Shown: piece by piece, positions 1-64,000 of the stretch | Position numbering within the stretch: the stretch's first letter is position 1 | Layout of the letters: every line of letters begins with the position of its first letter | Assembly: GCA_963681505.1 (NCBI GenBank) | Contig: OY811980.1 | Coordinates: forward strand, 5,459,004 to 5,523,003 | Length of the DNA: 64,000 bases | Direction: 5' to 3' | Source: Eunapius fragilis | Lineage: Eukaryota; Porifera; Demospongiae; Spongillida; Spongillidae | Position numbers and translations under genes: made by a program | Notes under the pieces: model-generated | What the model was told of the DNA's origin: nothing | Seen by the model: the letters and a program-made list of their open reading frames with translations, nothing else | Databases searched by the model: none

Positions 1-1085
1 TTGACATACATACAATAATTCAGCATAAATAATGTTATTACATATGCCCCACATATCATTTTTATTAAAGAATTCCTATTGCCATTGTTAGAGCTGGGGC
101 AATTTTGGAAGCGACCATTATAATTGCATCCTAAAATATTTCTTGGAAGCTCATAAACATGCATAGCTTTGCTGCGTGGTTTTGATATTTGACTGAAAGT
201 TATTTACACATGCAGAAGCTGGCATTTAATGGAGCTAAGCACAATTGTTACAAACTCGCTCCTTTCATAAAGATTCATCTTGTAGTTTCCTCTACAAGAG
301 TGACTGGGAGCTTGATTATAAAATAATGAATGAAGGGCATGTGGAGTAAGCAATTAGGGGGACTCTTTTTACACCAGCAGCTACGCTATTTGTTTGATGA
401 TTAGAAGTACAACACTAACACATTATTCCAAAACCAAAACACACTGGTATGCACTTCATATATTGTATGCTTGATCTACATAGAAGAGCCTATGATTGCA
501 TAACATTAAGCCTGCCATTAATATCTACAACGATGTTTGACTTGGCAAAAGGACAGCTGTGAAGCCAGCCATGGCTTCTGAAATCCAGTTGCCATAACTC
601 TCCATAACCAGAGGGACCCATGGGTGTGGCACTTCAGGTTGAATTAATTAATAATGAACACTATTCATAATTAGTTCATTGTAATAGTGCAGGCCTAAAA
701 AAAAAAATTAAAAAAAACCACACCATACACACAATGCCCACATACAAACATACGCACATTTGATGTCATTTCATTTCACAGGGTATTATGTACTGTCCCA
801 TGCACATGATCCTCATATTACCAATACTGCTGCTAAAATTATATTATTATTTTGCACTACTGCACATTTAGGTGCAAGTCTGTACTGAATGTACAGACAT
901 GCGCCTAAAATCAAGCAAAAACATCAAAGCACCCTAACCCCTCCTACTATTATATACTAATTCCTATTGCCATTGTTAGAGTTGGGGCCCTCAGTCCTAC
1001 TGTATTATTATTATTATTTTTAAATGCACTTGCCACATCATAAAATCTGGCAGCGGCAAAGTGCACTCTTCGAAACTTATGAGCC
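1..1085. other. AT-rich non-coding stretch, no gene recognised
   Basis: No exon, RNA gene or complete mobile element was recognised here. A direct repeat of about 29 bp (core ATTCCTATTGCCATTGTTAG) occurs at about 71-100 and again at about 959-987. The two copies differ by one base, so the 860 bp between them may be an old insertion or a segment bounded by short repeats. Confidence 0.5.
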
Positions 1086-3968
1086 TACCTTGTGTACTGC
1101 ACCTAGCCTGGTCATAGTCTACCTTGTGTCTACACCTAGCTGGCCATAGTCTACCTTGTGTCTACACCTAGCTGGCCATAGTCTACCTTGTGTCTACACC
1201 TAGCTGGCCATAGTCTACCTTGTGTCCTGCACCTAGCCTGGTCATAGTCTACCTTGTGTCCTACACCTAGCCTGGTCATAGTCTACCTTGTGTCCTGCAC
1301 CTAGCTGGCCATAGTCTACCTTGTGTCCTGCACCTAGCTGGCCATAGTCTACCTTGTGTCCTGCACCTAGCTGGCCATAGTCTACCTTGTGTCCTACACC
1401 TAGCCTGGTCATAGTCTACCTTGTGTCCTGCACCTAGCTGGCCATAGTCTACCTTGTGTCCTGCACCTAGCTGGCCATAGTCTACCTTGTGTCCTGCACC
1501 TAGCTGGCCATAGTCTACCTTGTGTCCTACACCTAGCCTGGTCATAGTCTACCTTGTGTCCTGCACCTAGCTGGCCATAGTCTACCTTGTGTCCTGCACC
1601 TAGCCTGGCCATAGTCTACCTTGTGTCCTGCACCTAGCTGGCCATAGTCTACCTTGTGTCCTACACCTAGCCTGGTCATAGTCTACCTTGTGTCCTACAC
1701 CTAGCTGGCCATAGTCTACCTTGTGTCCTACACCTAGCCTGGCCATAGTCTACCTTGTGTCCTATACCTAGCTGGCCATAGTCTACCTTGTGTCCTGCAC
1801 CTAGCTGGCCATAGTCTACCTTGTGTCCTGCACCTAGCTGGCCATAGTCTACCTTGTGTCCTGCACCCAGCTTGCCATAGTCTACCTTGTGTCCTGCACC
1901 TAGCTGGCCATAGTCTACCTTGTGTCCTACACCTAGCTGGCCATAGTCTACCTTGTGTCCTACACCTAGCCTGGCCATAGTCTACCTTGTGTCCTACACC
2001 TAGCTGACCATAGTCTACCTTGTGTCCTGCACCTAGCTGGCCATAGTCTACCTTGTGTCCTACACCTAGCTGGCCATAGTCTACCTTGTGTCCTGCACCT
2101 AGCTGGCCATAGTCTACCTTGTGTCCTACACCTAGCCTGGCCATAGTCTACCTTGTGTCCTACACCTAGCTGGCCATAGTCTACCTTGTGTCCTGCACCT
2201 AGCTGGCCATAGTCTACCTTGTGTCCTACACCTAGCTGGCCATAGTCTACCTTGTGTCCTGCACCTAGCTGGCCATAGTCTACCTTGTGTCCTGCACCCA
2301 GCTGGCCATAGTCTACCTTGTGTCCTGCACCTAGCTGGCCATAGTCTACCTTGTGTCCTACACCTAGCTGGCCATAGTCTACCTTGTGTCCTACACCTAG
2401 CCTGGCCATAGTCTACCTTGTGTCCTACACCTAGCCTGGTCATAGTCTACCTTGTGTCCTGCACCTAGCTGGCCATAGTCTACCTTGTGTCCTGCACCTA
2501 GCTGGCCATAGTCTACCTTGTGTCCTGCACCTAGCTGGCCATAGTCTACCTTGTGTCCTACACCTAGCCTGGTCATAGTCTACCTTGTGTCCTGCACCTA
2601 GCTGGCCATAGTCTACCTTGTGTCCTGCACCTAGCCTGGCCATAGTCTACCTTGTGTCCTGCACCTAGCTGGCCATAGTCTACCTTGTGTCCTACACCTA
2701 GCCTGGTCATAGTCTACCTTGTGTCCTACACCTAGCTGGCCATAGTCTACCTTGTGTCCTACACCTAGCCTGGCCATAGTCTACCTTGTGTCCTATACCT
2801 AGCTGGCCATAGTCTACCTTGTGTCCTGCACCTAGCTGGCCATAGTCTACCTTGTGTCCTGCACCTAGCTGGCCATAGTCTACCTTGTGTCCTGCACCCA
2901 GCTTGCCATAGTCTACCTTGTGTCCTGCACCTAGCTGGCCATAGTCTACCTTGTGTCCTACACCTAGCTGGCCATAGTCTACCTTGTGTCCTACACCTAG
3001 CCTGGCCATAGTCTACCTTGTGTCCTACACCTAGCTGACCATAGTCTACCTTGTGTCCTGCACCTAGCTGGCCATAGTCTACCTTGTGTCCTACACCTAG
3101 CTGGCCATAGTCTACCTTGTGTCCTGCACCTAGCTGGCCATAGTCTACCTTGTGTCCTACACCTAGCCTGGCCATAGTCTACCTTGTGTCCTACACCTAG
3201 CTGGCCATAGTCTACCTTGTGTCCTGCACCTAGCTGGCCATAGTCTACCTTGTGTCCTACACCTAGCTGGCCATAGTCTACCTTGTGTCCTGCACCTAGC
3301 TGGCCATAGTCTACCTTGTGTCCTGCACCCAGCTGGCCATAGTCTACCTTGTGTCCTGCACCTAGCTGGCCATAGTCTACCTTGTGTCCTACACCTAGCT
3401 GGCCATAGTCTACCTTGTGTCCTACACCTAGCCTGGCCATAGTCTACCTTGTGTCCTACACCTAGCTGGCCATAGTCTACCTTGTGTCCTGCACCTAGCT
3501 GGCCATAGTCTACCTTGTGTCCTACACCTAGCTGGCCATAGTCTACCTTGTGTCCTGCACCTAGCTGGCCATAGTCTACCTTGTGTCCTACACCTAGCCT
3601 GGCCATAGTCTACCTTGTGTCCTACACCTAGCTGGCCATAGTCTACCTTGTGTCCTGCACCTAGCTGGCCATAGTCTACCTTGTGTCCTACACCTAGCTG
3701 GCCATAGTCTACCTTGTGTCCTGCACCTAGCTGGCCATAGTCTACCTTGTGTCCTGCACCCAGCTGGCCATAGTCTACCTTGTGTCCTGCACCTAGCTGG
3801 CCATAGTCTACCTTGTGTCCTGCACCTAGCTGGCCATAGTCTACCTTGTGTCCTACACCTAGCCTGGCCATAGTCTACCTTGTGTCCTACACCTAGCTGG
3901 CCATAGTCTACCTTGTGTCCTACACCTAGCTGGCCATAGTCTACCTTGTGTCCTGCACCTAGCTGGCC
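1086..3968. repeat. 33/34-bp minisatellite with 1,031-bp higher-order repeat
   Basis: About 87 tandem copies of a 33-bp unit (core CATAGTCTACCTTGTGTCCT, then GCACCTAGCTGGC). A common 34-bp variant has one extra C (AGCCTGGCC or AGCCTGGTC). The order of variants repeats exactly with a 1,031-bp offset: the pattern starting near 1409 recurs near 2440, and that near 1676 recurs near 2707. A recent duplication of about 31 units therefore made a higher-order repeat. The apparent minus-strand reading frames with an 11-residue period (AGHKVDYGQLG) are by-products of the 33-bp unit and break at each 34-bp unit. The array ends about 70 bp from the last exon of the neighbouring lysozyme gene. Confidence 0.97.
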
Positions 3969-4034
3969 ATGGCTGCTTGCACCCAATACAAGTTATCAAC
4001 TCCAATTCATGGCCAGAAGCAGACATTATCAACG

Positions 4035-7000
4035 CTACCCATATAAATAGTCTGTCAGCCATGTGGTGTAAGTAACGATAATAATCTTGTCCAGTGCACT
4101 GCATGGCTTACCACACACGTTCGCATCCCCTGCATACTGCTTCATGTTGGGACCACCCCACCCACCAAATGGTGAGAAGTCATCAAACGCTGGATCTCCA
4201 TCGTAATGCGCATACCTGCCAAGATAAATTCCAACAGTTTTTTTTTTTAATTTTAAAGATGGCTGGTGTGCTCATCTAAGCTCAACATACCACAAGGGGT
4301 GGTCCCCCCCTCCTGTATAGCCATCTCCCATGATGGCACTCCACTGGGACGCACTTGCATACACACCGGTACTCTTTTGTGACTGTTATTGTGAGATGAA
4401 ATTGCACAAGGTAAGTAATAAATAAATAAATAAATAAACATCATGCAAGGCTTACTGATGCTGCGGACAGTAGCTCTTCAAAGAAGGCCTGATTTGCTGA
4501 GTAGTCACCCAGCCAGTAACCACTTCCCTGCAAGAGTGCACGGGAATAAAGCAGTTACGAGAGCAGAACGATCCGACGGGCGTGCTCGAGGGCTGCAGGA
4601 TGTCTTACCTCAATGTCCAGCCATATCATGCCATAGTCAGTTCCAGACAAGCTATCAACTGCATGCAAAAAAAAAAATGGCACAATAATCAGATGTTAAT
4701 TGTTATGATTGGATGGACATTTAGGGTGCCATACCTGTCCATTAGGGATGGGTTTGGCCTTTTATTAAAAACTCTTAATTATTACGTGGACTGGAATCAA
4801 CGTGTAACGTAACATCATATGTTGTCACCATCATTGTTGCACCTCATTTCCCTTCCAATTCGAGGAAACAAAGGCTTTTGTCAAGACTTCCTAGCATTGG
4901 TGCACTTATAAGTTCTGAAAAGGTTTTTTAAAAATGAACTTATACAATGGCATTGTTCATCCATGTGTTTTTAAAGGACTACACATTGATCGTTTTTTCT
5001 TTTAATGTGCCGTCATATTTGACGTGGATTGTCCTTAACTTGCATTGTGATAGCTGTGAGTTATTACGCATACAACAAACCATGATGTCATTAATAATGC
5101 ATGAGCACCACGTATGTGACACAATTATTGCCATTTCATACTGTGTCGGGTCCGTTTTCTCTGTAAATGTTTCCAGTACACAAGCCTCAAGTGGTGAGTG
5201 CATATCAAGTACCTAGCTTGTTTAGTGCTGTAATATTTATGAGTTAGTAGTAGGCCAGCCTATTACAAGTCTTCTGTTTCAGTGAGTACAAGAGAATAGT
5301 ACAAGAATAGTACAAGTCATGATTTATAACCTTGAAGATCATTTGAGGGGCTGGAATCTATCCAGAAATCCTATCCTCACCATTTCACCACGTGAGAAAA
5401 GAAGAAAATGACTTTCCACTAGATATATAAAGTTGCATACATTAATCGTTTTGGGTACACAATATGGTACTACACTGAAATGAGTGAAGTAAACTAAACA
5501 TGTAATAAATGCAAGATCAAAGCCTATAGATGTAATAAATAGATCAAGCTACAGATGTAATAAATCGATCAAGTCTACAGATGTAATAAATGCAAGATCA
5601 AGCCCTTTACTTTCGTTCAAGGCTAGACAAAATATAGATATTTTCTTGCGCACAAGCTTCAGGCGTTGCTATGAGCCATAATGCCAAGTACTTAAAATTC
5701 AAAGTGGGTGTGGGCCTATTGTCCAAATTTCAATGCAATGTAGGATTCGTGGGACTGTATAACATTTTCCATCAAGGAACATCAAAGTTGACGCGTGCAA
5801 TTAAAATCTATGCACAATTAAAAATTAATGCCGTTGTAACTTGATCAATTTCCAGTGTGTAAGAAAGAAGTCTTAGAGGATCATGATATCTTTTAGAAAA
5901 TCAAATAATTAACATGCCTTCCAGAGGACTCTGTTCTATTGTACGGTATAACGCACCTTCGATAATCTAGTGGACATGATTCCCCAACTGCCAGGTTCTT
6001 CAAGAAGAGATCCTTGTGTGATGTCATGTCATTCACTACTTACATGTAGATACATAGGAAAAGGGATCCCAAACACGATCGTTGAGCTCTCTTAAAACAC
6101 CCTGCCCTTCCACCATTCGTGGTGTTTATATACTATAGAGTGGTCAACACATGGACCACTCCTTGCATCAATTAAGGGTGATTGAGCAAAACATGCTACA
6201 TTGATGCTAGAAACACCAATTTTTTCAAATGTTAGTATATAATTAAGCCATGAAATTAGTGGACCACTGATTGTTTTGGATGCTTAACAAATCTTTCATT
6301 GTGCTGATGATTGATGCATGTTAATTATTAAGAGGTTTTACGCCCTGTTTGCAAGCACGGCGTAAAAAAAAAACCTATCAATTCTTTATCTTCTCCTCTG
6401 AGCTTGTTTCAGCCGATTTTATAAGAGCAAGTATGTGAAGTGAACGCTCGAGCCAAGTTTTAGAACTGCACATAAAATCAATTATTGATTTCTCAAGGGT
6501 TGTTTTAATCAAAATTTGAATTAGTGCATGATTTCACAGTAAAATCTAGTGGGCTTGATTTTGCTGCCAAATCAACAATTAATTTGGCGTCGGCTATGTA
6601 CAACGCAACAAGCATAGCCAGACAAAGGATGTACGAGTGTATACATCTCACTACTAGCAGTGTTATAAGTGAGTCACTTATAGCACAAAGTTTCTCATGG
6701 TTAAGAAACGCAGCATCTGTTTGAAAATGTCACAAGTTGAGATGGTTAATTTGTACATTTGAAACGAGATCCGTCAATTTGTAAGTCTACGGTAACAGCC
6801 ACAAGACTGCCCAGGATAAAGGCAAATTCATTATGAGTTTACGAGGAAAATATGCTGCCAATGTCAAAACTATCTCGGCACAGAAAAAAAAATCACCTGT
6901 AATAACTACAATGCATTGAACACCGACATTCTGATGCCGACTGTACATGTACATTTTGCTACAGACTGCATGTATCAAAACGTAAAATCAATTCTAGAAT

Positions 7001-8104
7001 TGTGCCACGGAAATATATATTGTAATTACCGGTGGGCGTGGTGTGGCGTTAGTTACCCCTTAATTAATATGATTGTCACTACTGTTTCAATACATTGAAA
7101 CGTGGGTCAAAAAGACCTACGCCCAGAAATATTGAAATGGCTGCGTGTGCTTAGCAATGAAATATTGCAATCGAACAACGTTGGAATGTGCGCTACTCTT
7201 TTTGAACACAACACTTGGTAATATATTTGACGCTGTTTTATGGTTATAAAACTTGTACTCTATCCGACGCCACAAGTACCATGATCGTAGCTTAAGCCAC
7301 TCGAACACTGTGCGACTTAAAAGATATACACTTTAAGTGGTAGGTCATTTACTCATTGGCCTGTGTATAAACTGAGGAATTTTCTGGCTCCAACGGCGCA
7401 TAGCTTTGTATTGTAGATGGAATGAACTTGATAATTGTTTTGCTTTCGAAGCGGCTCTGTTATACGTTTTAAAGTTAACAGTTCGTGCACGAGACCTAGC
7501 AACTAGGTCAAAATGGTTAATCAGTACATTACTACGTTATAGTTGTGCACTGACTGTTTTACATTACACAACAGAGACACTGGCATTGTAGAAAATGAAA
7601 GGTTCTAATGTCCATGCATGCTTGCATGGACTCACATACTAGCCCTGACCCCATGTACAACCAGCCCTACCCCCACCACCCAACCCTGGCCTCATGCACA
7701 ACCAGCCCTGACCCCATGTACAACCAGCCCTACCATGCACAACCAGCCCTGATGCCATGCACAACCAGCCCTACCCTCAGAACCAATCCTGGGCTCATGC
7801 ACAACCATGCAGCCCTGACCCCATGCATGCACAACCCCACAACCATCCCTGACTCCACAACCATGCCTCACAACCAGCTCTGGTCCCACAACAACCAGCC
7901 CTGGCTCCATGACCAGCTCTGGCCCCACAACCAGCCCTGGCTCCACAACCAACTCTGGCTCCACTACCAGCTGCACACAACCATGCAGCTGGCCCCATGC
8001 ACAACCAGCTAGCTCTCAGTGGCTCTAAAAACATTTCTTAAGGATGATTATATAACAAATATTATAAATATCCCCTGTATTCCTGTGCATGCATGTAGCT
8101 GTGA

Positions 8105-8147
<43 letters not shown>

Positions 8148-8166
8148 ATGTGTGTGTGTGTGTGTG

Positions 8167-8201
<35 letters not shown>

Positions 8202-11200
8202 ATGTGTGTGTGTGTGTGTGTGTGCATGTGTGTGTGTGTGTGTGTGTGAAGGAATTAATGGACAAACGTATGCAATTTCACTTGATGGATATGCCTTAAT
8301 TCGTAAAACTATTGGAAGTTTTGCTAGAAACTTCCATACAGGATTTAAGTTGGACTATGAATCTCATTAAAAACAAGACTCCCGACGATTGGATCGTTTA
8401 GCTTGTTACAGTAATCGAGCTAGAAGTCAAAAATGAGCAGTTTCGTCTTTGTTTTATGTCACAGAACCGCGCGGTTGTAGAGAACAAAAGGATACTGCCC
8501 GTCCTCGTACCCAGTCCCGGAACATGGTCTCCTTGTTCTTCTTCTTGGCAACGCATAACTCGGGGTAGGAACACTTTTAAACAATGAAAATTTCACCAAT
8601 AGCTTCAGAATAGGATGGAAGAGCCGCTTTCATATAAAATAGTCGATGTCATATTAACATTTGACTATACGGTCTATGTAGGACGCATAAACTTGTAAGA
8701 CGTACTTTTAGATATCTAAAAATAAAGGGCGAACAACTAGAATAAACACTTTGGTCGTTTGGTGTAACCTCTTTTGTTAGTGAAGTTGTTTTTCTCAAAA
8801 TGCCCAGGGGCGGATCCAGGAATTTTGAAAGGGGTGGGGGGGGGGGGGGGGGGCACCAATAATGACAAGTTATAATTAAGTGAGAAATGGGCGTGGCTCA
8901 CCGAAAGGGGGTGGGTGCGGGAGGGGGATAAATGCTTTTGGTAGCTGTACGTTCAAAATGCAATTTAAAATGTGACTATGAATATATAATTAGACGAACG
9001 AAAGGGGGGCACGGGCTTACGGTGTGTCCCCCCCCCCCCCCCCCCCTGGATCCGCCCCTGATGCCTTCACGTCAGGAAAAGAAACGAGCGAAATGACGTG
9101 CGAAATACCTTCAAGTTCGAGACGATGTTTTAGAATCGGCATGGGCATCCTACAAAGCAGAGCCAGAAAAGAAACGGTCCGCTGAACGCGAGCGGTATCA
9201 AGAAGACCCAGAAAAGAAACGGTCCGCTAAAAGACAACTTTATTGGGAGAGTCCTGAATCTGCTCGCTTGGCGAAGAGAGTGCGGTACGGGAAGGCTAAG
9301 CGTACCCTGCAAAACCAAACGAGGCCATCGAAAGAGTACTACCGATAAAGTTATTCAAAGGTATATGTAATTGTAGCTACCTACTCTTACTAAGCTTGGT
9401 TTAAAATATGACATTGGCTGAACGTTGCATCAGCGTTGCCTTTTGTCAGTGCCGTTACGTGATGTTGGAATAGACTTTAGTTTCATTCCAGTGTCAGCTG
9501 CTGATCAGATGCTGCAGTTATTGTTTGAACTCTCTAGTTTACGCAAGTCTGACGCAATGTCATTGCATTGTATCTATTATTTGTGTACGGTGGAGAACAT
9601 CATACTTGGCCAATTTTTTTTTTTCCCCCCAAAGTTTTATGTTCTATGTTGTATTTTTCAGTAGTAGTATGGGATAAATTAAAAATACTTACATTCCTCT
9701 ATTTTGATATGACTTGGCACAATGAACTTGAAAAAGAATGTCATCACGTGATACCAATGGTTAGTTATTAACGTATTTAGCTACCCCTCTCCAAATCAAC
9801 TTGTGTATTGATTTCTGCCTGAGTTTTTCGTCTTTTCAATGAAATTTGGTATATCACTAGTACATCTATGTCTTCAACATTTGAGTCTTACGCATTCAAC
9901 TTCGGATAGAACGTTACAGTTGCATTCATAAAAACACCACCATTGTAGGTGTGCTTGTGTTAGGTCAGGTTTTTTCTCTTGCGAAGATTATAGCACTCAG
10001 GATTTTCAGATTACATTGTGCGATACGTGTACTATCGAATTAGCTCCATCCACGGCCTGTAACGTTAAACGTAGCGTAGAAAACAAGCTCAAAAAAACCA
10101 GTGGCTTGGTAACGTCGCCATTTTGAATAATTAGACACTGAATACGTTTAAAAACGCATAAACTTTCATAACCTATCTAATCATCGAGGGTGTTGTTTCT
10201 GAATGGCTGAGGATGTTATTTCTAGCGATCGACACGGTTCTTTTCAGAACCCTCCTGACGAAATCCCAACTAGCAGTCACTCTAAAAGGCATGCTAGTAA
10301 GGCTGCCTCGTCGGCATGGACGGAGCTGAAAAAGCGAAAGAGTCCCCGAAGAGACCTGTTAGCGGGTGTAATGAAGCGTTTGCAGAAATGCTCAAAAGAG
10401 AAACGCCAGCAGGTGACAGAGAAACGGAAGAGGATTCAAGAAAAGTCTGCCAAAGAACTAGAGGAGTTAAGTCAATTTATGCCTGACCTCACTGACTGCG
10501 ATGCAAAGGTCCTGGCATTGCACATGTATTACCTTGAGTTGAGTGATGGAGTTTCAGCAAGTCATGCCTAGGAAAAAGTGAGCAGGATGTTTCACGCACT
10601 GTGAGAAGATGGAGTGAATTATGAGAAGCCAGGAGAAGAGCTTTTGCTGGATGGTCAAAGTGAACGTGGTGAAAGAGAGAAATCAATTTTGTTTCATTCA
10701 CCAGCACTCGTGTTTGAGTTAAGGCAATGGATTAGTGAGCGTTTAAAACTAGGTGGCAAGCACAAAGATGGATTTTTGACCATTCAGCACATCCAGGACT
10801 ACATACATGAAGTTCTTTTCACAGATCCTGATATTATTCCACCCGAACTTTTGGACATGCATGAGGCTACCTACCATTTGCGTGAAGTGTCAATAATGAC
10901 AGTTCTTCGGTGGGTGCACAAACTTGGCTATAAATGAGCTGATTCCTCAAATGCTCCATTCTGTGATACACATGAACATCCTGAGATTGTAGCCTATCGT
11001 AATCAATGGGTCTCAAATAGCTTCCGCTCCCTATGAGCATGCATTTTAGTCAAGGGCGGATCTAGCGAAGGGGAACCGCCTATAACAGTGGCGGACCCGG
11101 GAGGGACGGGGGGGGGGGTCACCGGGGGCACGTGCCCCCCCCCCCCCCTTTCGTCCTTCTAATTATATATTCATAGTCGTGCAATATAATTGCATTTTGA

Positions 11201-14200
11201 ACGTATAGCTACCAAACGCTTCCGCGCTTCGCGCGAGAGGGGGCATACAGTGGCGGTTTGCTTGAGCGAAAAGTAACAGCTCGCTAGATCGAAAAAATAA
11301 TTATATTCATCCGAAAAAAACAAACTGTTGGTGTACTTAGCAACCCTACCTGTGGTATGACAACGCCCCTTCTAAATGAAATTCACTGTTATTCGTGGCT
11401 TTGCTGTTATGCAACGTTTCGCAATCCGCCCCTTTTCATTTCCTACTACGCGCCACACCTACCTGCACCTCTTGCTATATGTCATGCCTCTTTCTAGCCA
11501 GAATAAGAGCTTCAACCTTGCTTTGTTACCTTGGTGGAGATGTGCAACGTGTTAGTTTGTCAATGAGCACGCAAACAGTGTATGAAGAAGAGTGATGCAT
11601 GCATGATCTGCTATGGAAAATGTGTATGGTATGATACACAGGTTGCTGCAGCATTACATGTGCTTTATCCCTAGGACAGCTTTGCCCCACCATTCCTACA
11701 AAGAACACAGATCAATTGCATTTAGATCACTGGCTCATTGAGGCAGGTAGACATTGCGGACAAATGTCTGTGGAGTAGGGCAGGCGAGGCTAACTGCCGT
11801 TGGGATTAAGCTGCGTGCAATGCTGCTTGGTTTGCACGTGTAAGAACCATACACACTTTTCCATAGCTGACCATACACACTTGTCCCTAACTCTACATGT
11901 ATACATGCTACACTGTATCATGTACCACTACCACTTGTGTATGATATGATGAAAATAGGCTAGCATATATATACCATGCCATCGTATTTGCGTAAACCAT
12001 GCCACTTACTTCCCCTCTCGGGCCTTATTCATGGCTCCTGAAACACACAACGGTTTTCTAGCTCCAATAAAGGTCCTAATGGAACGAAACCATTCGCCTT
12101 TAGCGGGATACTTAGCTCTGCTGGACCCTTAGGTAACGCACACGAACAGGAACACTTACGTGGATAAAGAGGTTGTTTCATGGCGTTGTAAATTGGCTAG
12201 TAGATGTTCATAGCCAGATAACAACAAAGCGCACGCATGGTGCGCATCAAAACTAATACACGCCTTCTTTCACCAATGCTATGCCAATGGATACCCTTAG
12301 CAACAGTTGAACACATCAACTTGTGAAGTGTTCTCTAGAGATGCTGCTAATATTTTTGTTATGATTAATTACACTGAGAATTACAGAGGACATTTAAAAA
12401 TAAGGAAGTGAACTGCAGAGGTACAAATTGCATTCAAACCACTCAATCCTACTGTGTAGAGCCAAATGTTGCCAAGCGATTGCATGTCTCTCTTGCAAAG
12501 TTCATGATAGGAACATCACTCAGCTTAGCACCAATAGTATGCAACTCTTGCAAAATGGGTACAACACGCTGCAAAACGGCAATTTTTTCAATGGGCTGAC
12601 GTTCACCTGCATCTGGTTCATCATCTTCTTCATTTTCATCATTATTCATCCCTGCACACTCTTCCAATTGAATCCATTCAATCAGCAAGTTGGAAGCCAA
12701 ATCCTGTAATTCATGGGTCTGTTCCATCACGCTGTCCAAGCCAGTGCTACTTAGCATATGGGCTACAGCAGGGTCACCAGGCTGCAAAGTTGACAAAACA
12801 CTACTCATCTGCTGTACAGCACTCTGTTTAATTCGTGAAATATGGTCTTCACTGCTTGTGCTACCTGTATCTTGAGTGGCTAGACATTTGGAATGCTTCC
12901 AACACGCTTCAATTGCTTCACTCTGGATGTTATCCCAGGACTCCTTTATTAGTTCTGCAGCATCTCTCACATGAGGAGCACAACCATACTCCAAACCAGC
13001 ATGTCCAGATGGTAAATGTTTTGCCATTTGTTGCAGGCTCTCATATGTTGGAACAGTGCTGACAAGTTTAGTAAGTAACTTATACTTGTATCCCGTCTTG
13101 AATGATGCTATAATCCCTTGATCTAGGGTGGAGGATTGTTTTTAAAACAACGGGGTTGTTTATTACTTCCGATGAAAACTGGGCTAATCTTGCATGTTCC
13201 AAGAGCATTAACGCAAAGGATTACCGTCAATCTATCCTTAGCTTTCATTGCTTTCACACCTCTTCCTGCTTGTCTCTTATCAATATGACCAATCTCATAT
13301 GTTCTGCTTGGAATTGCTTTGTAAAATAAACCTGTTTCGTCCATGTTGAAGATATTTGAATGCTTGTATCCTTTAGCAACAATCTGTCTTCTAAGATCTT
13401 CCATTTGTTCTTCAGCTACTTTCAAATCAACTTCCGCAGCTTCACCATGGAGACGAACAGAATTGGATACATTATAGCGCGAACGCCATCTCCACACCCA
13501 TCCATCAGAAGCTTTAAAATCTGTAATGCCTCTATTTGTAGCCTCTAACGCCGCTCGAGCTTTAATCATCATTTTGGACACTGGAAGTGGCCTGCAGGAA
13601 CCAACAAATGAACGTATGGAGCAAAACCAATGAAAGACAGCTGTGTCGATCTCAGGGAATTTTCCTTTGGTAGCAATTACTTTACGATACAATGGGGCAT
13701 TATTCTTTACTCGGCTTTCTAGTTCATCTTTGTTTTTTAAAATACGATACGCTTGAGTCTGTCCAATTCCAAAATGCTGAGCAATATCTGCTACGGGTCG
13801 ACCACCTTTGAATTCTTTCACTACCTCCATCTTCTCCTTCATGTCAAGAAACATTTTCTTTTTTTTAGTCGCCATCTTCAAATTCAACAATCCAAATACA
13901 GGCCCACGAAAATGCAAAATCAACAATTCGTTGAAGAAGTTCAGCAGTCACAGTGTTCAACAAAAAAGTAAGCAGCATCTCTAGAGAACACTTCACAAGT
14001 TGATGTGTTCAACTGTTGCTAAGGGTATCCATTGGCATAGCATTGGTGAAAGAAGGCGTATATTAGTTTTGATGCGCACCACGCATGTGCTTTGTTGTTA
14101 TCTGGCTATGAACATCTACTAGCCAATTTACAACGCCATGAAACAACCTCCGTAAGTGTTCCTATTCGTGTGCGTTACCTAAGGGTCCAGCAGAGCTAAG

Positions 14201-15735
14201 TATCCCGCTAAAGGCGACCTTTATTGGAGCTAGAAAACTGTTGCGTGTTTCAGGAGCCATGAATAAGGCCCAAGATGGGAAGTAAGTGGCATGGTTTACG
14301 CAAATACGATGGCATGGTATATATATGCTAGCCTATTTTCATCATATCATACACAAGTGGTAGTGGTACATGATACAGTGTAGCATGTATACATGTAGAG
14401 TTAGGGACAAGTGTGTATGGTCAGCTATGGAAAAGTGTGTATGGTTCTTACACGTGCAAACCAAGCAGCATTGCATGCAGCTTAATCCCAACGGCAGTTA
14501 GCCTCGCCTGCCCTACTCCACAGACATTTGTCCGCAATGTCTACCTGCCTCAATGAGCCAGTGACCTAAATGCAATTGATCTGTGTTCTTTGTAGGAATG
14601 GTGGGGCAAAGCTGTCCTAGGGATAAAGCACATGTAATGCTGCAGCAACCTGTGTATCATACCATACACATTTTCCATAGCAGATCATGCATGCATCACT
14701 CATCTTCATACACTGTTTGCGTGCTCATTGACAAACTAACAGGTTGCACATCTCATCTCCACCAAGGTAGCAAAGCAAGGTTGAAGCTCTTATTCTGGCT
14801 AGAAAGAGGCATGACATATAGCAAGAGGTGCAGGTAGGTGTGGCGCGTAGTAGGAAATGAAAAGGGGCGGATTGCGAAACGTTGCATAACAGCAAAGCCA
14901 CGAGTAACAGTGAATTTCATTTAGAAGGGGCGCTGTCATACCACAGGTAGGGTTGCTAAGTACACCGGATGAAATAATTATTTTTTCGCTCTAGCGAGCT
15001 GTTACTTTTCGCTCATGTATCCCCCTTCCGCACGGCACCCACCCCCTTGCTTTAACCCACGCCTATATCTCACTAATTAATACCAATTAATAATTGGTGC
15101 CCCCCCCCCTCCCCCCTTCGAAAATTCCTGGATCCGCTCCTGTATAAATCGAGTGTGCGTGCTGTCCGGAGTCAAGTTTTACGCACATGTATACATCCCC
15201 TTAAAAAGCAGTGCAATCGCTGGGTGATTTCACGCGCTCATTAATTATTTACATCGGAACCCCTTCCCAAAATTCTTGGGTACAGTACATAAAAGCTCAC
15301 CCATTTGGTTGACCTGATCCGTCGCGGAATCGCTGCACTGGGGGCAAGGGAAGAGGTACGCGTCCACATGGTCGAAGCCGCCATCCCACGCATTGGCTAT
15401 TGTCTGCGGAGCATTGGGGTCCGGCACGCCTACACGATCATACATAACACGCCGCATGGGTCACGTGATAGCCGAATGCATGTCTTTGACTTACCGTTGC
15501 TCTGATATCCGCGAACTACGCCAACGGTGTAGCCTTGGCTCACTAAGCACTGGAAGGTACCAACGTCCCAGGGGCTCGATACATCCACTCCGAATACTCC
15601 ACCACCCGGGCGCGTCGAGTTTGCGTACTTGGTGAGTCCAGGGCGTCTAGGAGCAGCCTCCGTGCAGTGCAATACGAGGAGAAGCACACAGCACGACGCA
15701 GTCAGCGCTCGTATAGCCATCTCAATGGATCGCAT
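4035..15735 (-). CDS. Secreted GH25 (invertebrate/protist-type) lysozyme, 7 exons
   Basis: Predicted to hydrolyse bacterial peptidoglycan outside the cell. Exons, in order on the minus strand: 15735-15495, 15429-15301, 4658-4609, 4527-4456, 4382-4291, 4215-4112 and probably 4051-4035. All junctions are GT-AG with matching phases, giving about 234 residues. Residues 1-27 are a signal peptide with a leucine/valine core; a second in-frame ATG lies at 15720. Family signatures in order are GVDVSS (Asp51), FPCPQC near residue 107, the catalytic WLDIE with Glu140, VYASASQWS, and [12 protein letters not shown] followed by MKQYAGD. These match animal and protist GH25 lysozymes. Intron 2 is 10.6 kb because of transposon insertions; the other introns are about 50-80 bp. 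The last short exon (ending Tyr-Leu-Tyr-Gly) is uncertain, but the rest is secure. Confidence 0.88.
5501..5602. repeat. Short tandem repeat, about 28-bp unit
   Basis: Four imperfect copies of a unit with the core ACAGATGTAATAAAT followed by GATCAAG. The surrounding 4.7-7.6 kb is AT-rich intronic DNA in which I see no exon. Confidence 0.75.
7640..8010. repeat. Degenerate minisatellite (ACAACCAGCCCTG...)
   Basis: Irregular tandem copies of 11-24 bp built from CACAACCAGC, CCTGACCCCATG and CTGGCTCC. All frames are open across parts of it (Pro/Thr/His-rich on plus, Gly/Val-rich on minus), as expected for a biased repeat. It is not a gene. Confidence 0.85.
8108..8248. repeat. (TG)n microsatellite with CATG interruptions
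   Basis: About 140 bp of alternating TG, broken by CATG at regular places. Both strands show false Cys/Val and His/Thr reading frames. Confidence 0.97.
8805..9060. mobile_element. GC-rich MITE, 256 bp, 5-bp TSD ATGCC
   Basis: Terminal inverted repeats read CAGGGGCGGATCCAGG at the left and its complement at the right, with long G and C runs just inside. The 5-bp ATGCC is present on both sides (8800-8804 and 9061-9065). The paralogous empty site at about 59369-59373 has a single ATGCC in the same leader context, which fixes the insertion boundaries. Related copies sit at 11086-15142 (interrupted) and 46112-46403, also with 5-bp duplications. Confidence 0.92.
9061..9348 (+). pseudogene. Basic 15-residue-repeat protein, copy A, decayed
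   Basis: Reading from ATG 9061 gives [11 protein letters not shown], an in-frame TGA, and then an open frame to TAA at 9346. The second part contains [33 protein letters not shown] and [15 protein letters not shown]. These are three 15-residue repeats rich in Lys/Arg/Glu, with a tyrosine or tryptophan at the repeat boundary, predicted to be helical and basic. Copy B (59370-60150) ends in the same YWxDPxxRLAK pattern. The early stop and the MITE lying exactly at the start codon make expression unlikely. I associate such proteins with sponge-specific repeat families but cannot name a function. Confidence 0.7.
9349..10202. other. AT-rich intronic DNA, nothing recognised
   Basis: Lies inside lysozyme intron 2 between two element remnants. 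Short open frames are present but none has splice signals, composition or family motifs that support coding. Confidence 0.5.
10203..11035 (+). pseudogene. Decayed DNA-transposase N-terminal region
   Basis: An ORF from ATG 10203 (basic, helical; [19 protein letters not shown]) runs into a stop at 10569-10571. Coding resumes after a frame change as [13 protein letters not shown], then [32 protein letters not shown], a stop, and [16 protein letters not shown]. The order HTH-like region, then 'RWLHKLGF-like', then 'D-HE-P-VV-YR' is typical of a group of eukaryotic DDE transposases found in invertebrates and fungi. The catalytic part is missing: homology ends about 50 bp before the interrupted MITE. 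Identification rests on motif resemblance. Confidence 0.55.
11248..15017 (-). mobile_element. Pogo/Tigger-type DNA transposon with about 1-kb inverted repeats
   Basis: Two arms, about 11262-12348 and 13970-15015, are near-identical inverted copies more than 1 kb long. They share the end sequence GCGAAAAGTAACAGCTCGCTAG and the inner end AGCAGCATCTCTAGAG. A decayed transposase lies between them. TA dinucleotides flank the insertion (11246-11247 and 15018-15019), as expected for Tc1/mariner/pogo. The outermost 14 bp on the left (CAGTGGCGGTTTGC) have no counterpart on the right, so the right end is trimmed. Inverted repeats of 1 kb are far longer than the usual 20-30 bp of pogo elements. Confidence 0.85.
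12449..13926 (-). pseudogene. Tigger/pogo transposase, internally deleted
   Basis: The 5' part (from 13926; likely start MATKKKK near 13874) encodes a CENP-B/Psq-type helix-turn-helix ([20 protein letters not shown]), a second DNA-binding helix bundle ([12 protein letters not shown]), and the start of the DDE domain with [17 protein letters not shown]. After FKNNPP the frame shifts straight into [15 protein letters not shown] near 13120. This continues through [11 protein letters not shown] and [10 protein letters not shown] to the C-terminus at 12449. Roughly 100-130 residues that should hold the second and third catalytic acids (the MDN-type motif) are missing. The first catalytic Asp is present. 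The product cannot be an active transposase. Confidence 0.88.
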
Positions 15736-16445
15736 TCATGCACGGTATTGCGCGCGCCGCTTTTAAAGCGACCGGCTGACCTTGCCAAAAATGTGGTCGT
15801 TTAATATGTATATCTTGAATGTCAATCACTCACTGCAAGGTCATGTTAATGGGGACGGGGGGACCGGCCTAACTTGGGAGGTGCACGCAAACGCAAGCTG
15901 ATCGGATACTTCTTTTAAAAAATATAAAACCTATCGATCGAGTATAACCGAAGCTATCGCGCGCATGATCAATGGGCGTGGCCCGCGCGACCCGACTAGC
16001 ACGCGATACGTGCTGCTCGATGTACATGTACTGTTATAATTCTTTCCCTGTTGTCAATATCTCTGGATGGCATCATTCATTTCAGCAAGATCTGCATATA
16101 TAGCACCCACCCTTCAACCATGCGTCTGCTTCATCAGACAGCATCCGGCTTGTGTGATGTGTGTCTTATCTTACATTTCATTGTAATAAATTGTCCAGTT
16201 TCTTCACTAGCAACGGCAAACCGGATCGATCCGCGGATTGGGGGTGCGTCAACACTAGGTAGTTAGCATTCATTGCCCAAACTGCAGTTTTTGGGCGTAC
16301 CCATGACCTCACACAGGAGTCTTGAGGAAACAGCAAACTCGCACATTCATAGGGATATGGGGAGCTGCTGATGTGCAGCGACAGCTTGACGGAGTTGTAC
16401 ACAACAAGTTAATATATCTTATGACACATTTAACTACCAATGCAT

Positions 16446-16489
<44 letters not shown>

Positions 16490-16759
16490 AAGGGTGGGAG
16501 CCAGTTGATTTTGCCATATCAGAATTATGCTGAGACGACTACGACAGCAAGTATACATATAAGCATATATAGGCGGAGCGAGAGTGAATTATATATGCAA
16601 AAATGGCCAGGTGCCTAGCAATTCCTGAAAATGTAACCCATGCAGCAGCCATCATATATCTGCTCCATGCAACCTCTTTTGAGGCGTACAACCCACACGT
16701 GGGTACGATCGTACATGGGAGCAATGCTGCCATAAAATGAAAAACTTTGTGGAGAAGTA
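15736..16759. other. 5' flank of the lysozyme gene, no further gene recognised
   Basis: The region just upstream of the lysozyme start holds a TTTTAAA box near 15760 that could serve as a TATA-like element. A (CA)n microsatellite lies at about 16447-16486. No convincing exon was found. Confidence 0.45.
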
Positions 16760-17792
16760 TGATAAGCATGAAGCTTGACTACGTTAGACCATTTAAATCC
16801 CCTTCAATGTACCAATGTGGCGCATTTCCAATGTGAGTCGAAGTATATTGTAACTGCACCAAGGAATGCCTTCATCTTTGGGTGATGATGGAATTTTATT
16901 GATTGCACTGGCGCAACAGCTGAGCAAAGATCCTTCAGTTGAGAAGCCTATACACCTTCATTCAGCCCAATGACAAATACATCCCTTTCTGGAGGAGGGC
17001 CAATCCAATATTTGTCATACTGCACAAAAAGTTAGAAACTAAACAATTTTACATAGTGAAAAACAGCAACAAGTTGTCCTTACACACCTTAAACCTTGGC
17101 ACCATCATATCAAGTGTTCTTCCGGTAACCCCTAGCACTGTTTTCTGTACCCGAGGATCCTCTGGCTCTGGTGCCTGAAGTTAAGAAATGCAGAAATGAT
17201 TGTGTAGAGCCAAGAGCTTATGTAATAATACAATGCACACTTGAAACTTCATGTGAATTTCATTTAATGCTTGAATTTTTTTTTTAGACTGACACCAATC
17301 TAATGCTGTTTCCAGTAGGTCATCACGTGCAGTACTAAGTGAGATTTCCTTCAATACCCTACTTTAATTGCGCTTAACAATCAAGCTCTACATTAACTGC
17401 CAGTGATTAGCGACGTTATTACAAATAGGAAAGAGACTCAAGGGCCGGCCATCACTTGAATACTACGATACATCGTGCAGCTGGAACCGAACTGGTAATG
17501 AGAATCGCGATGGTGACGACTTGATAATAAATATACGGCTGATTCATTGAATTTGGTCCAACGATGTAAATGAAACACCATGAACTGAGCTCAGCACTAG
17601 GTACCTTCACCTGGAGATCCCATAGACAAATCTGCCCACCGAGTATACAACACGTACGCAAATAACGATCGCAGCATTTTGTTCCAATTAGAGAGCAGCA
17701 TACTTACCCCTTCGTCTGCTTTTCCCGTTAATTCTTAGCCCCTTTCTTTAGTTCTGGATTTGAAAAAAGCTTATAGTTTTTCTCTTCCTCAG
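16760..17792 (-). pseudogene. SETD1 (COMPASS H3K4 methyltransferase) N-terminal/RRM region, pseudogene
   Basis: Three exon-like blocks with splice signals resemble the N-terminus and RRM of animal SETD1A/B. Block 17792-17708 reads NYKLFSNPELKKGAK and then loses frame. Block 17174-17088 reads PEDPRVQ...MMVPRFK, matching the 'DPR...VPKFK' linker. Block 17019 to about 16760 reads YDKYWIGPPPERDVFVIGLN, the RRM start. An in-frame TAG (16950-16948) replaces the expected Arg before ASQLKDLCSAV. The frame continues as HPKMKAFLGAVTIYF, the 'HPKTxKHLGxAxVxF' RNP-like segment, and reaches another stop about 14 codons later. No SET domain is present. Stops and the frameshift indicate a relic, although sequencing errors cannot be excluded. 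Confidence 0.62.
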
Positions 17793-19986
17793 CTGTAAGT
17801 CACTTGCTGCCATGTGGTTAAAATCGTGCCCGTTCAAATTGCGGTGACAGTGATTAAGTTAGACGTTTAAACTTTGAATCCGAATTTCACATCACATCAC
17901 GAAGTACCACTAACAGCTCGCGTAAGTGCCTCAGCGTTGTTGGGGTGGAGCACACAGCCAGGACTGCATACACTAACGTACACGTCATTATTGCAACCTC
18001 GTCCCCAAATAATTTGCCGCTCGATCAGAGACTGGCTCGATCTACGGCAAAATTTGTCACTAGCACTTTCTATGTTCCGAAACTGCATCGATCAATGAAT
18101 GTTAATTAACTAGTATGGACGCACCCCCAATCGGGATCTGCATCTGAGTGAAGAAACGCCTTTAATGTCCTGCGGTCCGCGCTTAGTCTCGTACCCAGAC
18201 CAACACTCGCAGCTGCGGATGAACTACATCGCCGCTATGCGAAAAGTGGTCTGGTGAACGTACTGCCTAACAAAATTGGTTCTCGATTTTAAGCGTACAA
18301 TCAGAATGCAGGCGCTCCGTGACGTCACGATAATTGCATTTCAATATCCACGCTCATTGTTAATTAAATAGGCGGCTACGACAGTGTATGTACCGCCGGA
18401 CTGATGCTGTAATTTGGACACCCAGCTGCATGGAAAGCCTTCCCGCCTACACCTCATTCAGATAAAGATCAGAGGCACCCACCATGACCGTATATTCTAC
18501 GCGACCTTTACCTTACTTGGTAAAAGGTCAGCGATGAAATAGTTTTGGGGGTGGGGGGCCCTTACCTACAGCCTTACCTACGGCCATACCCACAGACGCG
18601 CCTCCAAAGATGGCCGCAGCCCTCACCTCCTAGCTACAAACAGTGCTTTGCTAATGTTCTAATGCCACTGGTCCCTGCCTCCTATATATACTGATCTCGA
18701 CAGTTTTAAAAGCTGGGGATCTCCAAAGCTGGCCATCAACCATGGGCTATTCCAGAATTCTTCGATACCAGTGTGGAAGGACATGTTTTTATTAACCCGG
18801 ACTGGCAGCTTTGTTTGCCCTACGTGTTGGCGTTGGTAGACCACAGCCTCGAATTGAGCACGCTATGTTGGACTAGAAGTCTGCCTCCTATTTCTGCTCT
18901 CTAAAACAGGAGTGCTCGATTCATATTCTTCCCTTTATTGACCATCGAAGGCTTAGTACATTCAATTGACCGTTAATGATTGCTACGAACGGTGCCAAGA
19001 TCGAACCAATTTTGTTAAGGGCCACTTCTCGCGTAGTGGTGATGTAATCCACCCGCAGCCTTGGTCTGGGTATGGGACTAGTCCGCGCTCGGGGTACCAC
19101 TACAATTAAGGGTTTAACCCAGAATTGGCTTGAATTACATGGAAATATAGAATCGAGTGGAAGGTTACCAATTACATGCATGTTTATCTACCTTAGGCCA
19201 TGACGATTTGATTTTTCGTTTCACGGACTCCGCCGCTCGAAACTAAAAAATAAATAAATTAAATTCAAAGCCATTGACCGCGTTACAGGAAGTTTAATAC
19301 GAATGGCGTACTTAAGTTGTATAGTAGTTTGTGCCACTACAAAAGAGGTTGTATTCCCTCGGCGTATACATAAATGTGAATGGGAGGAGACGTTTGGCGG
19401 CTTATTTGATCGCACAATGGCAATGTCATGATCGACTGTCGTGAAAACTGAAATCTCTCCCTCAGATCTCGGCGCACATCACATTGTAGACTTGGATACG
19501 CCTACCCATGTTTGCCAGCAATTGGCTGTTACAATGTCCGTTACTGCGTTACTCAAGGATCAGAATGATAAAATAATATTAAACAAGTTTACGGTATACA
19601 CCCCTTTGCATAGGGGAAACACGGAAATGGATTTGTTATCAGCCCACCGCAGAATTAGATTTACTTTTTTGCCGCCGCCGCACACCCTACGCCTCATCGG
19701 CCGGGAATCGGTGGAACGACTTATCAATTCGTCGTGGCCTTAGGGAAGCACCGCATATCTCATATCTTTTAGCGGTGTATATCAATGCTAAATACCGCCC
19801 ATGTGTATATTAACTCCGGTTAGCGAAAAAAAAATTATTTTACCAAAAAAGTAATGTATGTGCTAAATAGCCGCTTGGCCTATTTGCTAGGTAGGCTTAA
19901 TAATACGAAAAATTAACTATCAATTCTGAAAAAAAAAAAAAAAAAAAACCGGTTAACGCCGGGCATTATGTAGCGTATGTAGCACT

Positions 19987-20076
19987 GGCTTCATGCATTT
20001 AGTTGATGGCTGGTTTCCCGCATTGAACGTCTCTGGCTTCATGCATTTAGTTGATGGCTGGTTTCCCGCATTGAAC
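19987..20076. repeat. Tandem duplication, about 45 bp
   Basis: Two adjacent, essentially identical copies of a unit beginning CTGGCTTCATGCATTTAGTT and ending GCATTGAACGTCT. This looks like a recent local duplication. Confidence 0.9.
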
Positions 20077-20235
20077 GTCTTATGCATGCGCCTGTTGTTC
20101 GTAGTTATTGTATAATCGGATAGCTGCACGATTCAATGACGAGTGCAACGTTTTGTCACTACTTACGGCCATACCATGCATGCAATGTTTGAAGCCGGGG
20201 TTATTTACACCGCGTGCTTTAATTTCATTCATACC

Positions 20236-20372
20236 TGGATCGAACCATTACGAGTGCCATGAAGATGCAATAAGAAAGTCCTGGGTTGAAACATTACGAG
20301 TGCCATGAAGATGCAATAAGATAGCCCTGGATCGAACCATTACGAGTGCCATGAAGATGCAATAGGACAGTC
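20236..20372. repeat. Tandem triplication, about 52-bp unit
   Basis: Three copies of a unit containing ATTACGAGTGCCATGAAGAT followed by GCAATA, separated by CCTGG(A/G)T(C/T)GAA(A/C). Copies differ at a few bases. Confidence 0.9.
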
Positions 20373-20725
20373 CGCATGCCCTTTGCATCGATGTACATTC
20401 ACATTATATAGTATAGCGTCATTCATAATATACGCCAAGGTCGTGTATCGGTCCGGGTCGGTCCGCGTTCTCATTCAAAGTACAATACAGCCGATTCAAT
20501 ACCGCGGTATCGCAACTAGCTGGATGAAATATCGACGATGTCTGCACGCATATGTCAGTTTCTTTTACTAATAACACGATGAACTCGCGGAATACAGCGG
20601 CGTGCACACCAAAAAAAAGGTTTTTATATGACAAACGTTGTAACTGAACATAACGGCATGCGTGCGCTTTGTTATATGTAGTCTACCAAACGCTGCGACG
20701 TATGCCGGCCGGCTCAGCCACATGC

Positions 20726-21148
20726 TCACCCTCTGAAGCTGCGTCCCGCCATGTACGTCACGCCCAAGCTGATGCAGTTTAACATCGTCCCCAGGAAGTT
20801 GAAGATGATAGTAAACGCACCGACGGCTTTGTGTGGATGTTGAGTCAACCCCACGATGACTAAGATAATTGCGATGAGGGTGAGCAGTCCGGACATGGCG
20901 ATAACCGCCAAAGACACCGCAAAGCTGTATCTTCCTTCTTTCTGCTTTCTCAGACCGCACGCGACCAAGGTCAGCGCCAGGGTCAGTATGAACTGGATAG
21001 TGACGATGATGGCTGCAGCGAACGCTATAGAGCTTCTGTTCTGGTCCAAAACGTAGAATCCCCACGCTAGGCCCATTCCAATGACATAGCACACTATCGA
21101 TGCAAAGAAAGTGAACACGCCAAGAAATAGTAACACTCCTTCCGTCAT
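20726..21148 (-). CDS. Small four-transmembrane protein, 140 aa
   Basis: Single-exon frame from the ATG at 21148 (MTEGVLLFLGVFTF) to a TGA at 20726. It has four strong hydrophobic helices at about residues 4-27, 38-62, 70-97 and 105-130. Short polar loops (LDQNRSS; GLRKQKEGRYS; TQHPHKA) separate them and a basic tail (GRSFRG) closes the protein. The topology fits MARVEL/claudin-like or other tetraspan membrane proteins, but I see no tetraspanin CCG motif and no claudin W-GLW-C-C motif, so the family is unknown. The open frame extends upstream of this ATG to 21388 without hydrophobic or conserved sequence, so the internal ATG is preferred. An upstream exon is possible. Confidence 0.6.
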   Translation of the reverse strand: MTEGVLLFLGVFTFFASIVCYVIGMGLAWGFYVLDQNRSSIAFAAAIIVTIQFILTLALTLVACGLRKQKEGRYSFAVSLAVIAMSGLLTLIAIILVIVGLTQHPHKAVGAFTIIFNFLGTMLNCISLGVTYMAGRSFRG

Positions 21149-22856
21149 TTCTTGTCTCAGTTTGCGCAGTTGAAGTGCATACAATAATTCTGCAGCTGTA
21201 TATGTTGGTCCTTTTATATTCATGCATGCCATAACCCGGGGGGTTATGTGCGCATGCGCACAACTTTGCAGTTTGGTAATCATGTACCTGTGCATCTTCG
21301 CATATAGAGGTAGCAAAGTCTCGTACCCAAACACACACTCGCTGCGATGGTTTATTGACGTCATAGGGTGTAAATGTTGCCGCAACACTAATTAACAGTG
21401 TAATTGATCAATTAGTGGACTGCTTTCTGAGGCTAGTCCAACACAGTTTCGAGTTAGAGACGAACAGGACGGAATCGGCGAAGGAGTATGATCGAATCGC
21501 TATCATAGATGGATTTACCTGGGTATGTGGTCTCGTTAGCATCGAACTTCGACAGGTTAGAACGAGGGACGTACGTTTGGAAGTACGTACTTTCTAAGTA
21601 CGTACTTCCGTATCCGAGTACATACGAGGGCACATGCACAGCAAAAAAAGATAGCGAATGCAGAAGTGATTGAACTGTACCTACATTCTGATACAGACGG
21701 TATCGGAATGTATATAGTGGAGCCTGTATCAGGCTGTGGGAGTTCAATCTATTGTTTGATTTTTTTTTTTTTTTGCTGCGGGCGCTGTATAGAGTCTCTG
21801 GGCCATCTTTGTGTGGGTGTCTCTGATTTTATCTGATGGCGGTGTGGTCTATGTAACTATCAGTTGTGTGCGTGTGAGTCAGCTTGCCTCAAGTGATGAT
21901 GTAGCTATGCGTCTTTACAAATTATCAAGCGTGCTAAAGTCAGTTAAAATTCGACGCTGCATATGGTTGGTTACCAATGAGTAGGTTAAACACATTGCCG
22001 AACTTTATCTGCCCGTAGCAAGCTAATAAAAACATCATTCGAATCACGTTCTTCTGGTCTGAACGAATTATGGAAAAGCCCAGCTCTAAGACCCTTCAAG
22101 TAGTTAATTGATCAATTAAGTTGTCGACTGAGTTATAAACATTTACCATCGTGTAAATGAACATGGATATTGTATATGCAACATCGTGGCCTGCATTCTG
22201 ATTGTACGCTTAAAATAGTGCGTACGTAGAACGACTTTTGCCGGGCAGACCGTCATTTCTGGGCCTGGGTACGGGTCTGGGCACGAAACTAGAGATTACG
22301 ACTCCCGGTTATCGCTGGGCCGTCGCCGCCATAATAGAAGTGGTCCGGTTATTCTGAATTTAAAACTAAATGCGTGACGTAAAGCTGAAGTTATAGCACT
22401 GCAACATTCATAGGGGTCTGGGGCGGAGCTCTAGCCGTTGGGGCATTTCGGATGGTTAGAAGTCCAATCAGTAGATGTAAAAACGTTACAATACACGCAT
22501 GTCATTGCGCGTGCTTGGTAAAAAATCAGAATGGCTGGCCAACCGTTCTTTAATCTATATGGTAAAATATTGGTCTGGGGCTGAGATACGAGCGAAAAGT
22601 GGTCCGGTTAAAACCGCAACCGAACTGGCGGCGACGGCCCTGTATCGATATCTGTCCAGACCCATTTCATTTTTATATGCCCACGTACGTACATTATCGC
22701 GTAATTGGATACACGGATCTGGGTACGAGCAGAGATACGAGAGTACTAAAATCTCTGGTATTGACATACAGTGTTGTTTCTGAGCCGCTAAATTGTCATT
22801 CCTCCTATAGGGTTTATTTGTGATTCATACAGAAAAATTGTCGACTAGCGATTACT
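21149..22856. other. Intergenic with dispersed-repeat fragments
   Basis: No gene was recognised. Several pieces contain the motif CTGGGTACGAG or its complement (about 21325, 22262, 22722), and the block 22189-22300 is an inverted copy of 18180-18320. A short palindrome with repeated GTACGTACTT lies at about 21575-21610, and a T-tract at about 21761-21774. Confidence 0.5.
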
Positions 22857-22952
22857 GAGGGGGGGAGGGGGGGGAGGGGGGGGAGGGGGGGAGGGGGGAG
22901 GGGAGGGGGGAGGGGGTGGGGAGGGGGAGGGGGGAGGGGGAGGGGGGGTGGG
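22857..22952. repeat. G-rich simple repeat (GGGGGGA)n
   Basis: About 95 bp made almost only of G runs of 3-8 separated by single A or T on the plus strand. It has strong potential to form G-quadruplexes. The polyproline frame on the minus strand is a by-product. Confidence 0.95.
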
Positions 22953-23228
22953 ACGTGGTCACCATGAGCCGTATAGAATAAGAAAAGAAAATACTTCAAA
23001 AGAATAAATTACGTCCACACGCGGTTCAATGAGACCTTCCAAATTTCAATAAGGCATACATAGTAGTGTCATCATCTTCGAGAACAGTGATAGTTTTGGT
23101 ATTCCAACCTTAGGTTGCTGTAAGATCGGGTTTCAAAAATACACTGGAGTATTATTATGCAACCGGTAATGAATATAGTGAGAGTTAAGTGTTAATCAGA
23201 TTCATATATTTTGAAAACCACTGCTGAC

Positions 23229-23679
23229 CAGCCCCGGATCCAGGATTTGGCTAAGGGGGGGGCGGTTTTACTGGAGGGGCGGCACATTGACAATGAATGC
23301 ATGCGAAGCCAGGGGCGGATACAAAAAGCGGGAGGGGGGGGGGGGGGGGGGGTGCTGTCCGTTTTAGGCCCGATCCAAAAGCGGGGGGGGGGGGGGGGGG
23401 TGCTGTCCGTTTTAGGCCCGATCCAAACGCGGGGGGGGGGGGGGGGGTGCTGTCCGTTTTAGGCCCGATTCAAAAGCGGGGGGGGGGGGGGGGGGGGGGT
23501 GCTGCTTGCCGTTCGATGATTTATATCTTGGTTTGTGCGCGCGTGCGTGATAGTGCGTGGGGAATGGAGCGGGGGGGGGGGGGGGGGGGGGGGGGGCGGC
23601 AATTGGTCCCAGAGGGCGGCATTTCGTATGAATGGGGGGGGCGGCCGCCCCCCCCGAGCCTATGCTGGATCCGGGGCTG
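23229..23679. mobile_element. hAT-type MITE with perfect 8-bp TSD
   Basis: Terminal inverted repeats CAGCCCCGGATCCAG and CTGGATCCGGGGCTG are flanked on both sides by CTGCTGAC (23221-23228 and 23680-23687). An 8-bp duplication together with CAG...CTG ends fits the hAT superfamily. The interior holds four tandem copies of a unit of about 60 bp with GTGCTGTCCGTTTTAGGCCC plus a run of 14-18 Gs, and one further G run of more than 20. No transposase is encoded. Confidence 0.9.
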
Positions 23680-23923
23680 CTGCTGACACGTGCACATCGA
23701 GACCTGGGCTCACTAATAACCAACACTGAAATGCTGAATTGTGCAAACACCGTTGCAGCAGAAATAAATTTAGTACAATGCACTTTAAGTTTCAAGCCAC
23801 GCCCAACTAGTTTTACCAGATGCATGATTCATTAATATTAATCATCGCACACAAACAAATTTCGTTTAGCACCCCCCCCCCCAAATATGGTAAGCCCCTA
23901 CAGTGTCATATGATTATAGTGAG

Positions 23924-29304
<5,381 letters not shown>

Positions 29305-29591
29305 TGCCAAGCAGTTATTAATTTTTATTTTTATCTTTTTTGTATCGTGTACATTAGTGGCATAGTAGCAGTGATGTGTATTGGTGATGTATGGGGGGGG
29401 GGGGGGGGGGGGGGGGGGGGTAGCTCATTTGTCAGAACCACATCTGTAGTTGATACAACGATGATCCTTAATTACAAAACTGCAATATAACAGTGCAAAA
29501 GAAGTGGACACACACTGGGTTTTTAAACGCTCTCCGTCTGTTGTATTTAGATTTGAGTACATGCGTTACTGCGCATGCGTCGGCGCGGCAA
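29305..29591. other. Intergenic gap between CHORD-like and ERCC6L2-like genes
   Basis: 287 bp separate the stop of one gene from the proposed start of the next on the same strand. The gap contains a run of about 28 Gs (29393-29420). The promoter of the ERCC6L2-like gene must lie here or in the upstream gene's last introns. Confidence 0.6.
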
Positions 29592-30667
29592 ATGTCTGAA
29601 GAGGACACAGATAGCGATGCTACAACTTGTGACACCAACTGGTGAATGATCAGTGCACACATAACGAGAGAAATCCACGCAAAACCGCACATTTCTGTAG
29701 GTCTACTGAGCTTGCGAACGAAGCAGGCGACTCGCATGATGTAGGATTATCGCAACCACGTGCCACAGGGTTCCTCCATTTGAAACAAACAGACGCGTCC
29801 AATTCCTGCGCAGGTGTGCTATGTAATAGATGTGTTAACGTCCTCAAGTTCCATTTAAAACTCGTCTCACCTCCCTCGCCAACTCCTCCCATCTCAACCG
29901 CTTACGTCTTTACAATTTACGCTTCTTTGAAGCCTTACAGCTTTTATGCTAGTTCTCTATGTTCAGGCTACAGGTATTCTGAGAGACCAAAGTTTCCCTA
30001 CACTGCTGGCTGCAAGAAGATAGACTTTGTGCTATCATCTAGTGAAGTATCCCCACCTGTTAAGGTAAGGGAGGGAAGAAGAGAAAGGGAAGGAGGGAGG
30101 GAAGGGTGGAGGGAAGAGAGAGGGAAGGAGGAGGGAGGGAGGAAGAGGGAAGGAAGGGAAGAGGGAGGGAAAGAAGAGGGGAGAAGGGAGGGAGGGAAGA
30201 GGGAAGGAGGGAGGGGTGTGACCACCTATAGTCACCTGGGGATCCCCACCTATGGTCACCTTGAGAGTGGTCACCACCTATGGTCACCTTGAGAGTGGTC
30301 ACCACCTTTGGTCACCTTGAGAGTGGTCACCACCTTTGGTCACCTTGAGAGTGGTCACCACCTTTGGTCACCTTGAGGGTGGTCACCACCTATGGTCACC
30401 TTGAGATTGGTCACCACCTATGGTCACCTTGAGAGTGGTCACCACCTATGGTCACCTTGAGATTGGTCACCACCTATGGTCACCTTGAGATTGGTCACCA
30501 CCTATGGTCACCTTGAGATTGGTCACCACCTATGGTCACCTTGAGATTGGTCACCACCTATGGTCACCTTGAGAGTGGTCACCACCTATGGTCACCTGAG
30601 GACCACCACCTAAGTATTGAGTTATAATTGCTTGCGTTTTAGATAAAATGATCAGGTGGATGTGTGT

Positions 30668-30724
<57 letters not shown>

Positions 30725-33700
30725 TGTGTGTGTGTGTTTTTTTGCAGAGGGAGGGTGAGGTGGATAGGGTGAAGAGGGAGGATCTCACTTGTGGGGATAT
30801 TTGTCCACAGGGGTACACCCTTTGAGATACCAAAGTCCATACTGGTGTGTCCTTCTCTTTTACCAAGGTCCCAGCCTCCATAAATCAGTACCTTCGAACC
30901 TACCAGCGTGATGGGGTACAGTTTTTGTACAACCAGTTCAAAAAAAACTGTGGATCAGTGTTGTGTGACGAATCTGGACTGGGAAAGAAAGTTCAGGTAC
31001 GTTGGGTAGGTCTGGGCGAGAGGGTACACGACATAAGGTGGGTCTGGGCAAGTGAAACATAAGGTGGGTCTGGGCAAGAGGACACACAACATAAGATGGG
31101 TCTGGGCAAGAGGACGCACAACATAAGGTGGGCCTGTGCAAGAGGACCCACAACAGATGTGACATTCCCTTCAGGAGAATAAGGTCACAAGTAACAAGCA
31201 CCGTAACTAAGGCTGTGTGCGTAACTAAGGCTGTGTGCCATAATATACGTTGTTATGCTTGCTTTTATTTTATGTGACGAAACTGTAAAACCTCAATTGT
31301 GGAAAGATGTTGCGTTGGCTTCCATTTGCCTGCATGGTAATATCTTTCTCTTAATAGAGTGCACCTTTGGTGTAATGTTGAACACAACGCTGTCATTGAC
31401 CCTTAATTCATATTGTATGAGCGCACAGACCTGCTTGTATGTAGCAGTACGTGTGTGAGCCACAGACCTGCTTGTATGAAGCAGTACGTGTGTGAGCACA
31501 CAGACCTGCTTACATGTAGCAGTATGTGTGTGAGCCACAGACCTGCTTGTATGAAGCAGTATGTGTGTGAGCCACAGACCTGCTTGTATGAAGCAGTACG
31601 TGTGTGAGCACACAGACCTGCTTACATGTAGCAGTATGTGTGTGAGCCACAGACCTGCTTGTATGTAGCAGTATGTGTGTGAGCACACAGACCTGCTTGT
31701 ATGTAGCAGTACGTGTGTGAGCGCTTGCATGTAGCAGTACGTGTGTGAACCACAGACCTGCTTGTATGTAGCAGTACGTGTGTGAGCACACAGACTTGCT
31801 CACAGATGTTTGAGTGCTTAGACCTGCTCACCTCATTACCTGTTAGACCACCTTCAAGCAGCAAACTTGCATGCACTTGAGTATAGAGTAGGTTAATGCC
31901 ATCTGAAGTATGAATATATTCATGCAATCAGCAGCTGCTGACAGACCATATGGATACCATTCCCTTCAAGCAGTACTTCAGGACTGCAATATGTCACCTT
32001 GCTTCAGCTTTTCTGTTGATTTTTGAGGTGGGAGCTTTTACAACCTACGATGTAATGGTTCTGAGTTCATCATATCAAGGTTTAAGTGTGACAGAGACCT
32101 GCCTTTGATTATATGAGACCTTTGAGCGAGGATCAGACCTGTTGTTATGATGTCATGTGTCAGGTGCCCTGTGAGGAGTGGGGGTAGTCCTTTCAACTGT
32201 TATATATTTTTATCATGCTGGTATTCAGAGAAAGGAAGAGGAGAGTAGAGGAAGAGGGTAGAGGGGCGGAGGGTAGAGGGGAGGAGGGTAGAAGGTAGGA
32301 GGAGGGTAGAAGGTAGGAGGAGGGTAGAGGGGAGGAGGGTTGAGGGGAGGAGGGTAGAAGGGAGGAGGAGGGTAGAGGGGAGGGGAATGGTAGAGGGGAG
32401 GAGGAGGGTAGAAGGGAGGAGGAGGGTAGAGGGGAGGAGGAGGGTAGAGGGGAGGAGGAGGGTAGAGGAGATGAGGAGGGTAGAGGAGATGATGGTAGAG
32501 GGAGGAGGTAGAGGGGAGGAGGAGGGTAGAGGGTAGAGGGGAGGAGGAAGGTGTCTTTTCTATGATCTAAAACTTGTCAATTATCTTCCAGTTCAAAGCA
32601 TCATGATTTATGTACTCAGCCTATGTCCTGTGGGTACCCTCCTTTGATATGCTGTTGTGTTTACATGTGCTCAGCTGCTGCCATGTCTCCATCAGGTGAT
32701 TGCCTTCCTAAGTGCTGTTCTTGGGAGAGTGGGACCCGGAGATAAAGCTAACGCTTCTATGACCCACCACCAGGTTTACAAGGATAAGGTACACTGAGTG
32801 TGTTTTTTGGGTTATTAGGTGTTGTGGTGATTAGGTGTTGTGGTAATTAGGTGTTGTGGTGATTAGGTGTTGTGTTGATTAGGTGTTGTGTTGATTAGGT
32901 GTTGTGGGGATTAGGTGCTGTGGTGACAAGTAACTAAAAACATTCTCTCTGAGAAAGTTGGTGAGATAAGGCAATGGTGGTGTAAAAAGCAAGGAAACAA
33001 GGGTCTGTAATAGTAAGGGAAAATGTCATAGTCCTGTATTTAGCCCGTTTGTAGCATATACTATGTTCGTGTGCTAAATACAGGACTATGACATTTTCCC
33101 TTACTATTACAGACCCTTGCTTTTTACACCACCATTGCCTTCAAATCCTATATTTCACCAACTTTCTCATAGAGAATCTTTTTAGTTATTTTAGTTATTT
33201 GTTTCATAGATATCTAATTATACGTCTTACACTGACCGAATAGTTGATTGTAAATCATTTGCTACTGCTCCTGTAGTTTTCTGGTTTGGTATCAATTCTA
33301 AACTTGTCAAGATTCTGCCTTGTAATGATACGAGTAGCGTTTAGTATGGCCCAAATATAACAATACAATTACCAAATATACAATCGACTATTTGATCACA
33401 GTAGGTACTCCTCCAGCCAATTCTGAAGCTATTGGTGAAATTTCCATTCTTTAATTAAATGTGTTCCTATCCCAAGTTATGTGTGGTCAAGAAGAAGAAG
33501 AAGGAAAAGGAGGAGGAGGATAATTCCGGGACTGGGTACGAGGACGGGCAGTACCCTTTTGTTCTCTACAACCGCGCGGTTTTGCGACATAAAACATACG
33601 ACGAAATTACTCACTTTCGTCTTCTCATTCGATTACAACAACTAGCTAAACGATCCGATTGTCAGGAGTCTTCTTGTTATAAACGGCTCGCGTTGTGGTG

Positions 33701-36700
33701 ATTAGGCTTTGTGGTGATTAGATGTTGTGATTAGGTGTTGTGGTGATTAGGTGTTGTGGTGATTAGGCGATGTGGTGATTAAGTGTTGTGATAATCACCA
33801 TGCCTATACATTTGCACTCACTATGTGTACACATATATATGTGCTTCATATGCCATACAGTTGTGACGTACATATGTTCATTTCATCTAGCTGTCTTGCA
33901 CTGGAGCTGCTCTCATAGTTTGCCCAGCCTCCGTCATAGATTGCTGGGTCAGTGAGCTGGAAACATGGAGCCACTTGAGCCATGCGTATGTCTCCATGTG
34001 TGTGTTAGAATATTTGAAGTTACAAGGTGTAATCAGATCTGTCATGTTTTGCATGTGATGGTGATGTAATGGAAATGTGCGTCTACAATGCTTATGTGCC
34101 ATGCGCTTGAACTTCAATTCATTCGTCCTAGTATCTATACCGGTGCCAATGCAAAGTCCGCCAGTGATGCTGACACCTTGGGAAGAGGAGTTCGTATGAA
34201 TGAAAAGGCACCTGATGTTGTGTTGGTGGCATACGACACAGCAGTGGCACACATGGTGAGGCCTTTGCGTAACGGTTCAGAGTTGATTGCAACTGCCACC
34301 ATTGGTTCAGATGGCGATATATCATGGGCTGTGTGAATTGTTGAGGGGACTGCTTGCATCATATGGCAACGTTGTCAATCATTTTTTAATGACATATATG
34401 TTATGTGTGTGTTCATAGGGGAAGCATGCGGATCCATGGCAATGTGTTGCTTTGATGGGACTGCCTATAGGGTACAGTACACATTACGCATTTACAACTT
34501 CTCTCAAAATTTTGGCCAGGGTGATCTTAATTCGGTGGGTTGGTTGGCTGTGGTGTGTGATGACCTCATCTCTGGGGATTGTGATGTTCAAATGACTGTG
34601 TTTCTGGACTCGCTGAAGGTTAAGAGGAGGTATGTGGTTTATGGATCCAGCAAGGGAAGGTGTGATGAAGGGAGAGATGGTGTGATGAAGGGAGGGATGG
34701 TGTGATGAAGGGAGAGATGGTGTAATGAAGGGAGGGATGGTAAGGGGAGAGATGGTGTGATGAAGGGAGGGATGGTGTGATGAAGGGAGGGATGGTGTGA
34801 TGAAGGGAGGGATGGTGTGATGAAGGGAGGGATGGTGTGATGAAGGGAGGGATGGTGTGATGAAGGGAGGGATGGTGTGATGAAGGAGGGATGGTGTGAT
34901 GAAGGGAGGGATGGACTGGTGGAAGGAGGGATGGTAAGGGGAGAGATGGTAGGACGAAGGGAGGGATGGTGTGATGAAGGGAGGGATAGGACGGGGATGA
35001 TGGAAAGCTTTGTAACTCAATGACCCATTAAATTGAAACACAAAAGTATGTTTTACTTGTATATTCAGCCTACTGATTGTAAGAATAACCATTACAAGTG
35101 AGACCATGCAGATACAAGGTAGTGATTTCAAACGGAACGACAATTTTTCTTCTTATCCAACACAGAAGCTGTACAGAAAATTAGTAATATTATCTTTTTT
35201 TGTCTTTTATAGAAACCAGCCAAGATTAAAGTTTAGTGCAATGATGCCAAAAATCTGAACCTGTAGTATACCAGTAGTCTTATGACTTTGTTTTAAAATC
35301 TATTATTTCCAGCTAAATAAATAGTAAGTCATAATTATGAATTGCATTGCTGTTCTTTTTTGGAATTCTTGTGCATTGCATACTGCTGCTGAGTAGCTGC
35401 TGAATATTTTTGGTTATAATGACCGCAAACAGCTATTTTTGCCGTTTGTTAATAGAACATAATGTGCATGTGTTGTATTACACGTACCCTTATTATGCTC
35501 TGTTCCATCATTCTCCTCCCCTCCTCTCCTTGCCGTACCCTCCCCTCACCTTCCCACCATACCCTCCCCTCACCTTCCCACCATACCCTCCTCTTCTCAC
35601 ATACACCTTCCCTCACCTTCCCACCATACCCTCCTCTCACCTTCCCACCATACCCTCCTCTTCTCACATACACCTTCTCTCGCCTTCCCACCATACACCT
35701 CTCCTTTCCACCCTCCTTCTCCTCCCACCCCACCATTCCCCTTCTTCCCCCTCCCCACACCACCCCTCTTTTCTCCTCACTACACACCATTCCTTTCTGT
35801 AACCACCTCACATGCCAAGATGTCGTTGGGTGTGCACTACCATTGGGGGAAGAGGAGTAAGACATGTTGCATCATCATGAATGTGTGAATCATATCATTA
35901 TGTGGCTGCATGATTAAGGTCATATGACCCTGAGATGTGATCCATTGAGACATGATGAGATCTAAGCTGATCACATAGCATTATAACCTGTACTGGCAGC
36001 ATTATAACCTGTACTGGCAGCATTATAACCTGTACTGGCAGCATTATAACCTGTACTGGCAGCATTATAACCTGTACTGGCAGCATTATAACCTGTACTG
36101 GCAGCATTATAACCTGTACTGGCAGCATTATAACCTGTACTGGTAGCATTATAACCTGTACTGGCAGCATTATAACCTGTACTGGCAGCATTATAACCTG
36201 TACTGGCAGCATTATAACCTGTACTGGCAGCATTATAACCTGTACTGGTAGCATTATAACCTGTACTGGCAGCATTATAACCTGTACTGGCAGCATTATA
36301 ACCTGTACTGGCAGCATTATAACCTGTACTGGTAGCATTATAACCTGTACTGGCAGCATTATAACCTGTACTGGCAGCATTATAACCTGTACTGGCAGCA
36401 TTATAACCTGTACTGGCAGCATTATAACCTGTACTGGTAGCATTATAACCTGTACTGGCAGCATTATAACCTGTACTGGTAGCATTATAACCTGTACTGG
36501 CAGCATTATAGCCTGTACTGGCAGCATTATAACCTGTACTGGCAGCATTATAACCTGTACTGGCAGCATTATAACCTGTACTGGTAGCATTATAACCTGT
36601 ACTGGTAGCATTATAATGCACCAAGGCAAAACTTGCCAAAAGTGTTATTTCAAGTTTTTAAGCTCATGAGCATAGCAACCAAATATGTGTCTGTACTTTA

Positions 36701-39700
36701 TTATTAGCCTGCTATTGTAATAAAAATGCATTTTCAATAGTATTGAGTCAAGTTGAGCAGTTGATTTTGGACCTTTATCAAAGAAAAGCCTCTGTAATTC
36801 TATCGTGTCACCTGTCAACTTTATAATTAAATTGCTTCAGACTATCATCTGCTCAACTTCCCTAACCCTATGGTTAGTACTATATAAAAGTCTGAAATCA
36901 TTGTGACATTTTAAAAGTAGCATTGCATGCAATTTGACAAGCCTTGGTGCACCTTACCAGCAGCATTATTACCTGTCATGTGATTGGTGCACCTTACCAG
37001 CAGCATTATTACCTGTCATGTGATTGGTGCACCTTACCAGCAGCATTATTACCTGTCATGTGATTGGTGCACCTTACTAACAGCATTATTACCTGTCATG
37101 TGATTGGTGCACCTTACCAGCAGCATTATTACCTGTCTTGTGATTGGTGCACCTTACTAGCAGCATTATTACCTGTCTTGTGATTGGTGCACCTTACCAG
37201 CAGTATTATTACCTGTCATGTGATTGGTGCACCTTACCAGCAGCATTATTACCTGTCATGTGATTGGTGCACCTTACTAACAGCATTATTACCTGTCATG
37301 TGATTGGTGCACCTTACCAGCAGCATTATTACCTGTCTTGTGATGGGTGCACCTTACCAGCAGTATTATTACCTGTCATGTGATTGGTGCACCTTACCAG
37401 CAGCATTGTTACCTGTCATGTGATTGGTGCACCTTACTAGCAGCATTATTACCTGTCTTGTGATTGGTGCACCTTACCAGCAGTATTATTACCTGTCATG
37501 TGATTGGTGCACCTTACCAGCAGTATTATTACCTGTCTTGTGATTGGTGCACCTTACCAGCAGTATTATTACCTGTCATGTGATTGGTGCACCTTACCAG
37601 CAGTATTATTACCTGTCATGTGATTGGTGCACCTTACCAGCAGCATTGTTACCTGTCATGTGATTGGTGCACCTTACTAACAGCATTATTACCTGTCATG
37701 TGATTGGTGCACCTTACTAGCAGCATTATTACCTGTCATGTGATTAATTGTGGTCTAGTGACATGATTTTCCTCCTTCCTTGCTGTACTTGACCAGGATT
37801 GCTCTCTTCAACCCTACTATTGAGATACGGTTTACAGAGTTATGGAGTTTGTTCAAATGGTAAGATACTGTTGCAGAGGGCTAATAATGTGTGCTATTGA
37901 GACAGTCTGCCTATACATGTACATGTTTGGGTAAGGCCACACCCCACTGATGCCTATACATGTACATGTTTGGGTAAGGCCACACCCCACTGATGTCTAT
38001 ACACGTACATGTTTGGGTAAGGCCACACCCATGTTTGGTAAGGCACTAGAACAGCAGTAATATTTACAAGTCAGAAGAGAACATGCTGGATGTGTGAAGT
38101 GAAGTGAAGCAGGTCATAAAATATGGAAGATACAAATAAAGATATTCAAAGTGAAATGTCAGCATTCAGTTTCTGAATAGGCCAATTGTTGCATGCAAAG
38201 ATGTGTCCTAAAGTGAATGAGAATGTTTTCTACAATTCCTTGCATCTCTTGATGCCCCCCCTCCTTTGTTTAGGATGAATCCTAGTGGCCTGGGCACCCT
38301 GCAGTGCTTTCAATCAGCATTTGAGCAGTCCATTTCAGGGCAGCGAAACCTCTGTGGCCACGATGAAAGGGAGACTAGCAGAGGACGTGGAAGTAAGTGC
38401 ATGCCCAGCATTGCACCATACCGATGGTGCTCATTATTCAGAGTTGGCTGAGTTAAAGGAAGTGGTGGAGTCCTGCGTGTTAGGTAGAGCACGCGCCACA
38501 CTCAGTTCCCAATTGCCAACGAGAGGTAACTCAATATACAGGTGCATAATTTTTTTTGCCTAAGGTGACCATTGGATTGTCCCATGTCGTACCCCTAAAC
38601 CACACCCACTGCAGGAGACTACACCGTCCTCTGCCCTCCCTCGGAGCTGCAGGGTAGCATCTACCAGAGTATTGTTGAGTGCGATGATGTCCAGCTTATC
38701 TTGAGCAGCGGGGAAGCGTGCGACTGCTACAGTGGCAATGACAGAGGAGAGTGTTGCTATAAGGTGAGGCTACAGTGGCAATGACAGAGGAGAGTGTTGC
38801 TATAAGGTGAGGGGCAATGACAGAGGAGAGTGTTGCTATAAGGTGAGGCTACAGTGGCAATGACAGAGGAGATGTTGCTATAAGGTGAGGCTACAGTGGC
38901 AATGACAGAGGAGATGTTGCTATAAGGTGTGCATATGAGAGACCAAACATTTATGGCGACCATACACTAGGCAACAATGTTGCATGCAACTTGATGAATC
39001 CAATTGTATTTGCAGTAAGACATTGGTTTACGGATATTTTGCTAAAATTCATACCATTGTGCGCACAACATGTTGCCTAGTGTACAGGTGTATGTTGGGC
39101 TTAAGAAATTCAATAATAATAACTCATATAATTGTTATACTAATTAACTTTTTGTGTGGTAGGGTGTGGCATGCCTTGTAAGGGGTGTGGGTTTGGTACC
39201 GCCATGCTTATGCATGACAGGACCGAGTTCTTTTTGTTTTCTGCCTGTTCTTGCACACCCTTACAAGGCAGTACCACACCCATTACCTGATGATTCGTTT
39301 TGTCATCAACGTGATGGTATGAGTAATATCACTGCAGTGCTATGCATGGTATTATAGCATTTGAAATATTTTCACTGCAAGGTCTTCTGACTCCCTGCAG
39401 AGGAATAGTGAAGGAATCAGTTGGAACTCGCTTGTGGTGGAGTACATGACACTGCTCACCAAGTGTGCCAACCACGTAGGTCTGCTACTCCCAGCCACGT
39501 CTTCAAGCCGCAGGCACGGGGACAAGGTGAAGGCACTGCACCACCATCTCACAACAACACCCTACCCGTTAGGCTGTATTTATCTTCAGCTGTTTTCACA
39601 CTGTCTCTGTCAGCATTCATATGATTTGCTGTTACTGGTGGTATCTTTACAGACTGCCAGGATCTGCTGTGACATTTTCTCAAAGCACTCGCAATTTTTA

Positions 39701-39888
39701 GCAACCACCCATGATGCCTCATTTTTAACGCTGTCTGACCCTCTGTACTGCGGAAAGATGCAAGTATGAGGTTCCGTTTTGTGTGGGGTTTGTACTGATA
39801 ATATTCTATCAAGGCTGTTGAGAAGCTCCTATCAAAGTTCAAGGGGGAACATGCCAAAGTAGTTCTCTATTGCAATTCTGTGCAAGTA

Positions 39889-39987
<99 letters not shown>

Positions 39988-42097
39988 ACGCACGCAGGAC
40001 AATCTATGGTCCTTTGAACTTTGTTCTCTCCTTTGCTATACCAGCTTCTAAATGTTCTGGAGGACTTCCTAGTTTGCAAGGGCTACATGTACTGCCGACT
40101 AGATGGAATCAACAACAAGGCTTATGACACACTCAAGGCATTCAATTCTGATCCTGATCTGTTTGCCATTCTTATCTCAAGGAAGTATGTACACTTACTG
40201 CCTTTTGACCTGTTGATGTATTGTGGTTATGGCTGTGTTTTTTCAGGTGTGAAGGGATGTCCCTGAATATCACCGGTGCCAGTCGTGTCATCATATTTGA
40301 CCCAAACTATGACCTATTAGCACAAGTGCAATCAGAAGAGAGGTAGGTGGCTGCTTCAAAAACGAATGACTGGAGTATTCTGGATGAACACATGTATGTA
40401 AATCTTGGACTTCTACAATACAACCATCTGTGCACTAGGTCCTTGTGCTTACATTAACACCCAAAACAAGTTATGAGGCGCACTGATTTTGTTTAGTTAG
40501 TCAGAATATGGAAAGTTGGGATAATTTGTGGGCTGGCATTTTCTTAGATGCTATCACACGTATAATTAATACATGGGTGTTATTTTGAGTCTTAAATATT
40601 GATTTTCGTATAATTGAGTTCAATGCTTATTCAAAAGAATTTAATTATATGCACAGAAATGCGTAGACAAAAATGCTTAGTAGGATTATTATTCATGTGT
40701 AAATAAATCTGCTTGTCAACATTGTATGTGTGTGTGTGTGTGTGCGTGTGCGTGCGTAAAAAGATTCTTCAAGTTAGGTCGAAGTCGAGATGTTATTGTG
40801 TACCGTTTGCTTGCTGAGGGAACCATTGAAGAAGCTTTGTACATCAGGGAGAACCACAAGGAGGTACTTCATCCTGCTGCTTGTATTTTCATTGCAACCA
40901 AAGCTTTCGCAACAAACTTTACTTACTAGACAAGTTGCCACAAATGGCTGCATTTTGACCCATGCGAAGTACAATAATAACATGAATTCGAAACTTAAAA
41001 TTTTGTTCTCTTTTCTTATGTATAAGTTTGAGATAATTTAGTGCCACTTTAGGGCCATGATGCGGTCATCGCTTCAAGGTCATTTTTTAGTACAGGAGAG
41101 TGCACACCCCAGCATGATTAAACCCTGGCTGGCTAGTTGATTGCTGTCTTTATACATAGTTTGCAGATTGCATGATTGGAACTGCAGATAGTAGTTTATT
41201 GGTTGCCTTGGCAACATACCTTATTGGGTTAGTATGTGTATGATTTAATCATTAAGATAATATTGTCAATGTTCTCCATTTCGCATCATTAATATCTGAA
41301 CTAAGTGCAATCCAGTTATGAATGTTAAAAACGTTTCTTGCATTTGGCAGTGTGTATGGAAGCCAAGGCAGTACAACATATCTGATGTGGATCACGTGAA
41401 GAATCAGAGGTATTTCAATACCTCACCACGCAGTGGCAAGAAAACTTCGGATTTTGCAAATATTTTTCTTTTCCGAAAATCAAACCTACACACAACTGTG
41501 GATTGTCTATCAGAGGTAAGTATATTATTATAGGACGTCTTGGGATCAAATTAAGCATATGGGAACTCAGATGATGTCATCAAGTGCTGTACATGTGCAT
41601 TACACAAATTGTGATGGTGAAAGAGGGCATAATCAGGATATGTCTGGCACCAATCATAGGCATGAGTAGTAAAGTAACATGCAGTGTGAGTCCTCCACAA
41701 AGGATCCAACTATTGGCAGTTAAAATTAATGTGAGTCTTACTAATTGTATTGCAGGCGAAACATTTAAATCTCATGGAAGGTTCCCTGAAGCTTATTCAT
41801 GAGTGAGTATGTTATGACTTCATTGGTGTGTACAATACACTCTCCCATACCAGGTCTGTGATTGATACAAACACCTCCAGTGGAGCTCACATGCCATTTA
41901 GAGGTAATATTTGTTCCATTCTCCTACACTGATTGATTTTGAGCCAACTTATTAATGTGAAAAATATTTTGTGCATGTCCTTACAAACAGTTCGTATTTT
42001 AGAAAGTTGTCTCTTGTATGACCAGCTACTCTGTACAATTAAGCATGTACTACGAAGATGTTCTTTTATTTGTGGGTTTTGCACAAGAGCTATTTTG

Positions 42098-42138
<41 letters not shown>

Positions 42139-43544
42139 GTGTGTGTGTGTATGTGTGTGTGTGTGTGTGCGTGTGCGCCTAAATTTATCAATAAACTTGT
42201 AACTCATAAGTGATTCGATTTTTGGGGCAAACATTTCAACTTTAATATTGAAATATTTAGTCATGCATATACCTCCCAAAGTCCCATGTTTGTACTGCTT
42301 TACAGTGCCTTGAAGTAGGAAACTGTACAAGTTGGGACCTAGCTTAATAAGATCTTTCTCATATCCACTTCAGGTGCCTCAGACTTTGTCAGTTACTGTG
42401 TGAAAATTGCTCTGGAGGCTAATAACCTGGTCCCTATTGGTACAGCGGATCATCCCAGCAGCACCGATGACCATTCCCATCAGCAATACATCAAGGTACA
42501 GGATTTAGCCTTACATGTAGTACCTGCATCATAAACTGGACTTACTTTGTTCAGGGCAACAATAAATGCAGTGACTTGGGCTACTGTTCAGCAGGGTCCA
42601 GGGAAGTGCTGGCAGTACCATTAGAAGCAACATGCAAATTGGACTCTGGAATGAGTGCTTCAACTGCTGAAGGTGAGGCAAGTATTGCCAGTACCAAAGC
42701 TTATAGATCAGCACCATTCACCAAAACGATAATCCCAGTGTCCAGTGATGAGTCTAGTCGAGGGAAAGAATTTCTTGACACAGGTCACAACAGTTCCACA
42801 ACAGAGCATAATGGCACTGGTAGTGGGTGTGGCAGTACTGGGCTGTCAGAACCTGATTCACTGATACTAGAGAACGCCAGCAAAAGTAAGAAACCTGTTC
42901 CATATAGCTCACATCGATGTTCAACCACGAGGATTGAAAAGGAGCAGTTACCCTATACTGATGATAATACATTGGATTTGGACAGTCAGCTAGTTATGTC
43001 CAGTACACACAGTCCTGTGGCATCAAGTCCTGTGATTGGCCCTTTGTCCAGGCATGCTCTGGAACCAAAACATTTCCCAGTTCTGTCTGAGGCAGTGGAG
43101 GCATTGTGTGATGATAGTAGCGTGGTGTGTGACGAACAGTCCACCCAGGGAACGGTGTCCACATTTCTACCCTCACCTCACAGTTTGCTGTCACAAGGAA
43201 GTTTGGCATCTCCAGCAGAACAGGAGAGGTTGGATCTCTCCCCTTCGCCAGGGATCCTTCAACCACGGCTTGCATGTCGATTCATCACTGCTGCAGAGAA
43301 GTCTCCACCAGGATTGTTTAAAGCTCTGTACGGCTCTTCACCTCTTATTGATGAATTACTTCAGAGCAGTGAAACGTCCTCGCCATCCTGTGCCAGTACT
43401 GCTGCAGAATTCTCAGAGGATCCTCCATCTTCCAAGAGGAAGTTTGATGGCTCATACAGAATTGAGGAGCCCAGTCCTTTTTGTGGGGCTACGACTACTT
43501 GCACACTTCCGCGAAGTGATATTGATGTGCTGTTTGAACTGTAG
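29592..43544 (+). CDS. ERCC6L2-like SNF2 protein with degenerate ATPase motifs, 22 exons, about 1,041 aa
   Basis: Exons: 29592-29641, 29974-30064, 30868-30996, 32696-32788, 33891-33985, 34132-34255, 34520-34629, 37797-37859, 38274-38392, 38442-38525, 38615-38763, 39401-39526, 39653-39763, 39814-39885, 40045-40184, 40247-40342, 40764-40863, 41351-41515, 41756-41802, 41854-41903, 42374-42495 and 42555-43544. All are GT-AG with matching phases; the total of 3,126 nt is a multiple of three. The order matches ERCC6L2, a nuclear DNA-repair SNF2 family: INQYLRTYQRDGVQFLY, VCPASVIDCWVSELETW, the cysteine segment CDCYSGNDRGECCYK, TLSDPLYCGKM, YCRLDG, FDPNYD, RSRDVIVYRLLAEGTIEEALY, RYF...FANIFLFR, and a disordered 330-residue tail with GLFKALYGSSPLIDELL. 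ATPase residues are replaced: GLGKK for GLGKT (84-88), DDLI for DEAH (208-211), LFNP for LTGT (234-237), and motif VI QSEERFFKLGR (547-557). The N-terminal Tudor region of vertebrate ERCC6L2 is absent. Exon 1 is the least certain. Confidence 0.88.
30225..30608. repeat. 28-bp minisatellite in intron 2 of the ERCC6L2-like gene
   Basis: About 13 copies of GGTCACCACCTATGGTCACC plus TTGAGAGT, with T/A and G variants. It is preceded by an AGGGAGGGA purine tract at 30065-30215. A (TG)n tract follows at about 30659-30738. Confidence 0.95.
31425..31800. repeat. About 35-38-bp minisatellite in intron 3 of the ERCC6L2-like gene
   Basis: Ten or so copies of a unit with CACAGACCTGCTTGTATG, then (T/A)AGCAGTACGTGTGTGAGC. 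Alternate units are joined by CACA or CCA. It lies upstream of a GGAGGAGGGTAGAGG purine repeat at about 32225-32555. Confidence 0.93.
32225..32555. repeat. Purine-rich repeat (GGAGGAGGGTAGAGG)n in intron 3
   Basis: About 330 bp with almost no pyrimidines on the plus strand except the T of GGGTAGA. It could form triplex DNA. Confidence 0.93.
32810..33795. repeat. 16-bp minisatellite (ATTAGGTGTTGTGGTG)n split by inserted elements
   Basis: Copies of the 16-bp unit occur at 32810-32925 and resume at 33690-33790 with the same period. About 765 bp of unrelated DNA sits between them. Inside is a near-perfect hairpin (arms about 32932-33043 and 33072-33190, loop about 28 bp). After it comes a fragment (33480-33690) that is an inverted copy of the 5' part of the basic repeat-protein element at 8370. 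GTGGTG-type sequence abuts both ends. The minisatellite therefore existed before the insertion. Confidence 0.85.
32932..33190. mobile_element. Hairpin MITE-like element in intron 4 of the ERCC6L2-like gene
   Basis: The left arm runs AAGTAACTAAAAA to GTATTTAGC. The right arm runs GCTAAATACAGG to TTTTTAGTTATTT. The arms are inverted copies of about 115 bp with few mismatches, including TAGTAAGGGAAAATGTCATA and its complement. No coding sequence is present. It would fold into a long stem in the pre-mRNA. Confidence 0.85.
34650..35000. repeat. 21-bp minisatellite (GATGGTGTGATGAAGGGAGG)n, intron 7
   Basis: About 15 copies starting 20 bp after the exon 7 donor. A second strongly strand-biased tract (CCTTCCCACCATACCCTCC)n lies at about 35510-35790 in the same intron. 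Confidence 0.94.
35979..36614. repeat. 21-bp minisatellite (CATTATAACCTGTACTGGCA)n, intron 7
   Basis: About 30 copies of a 21-bp unit, very uniform except for a G/A alternation in GGCAG/GGTAG. Because 21 is a multiple of 3, two minus frames stay open with 7-residue periods; these are not genes. Confidence 0.97.
36944..37745. repeat. 40-bp minisatellite, intron 7
   Basis: Twenty copies of a 40-bp unit with GGTGCACCTTACCAGCAGCA, then TTATTACCTGTCATGTGATT. Variants (CTAA/CTAG/CCAG, CATG/CTTG, GCATT/GTATT) form blocks. It shares the core CAGCATTAT(T/A)ACCTGT with the 21-bp array 330 bp upstream. It ends about 50 bp before exon 8. Confidence 0.97.
38722..38930. repeat. Minisatellite that copies the exon 11 end and its splice donor
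   Basis: A 36-52-bp unit, CTACAGTGGCAATGACAGAG, then GAGA(GT)GTTGCTATAAGGTGAGG, is present about five times. The first copy is the real 3' end of exon 11 (YSGNDRGECCYK, donor GTGAGG at 38764). The downstream copies keep an apparent donor at about 38808, 38846, 38886 and 38926; two or three copies have lost two bases (GAGATG for GAGAGTG). Confidence 0.92.
39888..39988. repeat. (TG)n microsatellites near exons 14, 17 and 21
   Basis: A 100-bp perfect TG run follows the exon 14 donor by only a few bases. Similar runs lie at about 40727-40757, directly against the exon 17 acceptor, and at about 42098-42175 in intron 20. Confidence 0.95.
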
Positions 43545-45577
43545 ATGGCTGAACTTAACACTGCGCTGTTAAATGATTCATTTTTATTTATCACTTTTCA
43601 ATCATTTGTATCATTGTTATCCGATGCATTTACTCAATTCATTGTTTCATTTATCTCTCATGCTGGGGATTTTAAGTAGTAGTCTTCAGTGTTCTTCAGC
43701 AACTCGTTCCACATGGTTGTCACAGGCAAAAGAATATATCTGTAAGGTTTTTAGGAGGGGGATGCCTTAAGCAGGGCAGTCAGTGCCCTTAATTAAGCTG
43801 CGTTTTGCTCCAATGTGTACGATCATAATTTCAGTGGACATCGTACTGGGCAGGAAATATAAAATATCAAGTCCACGGCCGACATAATTCGCACGCACAC
43901 CTACTCAAGAGCAGCAAGCAGTTTCGCCATCAGAACACTAGACATATAACGTCACAGTTTAAGGTACATGACCCATCAAAATGTAAGTGGTATTGGCATC
44001 AAGTTTTTCAGCTCTACAGAATTACTCTTGGGTTGTCCTGTTGCTTCCCGAGCAATTGCCCAGCACCGTCTGCGTTGATCAGAGCATCGGCGCGGCGCCT
44101 GTACAGTCAGAATCGCTTCAACAGTCCGTAATGCTCGTAGGCATATATATATTTGTTGAATAAAACAATTAACACCAATGAAAGACATTCACAACCTAGT
44201 ACTTTTGCATCGTATAATTATTTTAAGAATTCAGTAGAAATTAAATATATAGTCCATGCACCTCCCGACATTGGTTTGAGTAAATGTACTATGTTAGTTT
44301 TTTTCTAATTGATTCTTTTTACCCTAGCGCAAGACACAGTGCCGGACTCTTACTCCTCAATTTGTTGGGCCTAGAATGTGAGGGTCATATCCCAGGCTAG
44401 TATTGGCGTCATTTTATGGATTACAGATTTTTTTTTGCAATGTCGCTGCGGCAGACACGACTACTGCTACTGTATGTAGCAGTTTTAATGTACTTGGTGT
44501 GTGAAATTTCAATTAAAATTGTCGAGGGGTGGGGCTGGTGGGTTGGTGAGTGTTGCACGGCGGACATATTAGCTATAAGACCATCATATCGTGACATTAA
44601 CTATATTATGTTTGCATCGTGTTGGACCTCGTCGTACATTGATTTGTTGCATGCTACGGTTACAATCTTGGTTTAACCCTTAGCCGCTAACCTATACAGT
44701 TTATAGAGTCAATTTTATTTTTCCAAACTGCATGCCTCATCTCTAATGACACGAACGCCGCCTTATAAATGCATTCATTTAGAACACTCCAAATGGCGGT
44801 ATTATTTGATCAGCGGGAAAAATGAAAGAGGTCTATGTCATCTTGGCAAAAGCACCATTTGTTCATCCTGGAGCTTCGTTTGGTATTGTGCATCAGGGCC
44901 TACACGGATATATCTAGCAACACCTCAGTTTGTGGCTGCGTGCCACACTCTCGTATGTTGAGGTCAAGCTGCATGGTCTACCCCTGACATCATCAGCTTC
45001 CTGCACAATGGGTTCTCTACCAGAACTCCTATAACGCTTCATTATGTCGCCACACTTGCTCGCTGTAACGCACGTCTTCACCCAAAGAAAGAATAATATA
45101 AGCTTCACGTAAAATAGTGGAGCCTCTCATTTTAAAACATGCGCGGGTGATGTAATCCATCGATATCGCTGACATGGGGCGAGACTACTGCTAGCAGCAC
45201 GGAAACATCATCCGTCCGTGATCCAGACGCAGCCCCTCACTAGTTGGGCGTAGCCCGACCTTTGTGGAATGTCGGGTATCAAGCCTGCATGTAAGGACCT
45301 CATTTTCTATTTGTAAGTGCCAAAATCTTGCAGGGGATGGTTTACATGGCATTCATGCACATGTGAAACATAAACAATCCATGGCATTCATGCACATGTG
45401 AAACATAAACAATCCATGGGAATGTGCAAGCACAGCTACAAAACTCTAAAGTTTATTACACCCTAATATGGTATACTCACATGCCTACACAACTCAATGT
45501 GCATGCAAGGCGCGCGCGTCCGCCCATGACGTATGTGTGTTACATGGACATGTTTCCCTCATTCTTGCTGGGTGCAT
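43545..45577. other. Intergenic, no gene supported
   Basis: A minus-strand open stretch at 44914-45108 and others have mixed composition but no splice-linked partner or family motif, so I do not call them. The segment near 45243-45290 (GGGCGTAGCCCGACC...GTCGGGTATCAAGCC) is a partial copy of the hairpin element at 46993-47196. A 40-bp tandem duplication (GGCATTCATGCACATGTGAA) lies at 45347-45420. Confidence 0.5.
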
Positions 45578-46792
45578 TCATGGAGCAGGATGCATTCGCG
45601 GAGCGGGATGCATATTCACATACGGCTGCAAAGTGTCGTCTGGACGGATGGTGTTCCCGTACTGCTGGGCAGCACTCCATTCAGCGCGCATCTCCACGTA
45701 CTCAGAGTCTGCGGTATAGTCTGCCTTCATCACCATGTACTCTGAGTCATCACAGCCGGGTGGGTCTTCAGCGGTATCGTAGAGATGCTCTCCATTAGTG
45801 GAATCCATCGTGCTTATTGCCACGGGTGCTTCATGAACCTCCTGTGTCGCAACCTCGCATGCGGTTGGCCTGCGTTTAACGGGCAGCAACGTCGGTTCAT
45901 GACGTGGTTGGTTTGCTAGCAGTAATGGAGGTGCATGCCCTCGGCTAGTTCCGCGAGGGTCACTGCAGGCGTTGACACTACTATACGTCCGCCCCAGTGT
46001 GGGAGGAGTCCTGCTATATCCCCTTGTAGAGACCGCTCTGCTTGGCCGGGGCACAACCGGCTTCACTGCCATCATCCATTTTTGCCTATCATCCTGCATG
46101 ATATACCATTGCAGAGGCGGATCCAGGGGGGGGGTTGGGGGGGTTGCAACCCCCCCTTTCAAACCCGTAATGAATAATTATCATTAGTAACAATTAAGAA
46201 TTATTGCGAAGTAAAGATGGCTGAAATTCGTAATACAACTGCAGCTCTGCGAGGAACAAACGGCAAGGCAGTATTATGTAGTGTTGTGCGCATGATATAA
46301 AAAAAAAGCGTTGGCGGCTGGGGCTCCGCCCCAGACTCCCTCCCCCGCTTCATGAATATTAATTAGCAACCCCCCCTTTTCTGAAATCCTGGATCCGCCC
46401 CTGCATTGGATAGATGGTTAGTCACCGAGAAGCATATACGCTAACCTCACAGGTCGCAGCAAGGGTCCACGACGAATTATTACGGAAATTTACGATAAAC
46501 GGAAAGATATTGCCTTGCGGATCCGCCTTCTCTTCAGAGCTTAGGATATCATACACCAACGTCTGCTTCTTTGGTTTGTTAGTCTATAATAAATTCCAAT
46601 TGCAAGGTAAGTGGCCATATATAAAGCATACATGCGGACATGCCATGTGATCGAACTTACTTCGAGAGGCTTGAAGTACTGGAAGTTGGCTCTGTTCAGT
46701 TCAAACCTGTAAGGCTTCCATGCCTTCTTAATTTTGCCTCCCCACTTGAGAAGCGTCCCTTCCGTCTTTTGACGCGGTGATGTCGTAGCCAT
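45578..46792 (-). CDS. PH-domain docking/adaptor protein with YxxM motifs, 3 exons, 261 aa
   Basis: Exons on the minus strand: 46792-46661, 46583-46446 and 46093-45578, all phase 0 with GT-AG borders. Residues 12-100 form a pleckstrin-homology domain: EGTLLKWGGKIKKAWKPYRF at the start (beta1-beta2, basic lipid-binding loop), FPFIVNFRNNSSWTLAATCE in the middle, and the closing helix DDRQKWMMAV with its invariant Trp. The tail is disordered and carries HLYDTA (195), three PI3K-type YxxM motifs (YMVM 209, YVEM 222, YVNM 248) and YGN (235). The layout is that of IRS/GAB/DOK-like substrates: membrane recruitment by PH, tyrosine phosphorylation, then SH2 partners such as PI3K p85 and GRB2. No PTB domain is seen. 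The start chosen is MATTSPRQK; the frame is open further upstream without domain sequence. Intron 2 contains a MITE. Confidence 0.85.
46112..46403. mobile_element. GC-rich MITE, 292 bp, 5-bp TSD CATTG, in intron 2 of the PH-domain gene
   Basis: Ends CAGAGGCGGATCCAGG and CTGGATCCGCCCCTG lie inside a 5-bp duplication CATTG (46107-46111 and 46404-46408). It has G-run and C-run subterminal tracts as in the 8805-9060 copy. Without it and one duplication the host intron would be about 55 bp, the typical size for this locus. Confidence 0.9.
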
Positions 46793-47470
46793 CTGAACAG
46801 TCCTTGCTGAATACAATATTATATGAGGCAATATGAGAGTCGAATATAATATATACACGGGGTTATTTAATCCCCAGGTGGATCCCCGACACAATGATGA
46901 ACGTTACGTAATGACGACGATTTTAGCTAGTATGAATGCAATTGCTCGTTTGGGCGTGGCCCGAATTTAGCGTGCCGTGTATACCTGGTGAGGGGCTAGT
47001 TGGGCGTAGCCGACCCTCGCATTTTTGGCGGTACGTCGGGCATAAAGCCTACATGTATACCATGCAGGATTTTTACCCATCTGATAGCGAGTGTGGGCTA
47101 TGTGGCTTAGTATTTAGTCCGGCGGCACAACGGTAAAAGCTTGATACCCGACCTTCCGCCAAAAGGAGAAGGTCGGGCTACGCCCAGCGCTACCACATGG
47201 TCACAATCTTGAACGAACGTTCCTTTGATGACTTGTAATTTTCATTATACTATTAAGAAGTAGGAGATCGATTAACTGGCACGTGATGAACACAACGCTT
47301 GTCTTTCTCAGCTTGTGCTTTTCCTTGATTTTCGACGTTGCGTTCGTCGCCGCTTGTCACCGTTATTTAAGCTATTCTCTGTTGAAATCGATGGCGCGAT
47401 GATTTGCCAGTACGATTCAAAGCATGCAGGGATGTGCAGGAGGATAATATATTAAAAATTATAATTATAT
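46793..47470. other. 5' flank of the PH-domain gene with a hairpin element
   Basis: No coding sequence was recognised. The stretch 46993-47196 is a hairpin-type repeat: GGGCGTAGCCGACC...GGCGGTACGTCGGGCAT at the left and GATACCCGACC...GGTCGGGCTACGCCC at the right. A partial relative lies at 45243-45290. Confidence 0.6.
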
Positions 47471-50400
47471 GGGACGGTGTCCAGCAAAATCACCCTTCTG
47501 GAGTTTAAATTTTATCACTATAAAAATTGTACGTTACACAAAGCAACATATCTTCACAACGGTTTTATATTTTCTTATCAAAATTCGTACACTTGTTCAC
47601 ACATCAGTTCTCTCTGTGCAAACCGATTTTGGTGCTCTAGATATTTTCCATGCCATGGTTACAAAGGTCTCTAACACAATGGGTTAAGATTCCACATTTC
47701 TCCAGATACAAGTGACGATAACATGTCAAATTTGGAGTGTACATAGAAGGGTCCTGTAGCTACTGATTTCTGCAGATCGTTAAGTTTTTTCTTATCCGTT
47801 ACGGAGATATGGATTTTCAAAGTAATTCGACATTTCGCGCCACTCACCCTATTCCAATATGCCATTATGTAATGGTCACGCCCTTTAAATTTGAAGTTAG
47901 GTATTAAATGAACTCCGCTTTGATCGTTCTACGTGGTGTATAAGCGATCGTACCTCGTACGCTATGTTTCAACATAAAACAGTATCGTACGTTCACATGT
48001 ATCGCTTATGATGGATGCTGTGAATATTCATGGTAGTTTATATTGTGCACCCTTTTTCTATATCTGCTCAGTTTGTGGCATGTACATGTAAGCATGCACG
48101 TACCATGCCTTCTAATCATGGGGCCACCTTCTTCACCCTCTACAGTCTACACCCTCTACACTAGTCTGGGGACCAGATGACTTGCTTGCGACAGTCAGTT
48201 ATCTGGTACACAAACTGCAGTACCTTTACTTAGTATGGCATATCTCTCTAGACCATTCATATTCACTGCCTTTCTTTCTATCTTACCTCCTCCTCCTTCT
48301 CCTCATCTCCCTCCACCTCTTCCTATCTTCCTTCATCCACCCATCCTCCTCCTCCCCTCCTCTCCCCTCCTTCTCCTCCTCCCTCCTCCTCCCCTCCCCT
48401 CCTCCTCCTCCTCTTACTCCCTCTCATTTTCCCTCCTACCTTCCTTCCTATTACACCTACCCCTCCCCCCTCCTTTCATTTGATTGCATCTAAACCTCCC
48501 CTCCTCCTCCTCATCCTCCTACTTCTATCTTCCTACCCGTTGCATCCTTCCCTCCTCCCCCTCCTGCTTCCATTCTTCCCGTTGCATCCACTCCCCACCT
48601 TCTCCTCCATCTCCTCTACCTCCTTCTCCTCCTTTTCCTATCTTCCTTCATCCACCCATCCTCCTCCTCCCCTCCTCCTCTCCTCCCCTCCACCTCCCTC
48701 TCTCCCCTTCCCCTCCTTCTCCTCCTATCTTCATCCACCCATCCTCCTCCCCTCCTCCTCCTCTCCGTCTCCCCTCCTCCTCCCTCCTCCTCCCCTCCAC
48801 CTCCCTACTCCTCCCCTCCTCCCTCCTCTGCCCCACCTCCTCCCTCTTCCTCCCCTCCTCCCTCCTCCTCCCCTCCTCCCTCCTCCTCCCCTCCTCCTCC
48901 CTCCTCCCCCCTCCCCCTCCCCTCCGCCTCTCCTCCTCCTCTCCTCCTCCTCCTCTCCTCCTCCTCCCCTCCTCCTCCCCTCCCCTACTTCTACCTTCCC
49001 ACCGGTTGCATCCTCCCCTCCTCCTTCCATTCTTTCCGTTGCATCCTCCCCCTACCTTCTCCTTCCCCTCCTCTACCTCCTTCCCTCTTCTCCCTCCTCC
49101 TCTTCCTATCTTCCTTCATCCACCCATCCTCCTCCTCCTCTCTTTCTCCTTCCCTCCTCCTCTTATCCACCCATCCTTCTCCCCTCCTCCTCCCCTCTTC
49201 CTCTTTTCCTCCTCTCCTCCTCCTCCTCCTCCTCTTACTCTCTCTCATTTTACCTCCTACCTCCTTCTCCTCTTCCTATCTTCCTTCATCTACACACCCT
49301 CCTCCTCCCCTCCCCCTCCTCCTCATACTCGCTCTCATTTCCCTCCTACCTTCCTTCCTATTACACCTACCCCTCTTCCTCCTCCTTTCTTTTGATTTCA
49401 TCTACACCTCCCCTCCTCCTCCTCCTCCTCCTCCTCCTATGTCTACCTTCCTACCTATTGCATCCTCCCCTCCTCCTCCTTCCATTCTTCCCGTTGCATC
49501 CACCCCCACCTTCTCCTCCTCTTCCTCTACCTAGAGGGAGTAAGAGGAGGAGGAGGGGGAGGAGAGGAGGAGGGGAGGAGGATGGATGGATGAAGGAAGA
49601 TAGGAGGAGGAGGGGGAGGGGAGGAGGAGGAGAGGAGGAGGAGGATGGGTGGATGCAGGAAGATAGGAAGAGGAGGGAGAGGAGGAAAAGGCATTTCCCT
49701 CCTACCTTCCTTCCTATTACACCTACCCCTTCCCCTCCTCCTTTCTTTGATTTCATCTACACCTCCCCTCCTCCTCCTCATCCTCCTACTTCTACCTTCT
49801 TACCCGTTGCATCCTCCCCTCCTCCCCGTCTTCCTTCTTCCATTCTTCCAGTTGCACCCACCCCTCTCCCTCCTTCACCTCCTCGTGTTCCTCCTCCCCA
49901 TCCTCTACCTCCCCATCTTCTACCTCCCTATCCTCTACCTCCCCACCTCCCCCCACCTCTACCTCCTCCTTCTCCCCCTCCTCTACTTCCTGCTCCCCTC
50001 CTCTACCTTCTCCCCCTCCTCTACCTCCTCCCCTCTCCTCTACCTCCTCCTCCTCTGTCTCCTCCTTCCCTTCCACCTTCTTGGGTAGGGAGGGTATTTT
50101 ATATTAACCACTTTGTTTCAAAGGAAGTGTTCATCTCGATATATATGTTTTCACCTAGGAGTCAGCGGAATGTATTTTTTGGGATGTGCAAACTACATGC
50201 AACTAGAAAAGGCTATTATAATCCAGAGCCTGTCTGAACTCTTGAGCTCTACACAAGGGAATGTATGTTGGTATAAGCCTTTTATGAAATTATTATCCAT
50301 TGTCAGTACAGATTGTGGGTGGCCAGTGGTTTACATAGACAAGCAAGCATGGTAGAATGGGTCCATGGTAGAATCCAAAGTACCTTGTACATGCTCTACA

Positions 50401-50498
50401 TGGAATTTAGAACAAGTAGTTTTGAACTACATGCGTGCATGTCATAGCACTAAGGTCTTTCCAAAAACAAAGTACACTGTAAGTAAGGAGAGGGGGGA

Positions 50499-50535
<37 letters not shown>

Positions 50536-53500
50536 ATCTGATGTCCCTGACTAATTGTTGGCAGTGCCTACTAGGTTGTTGCATCATCACCTTTTTAGTT
50601 GTAAAATAACCCATGAGAGGTTATATTATATATGCTGAAGTGCCAAAATGATTCCGGGTGCTTGCAAATTTACAACACATTGACTTACAATACCAATAGT
50701 TTTAAAGCTGGATAAATAAGGAATTGCACCTTCCGACACATGTCTCTTATCATTTATTTATGCAATGGAAAGGAAGGTACAAAGAGGAGGAGGAGGCGGA
50801 GGAGGGGGAGGAGAAGGAGGTAGAGGAAGGGGAGAAGGTGGGGGTGGATGCAACGGGAAGAATGGAAGGAGAAGGAGGGGGAGGAGAGGGAGGATGCAAA
50901 AGGTAGGAAGGTAAAAGTAGGAGGATGAGGAAGAAGATGTGTGGATGCAATCAAAAGAAAGGAGGAGGGGGAGGGGTAGGTGTAATAGGAAGGAAGGTAG
51001 GAGGGAAATGAGAGGGAGTAAGAGGAGGAGGGGAGGAGCGAGGAGAAGGAGAGGTGGAGGAGGGGGAGGGAGGGAGGAGGAGGATGGGTGGATGAAGGAA
51101 GATAGGAAGAGGAGGAAGAGGAGGAGAAGGAGGTAGAGGAGGGGGAGGAGAAGGTGGGGTGGATGTAACGGGAAGGAGGAAGAGGAGGAGGAAGGGAGGA
51201 TGCAAAGGGTAGGAAGGTAGAAGTAGGAGGATGAGGAGGAGGAGGAGGAGGTGTGGATGCAATGAAATGAAAGGTGGAGGGGGTGGGGTAGGTATAATAG
51301 GAAGGAAGGTAGGAGGGACAATGAGAGGGAGTAAGAGGAGGAGGAGAGGAAGAGGAGGAGGAGGGGAGGAGAATGGGTGGATGAAGGAAGATAGGAGGAG
51401 GAGGGGGGAGGAAAGGAGGAGGAGGATGGGTGGATTGAGGGAGAGGAGGGGAGGATGCAACAGGTAGGAAGGTAGAAGTAGGAGGATGAGGAGGAGGAGG
51501 GGGATCGAGGAGGGAGGAGGAGGATCGAGGAGGGAGGAGGAGGAGGGGAGGAGGAGGGGAGGAGGAGGGAGGAGGAGGGGTGGAGGAGGAGAGGCAGAGG
51601 GGAGGAGGAGAGGAGGAGAGGCAGAGGGAGGGGGAGGGGGAGGAGGGAGGAGGAGGGGAGGAGGAAGAGGGGTAGGTGTAATAGGAAGGAAGGTAGGAGG
51701 GAAATGAGAGGGAGTAAGAGGAGGAGGAGGAGAGGTGGAGGAGGGGAGGAGGATGGGTGGATGAAGGAAGATAGGAGGAGGAGGGGGAGGGGAGGGGAGG
51801 AGGAGGAGAGGAGGAGGATGGGTGGATGCAGGAAGATAGGAAGAGGAGGGAGAGGAGGAAAAGGAGGTAGAGGAAGAGGAGGAGAAGACATAGGAGGATG
51901 AGGAGGTGGAGGGGAGGTGTAGATGAAATCAAAAGAAAGGAGGAGGGGGAGGGGTAGGTGTAATAGGAAGGAAGGTAGGAGGGAAATGAGAGGGAGTAAG
52001 AGGCGGCGGGAGAGGGAGGAGGAGGGTGTGTAGATGAAGGAAGATAGGAGGAGAAGAAGGAGGTAGGAGGTAAAATGAGAGGGAGTAAGAGGAGGAGGAG
52101 GAGGAGGAGAGGAGGATGGGTGGATAAAGGAAGATAGGAGGAGGAGGAGGGAGAAGAGGGAAGGAGGTAGAGGAGGGGAAGGAGAAGGTAGGGGGTGGAT
52201 GCAACGGAAAGTATGGAAGGAGGGGGGGAGGATGCAACTGGTGGGAAGGTAGAAGTAGGGAGGGGAGGAGGAGGGAGGAGGAGGGAGGAGGAGGGGAGGA
52301 GGAGGGAGGAGGAGGGGAGGAGGAGGAAAGGAGGAGGGAGGATGAGGGGAGGAGGAGGGAGGAGGAGAGGAGGTGGAGGGAGGAGGAGGGGAGACGGAGA
52401 GGAGGAGGAGGGAGTGGATGAAGATAGGAGGAGGAGGAGGGGGAGGGAGGGAGGTGGAGGGAAGGAGAGGAGGAGGAGAGGAGGAGGGGAGGAGGAGGAT
52501 GGGTGGATGACAGACGATAGGAAGAGGAGGAGAAGGAGGTAGAGGAGAGGGAAGAGAAGGTGGGGAGTGGATGCAACGGGAAGAAGAATGGAAGGAGGAG
52601 GGGGAGGAGGGAAGGATGCAACGGGTAGGAAGATAGAAGTAGGAGGATGAGGAGGAGGAGGGGAGGTGTGGATGCAATCAAAAGAAAGGAGGGGGAGGGG
52701 GAGGTGTAATAGGAAGGAAGGTAGGAGGGAAAATGAGAGGGAGTAAGAGGAGGAGAAGGGGAGGTGCGGAGGAGGGAGGAGGAGAAGGAAGGGAGAGGAG
52801 GGGAGGAGGAGGATGGGTGGATGAAGGAAGATAGGAAGAGGAGGAGGGGGAGGAGGAGAAGGAGGTAGAGGAGGGGGAGTAGAAGGTGGGGGTGGATGCA
52901 ATGGGAAAAATGAAAGGAGGAGGGAAGGATGCAACGGGTAGGAAGATAGAAGTAGGAGGATGAGGAGGAGGAGGGGAGGTTTAGATGCAATCAAATGAAA
53001 GGAGGGGGGAGGGGTAGGTGTAATAGGAAGGAAGGTAGGAGGGAAAATGAGAGGGAGTAAGAGGAGGAGGAGGAGGGGAGGGGAGGAGGAGGGAGGAGGA
53101 GAAGGAGGGGAGAGGAGGGGAGGAGGAGGATGGGTGGATGAAGGAAGATAGGAAGAGGTGGAGGGAGATGAGGAGAAGGAGGAGGAGGTAAGATAGAAAG
53201 AAAGGCAGTGAATATGAATGGTCTAGAGAGATATGCCATACTAAGTAAAGGTACTGCAGTTTGTGTACCAGATAACTGACTGTCGCAAGCAAGTCATCTG
53301 GTCCCCAGACTAGTGTAGAGGGTGTAGACTGTAGAGGGTGAAGAAGGTGGCCCCATGATTAGAAGGCATGGTACGTGCATGCTTACATGTACATGCCACA
53401 AACTGAGCAGATATAGAAAAAGGGTGCACAATATAAACTACCATGAATATTCACAGCATCCATCATAAGCGATACATGTGAACGTACGATACTGTTTTAT

Positions 53501-54005
53501 GTTGAAACATAGCGTACGAGGTACGATCGCTTATACACCACGTAGAACGATCAAAGCGGAGTTCATTTAATACCTAACTTCAAATTTAAAGGGCGTGACC
53601 ATTACATAATGGCATATTGGAATAGGGTGAGTGGCGCGAAATGTCGAATTACTTTGAAAATCCATATCTCCGTAACGGATAAGAAAAAACTTAACGATCT
53701 GCAGAAATCAGTAGCTACAGGACCCTTCTATGTACACTCCAAATTTGACATGTTATCGTCACTTGTATCTGGAGAAATGTGGAATCTTAACCCATTGTGT
53801 TAGAGACCTTTGTAACCATGGCATGGAAAATATCTAGAGCACCAAAATCGGTTTGCACAGAGAGAACTGATGTGTGAACAAGTGTACGAATTTTGATAAG
53901 AAAATATAAAACCGTTGTGAAGATATGTTGCTTTGTGTAACGTACAAAATTTTTATAGTGATAAAATTTAAACTCCAGAAGGGTGATTTTGCTGGACACC
54001 GTCCC
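47471..54005. mobile_element. 6.5-kb foldback element with polypyrimidine/polypurine arms
   Basis: The outer about 850 bp of each end (47471 to about 48320, and about 53150 to 54005) are near-identical inverted copies beginning GGGACGGTGTCCAGCAAAAT. They are followed inward by about 1.8-2.4 kb of (TCC)n-type pyrimidine tract on the left and the matching (GGA)n-type purine tract on the right. Both tracts contain repeated 'islands' such as CCCGTTGCATCC and CCTTCCTATTACACCTACCC. A unique spacer of about 670 bp (about 50085-50755, with a G run at 50503-50533) sits in the middle. Flanks AATTATAT and AAATATAT might be an imperfect target duplication. No transposase is encoded. Long Leu/Pro/Ser frames in the arms are composition artefacts. 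Confidence 0.85.
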
Positions 54006-54429
54006 AAATATATATATATAATCTCTGGAGAGAGTATTATCTCTGGATGAAGTATGTATCCATATTTTCAAGAAGGAGAACAATGAATACTACTACTTGT
54101 GTGACATGCAGTCGGCCAACAGATGGTTTTATTGTAACTGTCTGTAGTATGCATGCGGTCAGAAAGAGAATCCCGGTATGCGGTCAGAAGAGGATCCCGG
54201 TATGCGGTCAGAAAGAGGATTCCGATACATGGACTGGTATTAGGAACATGGAATTCAACACTCTGTATAAGACAACTTCAGTTTTAATCATTACAATGTG
54301 TATTTCAACCATTTTTCAAAAACTTGATTATCGGGACCATGGTTACGTAACGCTTCAATTACGTAATATCTCGCCTTTGCTAAGGATGTACGTGATTCGT
54401 TAGTGAAAAAACTAATCTAACACTCACAC
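54006..54429. other. Short intergenic stretch with a small tandem repeat
   Basis: Three copies of TATGCGGTCAGAA(A)GAGGAT followed by (T)CCCGG lie at about 54150-54225. No gene was recognised. Confidence 0.5.
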
Positions 54430-55015
54430 GTGCAATCTTTATATGAGACATGAAACCCTAGAAGGTTTGACCTTTGACCTCCACCCAGTGTCCCATTTGG
54501 TGCCACAAACTTGTTATTGACAAATCTGTGCACCATGCCAAAGGAGTATTGACAGAGTACAAAGTTTGCCATGGACCGCAAAGGCAAGACGTAACTTTGG
54601 AAAAGTACTGTTGAGCCTCCTTGCCCCATGCCCCATACGACTCCACCACAAGAGGGATGGACACCCACCCCAACTCTGCACACTTTGCGTCATTGGCAGT
54701 GTGCTTTCTCAGCTCTGCTGCCTCTGGTGCTGCACCTGTTGTTGCTCCCGCAGCAGCGGGTGTCAGAGATGCCAAAGGTGGCTGGCTTTCCTCGATCTCA
54801 GTCCTACACAAGAATTTGACTGTGTGCTGCCTTGTGGAAGGATTGCACCAAAGTTCTTGAAGATTATCATGGTGAAATATAGCATCGCCTCTTTTTCCAA
54901 GTGGTTACATGGGTCCAGAGAGCTACCAGGGCATAGTGCACATAGGGACCCATATGAGATGTCTAACCCCAACCACCACCTCACTGCAAAGTGGAATTCC
55001 TCTAGTTTAAGGTGA
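54430..55015 (-). pseudogene. Decayed retroelement ORF, C-terminal fragment
   Basis: Read from 55015 downward, the sequence gives RWWLGLDISYGSLCALCP and GSSLDPCNHL, then loses frame. It resumes in another frame with KHTANDAKCAELGWVSIPL and VVESYGAWGKEAQQYFSK. This order (WWLGLDxSxGSxCxLCPxxxLDPxGHH, then CxxxGWxFxPxxVExxGxxG) is the conserved region downstream of reverse transcriptase in a group of retroelement-derived proteins common in marine invertebrates. No RT core is present, and several frame changes show it is dead. Confidence 0.6.
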
Positions 55016-55189
55016 AAGCCTAGCCATATGGAGAGTGTTACAGAAAGCCGTGAGATGCAGCATGCTTGGCTGAAATAATATAGCTTTAAATATTTAAAAT
55101 AGTCTCAAAATACGTCATGGCTGCATGTATAAAGCAAAACTCCCCCTTCACTAAGTGCAACAGTAGCATGGTATGGCAAGGGGTGTAGA

Positions 55190-55275
55190 CACGCTAAATA
55201 TGTTGTTTAGACACACTTAATATGTTGTGCAGACACACTTAATATGTTGTGCAGACACACTTAATAGGTTGTGAA
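55190..55275. repeat. 21-22-bp tandem repeat (ACACACTTAATATGTTGTGC)n
   Basis: Four copies immediately downstream of the cryptochrome stop codon, probably within its 3' untranslated region. Confidence 0.9.
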
Positions 55276-55308
55276 GGCATGAAGTATATTGTCTGCTGTA
55301 AGTCATTA

Positions 55309-56859
55309 TCACTGGCTGGTGCCATAGATTTCATACAAAGCAGTCATGATGGCTTGAATGCGTTTACAGCACAGTTCCTCCTGGTTGCAAACATCAACTA
55401 TTGGCTTTGGGTAGTCCACACCAATGATGCAGCCTGCTTCCTGCTGGAGGTACAGGGGAGCCTTCCACGGCTGGTGGATGTATTCAGCAGGAAAGCTCTG
55501 GAGCTCTGGTACATAGGTCTTGATGTACTGGCCATCCATGTCCATCTGCTTGCCTATCACACAAGGATTGTAGCCCTCCACCTGGTTACAGAAGAACCCA
55601 CTGCAAGAGCTCTGCATCCAGCACACAGAGGACAGAGGTTGCTGAAAGTCCAACATAAACTCCTGGAAAAACTCCTTCCCCAACACCCAGGACAGCCACA
55701 AGTAGCCTCGTGTCTGAAAGACGGCAATGCTCTGACGGCCCAAGAAGTGTGCCCAACCTTCTTGGCGACACTGGCGAATGACTGCATCAATCCAAGGGAA
55801 GCCAGTCCGACCTTGGCGCCATGCTTCAAGGTACTCTGGATTATCATCCCAGGGAAGCTGTATACATAATGGATTGCCATGCATCTGGTCAAAGTTTGGG
55901 GTGAAGTATCCCATAAGGAAAGCAAACTCTCTAAGAAGAAGGTTTTTGGTCAACTCCTCGAACAATGCTTGTCCCTTCAGGGATATGGAAGCAAATTGCT
56001 TGATATGGCTGAACAGCTGACGCACAGAGAGACATCCAAACCGAATGTAAGGACTGAGGGAGTCCGTGTTCGTCAGCCATTCAATGGGATCACCTGACAG
56101 AGAGGCACGGTGAGAGCAGAATTTGGACAGCCTGTTCAGAGCTTCGGTTTCCCCGCCCACCCAGTGATTGGTGTACAACTTTTCACTTGGTCCAAACCCA
56201 AGACTCTGCAGGGTTGGTATCTCACCTTCGGCTTCATCCTTGCTATTCAAGATCTCACTGGACATCAAAACAGAAATTGTATCTGGTTCTGGAATGGGTT
56301 CTTGGGGACATCCTATTATTGGCAGCAGTCGACGAAATTCCTTGTACGAGCCAGGTAACCGCCCATTGTTACAGGAGAGAACGTCATTAGGATTGTACAG
56401 TGTGTGAGAATAGAAGGGAACAGCCTCTATGCCGTGTTCTGTCGCGATACGTTGGATAACCCTGTCGTGTTCCTTCGACTCGTAGCTAATTTGTGAAGCC
56501 TCAAAAGTGAGCCTTTGCACGTTCCACTTACGGTAAACTTCGGGCAAGACGGCTGTTGGTTGACCAAGGAACACGTTGAGACGAGTCTGATACGGTTTCT
56601 TCTGGAGTTTGCTATCCAGATCGCGGAGAGATTCGATAAGGAAACGCCACACGTTGACGGACGGCCCGTTCTTATAATTTACGTTGAACCACGGGTCTAC
56701 GATGAAAATGGCCTTGAATCTTAGTCCGCTGGTGACCGCGCAGTTGAGAGCTGGGTTGTCGTTTAGGCGGAGAGAACCAATGCGGAACCAATTTACGACG
56801 ATAGCCGGGTTTTCAGACGGCTGCTGCTGCAAACCTTGCGTTGGAACAGCAAACGACAT
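55309..56859 (-). CDS. Animal-type cryptochrome/photolyase-family protein, 516 aa, intronless
   Basis: One uninterrupted frame with the usual family length. The N-terminal photolyase domain starts VVNWFRIGSLRLNDNPAL at residue 21. The FAD-binding domain spans about 230-500, with LLLREFAFLMG (307), RTGFPWIDAVIRQCRQEGWA (351), TRGYLWLSW (383), PAEYIHQPWKAP (457) and GVDYPKP (480). It groups by eye with (6-4) photolyases and animal cryptochromes, which bind FAD and act as blue-light sensors, clock repressors or repair enzymes. Several key sites differ. The photolyase HHLARH carries Phe372 and Gln376 in place of the two catalytic histidines. DADWSINAGSW reads DFQQPLSSVCW (404-414), so the Asn facing flavin N5 is Ser410. 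Trp388, Trp391 and Trp414 of the electron-transfer chain are kept. It is likely not a repair enzyme; a light-sensing role is inference. The tail after the core is very short. Confidence 0.93.
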   Translation of the reverse strand: MSFAVPTQGLQQQPSENPAIVVNWFRIGSLRLNDNPALNCAVTSGLRFKAIFIVDPWFNVNYKNGPSVNVWRFLIESLRDLDSKLQKKPYQTRLNVFLGQPTAVLPEVYRKWNVQRLTFEASQISYESKEHDRVIQRIATEHGIEAVPFYSHTLYNPNDVLSCNNGRLPGSYKEFRRLLPIIGCPQEPIPEPDTISVLMSSEILNSKDEAEGEIPTLQSLGFGPSEKLYTNHWVGGETEALNRLSKFCSHRASLSGDPIEWLTNTDSLSPYIRFGCLSVRQLFSHIKQFASISLKGQALFEELTKNLLLREFAFLMGYFTPNFDQMHGNPLCIQLPWDDNPEYLEAWRQGRTGFPWIDAVIRQCRQEGWAHFLGRQSIAVFQTRGYLWLSWVLGKEFFQEFMLDFQQPLSSVCWMQSSCSGFFCNQVEGYNPCVIGKQMDMDGQYIKTYVPELQSFPAEYIHQPWKAPLYLQQEAGCIIGVDYPKPIVDVCNQEELCCKRIQAIMTALYEIYGTSQ

Positions 56860-57011
56860 TTTTATAATACAACGCTTCTGAAACGGGATGCTAAGAATGT
56901 GGAATGAACAGTGTGTTAATTTATATTAGTACACATCGTTCGCCGGGAAATATCCAAGGATTTCCATATCTGCTAGGATACTCCGAATTTACACCCAATG
57001 TATGGTATCAC
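56860..57011. promoter_or_regulatory. Probable cryptochrome promoter region
   Basis: Only about 145 bp separate the cryptochrome start from the target duplication of the inverted-repeat element upstream. The element copies carry CACGTG (about 57045, in ATCACGTGCA) and TCACGTG (about 57306 and 58814), which match E-box or ATCACGTG-type sites. No functional claim can be made from sequence alone. Confidence 0.35.
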
Positions 57012-58844
57012 CATAGATTATTTAGACAGGGATTGGAAACGGATCACGTGCACGCCAATTAACAGCTCCATCTGTGTTATAGCAGAAGATAGGTTATTGT
57101 AGTAGTTATTAAGTCTGGAATGGCCGAGTATTAACAGTAAAGGACCTTCAAACCCCGTCTACAAAAGTAGCCACAGGCCCAGAAATGACAGCAGTCTTAC
57201 TCTATTCGTGCCGTGTCCAAATGATTGACGCGATGTTCGATGTAAAGCCAACTTTTTATAACCACTCCCTGGCCATAGATATTATACGGAAGGGATTGGA
57301 AACGGATCACGTGATGCAATACATTGCATAGGCTGGCTTACGGCCTGATCAATTAACACGTTTGCCACTGCGTTTCAGATACTTTTTCGAAGAAAACTGG
57401 TCGTTGTGTATAGTTTGAGGCTTTTTCCTTTATTCTGTCACTTGCTTAAGAGGTATGGATATTAGTAGATATGTTTTTATGACTGTAAATGATTTTAGAC
57501 CCGAGTTTTTTTAAAGACCCGCGTTCCGTGTCTTTGCGAAGCCTTTGTGGGCGTGTAGGAAACGTTAGCGTTGTCATATTGGCTACTTTATTATAGAATC
57601 GAGTGGAGCTTCGTGAGACAAATCGAACTGGCTAGGTATTATCTCAAAAGCTCTTGGCGCACTTTAGATGCCCACAACCAGTTTCATGTCAAAATCTTTA
57701 TTGCCAACTTTTGTACGAGTGTACAACACGCATTTGAGATAATACCTAGCCAGTTCGATTTGTCTCACGAAGCTCCACTCGATTCTACAATAAAGTAGCC
57801 AATATGACAACGCTAACGTTTCCTACACGCCCACAAAGGCATCGCAAAGACACGGAACGCGGGTCTTTAAAAAAACTCGGGTCTAAAATCATTTACAGTC
57901 ATAAAAACATATCTAAAAATATCCATACCTTTTAAGCAAGTGACAGAATAAAGGAAAAAGCCTCAAACTATACACAACGACCGGTTTTCTTCGAAAAAGT
58001 ATCTGAAACCATAGATATTATCCGCCATTTTATTTAATTTTTCCTGCATGGATGGAACCTGTTGATTGGTGTTAAAGACTTCCGTTTCCAATCCCTTCCG
58101 TATAATATCTATGCCCTGGCTTAGTCCATAGCCCAGTTCTATCGCAAAATGAGTGCACTAGAGGATGAAACCTTCAAACCCCGTTAATACTATTTTTAAA
58201 AGAACCTATACGCCCAGAACTGACAGTATTCTATTCGCGCCGTATCCCTAATGATTGACGCGAGAGTCGATGTAAAGCCAACTCTTTATAACCTCATACC
58301 AACACTCCCTGGCTTAGTCCATAGCCCAGTTCTATCGCAAAATGAGTGCACTAGAGGACGAAACCTTCAAACCGCGTTTACACTATTTACAAAAGTAGTT
58401 ACACGCCCAGAACTGACTGTATGTCTAAAACGCTGCTTCGTGTCACTTTATGTTTCAAAGCTAGGGAAAAGGGCAAAACCTATCCAGTTCTATTCAGATT
58501 GCTACGAAGAGCTTGTATACAAAAAATCAAGGTCAAAAAACGTACAGAACAGTTTTTGCACGCCCAGAAAGGATTCACATAGCTTCATTTATCAGTTTTT
58601 ATTAAAAACTCCCGAAGATTCGTTCACTAGAACTTCAAACACGTTTCTAGACAAACCTTACCTTTCATGAGTTGGGTGGAATACATTCGAGACTCTACAC
58701 GATACGTATTTCCCCAAAACCAGCTATAAGATATTTTCCCGCCAAACTCAAAAGGTGCTATCCATTATAACATTGACGGCGCATATATTACCCTTCTACC
58801 GTAAAATGTATGGCTCACGTGACCCGTTTCCAATATAATCTATG
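57012..58844. mobile_element. Outer inverted-repeat element, 7-bp TSD GTATCAC
   Basis: The left end CATAGATTAT...GATTGGAAACGG is mirrored at the right end by CCGTTTCCAATATAATCTATG. GTATCAC lies outside both ends (57005-57011 and 58845-58851). Inside are two to three direct copies of a segment of about 250 bp (GTAAAGCCAACT...CCCTGGCTTAGTCCATAGCCCAG...AAACCTTCAAACCCCG...CGCCCAGAACTGAC). One copy carries the inner element. No transposase was recognised. Confidence 0.88.
57274..58113. mobile_element. Inner foldback element, 7-bp TSD CCCTGGC
   Basis: Starts CATAGATATTATACGGAAGG and ends with its complement. CCCTGGC lies on both sides (57267-57273 and 58114-58120). The neighbouring direct repeat at about 58305 holds the empty site (ACTCCCTGGCTTAGTCC). 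Internal arms of about 280 bp (57370-57650 and 57735-58010) form a near-perfect stem with an 85-bp loop. Its ends match those of the outer element, so one family member inserted into another. Confidence 0.9.
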
Positions 58845-58899
58845 GTATCACGTATATGCACCCGTAATCTGAACCTGCGGCAGCAGGTTCAATATTGAG

Positions 58900-59369
58900 G
58901 AACTTCACTAGCGTCTGGAGGAACAACGGAGAAACGGATCGCTTATCTCTTTATCGCGATGGAATGAGAGCACAACGATCTACAGTTCTACGTTGGTTCC
59001 GTGTCATAAAACGGTGTGGTTATAGAGGAACAAACAATTTCCTGTTTCTCGTGCCCAGTCCTAAAATAATTCTTGGTCGTCGTCGTCGTCTTCTAATTCT
59101 TCTTCTAAATTCTTCTTCTTAGGAAGGTATAACTCGAGCTACGAACGGATTTGAAGAACGGCAATAGTACCAATCGCTTCGAAATTTACCGGCACGTTAT
59201 CCTTACATGTCATATAGACACACATATCAAGTTCTATTTAATAATAATATATAATAGATTTTTATTAATAATTTTAGGCAGTATAAATACTCTAACGTGC
59301 ACTAAATTTATTTGGTGTTCCTATCGCAGTTTAGTTGTTACTTTGGCTAGCGAAGTTGTTTTTCTAAAA
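58900..59369 (+). mobile_element. Basic repeat-protein element, copy B, 5' region
   Basis: Matches the segment at 8370-8800: CTCGTGCCCAGTCC, a run of TCTTCTTCT with GGAAGGTATAACTCG, and the leader GCGAAGTTGTTTTTCTAAAA ending at the start codon. It differs from copy A mainly by small insertions and substitutions. Confidence 0.7.
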
Positions 59370-60150
59370 ATGCCTTCGCGTAAAAGAAGAGATCTAAGCA
59401 ACGAGCGGAATACCTCCAAAAGCAAGACGAGAACAAAGCTAAAGCCGGAGCGCTCTACAAGGCCAATCCTGAAAAGAAGGCCTCTGTACGCGACAGCTAC
59501 AAGGCCGATCCCGAAAAGAAGAAGGCATCAGTACGCGAAAGCTACAAGGCCGATCCTGAAAAGAAGAAGGCGTCTGTACGCGACAGCTACAAGGCCCGAT
59601 CCCGAAAAGATGAAAGCCTCTGCACGCGACAGCTACAAGGCCGATCCCGAAAGAAGAAGGCCTCTGCACGCGACAGCTACAAGGCCGATCCCGAAAAGAA
59701 GAAGGCCTCTGTACGCGACAGCTACATGCAAGGCCATTATTGAATCTAAGCGATCTGCTAAAAGCTGAAGAGGACCTCGAGGAGAACCGTGCTGCTAAAA
59801 GGCGGCGATATGAAGAGGACCTCAAGGAGAACCGTGCTGCTAAAAGGCGGCGATATGATCGTGAAGAAAACCTCGAGGAGAACCATGCTGCTAAAAGGCG
59901 GCGATATGAAGAGGACCTCGAGGGAAACCGCGCTGCTAAAAGGCAGAAATGCGAGGACAATTCAGCTGCCATTAAAAAGCATCTGAAAGGAGTCGGTATT
60001 GGAATGACCCTGCTGTCCGATTGGCTAAATGTGCTGCCGAGAGGACGCGGTACCGCAGGGGTCACAGAACTACCACTACCACCCAAAGGTATGTTATGGC
60101 ATGTTGTATTAACATTAAAAAGCTGTGCATGTAACATTTGTAGAGCCTAG
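59370..60150 (+). pseudogene. Basic 15-residue-repeat protein, copy B, frameshifted
   Basis: The start codon begins MPSRKRRDLSN. In the frame that becomes coding shortly after, the sequence runs ALYKANPEKKASVRDS, then YKADPEKKKASVRES-type repeats. After further frame changes come four repeats of the type YEEDLEENRAAKRRR (59770-59950), then RYWNDPAVRLAKCAAERT and RYRRGHRTTTTTQRYV. At least three frameshifts break what was one frame of about 250 residues. The 45-bp period is clear in the DNA (GCCGATCCCGAAAAGAAGAA). The protein would be highly charged, basic and helical; its function is unknown. Confidence 0.72.
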
Positions 60151-60229
60151 TCGGGCGGCCCTACTACCGCGTTTGGTCGGGCTTGTCACCCTACTACCTG
60201 ACCAAACGCGGTAGTAGGGCCCGCCCGAC
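60150..60229. mobile_element. 80-bp hairpin MITE, TA target duplication
   Basis: Arms GTCGGGCGGCCCTACTACCG...TTTGGTC and their complement flank a 20-bp loop, and TA lies at each end (60148-60149 and 60230-60231). It is almost a perfect stem, the form expected for a Tc1/mariner-derived MITE or a very small foldback. Confidence 0.82.
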
Positions 60230-60382
60230 TATGTACAGCACGGATCTGCACAAAACCATTCACTTCACATGTAAAGCATGCATGGTGACTCAACTATGTG
60301 TACAGTAGTGTCTATTGTTTTAATCTGATGTATAAAAAGGCCTCCTTATCTGAAGGCTTCCTTATCTTAGCCATGTACATAT

Positions 60383-62964
60383 CAGGGCCGTAGCATCGAA
60401 AAACAAACCGGTCCGGCCACTGTGAAAATAGGAAATGCAGAGGAAGCCCCAGGGAGGGTGCGGGAGGGGAGCACCCCTCCCGCCCAGCAAGGGGGTATGG
60501 GGGAACGCTGGAAGCTCCCCCATCGAGGTCTGGGGCAACGCTTTTTGACACGAAAAACTACGCGTGCGTCACATGTAAACACTATTGCCGTTAGTTTACT
60601 TATATCTCATCACAAGTGATCATTCATTAATATACTATGGGACATAGTACGTCATTCATGCATGCACATCATCAAAACTTCAAATCTACGTCTCGCGAGC
60701 TGACGAAGTCATTCAAGCAAGAGACGATGGATAAACCATCTGTCCTATCCTTGTGGGCATGAAGAACACACAAGTTGTTTACACGCATTTGTGACATGCT
60801 TGTACGAAGGTAAGTTTTCACCCTGCATGCGTAACACTGATGCACTGCGCTCACTTATCGCATTGGTCGCTGGTATCACTAGGATAAGCTTGAGCAAGAT
60901 GCAGACTTCAGAGATGCCTATGCGTGTGGCTGGTGAAAGGCCAGTGATATAAGCTCTGATTGTGCTAAGAGTCGGTTTTTCAGGCAAGGAGGAGAACATC
61001 GCTGGCAGCAATTCAAGCTGTGTTCAAGACTTGATGCTACAAAGTCATTATGGTAGTGCTTCAAAACAAAATCAAGCTCTGAGCGGTACTCTTCTCTTCT
61101 TGCTGCCTTCAACAAAAGACACTCCAACTGTTTTAGGACTCCATAACCTGGTTGGTTGAATCTCTCTCTAATTGCACTGATAATAAAATCCAGACATTCA
61201 TAATACTCTTGGCAATAGCGGTCTTTGGCTGTGCTATGTTGGTAGCCCTGACTAGATCCAATTTCTAAACGGCTAGGAGCTCTTCTTTTTCTAGGCAGTG
61301 AGGCCTCCTCTACATCATACTTCCTTTGAAAAGACAGCACCCTTTCCCAAAATAGGTCAAATGATTCTGATGATCTTATGCTGCTGAGAGTTGCACAAGT
61401 AAGCTCTGCACATTGCTGACCTTCAGATGCTGTTAAGGTTGGATCTTGTAGAGTTTTGCTTAGATTATCAGTGTGTTTTAGTATACGTTCACCAAGCAGC
61501 AAACCAAAAAGGAAATTAAAGTTCCTCATTGTTGCTTCCACTCCTATAACTCGAGCTTTTATCTCTGAGTCAGTGATATCATCCTTGATCTCTTCCCATA
61601 AGACCTGGAATACCTCATAATTGTCAAGTATGCTCTGCAATGATGCTGCACGGACAGTCCACCTAGTTGGACACAAGGTACGAAAGCCTGATGTAGATGG
61701 TGCCAGCTCATCCTTCAGCCGATTGAAAATTGCATCGCGCTTCGGAGAGTACTTTAAAAGCTTTGATATCTCAAAAGCTGCATCGAGGGTGTCTCGGAGG
61801 ATTTTATTCTTTTTTATCGAATCACTGGCTGCGAGGTTTAATGCGTGTCCATAACAGTGAGTATACGTAGCCCTGGACTCCACTGATAATATCTGTGCTG
61901 CCACTCCACTTCTGTGTCCAGCCATATTAGCAGCCCCATCGTAGCATTGACCTCTACAATTTGCAATAGACAAATTCATTCGTATCATCGTGTCTTTGAG
62001 GATGTGAACAATTCGATCACTCTCAATAGACTCTACCACATAAAGTCCAATGAACTCTTCACTGCAATTGAAATTATCATCTACGCTTCGGAAACAAATG
62101 GCAACTTGCGTTTGATTGGCAGCGTCTGTCACTTCGTCTGCCATTAAGGTAAAGAACCTGGCATTTTGGATTGAAGAAGCAATATCCCTTACCACATTTA
62201 ACGCCATGATAGTAATGATTTCGTTCTGGATTTCAGGACTGGTGTACTTGTACGTTTTTCGCTCCAACCACTTAAGCAATTCAGGTTGGTGAATGGCTCT
62301 AAGCTTGATAAGTTGCATGAAATTGCACTCCTTTTCGTCATCATCCCCACGCAAAGCTATACCTTGCTTGGCCAAAAATCGTAAAATTTTCGGCTATAGT
62401 TACAAGACACTGCCGATTTGCTGCTTTCTCATCTGCATGAGCCAATGACAGTAGCTCTCCTACATCCCGTGTTGTTTCAGGTAGAGTAACTAGGTACCAT
62501 CTCAACAGCTTTCTTATGGGTGTCCGATTTCTCATGGCTCGGGAAAGCTACTGTTGCATCCTTCCAATTACTAAATCCAGCATAAATGAAAGCTGAATCC
62601 TTGATGTTACCCGAGGTTGTGCTTAACTTTCCTGTGGTCACAGCTTTAACACAAATAAAACAAAACGCTCGATCGTGGCAGCTGTCATAGTGCAACCAGC
62701 CCCACTGTGAAAACCATTTTGGTTTGAAAGCCCGTTTTACTATGGTCTTTTTTCCGAACTCACGCATCGGAAATGGAAACCGCAGTGGTTGATTAGCCGT
62801 TTCTTCAATTGCAGGTGGCTGCACATTCATCGTCCCTCGAGTTACAAATTAAACCGGGTGAATAACCACTTTATAAATTACAATAATCGTTAATATTTTC
62901 AAATGTTCTGGCTAAAACCGGTCCGGCCAAGGCCGGACCGGCCGGACTGGATGCTACGGCCCTG
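60383..62964 (-). mobile_element. hAT-superfamily DNA transposon, decayed, 2.6 kb
   Basis: Ends CAGGGCCGTAGCATC at the left and GATGCTACGGCCCTG at the right are perfect inverted repeats. Subterminal ACCGGTCCGGCC repeats lie on both sides. A broken transposase is encoded on the minus strand. No convincing 8-bp target duplication remains (GTACATAT versus CGATATGT). CAG...CTG ends and the protein both indicate hAT. Confidence 0.88.
60660..62830 (-). pseudogene. hAT transposase (TTF zinc finger, DDE, C-terminal dimerisation), frameshifted
   Basis: 62830-62477 encodes a TTF-type zinc finger: FKPKWFSQWGWLHYD, then HDRAFCFICVKA, ending FPSHEKSDTHKKAV. A frame change leads into 62390-60918, about 485 residues of the catalytic region: FFTLMADEVTDAANQTQVAI, NCRGQCYDGAANMAG with a catalytic Asp, and THCYGHALNLA, then CPTRWTVRAASL. 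The C-terminal hAT dimerisation block is split between frames: LKLILVIPATNAISERSASV, then RVKTYLRTSMSQMRVNNL and HAHKDRTDGLS near 60740. At least three frameshifts are present. The layout matches ZMYM1-like hAT transposases. Confidence 0.85.
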
Positions 62965-63059
62965 CGATATGTTGCAACTGTATGAATATAATTGCAGTTG
63001 CCAGGGCTGAAAACTAGGTGAAATGAAAATAACTGCAACCATATCCTTCTCCCATATAG

Positions 63060-63576
63060 CTACTCCTTGTATGAACCCAAATCTCATGCACTAATGGAGT
63101 ATAATGGTGGTCTTGAAAAAGCTATTCTTAGGGATAGTGAGCTTTTAAGTGAAGTAAATGATGCCTTTTGTAAGTCTCATCCATTGCTAGCTCAAAAGGT
63201 TGTTACTAGATCTGCCCGTGCAGCTGTAAGTAAGATTGGGGCAGAGGCATTGGTTTCTAAAGCACCAAGTGTACGAAGAGCAAAAGCAGGGTCATTGCTA
63301 AAAACTAACCGTGAAATAAATGCAATGAAATTAGGAGAAAAGGATATTTTAGTAGGGCATAGGTATCATACTGCTGGCTCTGAACCTTACTTTTTAAATA
63401 CTTCGTACACTTACACAAAACGACTTAGGGCCATTCCAGTAGACCTCAATGGTAGGTGTGTAGTGTCAGAGGAGATAGGGGACAGAGATAAGGTTACCAT
63501 GCACCCCTTGAATCCTTATCAATCTACATGGTGCTATGTAGTTCACTTATCCCTGGATCGAAATGCTGTCATGTAG
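63060..63576 (+). CDS. Unrecognised ORF, possibly a terminal exon
   Basis: An open frame of about 172 residues (YSLYEPKSHALMEYNGGLEK...HLSLDRNAVM) begins right after a good acceptor (CTTCTCCCATATAG at 63059) and ends at a TAG. Composition is protein-like, with an Ala/Lys-rich helical stretch (RSARAAVSKIGAEALVSKA, then RRAKAGSLLKTN) and a conserved-looking end. I do not recognise the family. The hAT element ends only about 95 bp upstream, so the remainder of this gene may lie on the other side of the transposon. It may also belong to another mobile element. Confidence 0.45.
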
Positions 63577-63898
63577 TTCACTTCCTGAGTTCCCACACTA
63601 TCCATCTTTACTGCATGTAGGCTACACCTCCATGTTTAGATTGGAGCATTTTCAAATTTGACCAATAAAATTTTAGCACATGCCGTTAATATGATGGAAT
63701 TGGACCAATAGAATTATAGCACAGTCTGCACACGTGTTAAGGCTTTGCAGGTATAAAAGTCAATCATGCACCTGCTGAATTATAGTGCACTTTGCAAAGA
63801 GAGGTAATACTCTATGTGGATTCACGTGTAAACTTGCTTGAAAAAAGAAAAAGGTAAAAAAAAAACATTTAATCATACTCTCTGTCACGTACATGTAG
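63577..63898. other. Intergenic, possible promoter of the right-edge gene
   Basis: Contains a degenerate direct repeat (TTGACCAATAAAATTTTAGCAC and TTGGACCAATAGAATTATAGCAC at about 63657 and 63702). Each copy carries CCAAT, and GTATAAAAG at about 63751 resembles a TATA box. This would suit a start of transcription shortly before 63899. Confidence 0.5.
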
Positions 63899-64000
63899 AT
63901 GGCAGCTGAAGACCTCAAAGGTTTTTTCACCGAGGGGTCGGAGGAGGAAGAGGATGACATTCATCCTCCAACTCCTCTCCCCTTCACCCCGCCAGAAGAA
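63899..64000 (+). CDS. Start of a gene running off the window (acidic N-terminus)
   Basis: ATG at 63899 begins MAAEDLKGFFTEGSEEEEDD followed by IHPPTPLPFTPPEE and is open to the window end. The acidic then proline-rich N-terminus is preceded by a CCAAT/TATA-like arrangement. The family cannot be judged from 34 residues. Confidence 0.45.
   Translation, partial: MAAEDLKGFFTEGSEEEEDDIHPPTPLPFTPPEE

Follow-up and report, generated by a model that had tools for sequence, protein, structure and literature searches.

Locus and Gene Model

The window, a 64,000-nucleotide stretch of contig OY811980.1 from the freshwater sponge Eunapius fragilis, carries a predicted gene (29592 to 43544, +) whose 22 exons join in phase into 3,126 nt and encode 1,041 amino acids plus stop. 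The coding frame contains no stop or frameshift, all introns are of the GT-AG type (21/21) and all 42 splice dinucleotides are intact. An independent re-derivation, in which exon boundaries were set on the sequence with the help of known family features and of the motif strings of the original prediction, returned exactly the 22 in-phase exons and the total length proposed there. Searches against Rfam and a phage collection gave no match. The exons, with the support for each in brackets, are:

29592..29641, +, exon 1, start codon, about 17 residues (gene model)
29974..30064, +, exon 2, YSERPKFPYTAG... (matches SEKPKFPYLAG of E. muelleri Em0767g2a and LDRPxF of P0002/P0126)
30868..30996, +, exon 3, motif I GLGKK at 30976-30990, canonical GLGKT (alignment, E. 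muelleri)
32696..32788, +, exon 4, VIAFLSAVLG... after motif I, absent from both E. muelleri models (alignment)
33891..33985, +, exon 5, motif Ia region ALIVCPASV (alignment)
34132..34255, +, exon 6, LVAYDTAVAH, canonical TTHETAKLH (alignment)
34520..34629, +, exon 7, motif II DDLI at 34559-34570, canonical DE[AVC]H (alignment, E. muelleri)
37797..37859, +, exon 8, motif III LFNP at 37804-37815, canonical LTGT (alignment, E. muelleri)
38274..38392, +, exon 9, MNPSGLGTLQCFQ... (alignment)
38442..38525, +, exon 10, LGRARATLSSQLP, canonical LRRTxxxxxxQLP (alignment)
38615..38763, +, exon 11, ERCC6L2-type cysteine segment CDC...CC at 38719-38757, 4/4 cysteines kept (alignment, E. muelleri)
39401..39526, +, exon 12, KCANHVGLLLP (alignment)
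39653..39763, +, exon 13, TLSDPLYCGKM (alignment)
39814..39885, +, exon 14, motif IV region KVVLYC, absent from both E. muelleri models (alignment)
40045..40184, +, exon 15, YCRLDG (alignment)
40247..40342, +, exon 16, EGMSLN (motif V) at 40251-40268, the same in E. muelleri, then the opening half of motif VI (alignment, E. muelleri)
40764..40863, +, exon 17, RFFKLGR (rest of motif VI) and GTIEE, with a very weak acceptor behind a TG repeat (alignment)
41351..41515, +, exon 18, RYF block and NIFLFRKS, canonical NLFQLR (alignment)
41756..41802, +, exon 19 (gene model, without strong homology)
41854..41903, +, exon 20 (gene model, without strong homology)
42374..42495, +, exon 21, inside which E. 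muelleri Em0011g745a seems, by eye, to start (gene model)
42555..43544, +, exon 22, C-terminal tail ending in DIDVLFEL, without an RHH_ERCC6L2 domain (also conserved in three further database sequences, E. muelleri among them)

Exon 1 is the least certain, since no homologue was seen for its residues. The acceptor of exon 17 (tgcgtaaaaag followed by att) is a clear outlier, scoring -7.4 where the remaining 20 acceptors range from -1.2 to 10.9. The end of exon 11, including its donor, is tandemly duplicated.

ATPase Motifs

The predicted protein contains the SNF2 N-terminal domain (PF00176, E 1.7e-35) and Helicase_C (PF00271, E 2.6e-8). In the alignment, 17 ERCC6L2-type relatives all retain the canonical motifs GLGKT, DE[AVC]H, LTGT, GGxGLN and RxGQ; the E. 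fragilis protein has GLGKK (motif I), DDLI (II), LFNP (III), EGMSLN (V) and QSEERFFKLGR (VI, split over exons 16/17), five substitutions that read identically in the original prediction and the re-derived model. None of the catalytic SNF2 signatures is present in full (Walker A GKT, Walker B DExH, motif III LTGT, motif V GGxGLN, motif VI QAxxRxxRxGQ). The view that every core motif is replaced holds for the motifs but not for their residues: the Walker A lysine (K87), the first Walker B aspartate (D208), Q547 and the first motif VI arginine (R551) remain, while the Thr of GKT has become Lys (Arg in E. muelleri), the catalytic Glu Asp and the second motif VI arginine Lys, and neither LTGT nor the glycines of motif V are left.

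Residue loss is concentrated in the catalytic motifs. Among 109 positions invariant in the 17 relatives, the E. fragilis protein keeps 11/24 in the core motifs vs 64/85 elsewhere (Fisher p 0.011), and the alignment bears out the reported retention of the cysteine segment, SDPxYxGKM and the RYF block (SDPxYCGKM; 4/4 cysteines, CGK). Such motif changes usually cripple SNF2 ATPases. An ATP-driven translocation cycle would be impossible here, because T88, E209, H211, LTGT, both glycines of motif V and the second arginine of motif VI are missing; nucleotide binding may still occur, since K87 and D208 remain. Judged by its sequence, the protein has the degenerate motifs of a putative pseudohelicase or pseudo-ATPase.

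Descent and Copy Number

In a tree of 16 rows, which exclude other SNF2 families, the E. fragilis protein pairs with that of Ephydatia muelleri (100/100) within an ERCC6L2 clade that contains Amphimedon (100/99). The shared stem is long (1.23, vs 0.32 and 0.34 for the tips). The row of the E. fragilis protein forms a long branch, which leaves its exact place unsure. ERCC6 itself is a separate locus of the E. fragilis genome, on C11.

The check for a second, canonical ERCC6L2 that the original prediction had called for, run with a single protein query and a single Pfam query, found none in the 219-Mb genome. The Pfam search returned 46 SNF2 exon matches from 58 candidates and missed the gene under study, so that a very divergent copy could escape it. 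All but one of these matches (45/46) fall in stretches L001-L027 and the remaining one in L029. When L001-L008 and the 19 loci L009-L027 were compared with ERCC6L2 and ERCC6, none looked like a canonical ERCC6L2, and six (L018-L020 and L022-L024) had no match whatever to either protein. Run against the whole genome, Amphimedon ERCC6L2 gave 37 matches from 65 candidates, five of them in the gene under study; 12/37 were read as loci, and the rest were assessed from their position and from the segment of the query that they hit. Three matches to ERCC6L2-typical parts of the query were judged to belong to other SNF2 genes: C10:828975 (query 232-345, 27%), C14:6272607 (query 384-473, 37%) and C17:850982 (query 16-84, 45%). 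The region C17:845000-854900 we take to be INO80, and further SNF2 loci, including L029, are presumably ISWI, CHD1 tandem copies, RAD54, SMARCA, ATRX and TTF2. Since neither the genome search nor the reading of the SNF2 loci revealed a canonical copy, the E. fragilis gene is probably the only ERCC6L2 of its lineage, made into a pseudo-ATPase.

Conservation in Ephydatia muelleri

The E. muelleri relative shows a closely similar set of motifs, GLGKR (I), DDLL (II), LFDP (III) and EGMSLN (V), and the comparison of the helicase core is one between these two species only. Both E. muelleri models break off just past exon 16, partway through motif VI, and exons 4 and 14 are absent from them; this, together with the very weak exon 17 acceptor, means that the full-length E. 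fragilis protein is predicted only. The second of the E. muelleri models seems to be a further copy or haplotype.

The locus could accordingly yield two products, a truncated helicase-like protein that stops after exon 16 and, downstream, a separate product of exons 21-22 (perhaps 17-22). The shared end of the E. muelleri models, the existence of Em0011g745a as a separate model and the poor acceptor all fit this arrangement. However, the E. muelleri gene models are described as AUGUSTUS predictions (PMC7385117), exons 17 and 18 carry recognisable ERCC6L2 sequence in conserved order and frame, and the peptide that closes exon 22 has its counterpart at the C-terminus of sponge-like canonical ERCC6L2, making two products an unlikely arrangement.

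Of 125 comparable positions invariant in 7 metazoan canonical sequences, 85 are kept by both species, 29 lost by both, 5 lost by E. fragilis alone and 6 by E. muelleri alone. Thus 29 of the 40 lost positions are lost in both species, 18/29 to an identical residue, an agreement no higher than the core average (299/439). In six motif blocks picked by the analyst the two species agree at 44/52 sites vs 255/387 others (p 0.0066), with motif V at 12/12, motif II at 6/8 and motif III at 3/5. Under simulated neutral decay (six settings of 200 runs each) a lineage gathered 8.0 stops at 73% identity and 10.5 at 66%, and no run gave zero stops, the number observed. The open frame, compared with the simulation, and the few lineage-specific losses would be in keeping with purifying selection on the degenerate protein. 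An AlphaFold model of E. muelleri P0125 (mean pLDDT 69.9) has Mot1 and CSB as its top fold matches (TM 0.43-0.46 by query), which is weak evidence because such a fold is expected when an alignment of homologues is supplied.

These observations also bear on the possibility that the gene is a unitary pseudogene in decay, its frame still open by chance. Decay would fit the long stem, the undetected RHH_ERCC6L2 domain, the weak exon 17 acceptor, the duplication at exon 11, the exons skipped in the E. muelleri models and the modest agreement at altered residues (18/29). Against it stand the 3,126 nt free of stops and frameshifts with every splice dinucleotide intact, the failure of neutral simulation to reach this state at the observed divergence, the predominance of shared over lineage-specific losses and a C-terminal exon open in four sequences; decay is somewhat less probable still than two products. 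That the protein is an unconventional ATPase still active through its altered motifs is very improbable, for the retained lysine, aspartate and single motif VI arginine and the invariant motif V block are set against the loss of the GKT threonine, the catalytic Glu, LTGT, the motif V glycines and the second arginine, and against a report on human ERCC6L2 in which K165R, a change in the ATPase site, disturbs localisation and whose authors expect the disease change D283N to do away with ATPase activity (PMC12003248).

The reading best in keeping with the data, to which we give a probability of roughly 0.7, is that the gene is the freshwater-sponge orthologue of the DNA-repair translocase ERCC6L2, that it has been a pseudo-ATPase since the common ancestor with E. 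muelleri and that it is still under selection. The E. muelleri motifs, the loss of catalytic motifs, the mostly shared losses and the simulation all speak for the conserved-fold pseudo-ATPase of the original prediction.

C-terminal Tail and Proposed Function

Exon 22 aligns in three other sequences at 41 to 52% identity and is open in all four. The C-terminal landmark had been described as LLxDxxLLDDL-like, a form in which it was not seen; a likeness to sponge-like canonical proteins exists for the last ~8 residues, in the form DID[VA]LFEL vs mostly IDELFG[FI]. The domain search did not find RHH_ERCC6L2 (PF25806) in the E. fragilis protein; the domain is present in P0001 and P0002 and is absent too from the 618-aa Amphimedon isoform P0126. 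The E. fragilis genome gave 0 matches to PF25806, a weak result without a positive control, as 14 control genomes also gave 0. The core carries a net negative charge, whereas the seven canonical cores are positive; over residues 48-625 the difference from Amphimedon is nearly gone (-1 vs +2).

Since no RHH_ERCC6L2 domain was detected and the core is less basic, a protein scaffold seems likelier than a DNA clamp. The proposal that the protein is kept for binding DNA or partners is thus half supported, with partners the likelier ligand. The sequence suggests an ERCC6L2 protein turned from motor into scaffold: the orthologue would have lost its ATPase motifs in the common ancestor of E. fragilis and E. 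muelleri, after which selection may have kept the frame, the fold-level residues and the cysteine segment. The two RecA-like lobes could then hold partner proteins on a static platform; contact would be likely through the conserved serine/proline-rich tail and through the DID[VA]LFEL peptide at the C-terminus, and the protein would act mainly via protein contacts.

It is marginally better than an even bet that freshwater sponges are without any catalytic ERCC6L2, so that a single-copy translocase, not a spare paralogue, was rebuilt on the stem as a conserved non-motor scaffold. If so, the end-joining or centromere work of ERCC6L2 would be dispensable in these sponges or run in an ATP-free mode. 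In people, bone-marrow failure has been linked to defects in ERCC6L2, and in human cells the ATPase site is reported to be necessary for localisation (PMC12003248). A natural lineage that keeps the protein and drops the motor would separate the scaffold role of ERCC6L2 from its enzyme role, and Amphimedon (with motor) and Ephydatia (without) would offer a ready comparison of which partners need the scaffold alone.

Comparison with Known Systems

A limited library returned no literature joining ERCC6L2 with pseudo-ATPase, or SNF2 with pseudoenzyme and ATPase; papers on ERCC6L2 and sponge concerned other subjects, going by title and the start of the abstract. The closest system is ERCC6L2 itself (RAD26L, HEBO), an SNF2-family DNA translocase, with which the sponge protein shares both lobes, CxC...CC, SDPxYCGKM, the RYF block, the C-terminal LF peptide and the tree clade; it differs in the altered motifs I, II, III, V and VI and in that PF25806 was not found by the domain search. 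The PriA pseudohelicase of Deinococcus radiodurans is likewise a repair motor whose helicase motifs are degenerate in one lineage and whose orthologue is still used (PMC4504706). By contrast, PriA is bacterial, does not belong to SNF2 and is reported to keep DNA binding (PMC4504706), which is doubtful for the sponge protein. Yeast Hda2/Hda3 (PF11496) use an SNF2-like lobe as a non-catalytic platform, but their likeness is confined to the C-terminal lobe, they add a coiled coil, and they are described as a DNA-binding deacetylase scaffold and are not ERCC6L2 orthologues (PMC7062823). The E. fragilis protein matches PF11496 below the cut-off of 27 (14.3 bits, E 0.023), as canonical ERCC6L2 also does. 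Arabidopsis MOM1 is a CHD3/SNF2 relative in which the helicase motifs are reported to be dispensable and a conserved motif elsewhere does the work (PMC2507757). MOM1, however, arose from CHD3 proteins that persist (PMC2507757), whereas the genome search found no active ERCC6L2 beside the sponge protein.

Gene Model and Neighboring Features

The exon boundaries of the ERCC6L2-like SNF2 gene (29592-43544, plus strand) were chosen by hand from a reading of positions 29,000-44,600 of the plus strand. The 22 exons join into a coding sequence of 3,126 nt that is stop-free until its end, exactly the count given in the original prediction. All 21 introns start with GT and end with AG, and a domain search of the product recovers SNF2-rel_dom (E 1.7e-35) and Helicase_C (E 2.6e-8). 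Across the three codon positions G+C is 50/45/48%, compared with 46% in the whole window. The exon that can be placed with least confidence is exon 1, which holds the start codon. The acceptor of exon 17 scores by far the lowest (-7.4 versus -1.2 to 10.9 in the 20 others): the preceding intron (40343-40764) finishes in a TG/CG repeat followed by tgcgtaaaaag, and an alternative AG ending at 40777 would shift the frame if used.

The 3' end of exon 11 and its splice donor are repeated about five times into the intron (38726-38929, period 42, 91% matches), creating possible competing donors directly behind the cysteine segment. Intron 7 (3,167 nt) holds two minisatellites at 35977-37745, one of 21 bp in 30.5 copies (97%) and one of 40 bp in 20 copies (95%); as the period of the former is divisible by three, it stays open in several frames. 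Intron 2 carries a third (30221-30597; 28-bp unit, 13.6 copies). Other features of the window are:

12452-13947, minus strand, two overlapping frames with matches to Tc5-type DNA-binding and DDE_1 domains, which we take to be a broken pogo/Tigger-like transposon
55312-56925, minus strand, an uninterrupted photolyase/cryptochrome reading frame (PF00875, PF03441)
60921-62848, minus strand, a frame with a DUF4371 domain match and a weak zinc-finger-like frame upstream, perhaps a hAT-like element

Altered Motifs in an ERCC6L2 Relative

A protein search with the window protein returned 232 matches. Among the best 120 listed, the first eleven are ERCC6L2 proteins, P0001-P0010 and Trichoplax P0011, at 38-41% identity over 56-64%; the former are termed sponge-like because the six included in the tree group with Amphimedon. 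These eleven and six more distant ERCC6L2-type proteins (P0012-P0017) keep GLGKT, DE[AVC]H, LTGT, GGxGLN (GSLGLN in Trichoplax) and RxGQ. In their place stand GLGKK, DDLI, LFNP, EGMSLN and QSEERFFKLGR in the window protein, so that the five substitutions first noticed in the DNA stand against all 17 canonical rows. The landmarks said to be retained (cysteine segment, SDPxYxGKM, RYF block) are likewise visible in the alignment, as CDC...CC, CGKM, RYF and GTIEE. The C-terminal DID[VA]LFEL resembles IDELFG[FI] of most sponge-like proteins and DHLFEL of P0002. ERCC6L2 of Amphimedon, also a demosponge, is canonical (P0126; DDMGLGKT, DEVH, LTGT, GGVGLN). The gene is an ERCC6L2 by descent; it lacks the features that define the enzyme and is not to be classed as an ERCC6L2 ATPase.

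The sponge-like proteins P0001 and P0003-P0010 are each a single product of 846-926 aa, and four of them (P0005-P0008) lie on contigs between 156 kb and 3.9 Mb long. Their gene may be intronless in those species, against 21 introns in the window gene, or the one-piece proteins could be a product of database gene prediction.

The Ephydatia muelleri Counterpart

Beyond the window, a query with exon 22 matches the E. muelleri gene model Em0011g745a and two unnamed sequences (41-52% identity), and one with residues 48-468 matches Em0767g2a and, at 59% identity, Em0011g744a, which is numbered immediately ahead of Em0011g745a. By eye Em0767g2a and Em0011g744a are near-identical in their common exons (70% by BLASTP, which spans the gaps), so the former probably represents a second copy or haplotype. 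Both read DESGLGKR, KCEGMSLN and GLFDP; CDDLLSG is present in Em0011g744a, and that part is absent from Em0767g2a.

Both models also lack exons 4 and 14 and stop after exon 16. Together with the poor exon 17 acceptor, this early end could mean a truncated protein; the gaps and the early end may also be an annotation effect, since the models are AUGUSTUS predictions (PMC7385117). The E. muelleri protein gives an AlphaFold model of middling quality, whose matches to SNF2 folds are expected from the alignment and so weigh little.

Selection or Decay

The window protein keeps 75 of 109 positions invariant in the 17 canonical sequences, 11/24 in the core motifs and 64/85 elsewhere (Fisher p 0.011). 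A comparison of the window protein with E. muelleri covered the 125 comparable positions that are invariant in seven metazoan canonical sequences (exons 4, 14 and 17 onward drop out): 85 are kept by both species, 29 lost in both, 5 lost in the window only and 6 in E. muelleri only. Some three in four losses (29/40) thus appear to predate the split. The new residue is identical at 18 of the 29 common losses (including E209D, T235F, T237P, Q240E, N241I, G521E, G524S and W540Y), no higher than the identity of the whole core (299/439). Special selection on the new residues themselves is therefore not indicated. Inside the motif blocks, by hand count, 8 of 11 common losses went to the same residue and the remainder are K/R, I/L and N/D; the six blocks, chosen by the authors, agree at 44/52 positions versus 255/387 elsewhere (p 0.0066).

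Motif-block agreement between the window protein and E. muelleri
I: 9/10
Ia: 7/9
II: 6/8
III: 3/5
V: 12/12
FDPNY block: 7/8

In a tree built from 16 of the available rows, window and E. muelleri pair with 100/100 support; their stem measures 1.23 changes per column and their tips 0.32 and 0.34, which suggests a burst of change and then less. The window row by itself is flagged as a long branch, and the order of the three lines within the Amphimedon clade is poorly supported (60/61).

These data favor an ERCC6L2 orthologue converted into a pseudo-ATPase still under selection, to which we assign a probability of roughly 0.7. That the gene is decaying and still open by chance is unlikely: simulated neutral drift brought each lineage 8.0 stops at 73% identity and 10.5 at 66%, no run was stop-free (0/200 at each of six settings, for substitutions without indels or splice sites, an omission that favors decay), and 29 common losses stand against 5 and 6 lineage-specific ones. 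An unconventional yet active ATPase, for which K87 and D208 remain, is very improbable given the lost chemistry residues.

Search for a Working Copy

The genome searched comprises 218,937,333 bases in 24 contigs, the window lying at C10:5459004-5523003. Amphimedon ERCC6L2 gave 37 exon matches among 65 candidates, five of them inside the window gene and including the N-terminal block (67% identity) and the cysteine-segment and SDPxYCGKM exons. With this query, no second locus in the whole genome combines such matches; elsewhere there are single matches only. SNF2 loci from a Pfam genome search were also read and compared with Amphimedon ERCC6L2, against which the window gene reaches 312 bits (45%) and the next best, ERCC6/CSB, 233 bits (33%). 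As canonical pairs share 53-58% identity (P0002 versus sponge-like or Trichoplax proteins), a canonical copy should outscore the window gene. A second, canonical ERCC6L2, which the original prediction proposed to look for, was not found in this genome by the Amphimedon query or by the Pfam search, the latter of limited sensitivity since it missed the window gene itself. PF25806, the RHH_ERCC6L2 domain, had no match in the genome in a search run without a positive control, and no canonical E. muelleri ERCC6L2 is among the protein-database matches listed, where sensitivity and length range are limited. The SNF2 loci include a tandem family at C22:1373817-1619295, with at least five near-identical copies and one on the opposite strand, presumably CHD1-like.

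It is slightly better than an even bet that freshwater sponges are without any catalytic ERCC6L2, the single-copy translocase itself having been rebuilt as a non-motor scaffold. The odds of this and of the conversion to a pseudo-ATPase were lowered slightly because of the 18/29 figure and because the Amphimedon isoform is without PF25806, and those of decay and of an active enzyme were raised slightly.

How the Protein May Work

Many fold-level residues are kept in the window protein and the chemistry residues are lost, from which ATP-driven translocation would be absent; nucleotide binding may persist, because K87 and D208 remain. The RHH_ERCC6L2 domain, present in P0001 and P0002, was not found in the window protein and is absent also from Amphimedon P0126 (618 aa). 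Residues 48-549 carry a net charge of -5 in the window protein and -3 in E. muelleri, against +4 to +22 in seven canonical cores (residues 48-625: -1 versus +2 to +23). With no such domain found and a lower core charge, the window protein seems less apt to bind DNA than canonical ERCC6L2 is, which favors a static protein scaffold, in which the conserved tail and the C-terminal DID[VA]LFEL peptide would hold partners.

Comparison with Known Pseudohelicases

Pseudohelicases have precedents in PriA of D. radiodurans (PMC4504706) and Utp25 (PMC9539457) and, among SNF2 relatives, in plant MOM1 (PMC2507757) and yeast Hda2/Hda3 (PMC7062823). What seems new here is ERCC6L2 as the founder, a pseudo-ATPase with no active copy found beside it, and a conversion common to two species. 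K165R, a change in the ATPase site, is reported to have disturbed the localization of ERCC6L2 in human cells (PMC12003248), and for this reason a motor-free orthologue is of note.
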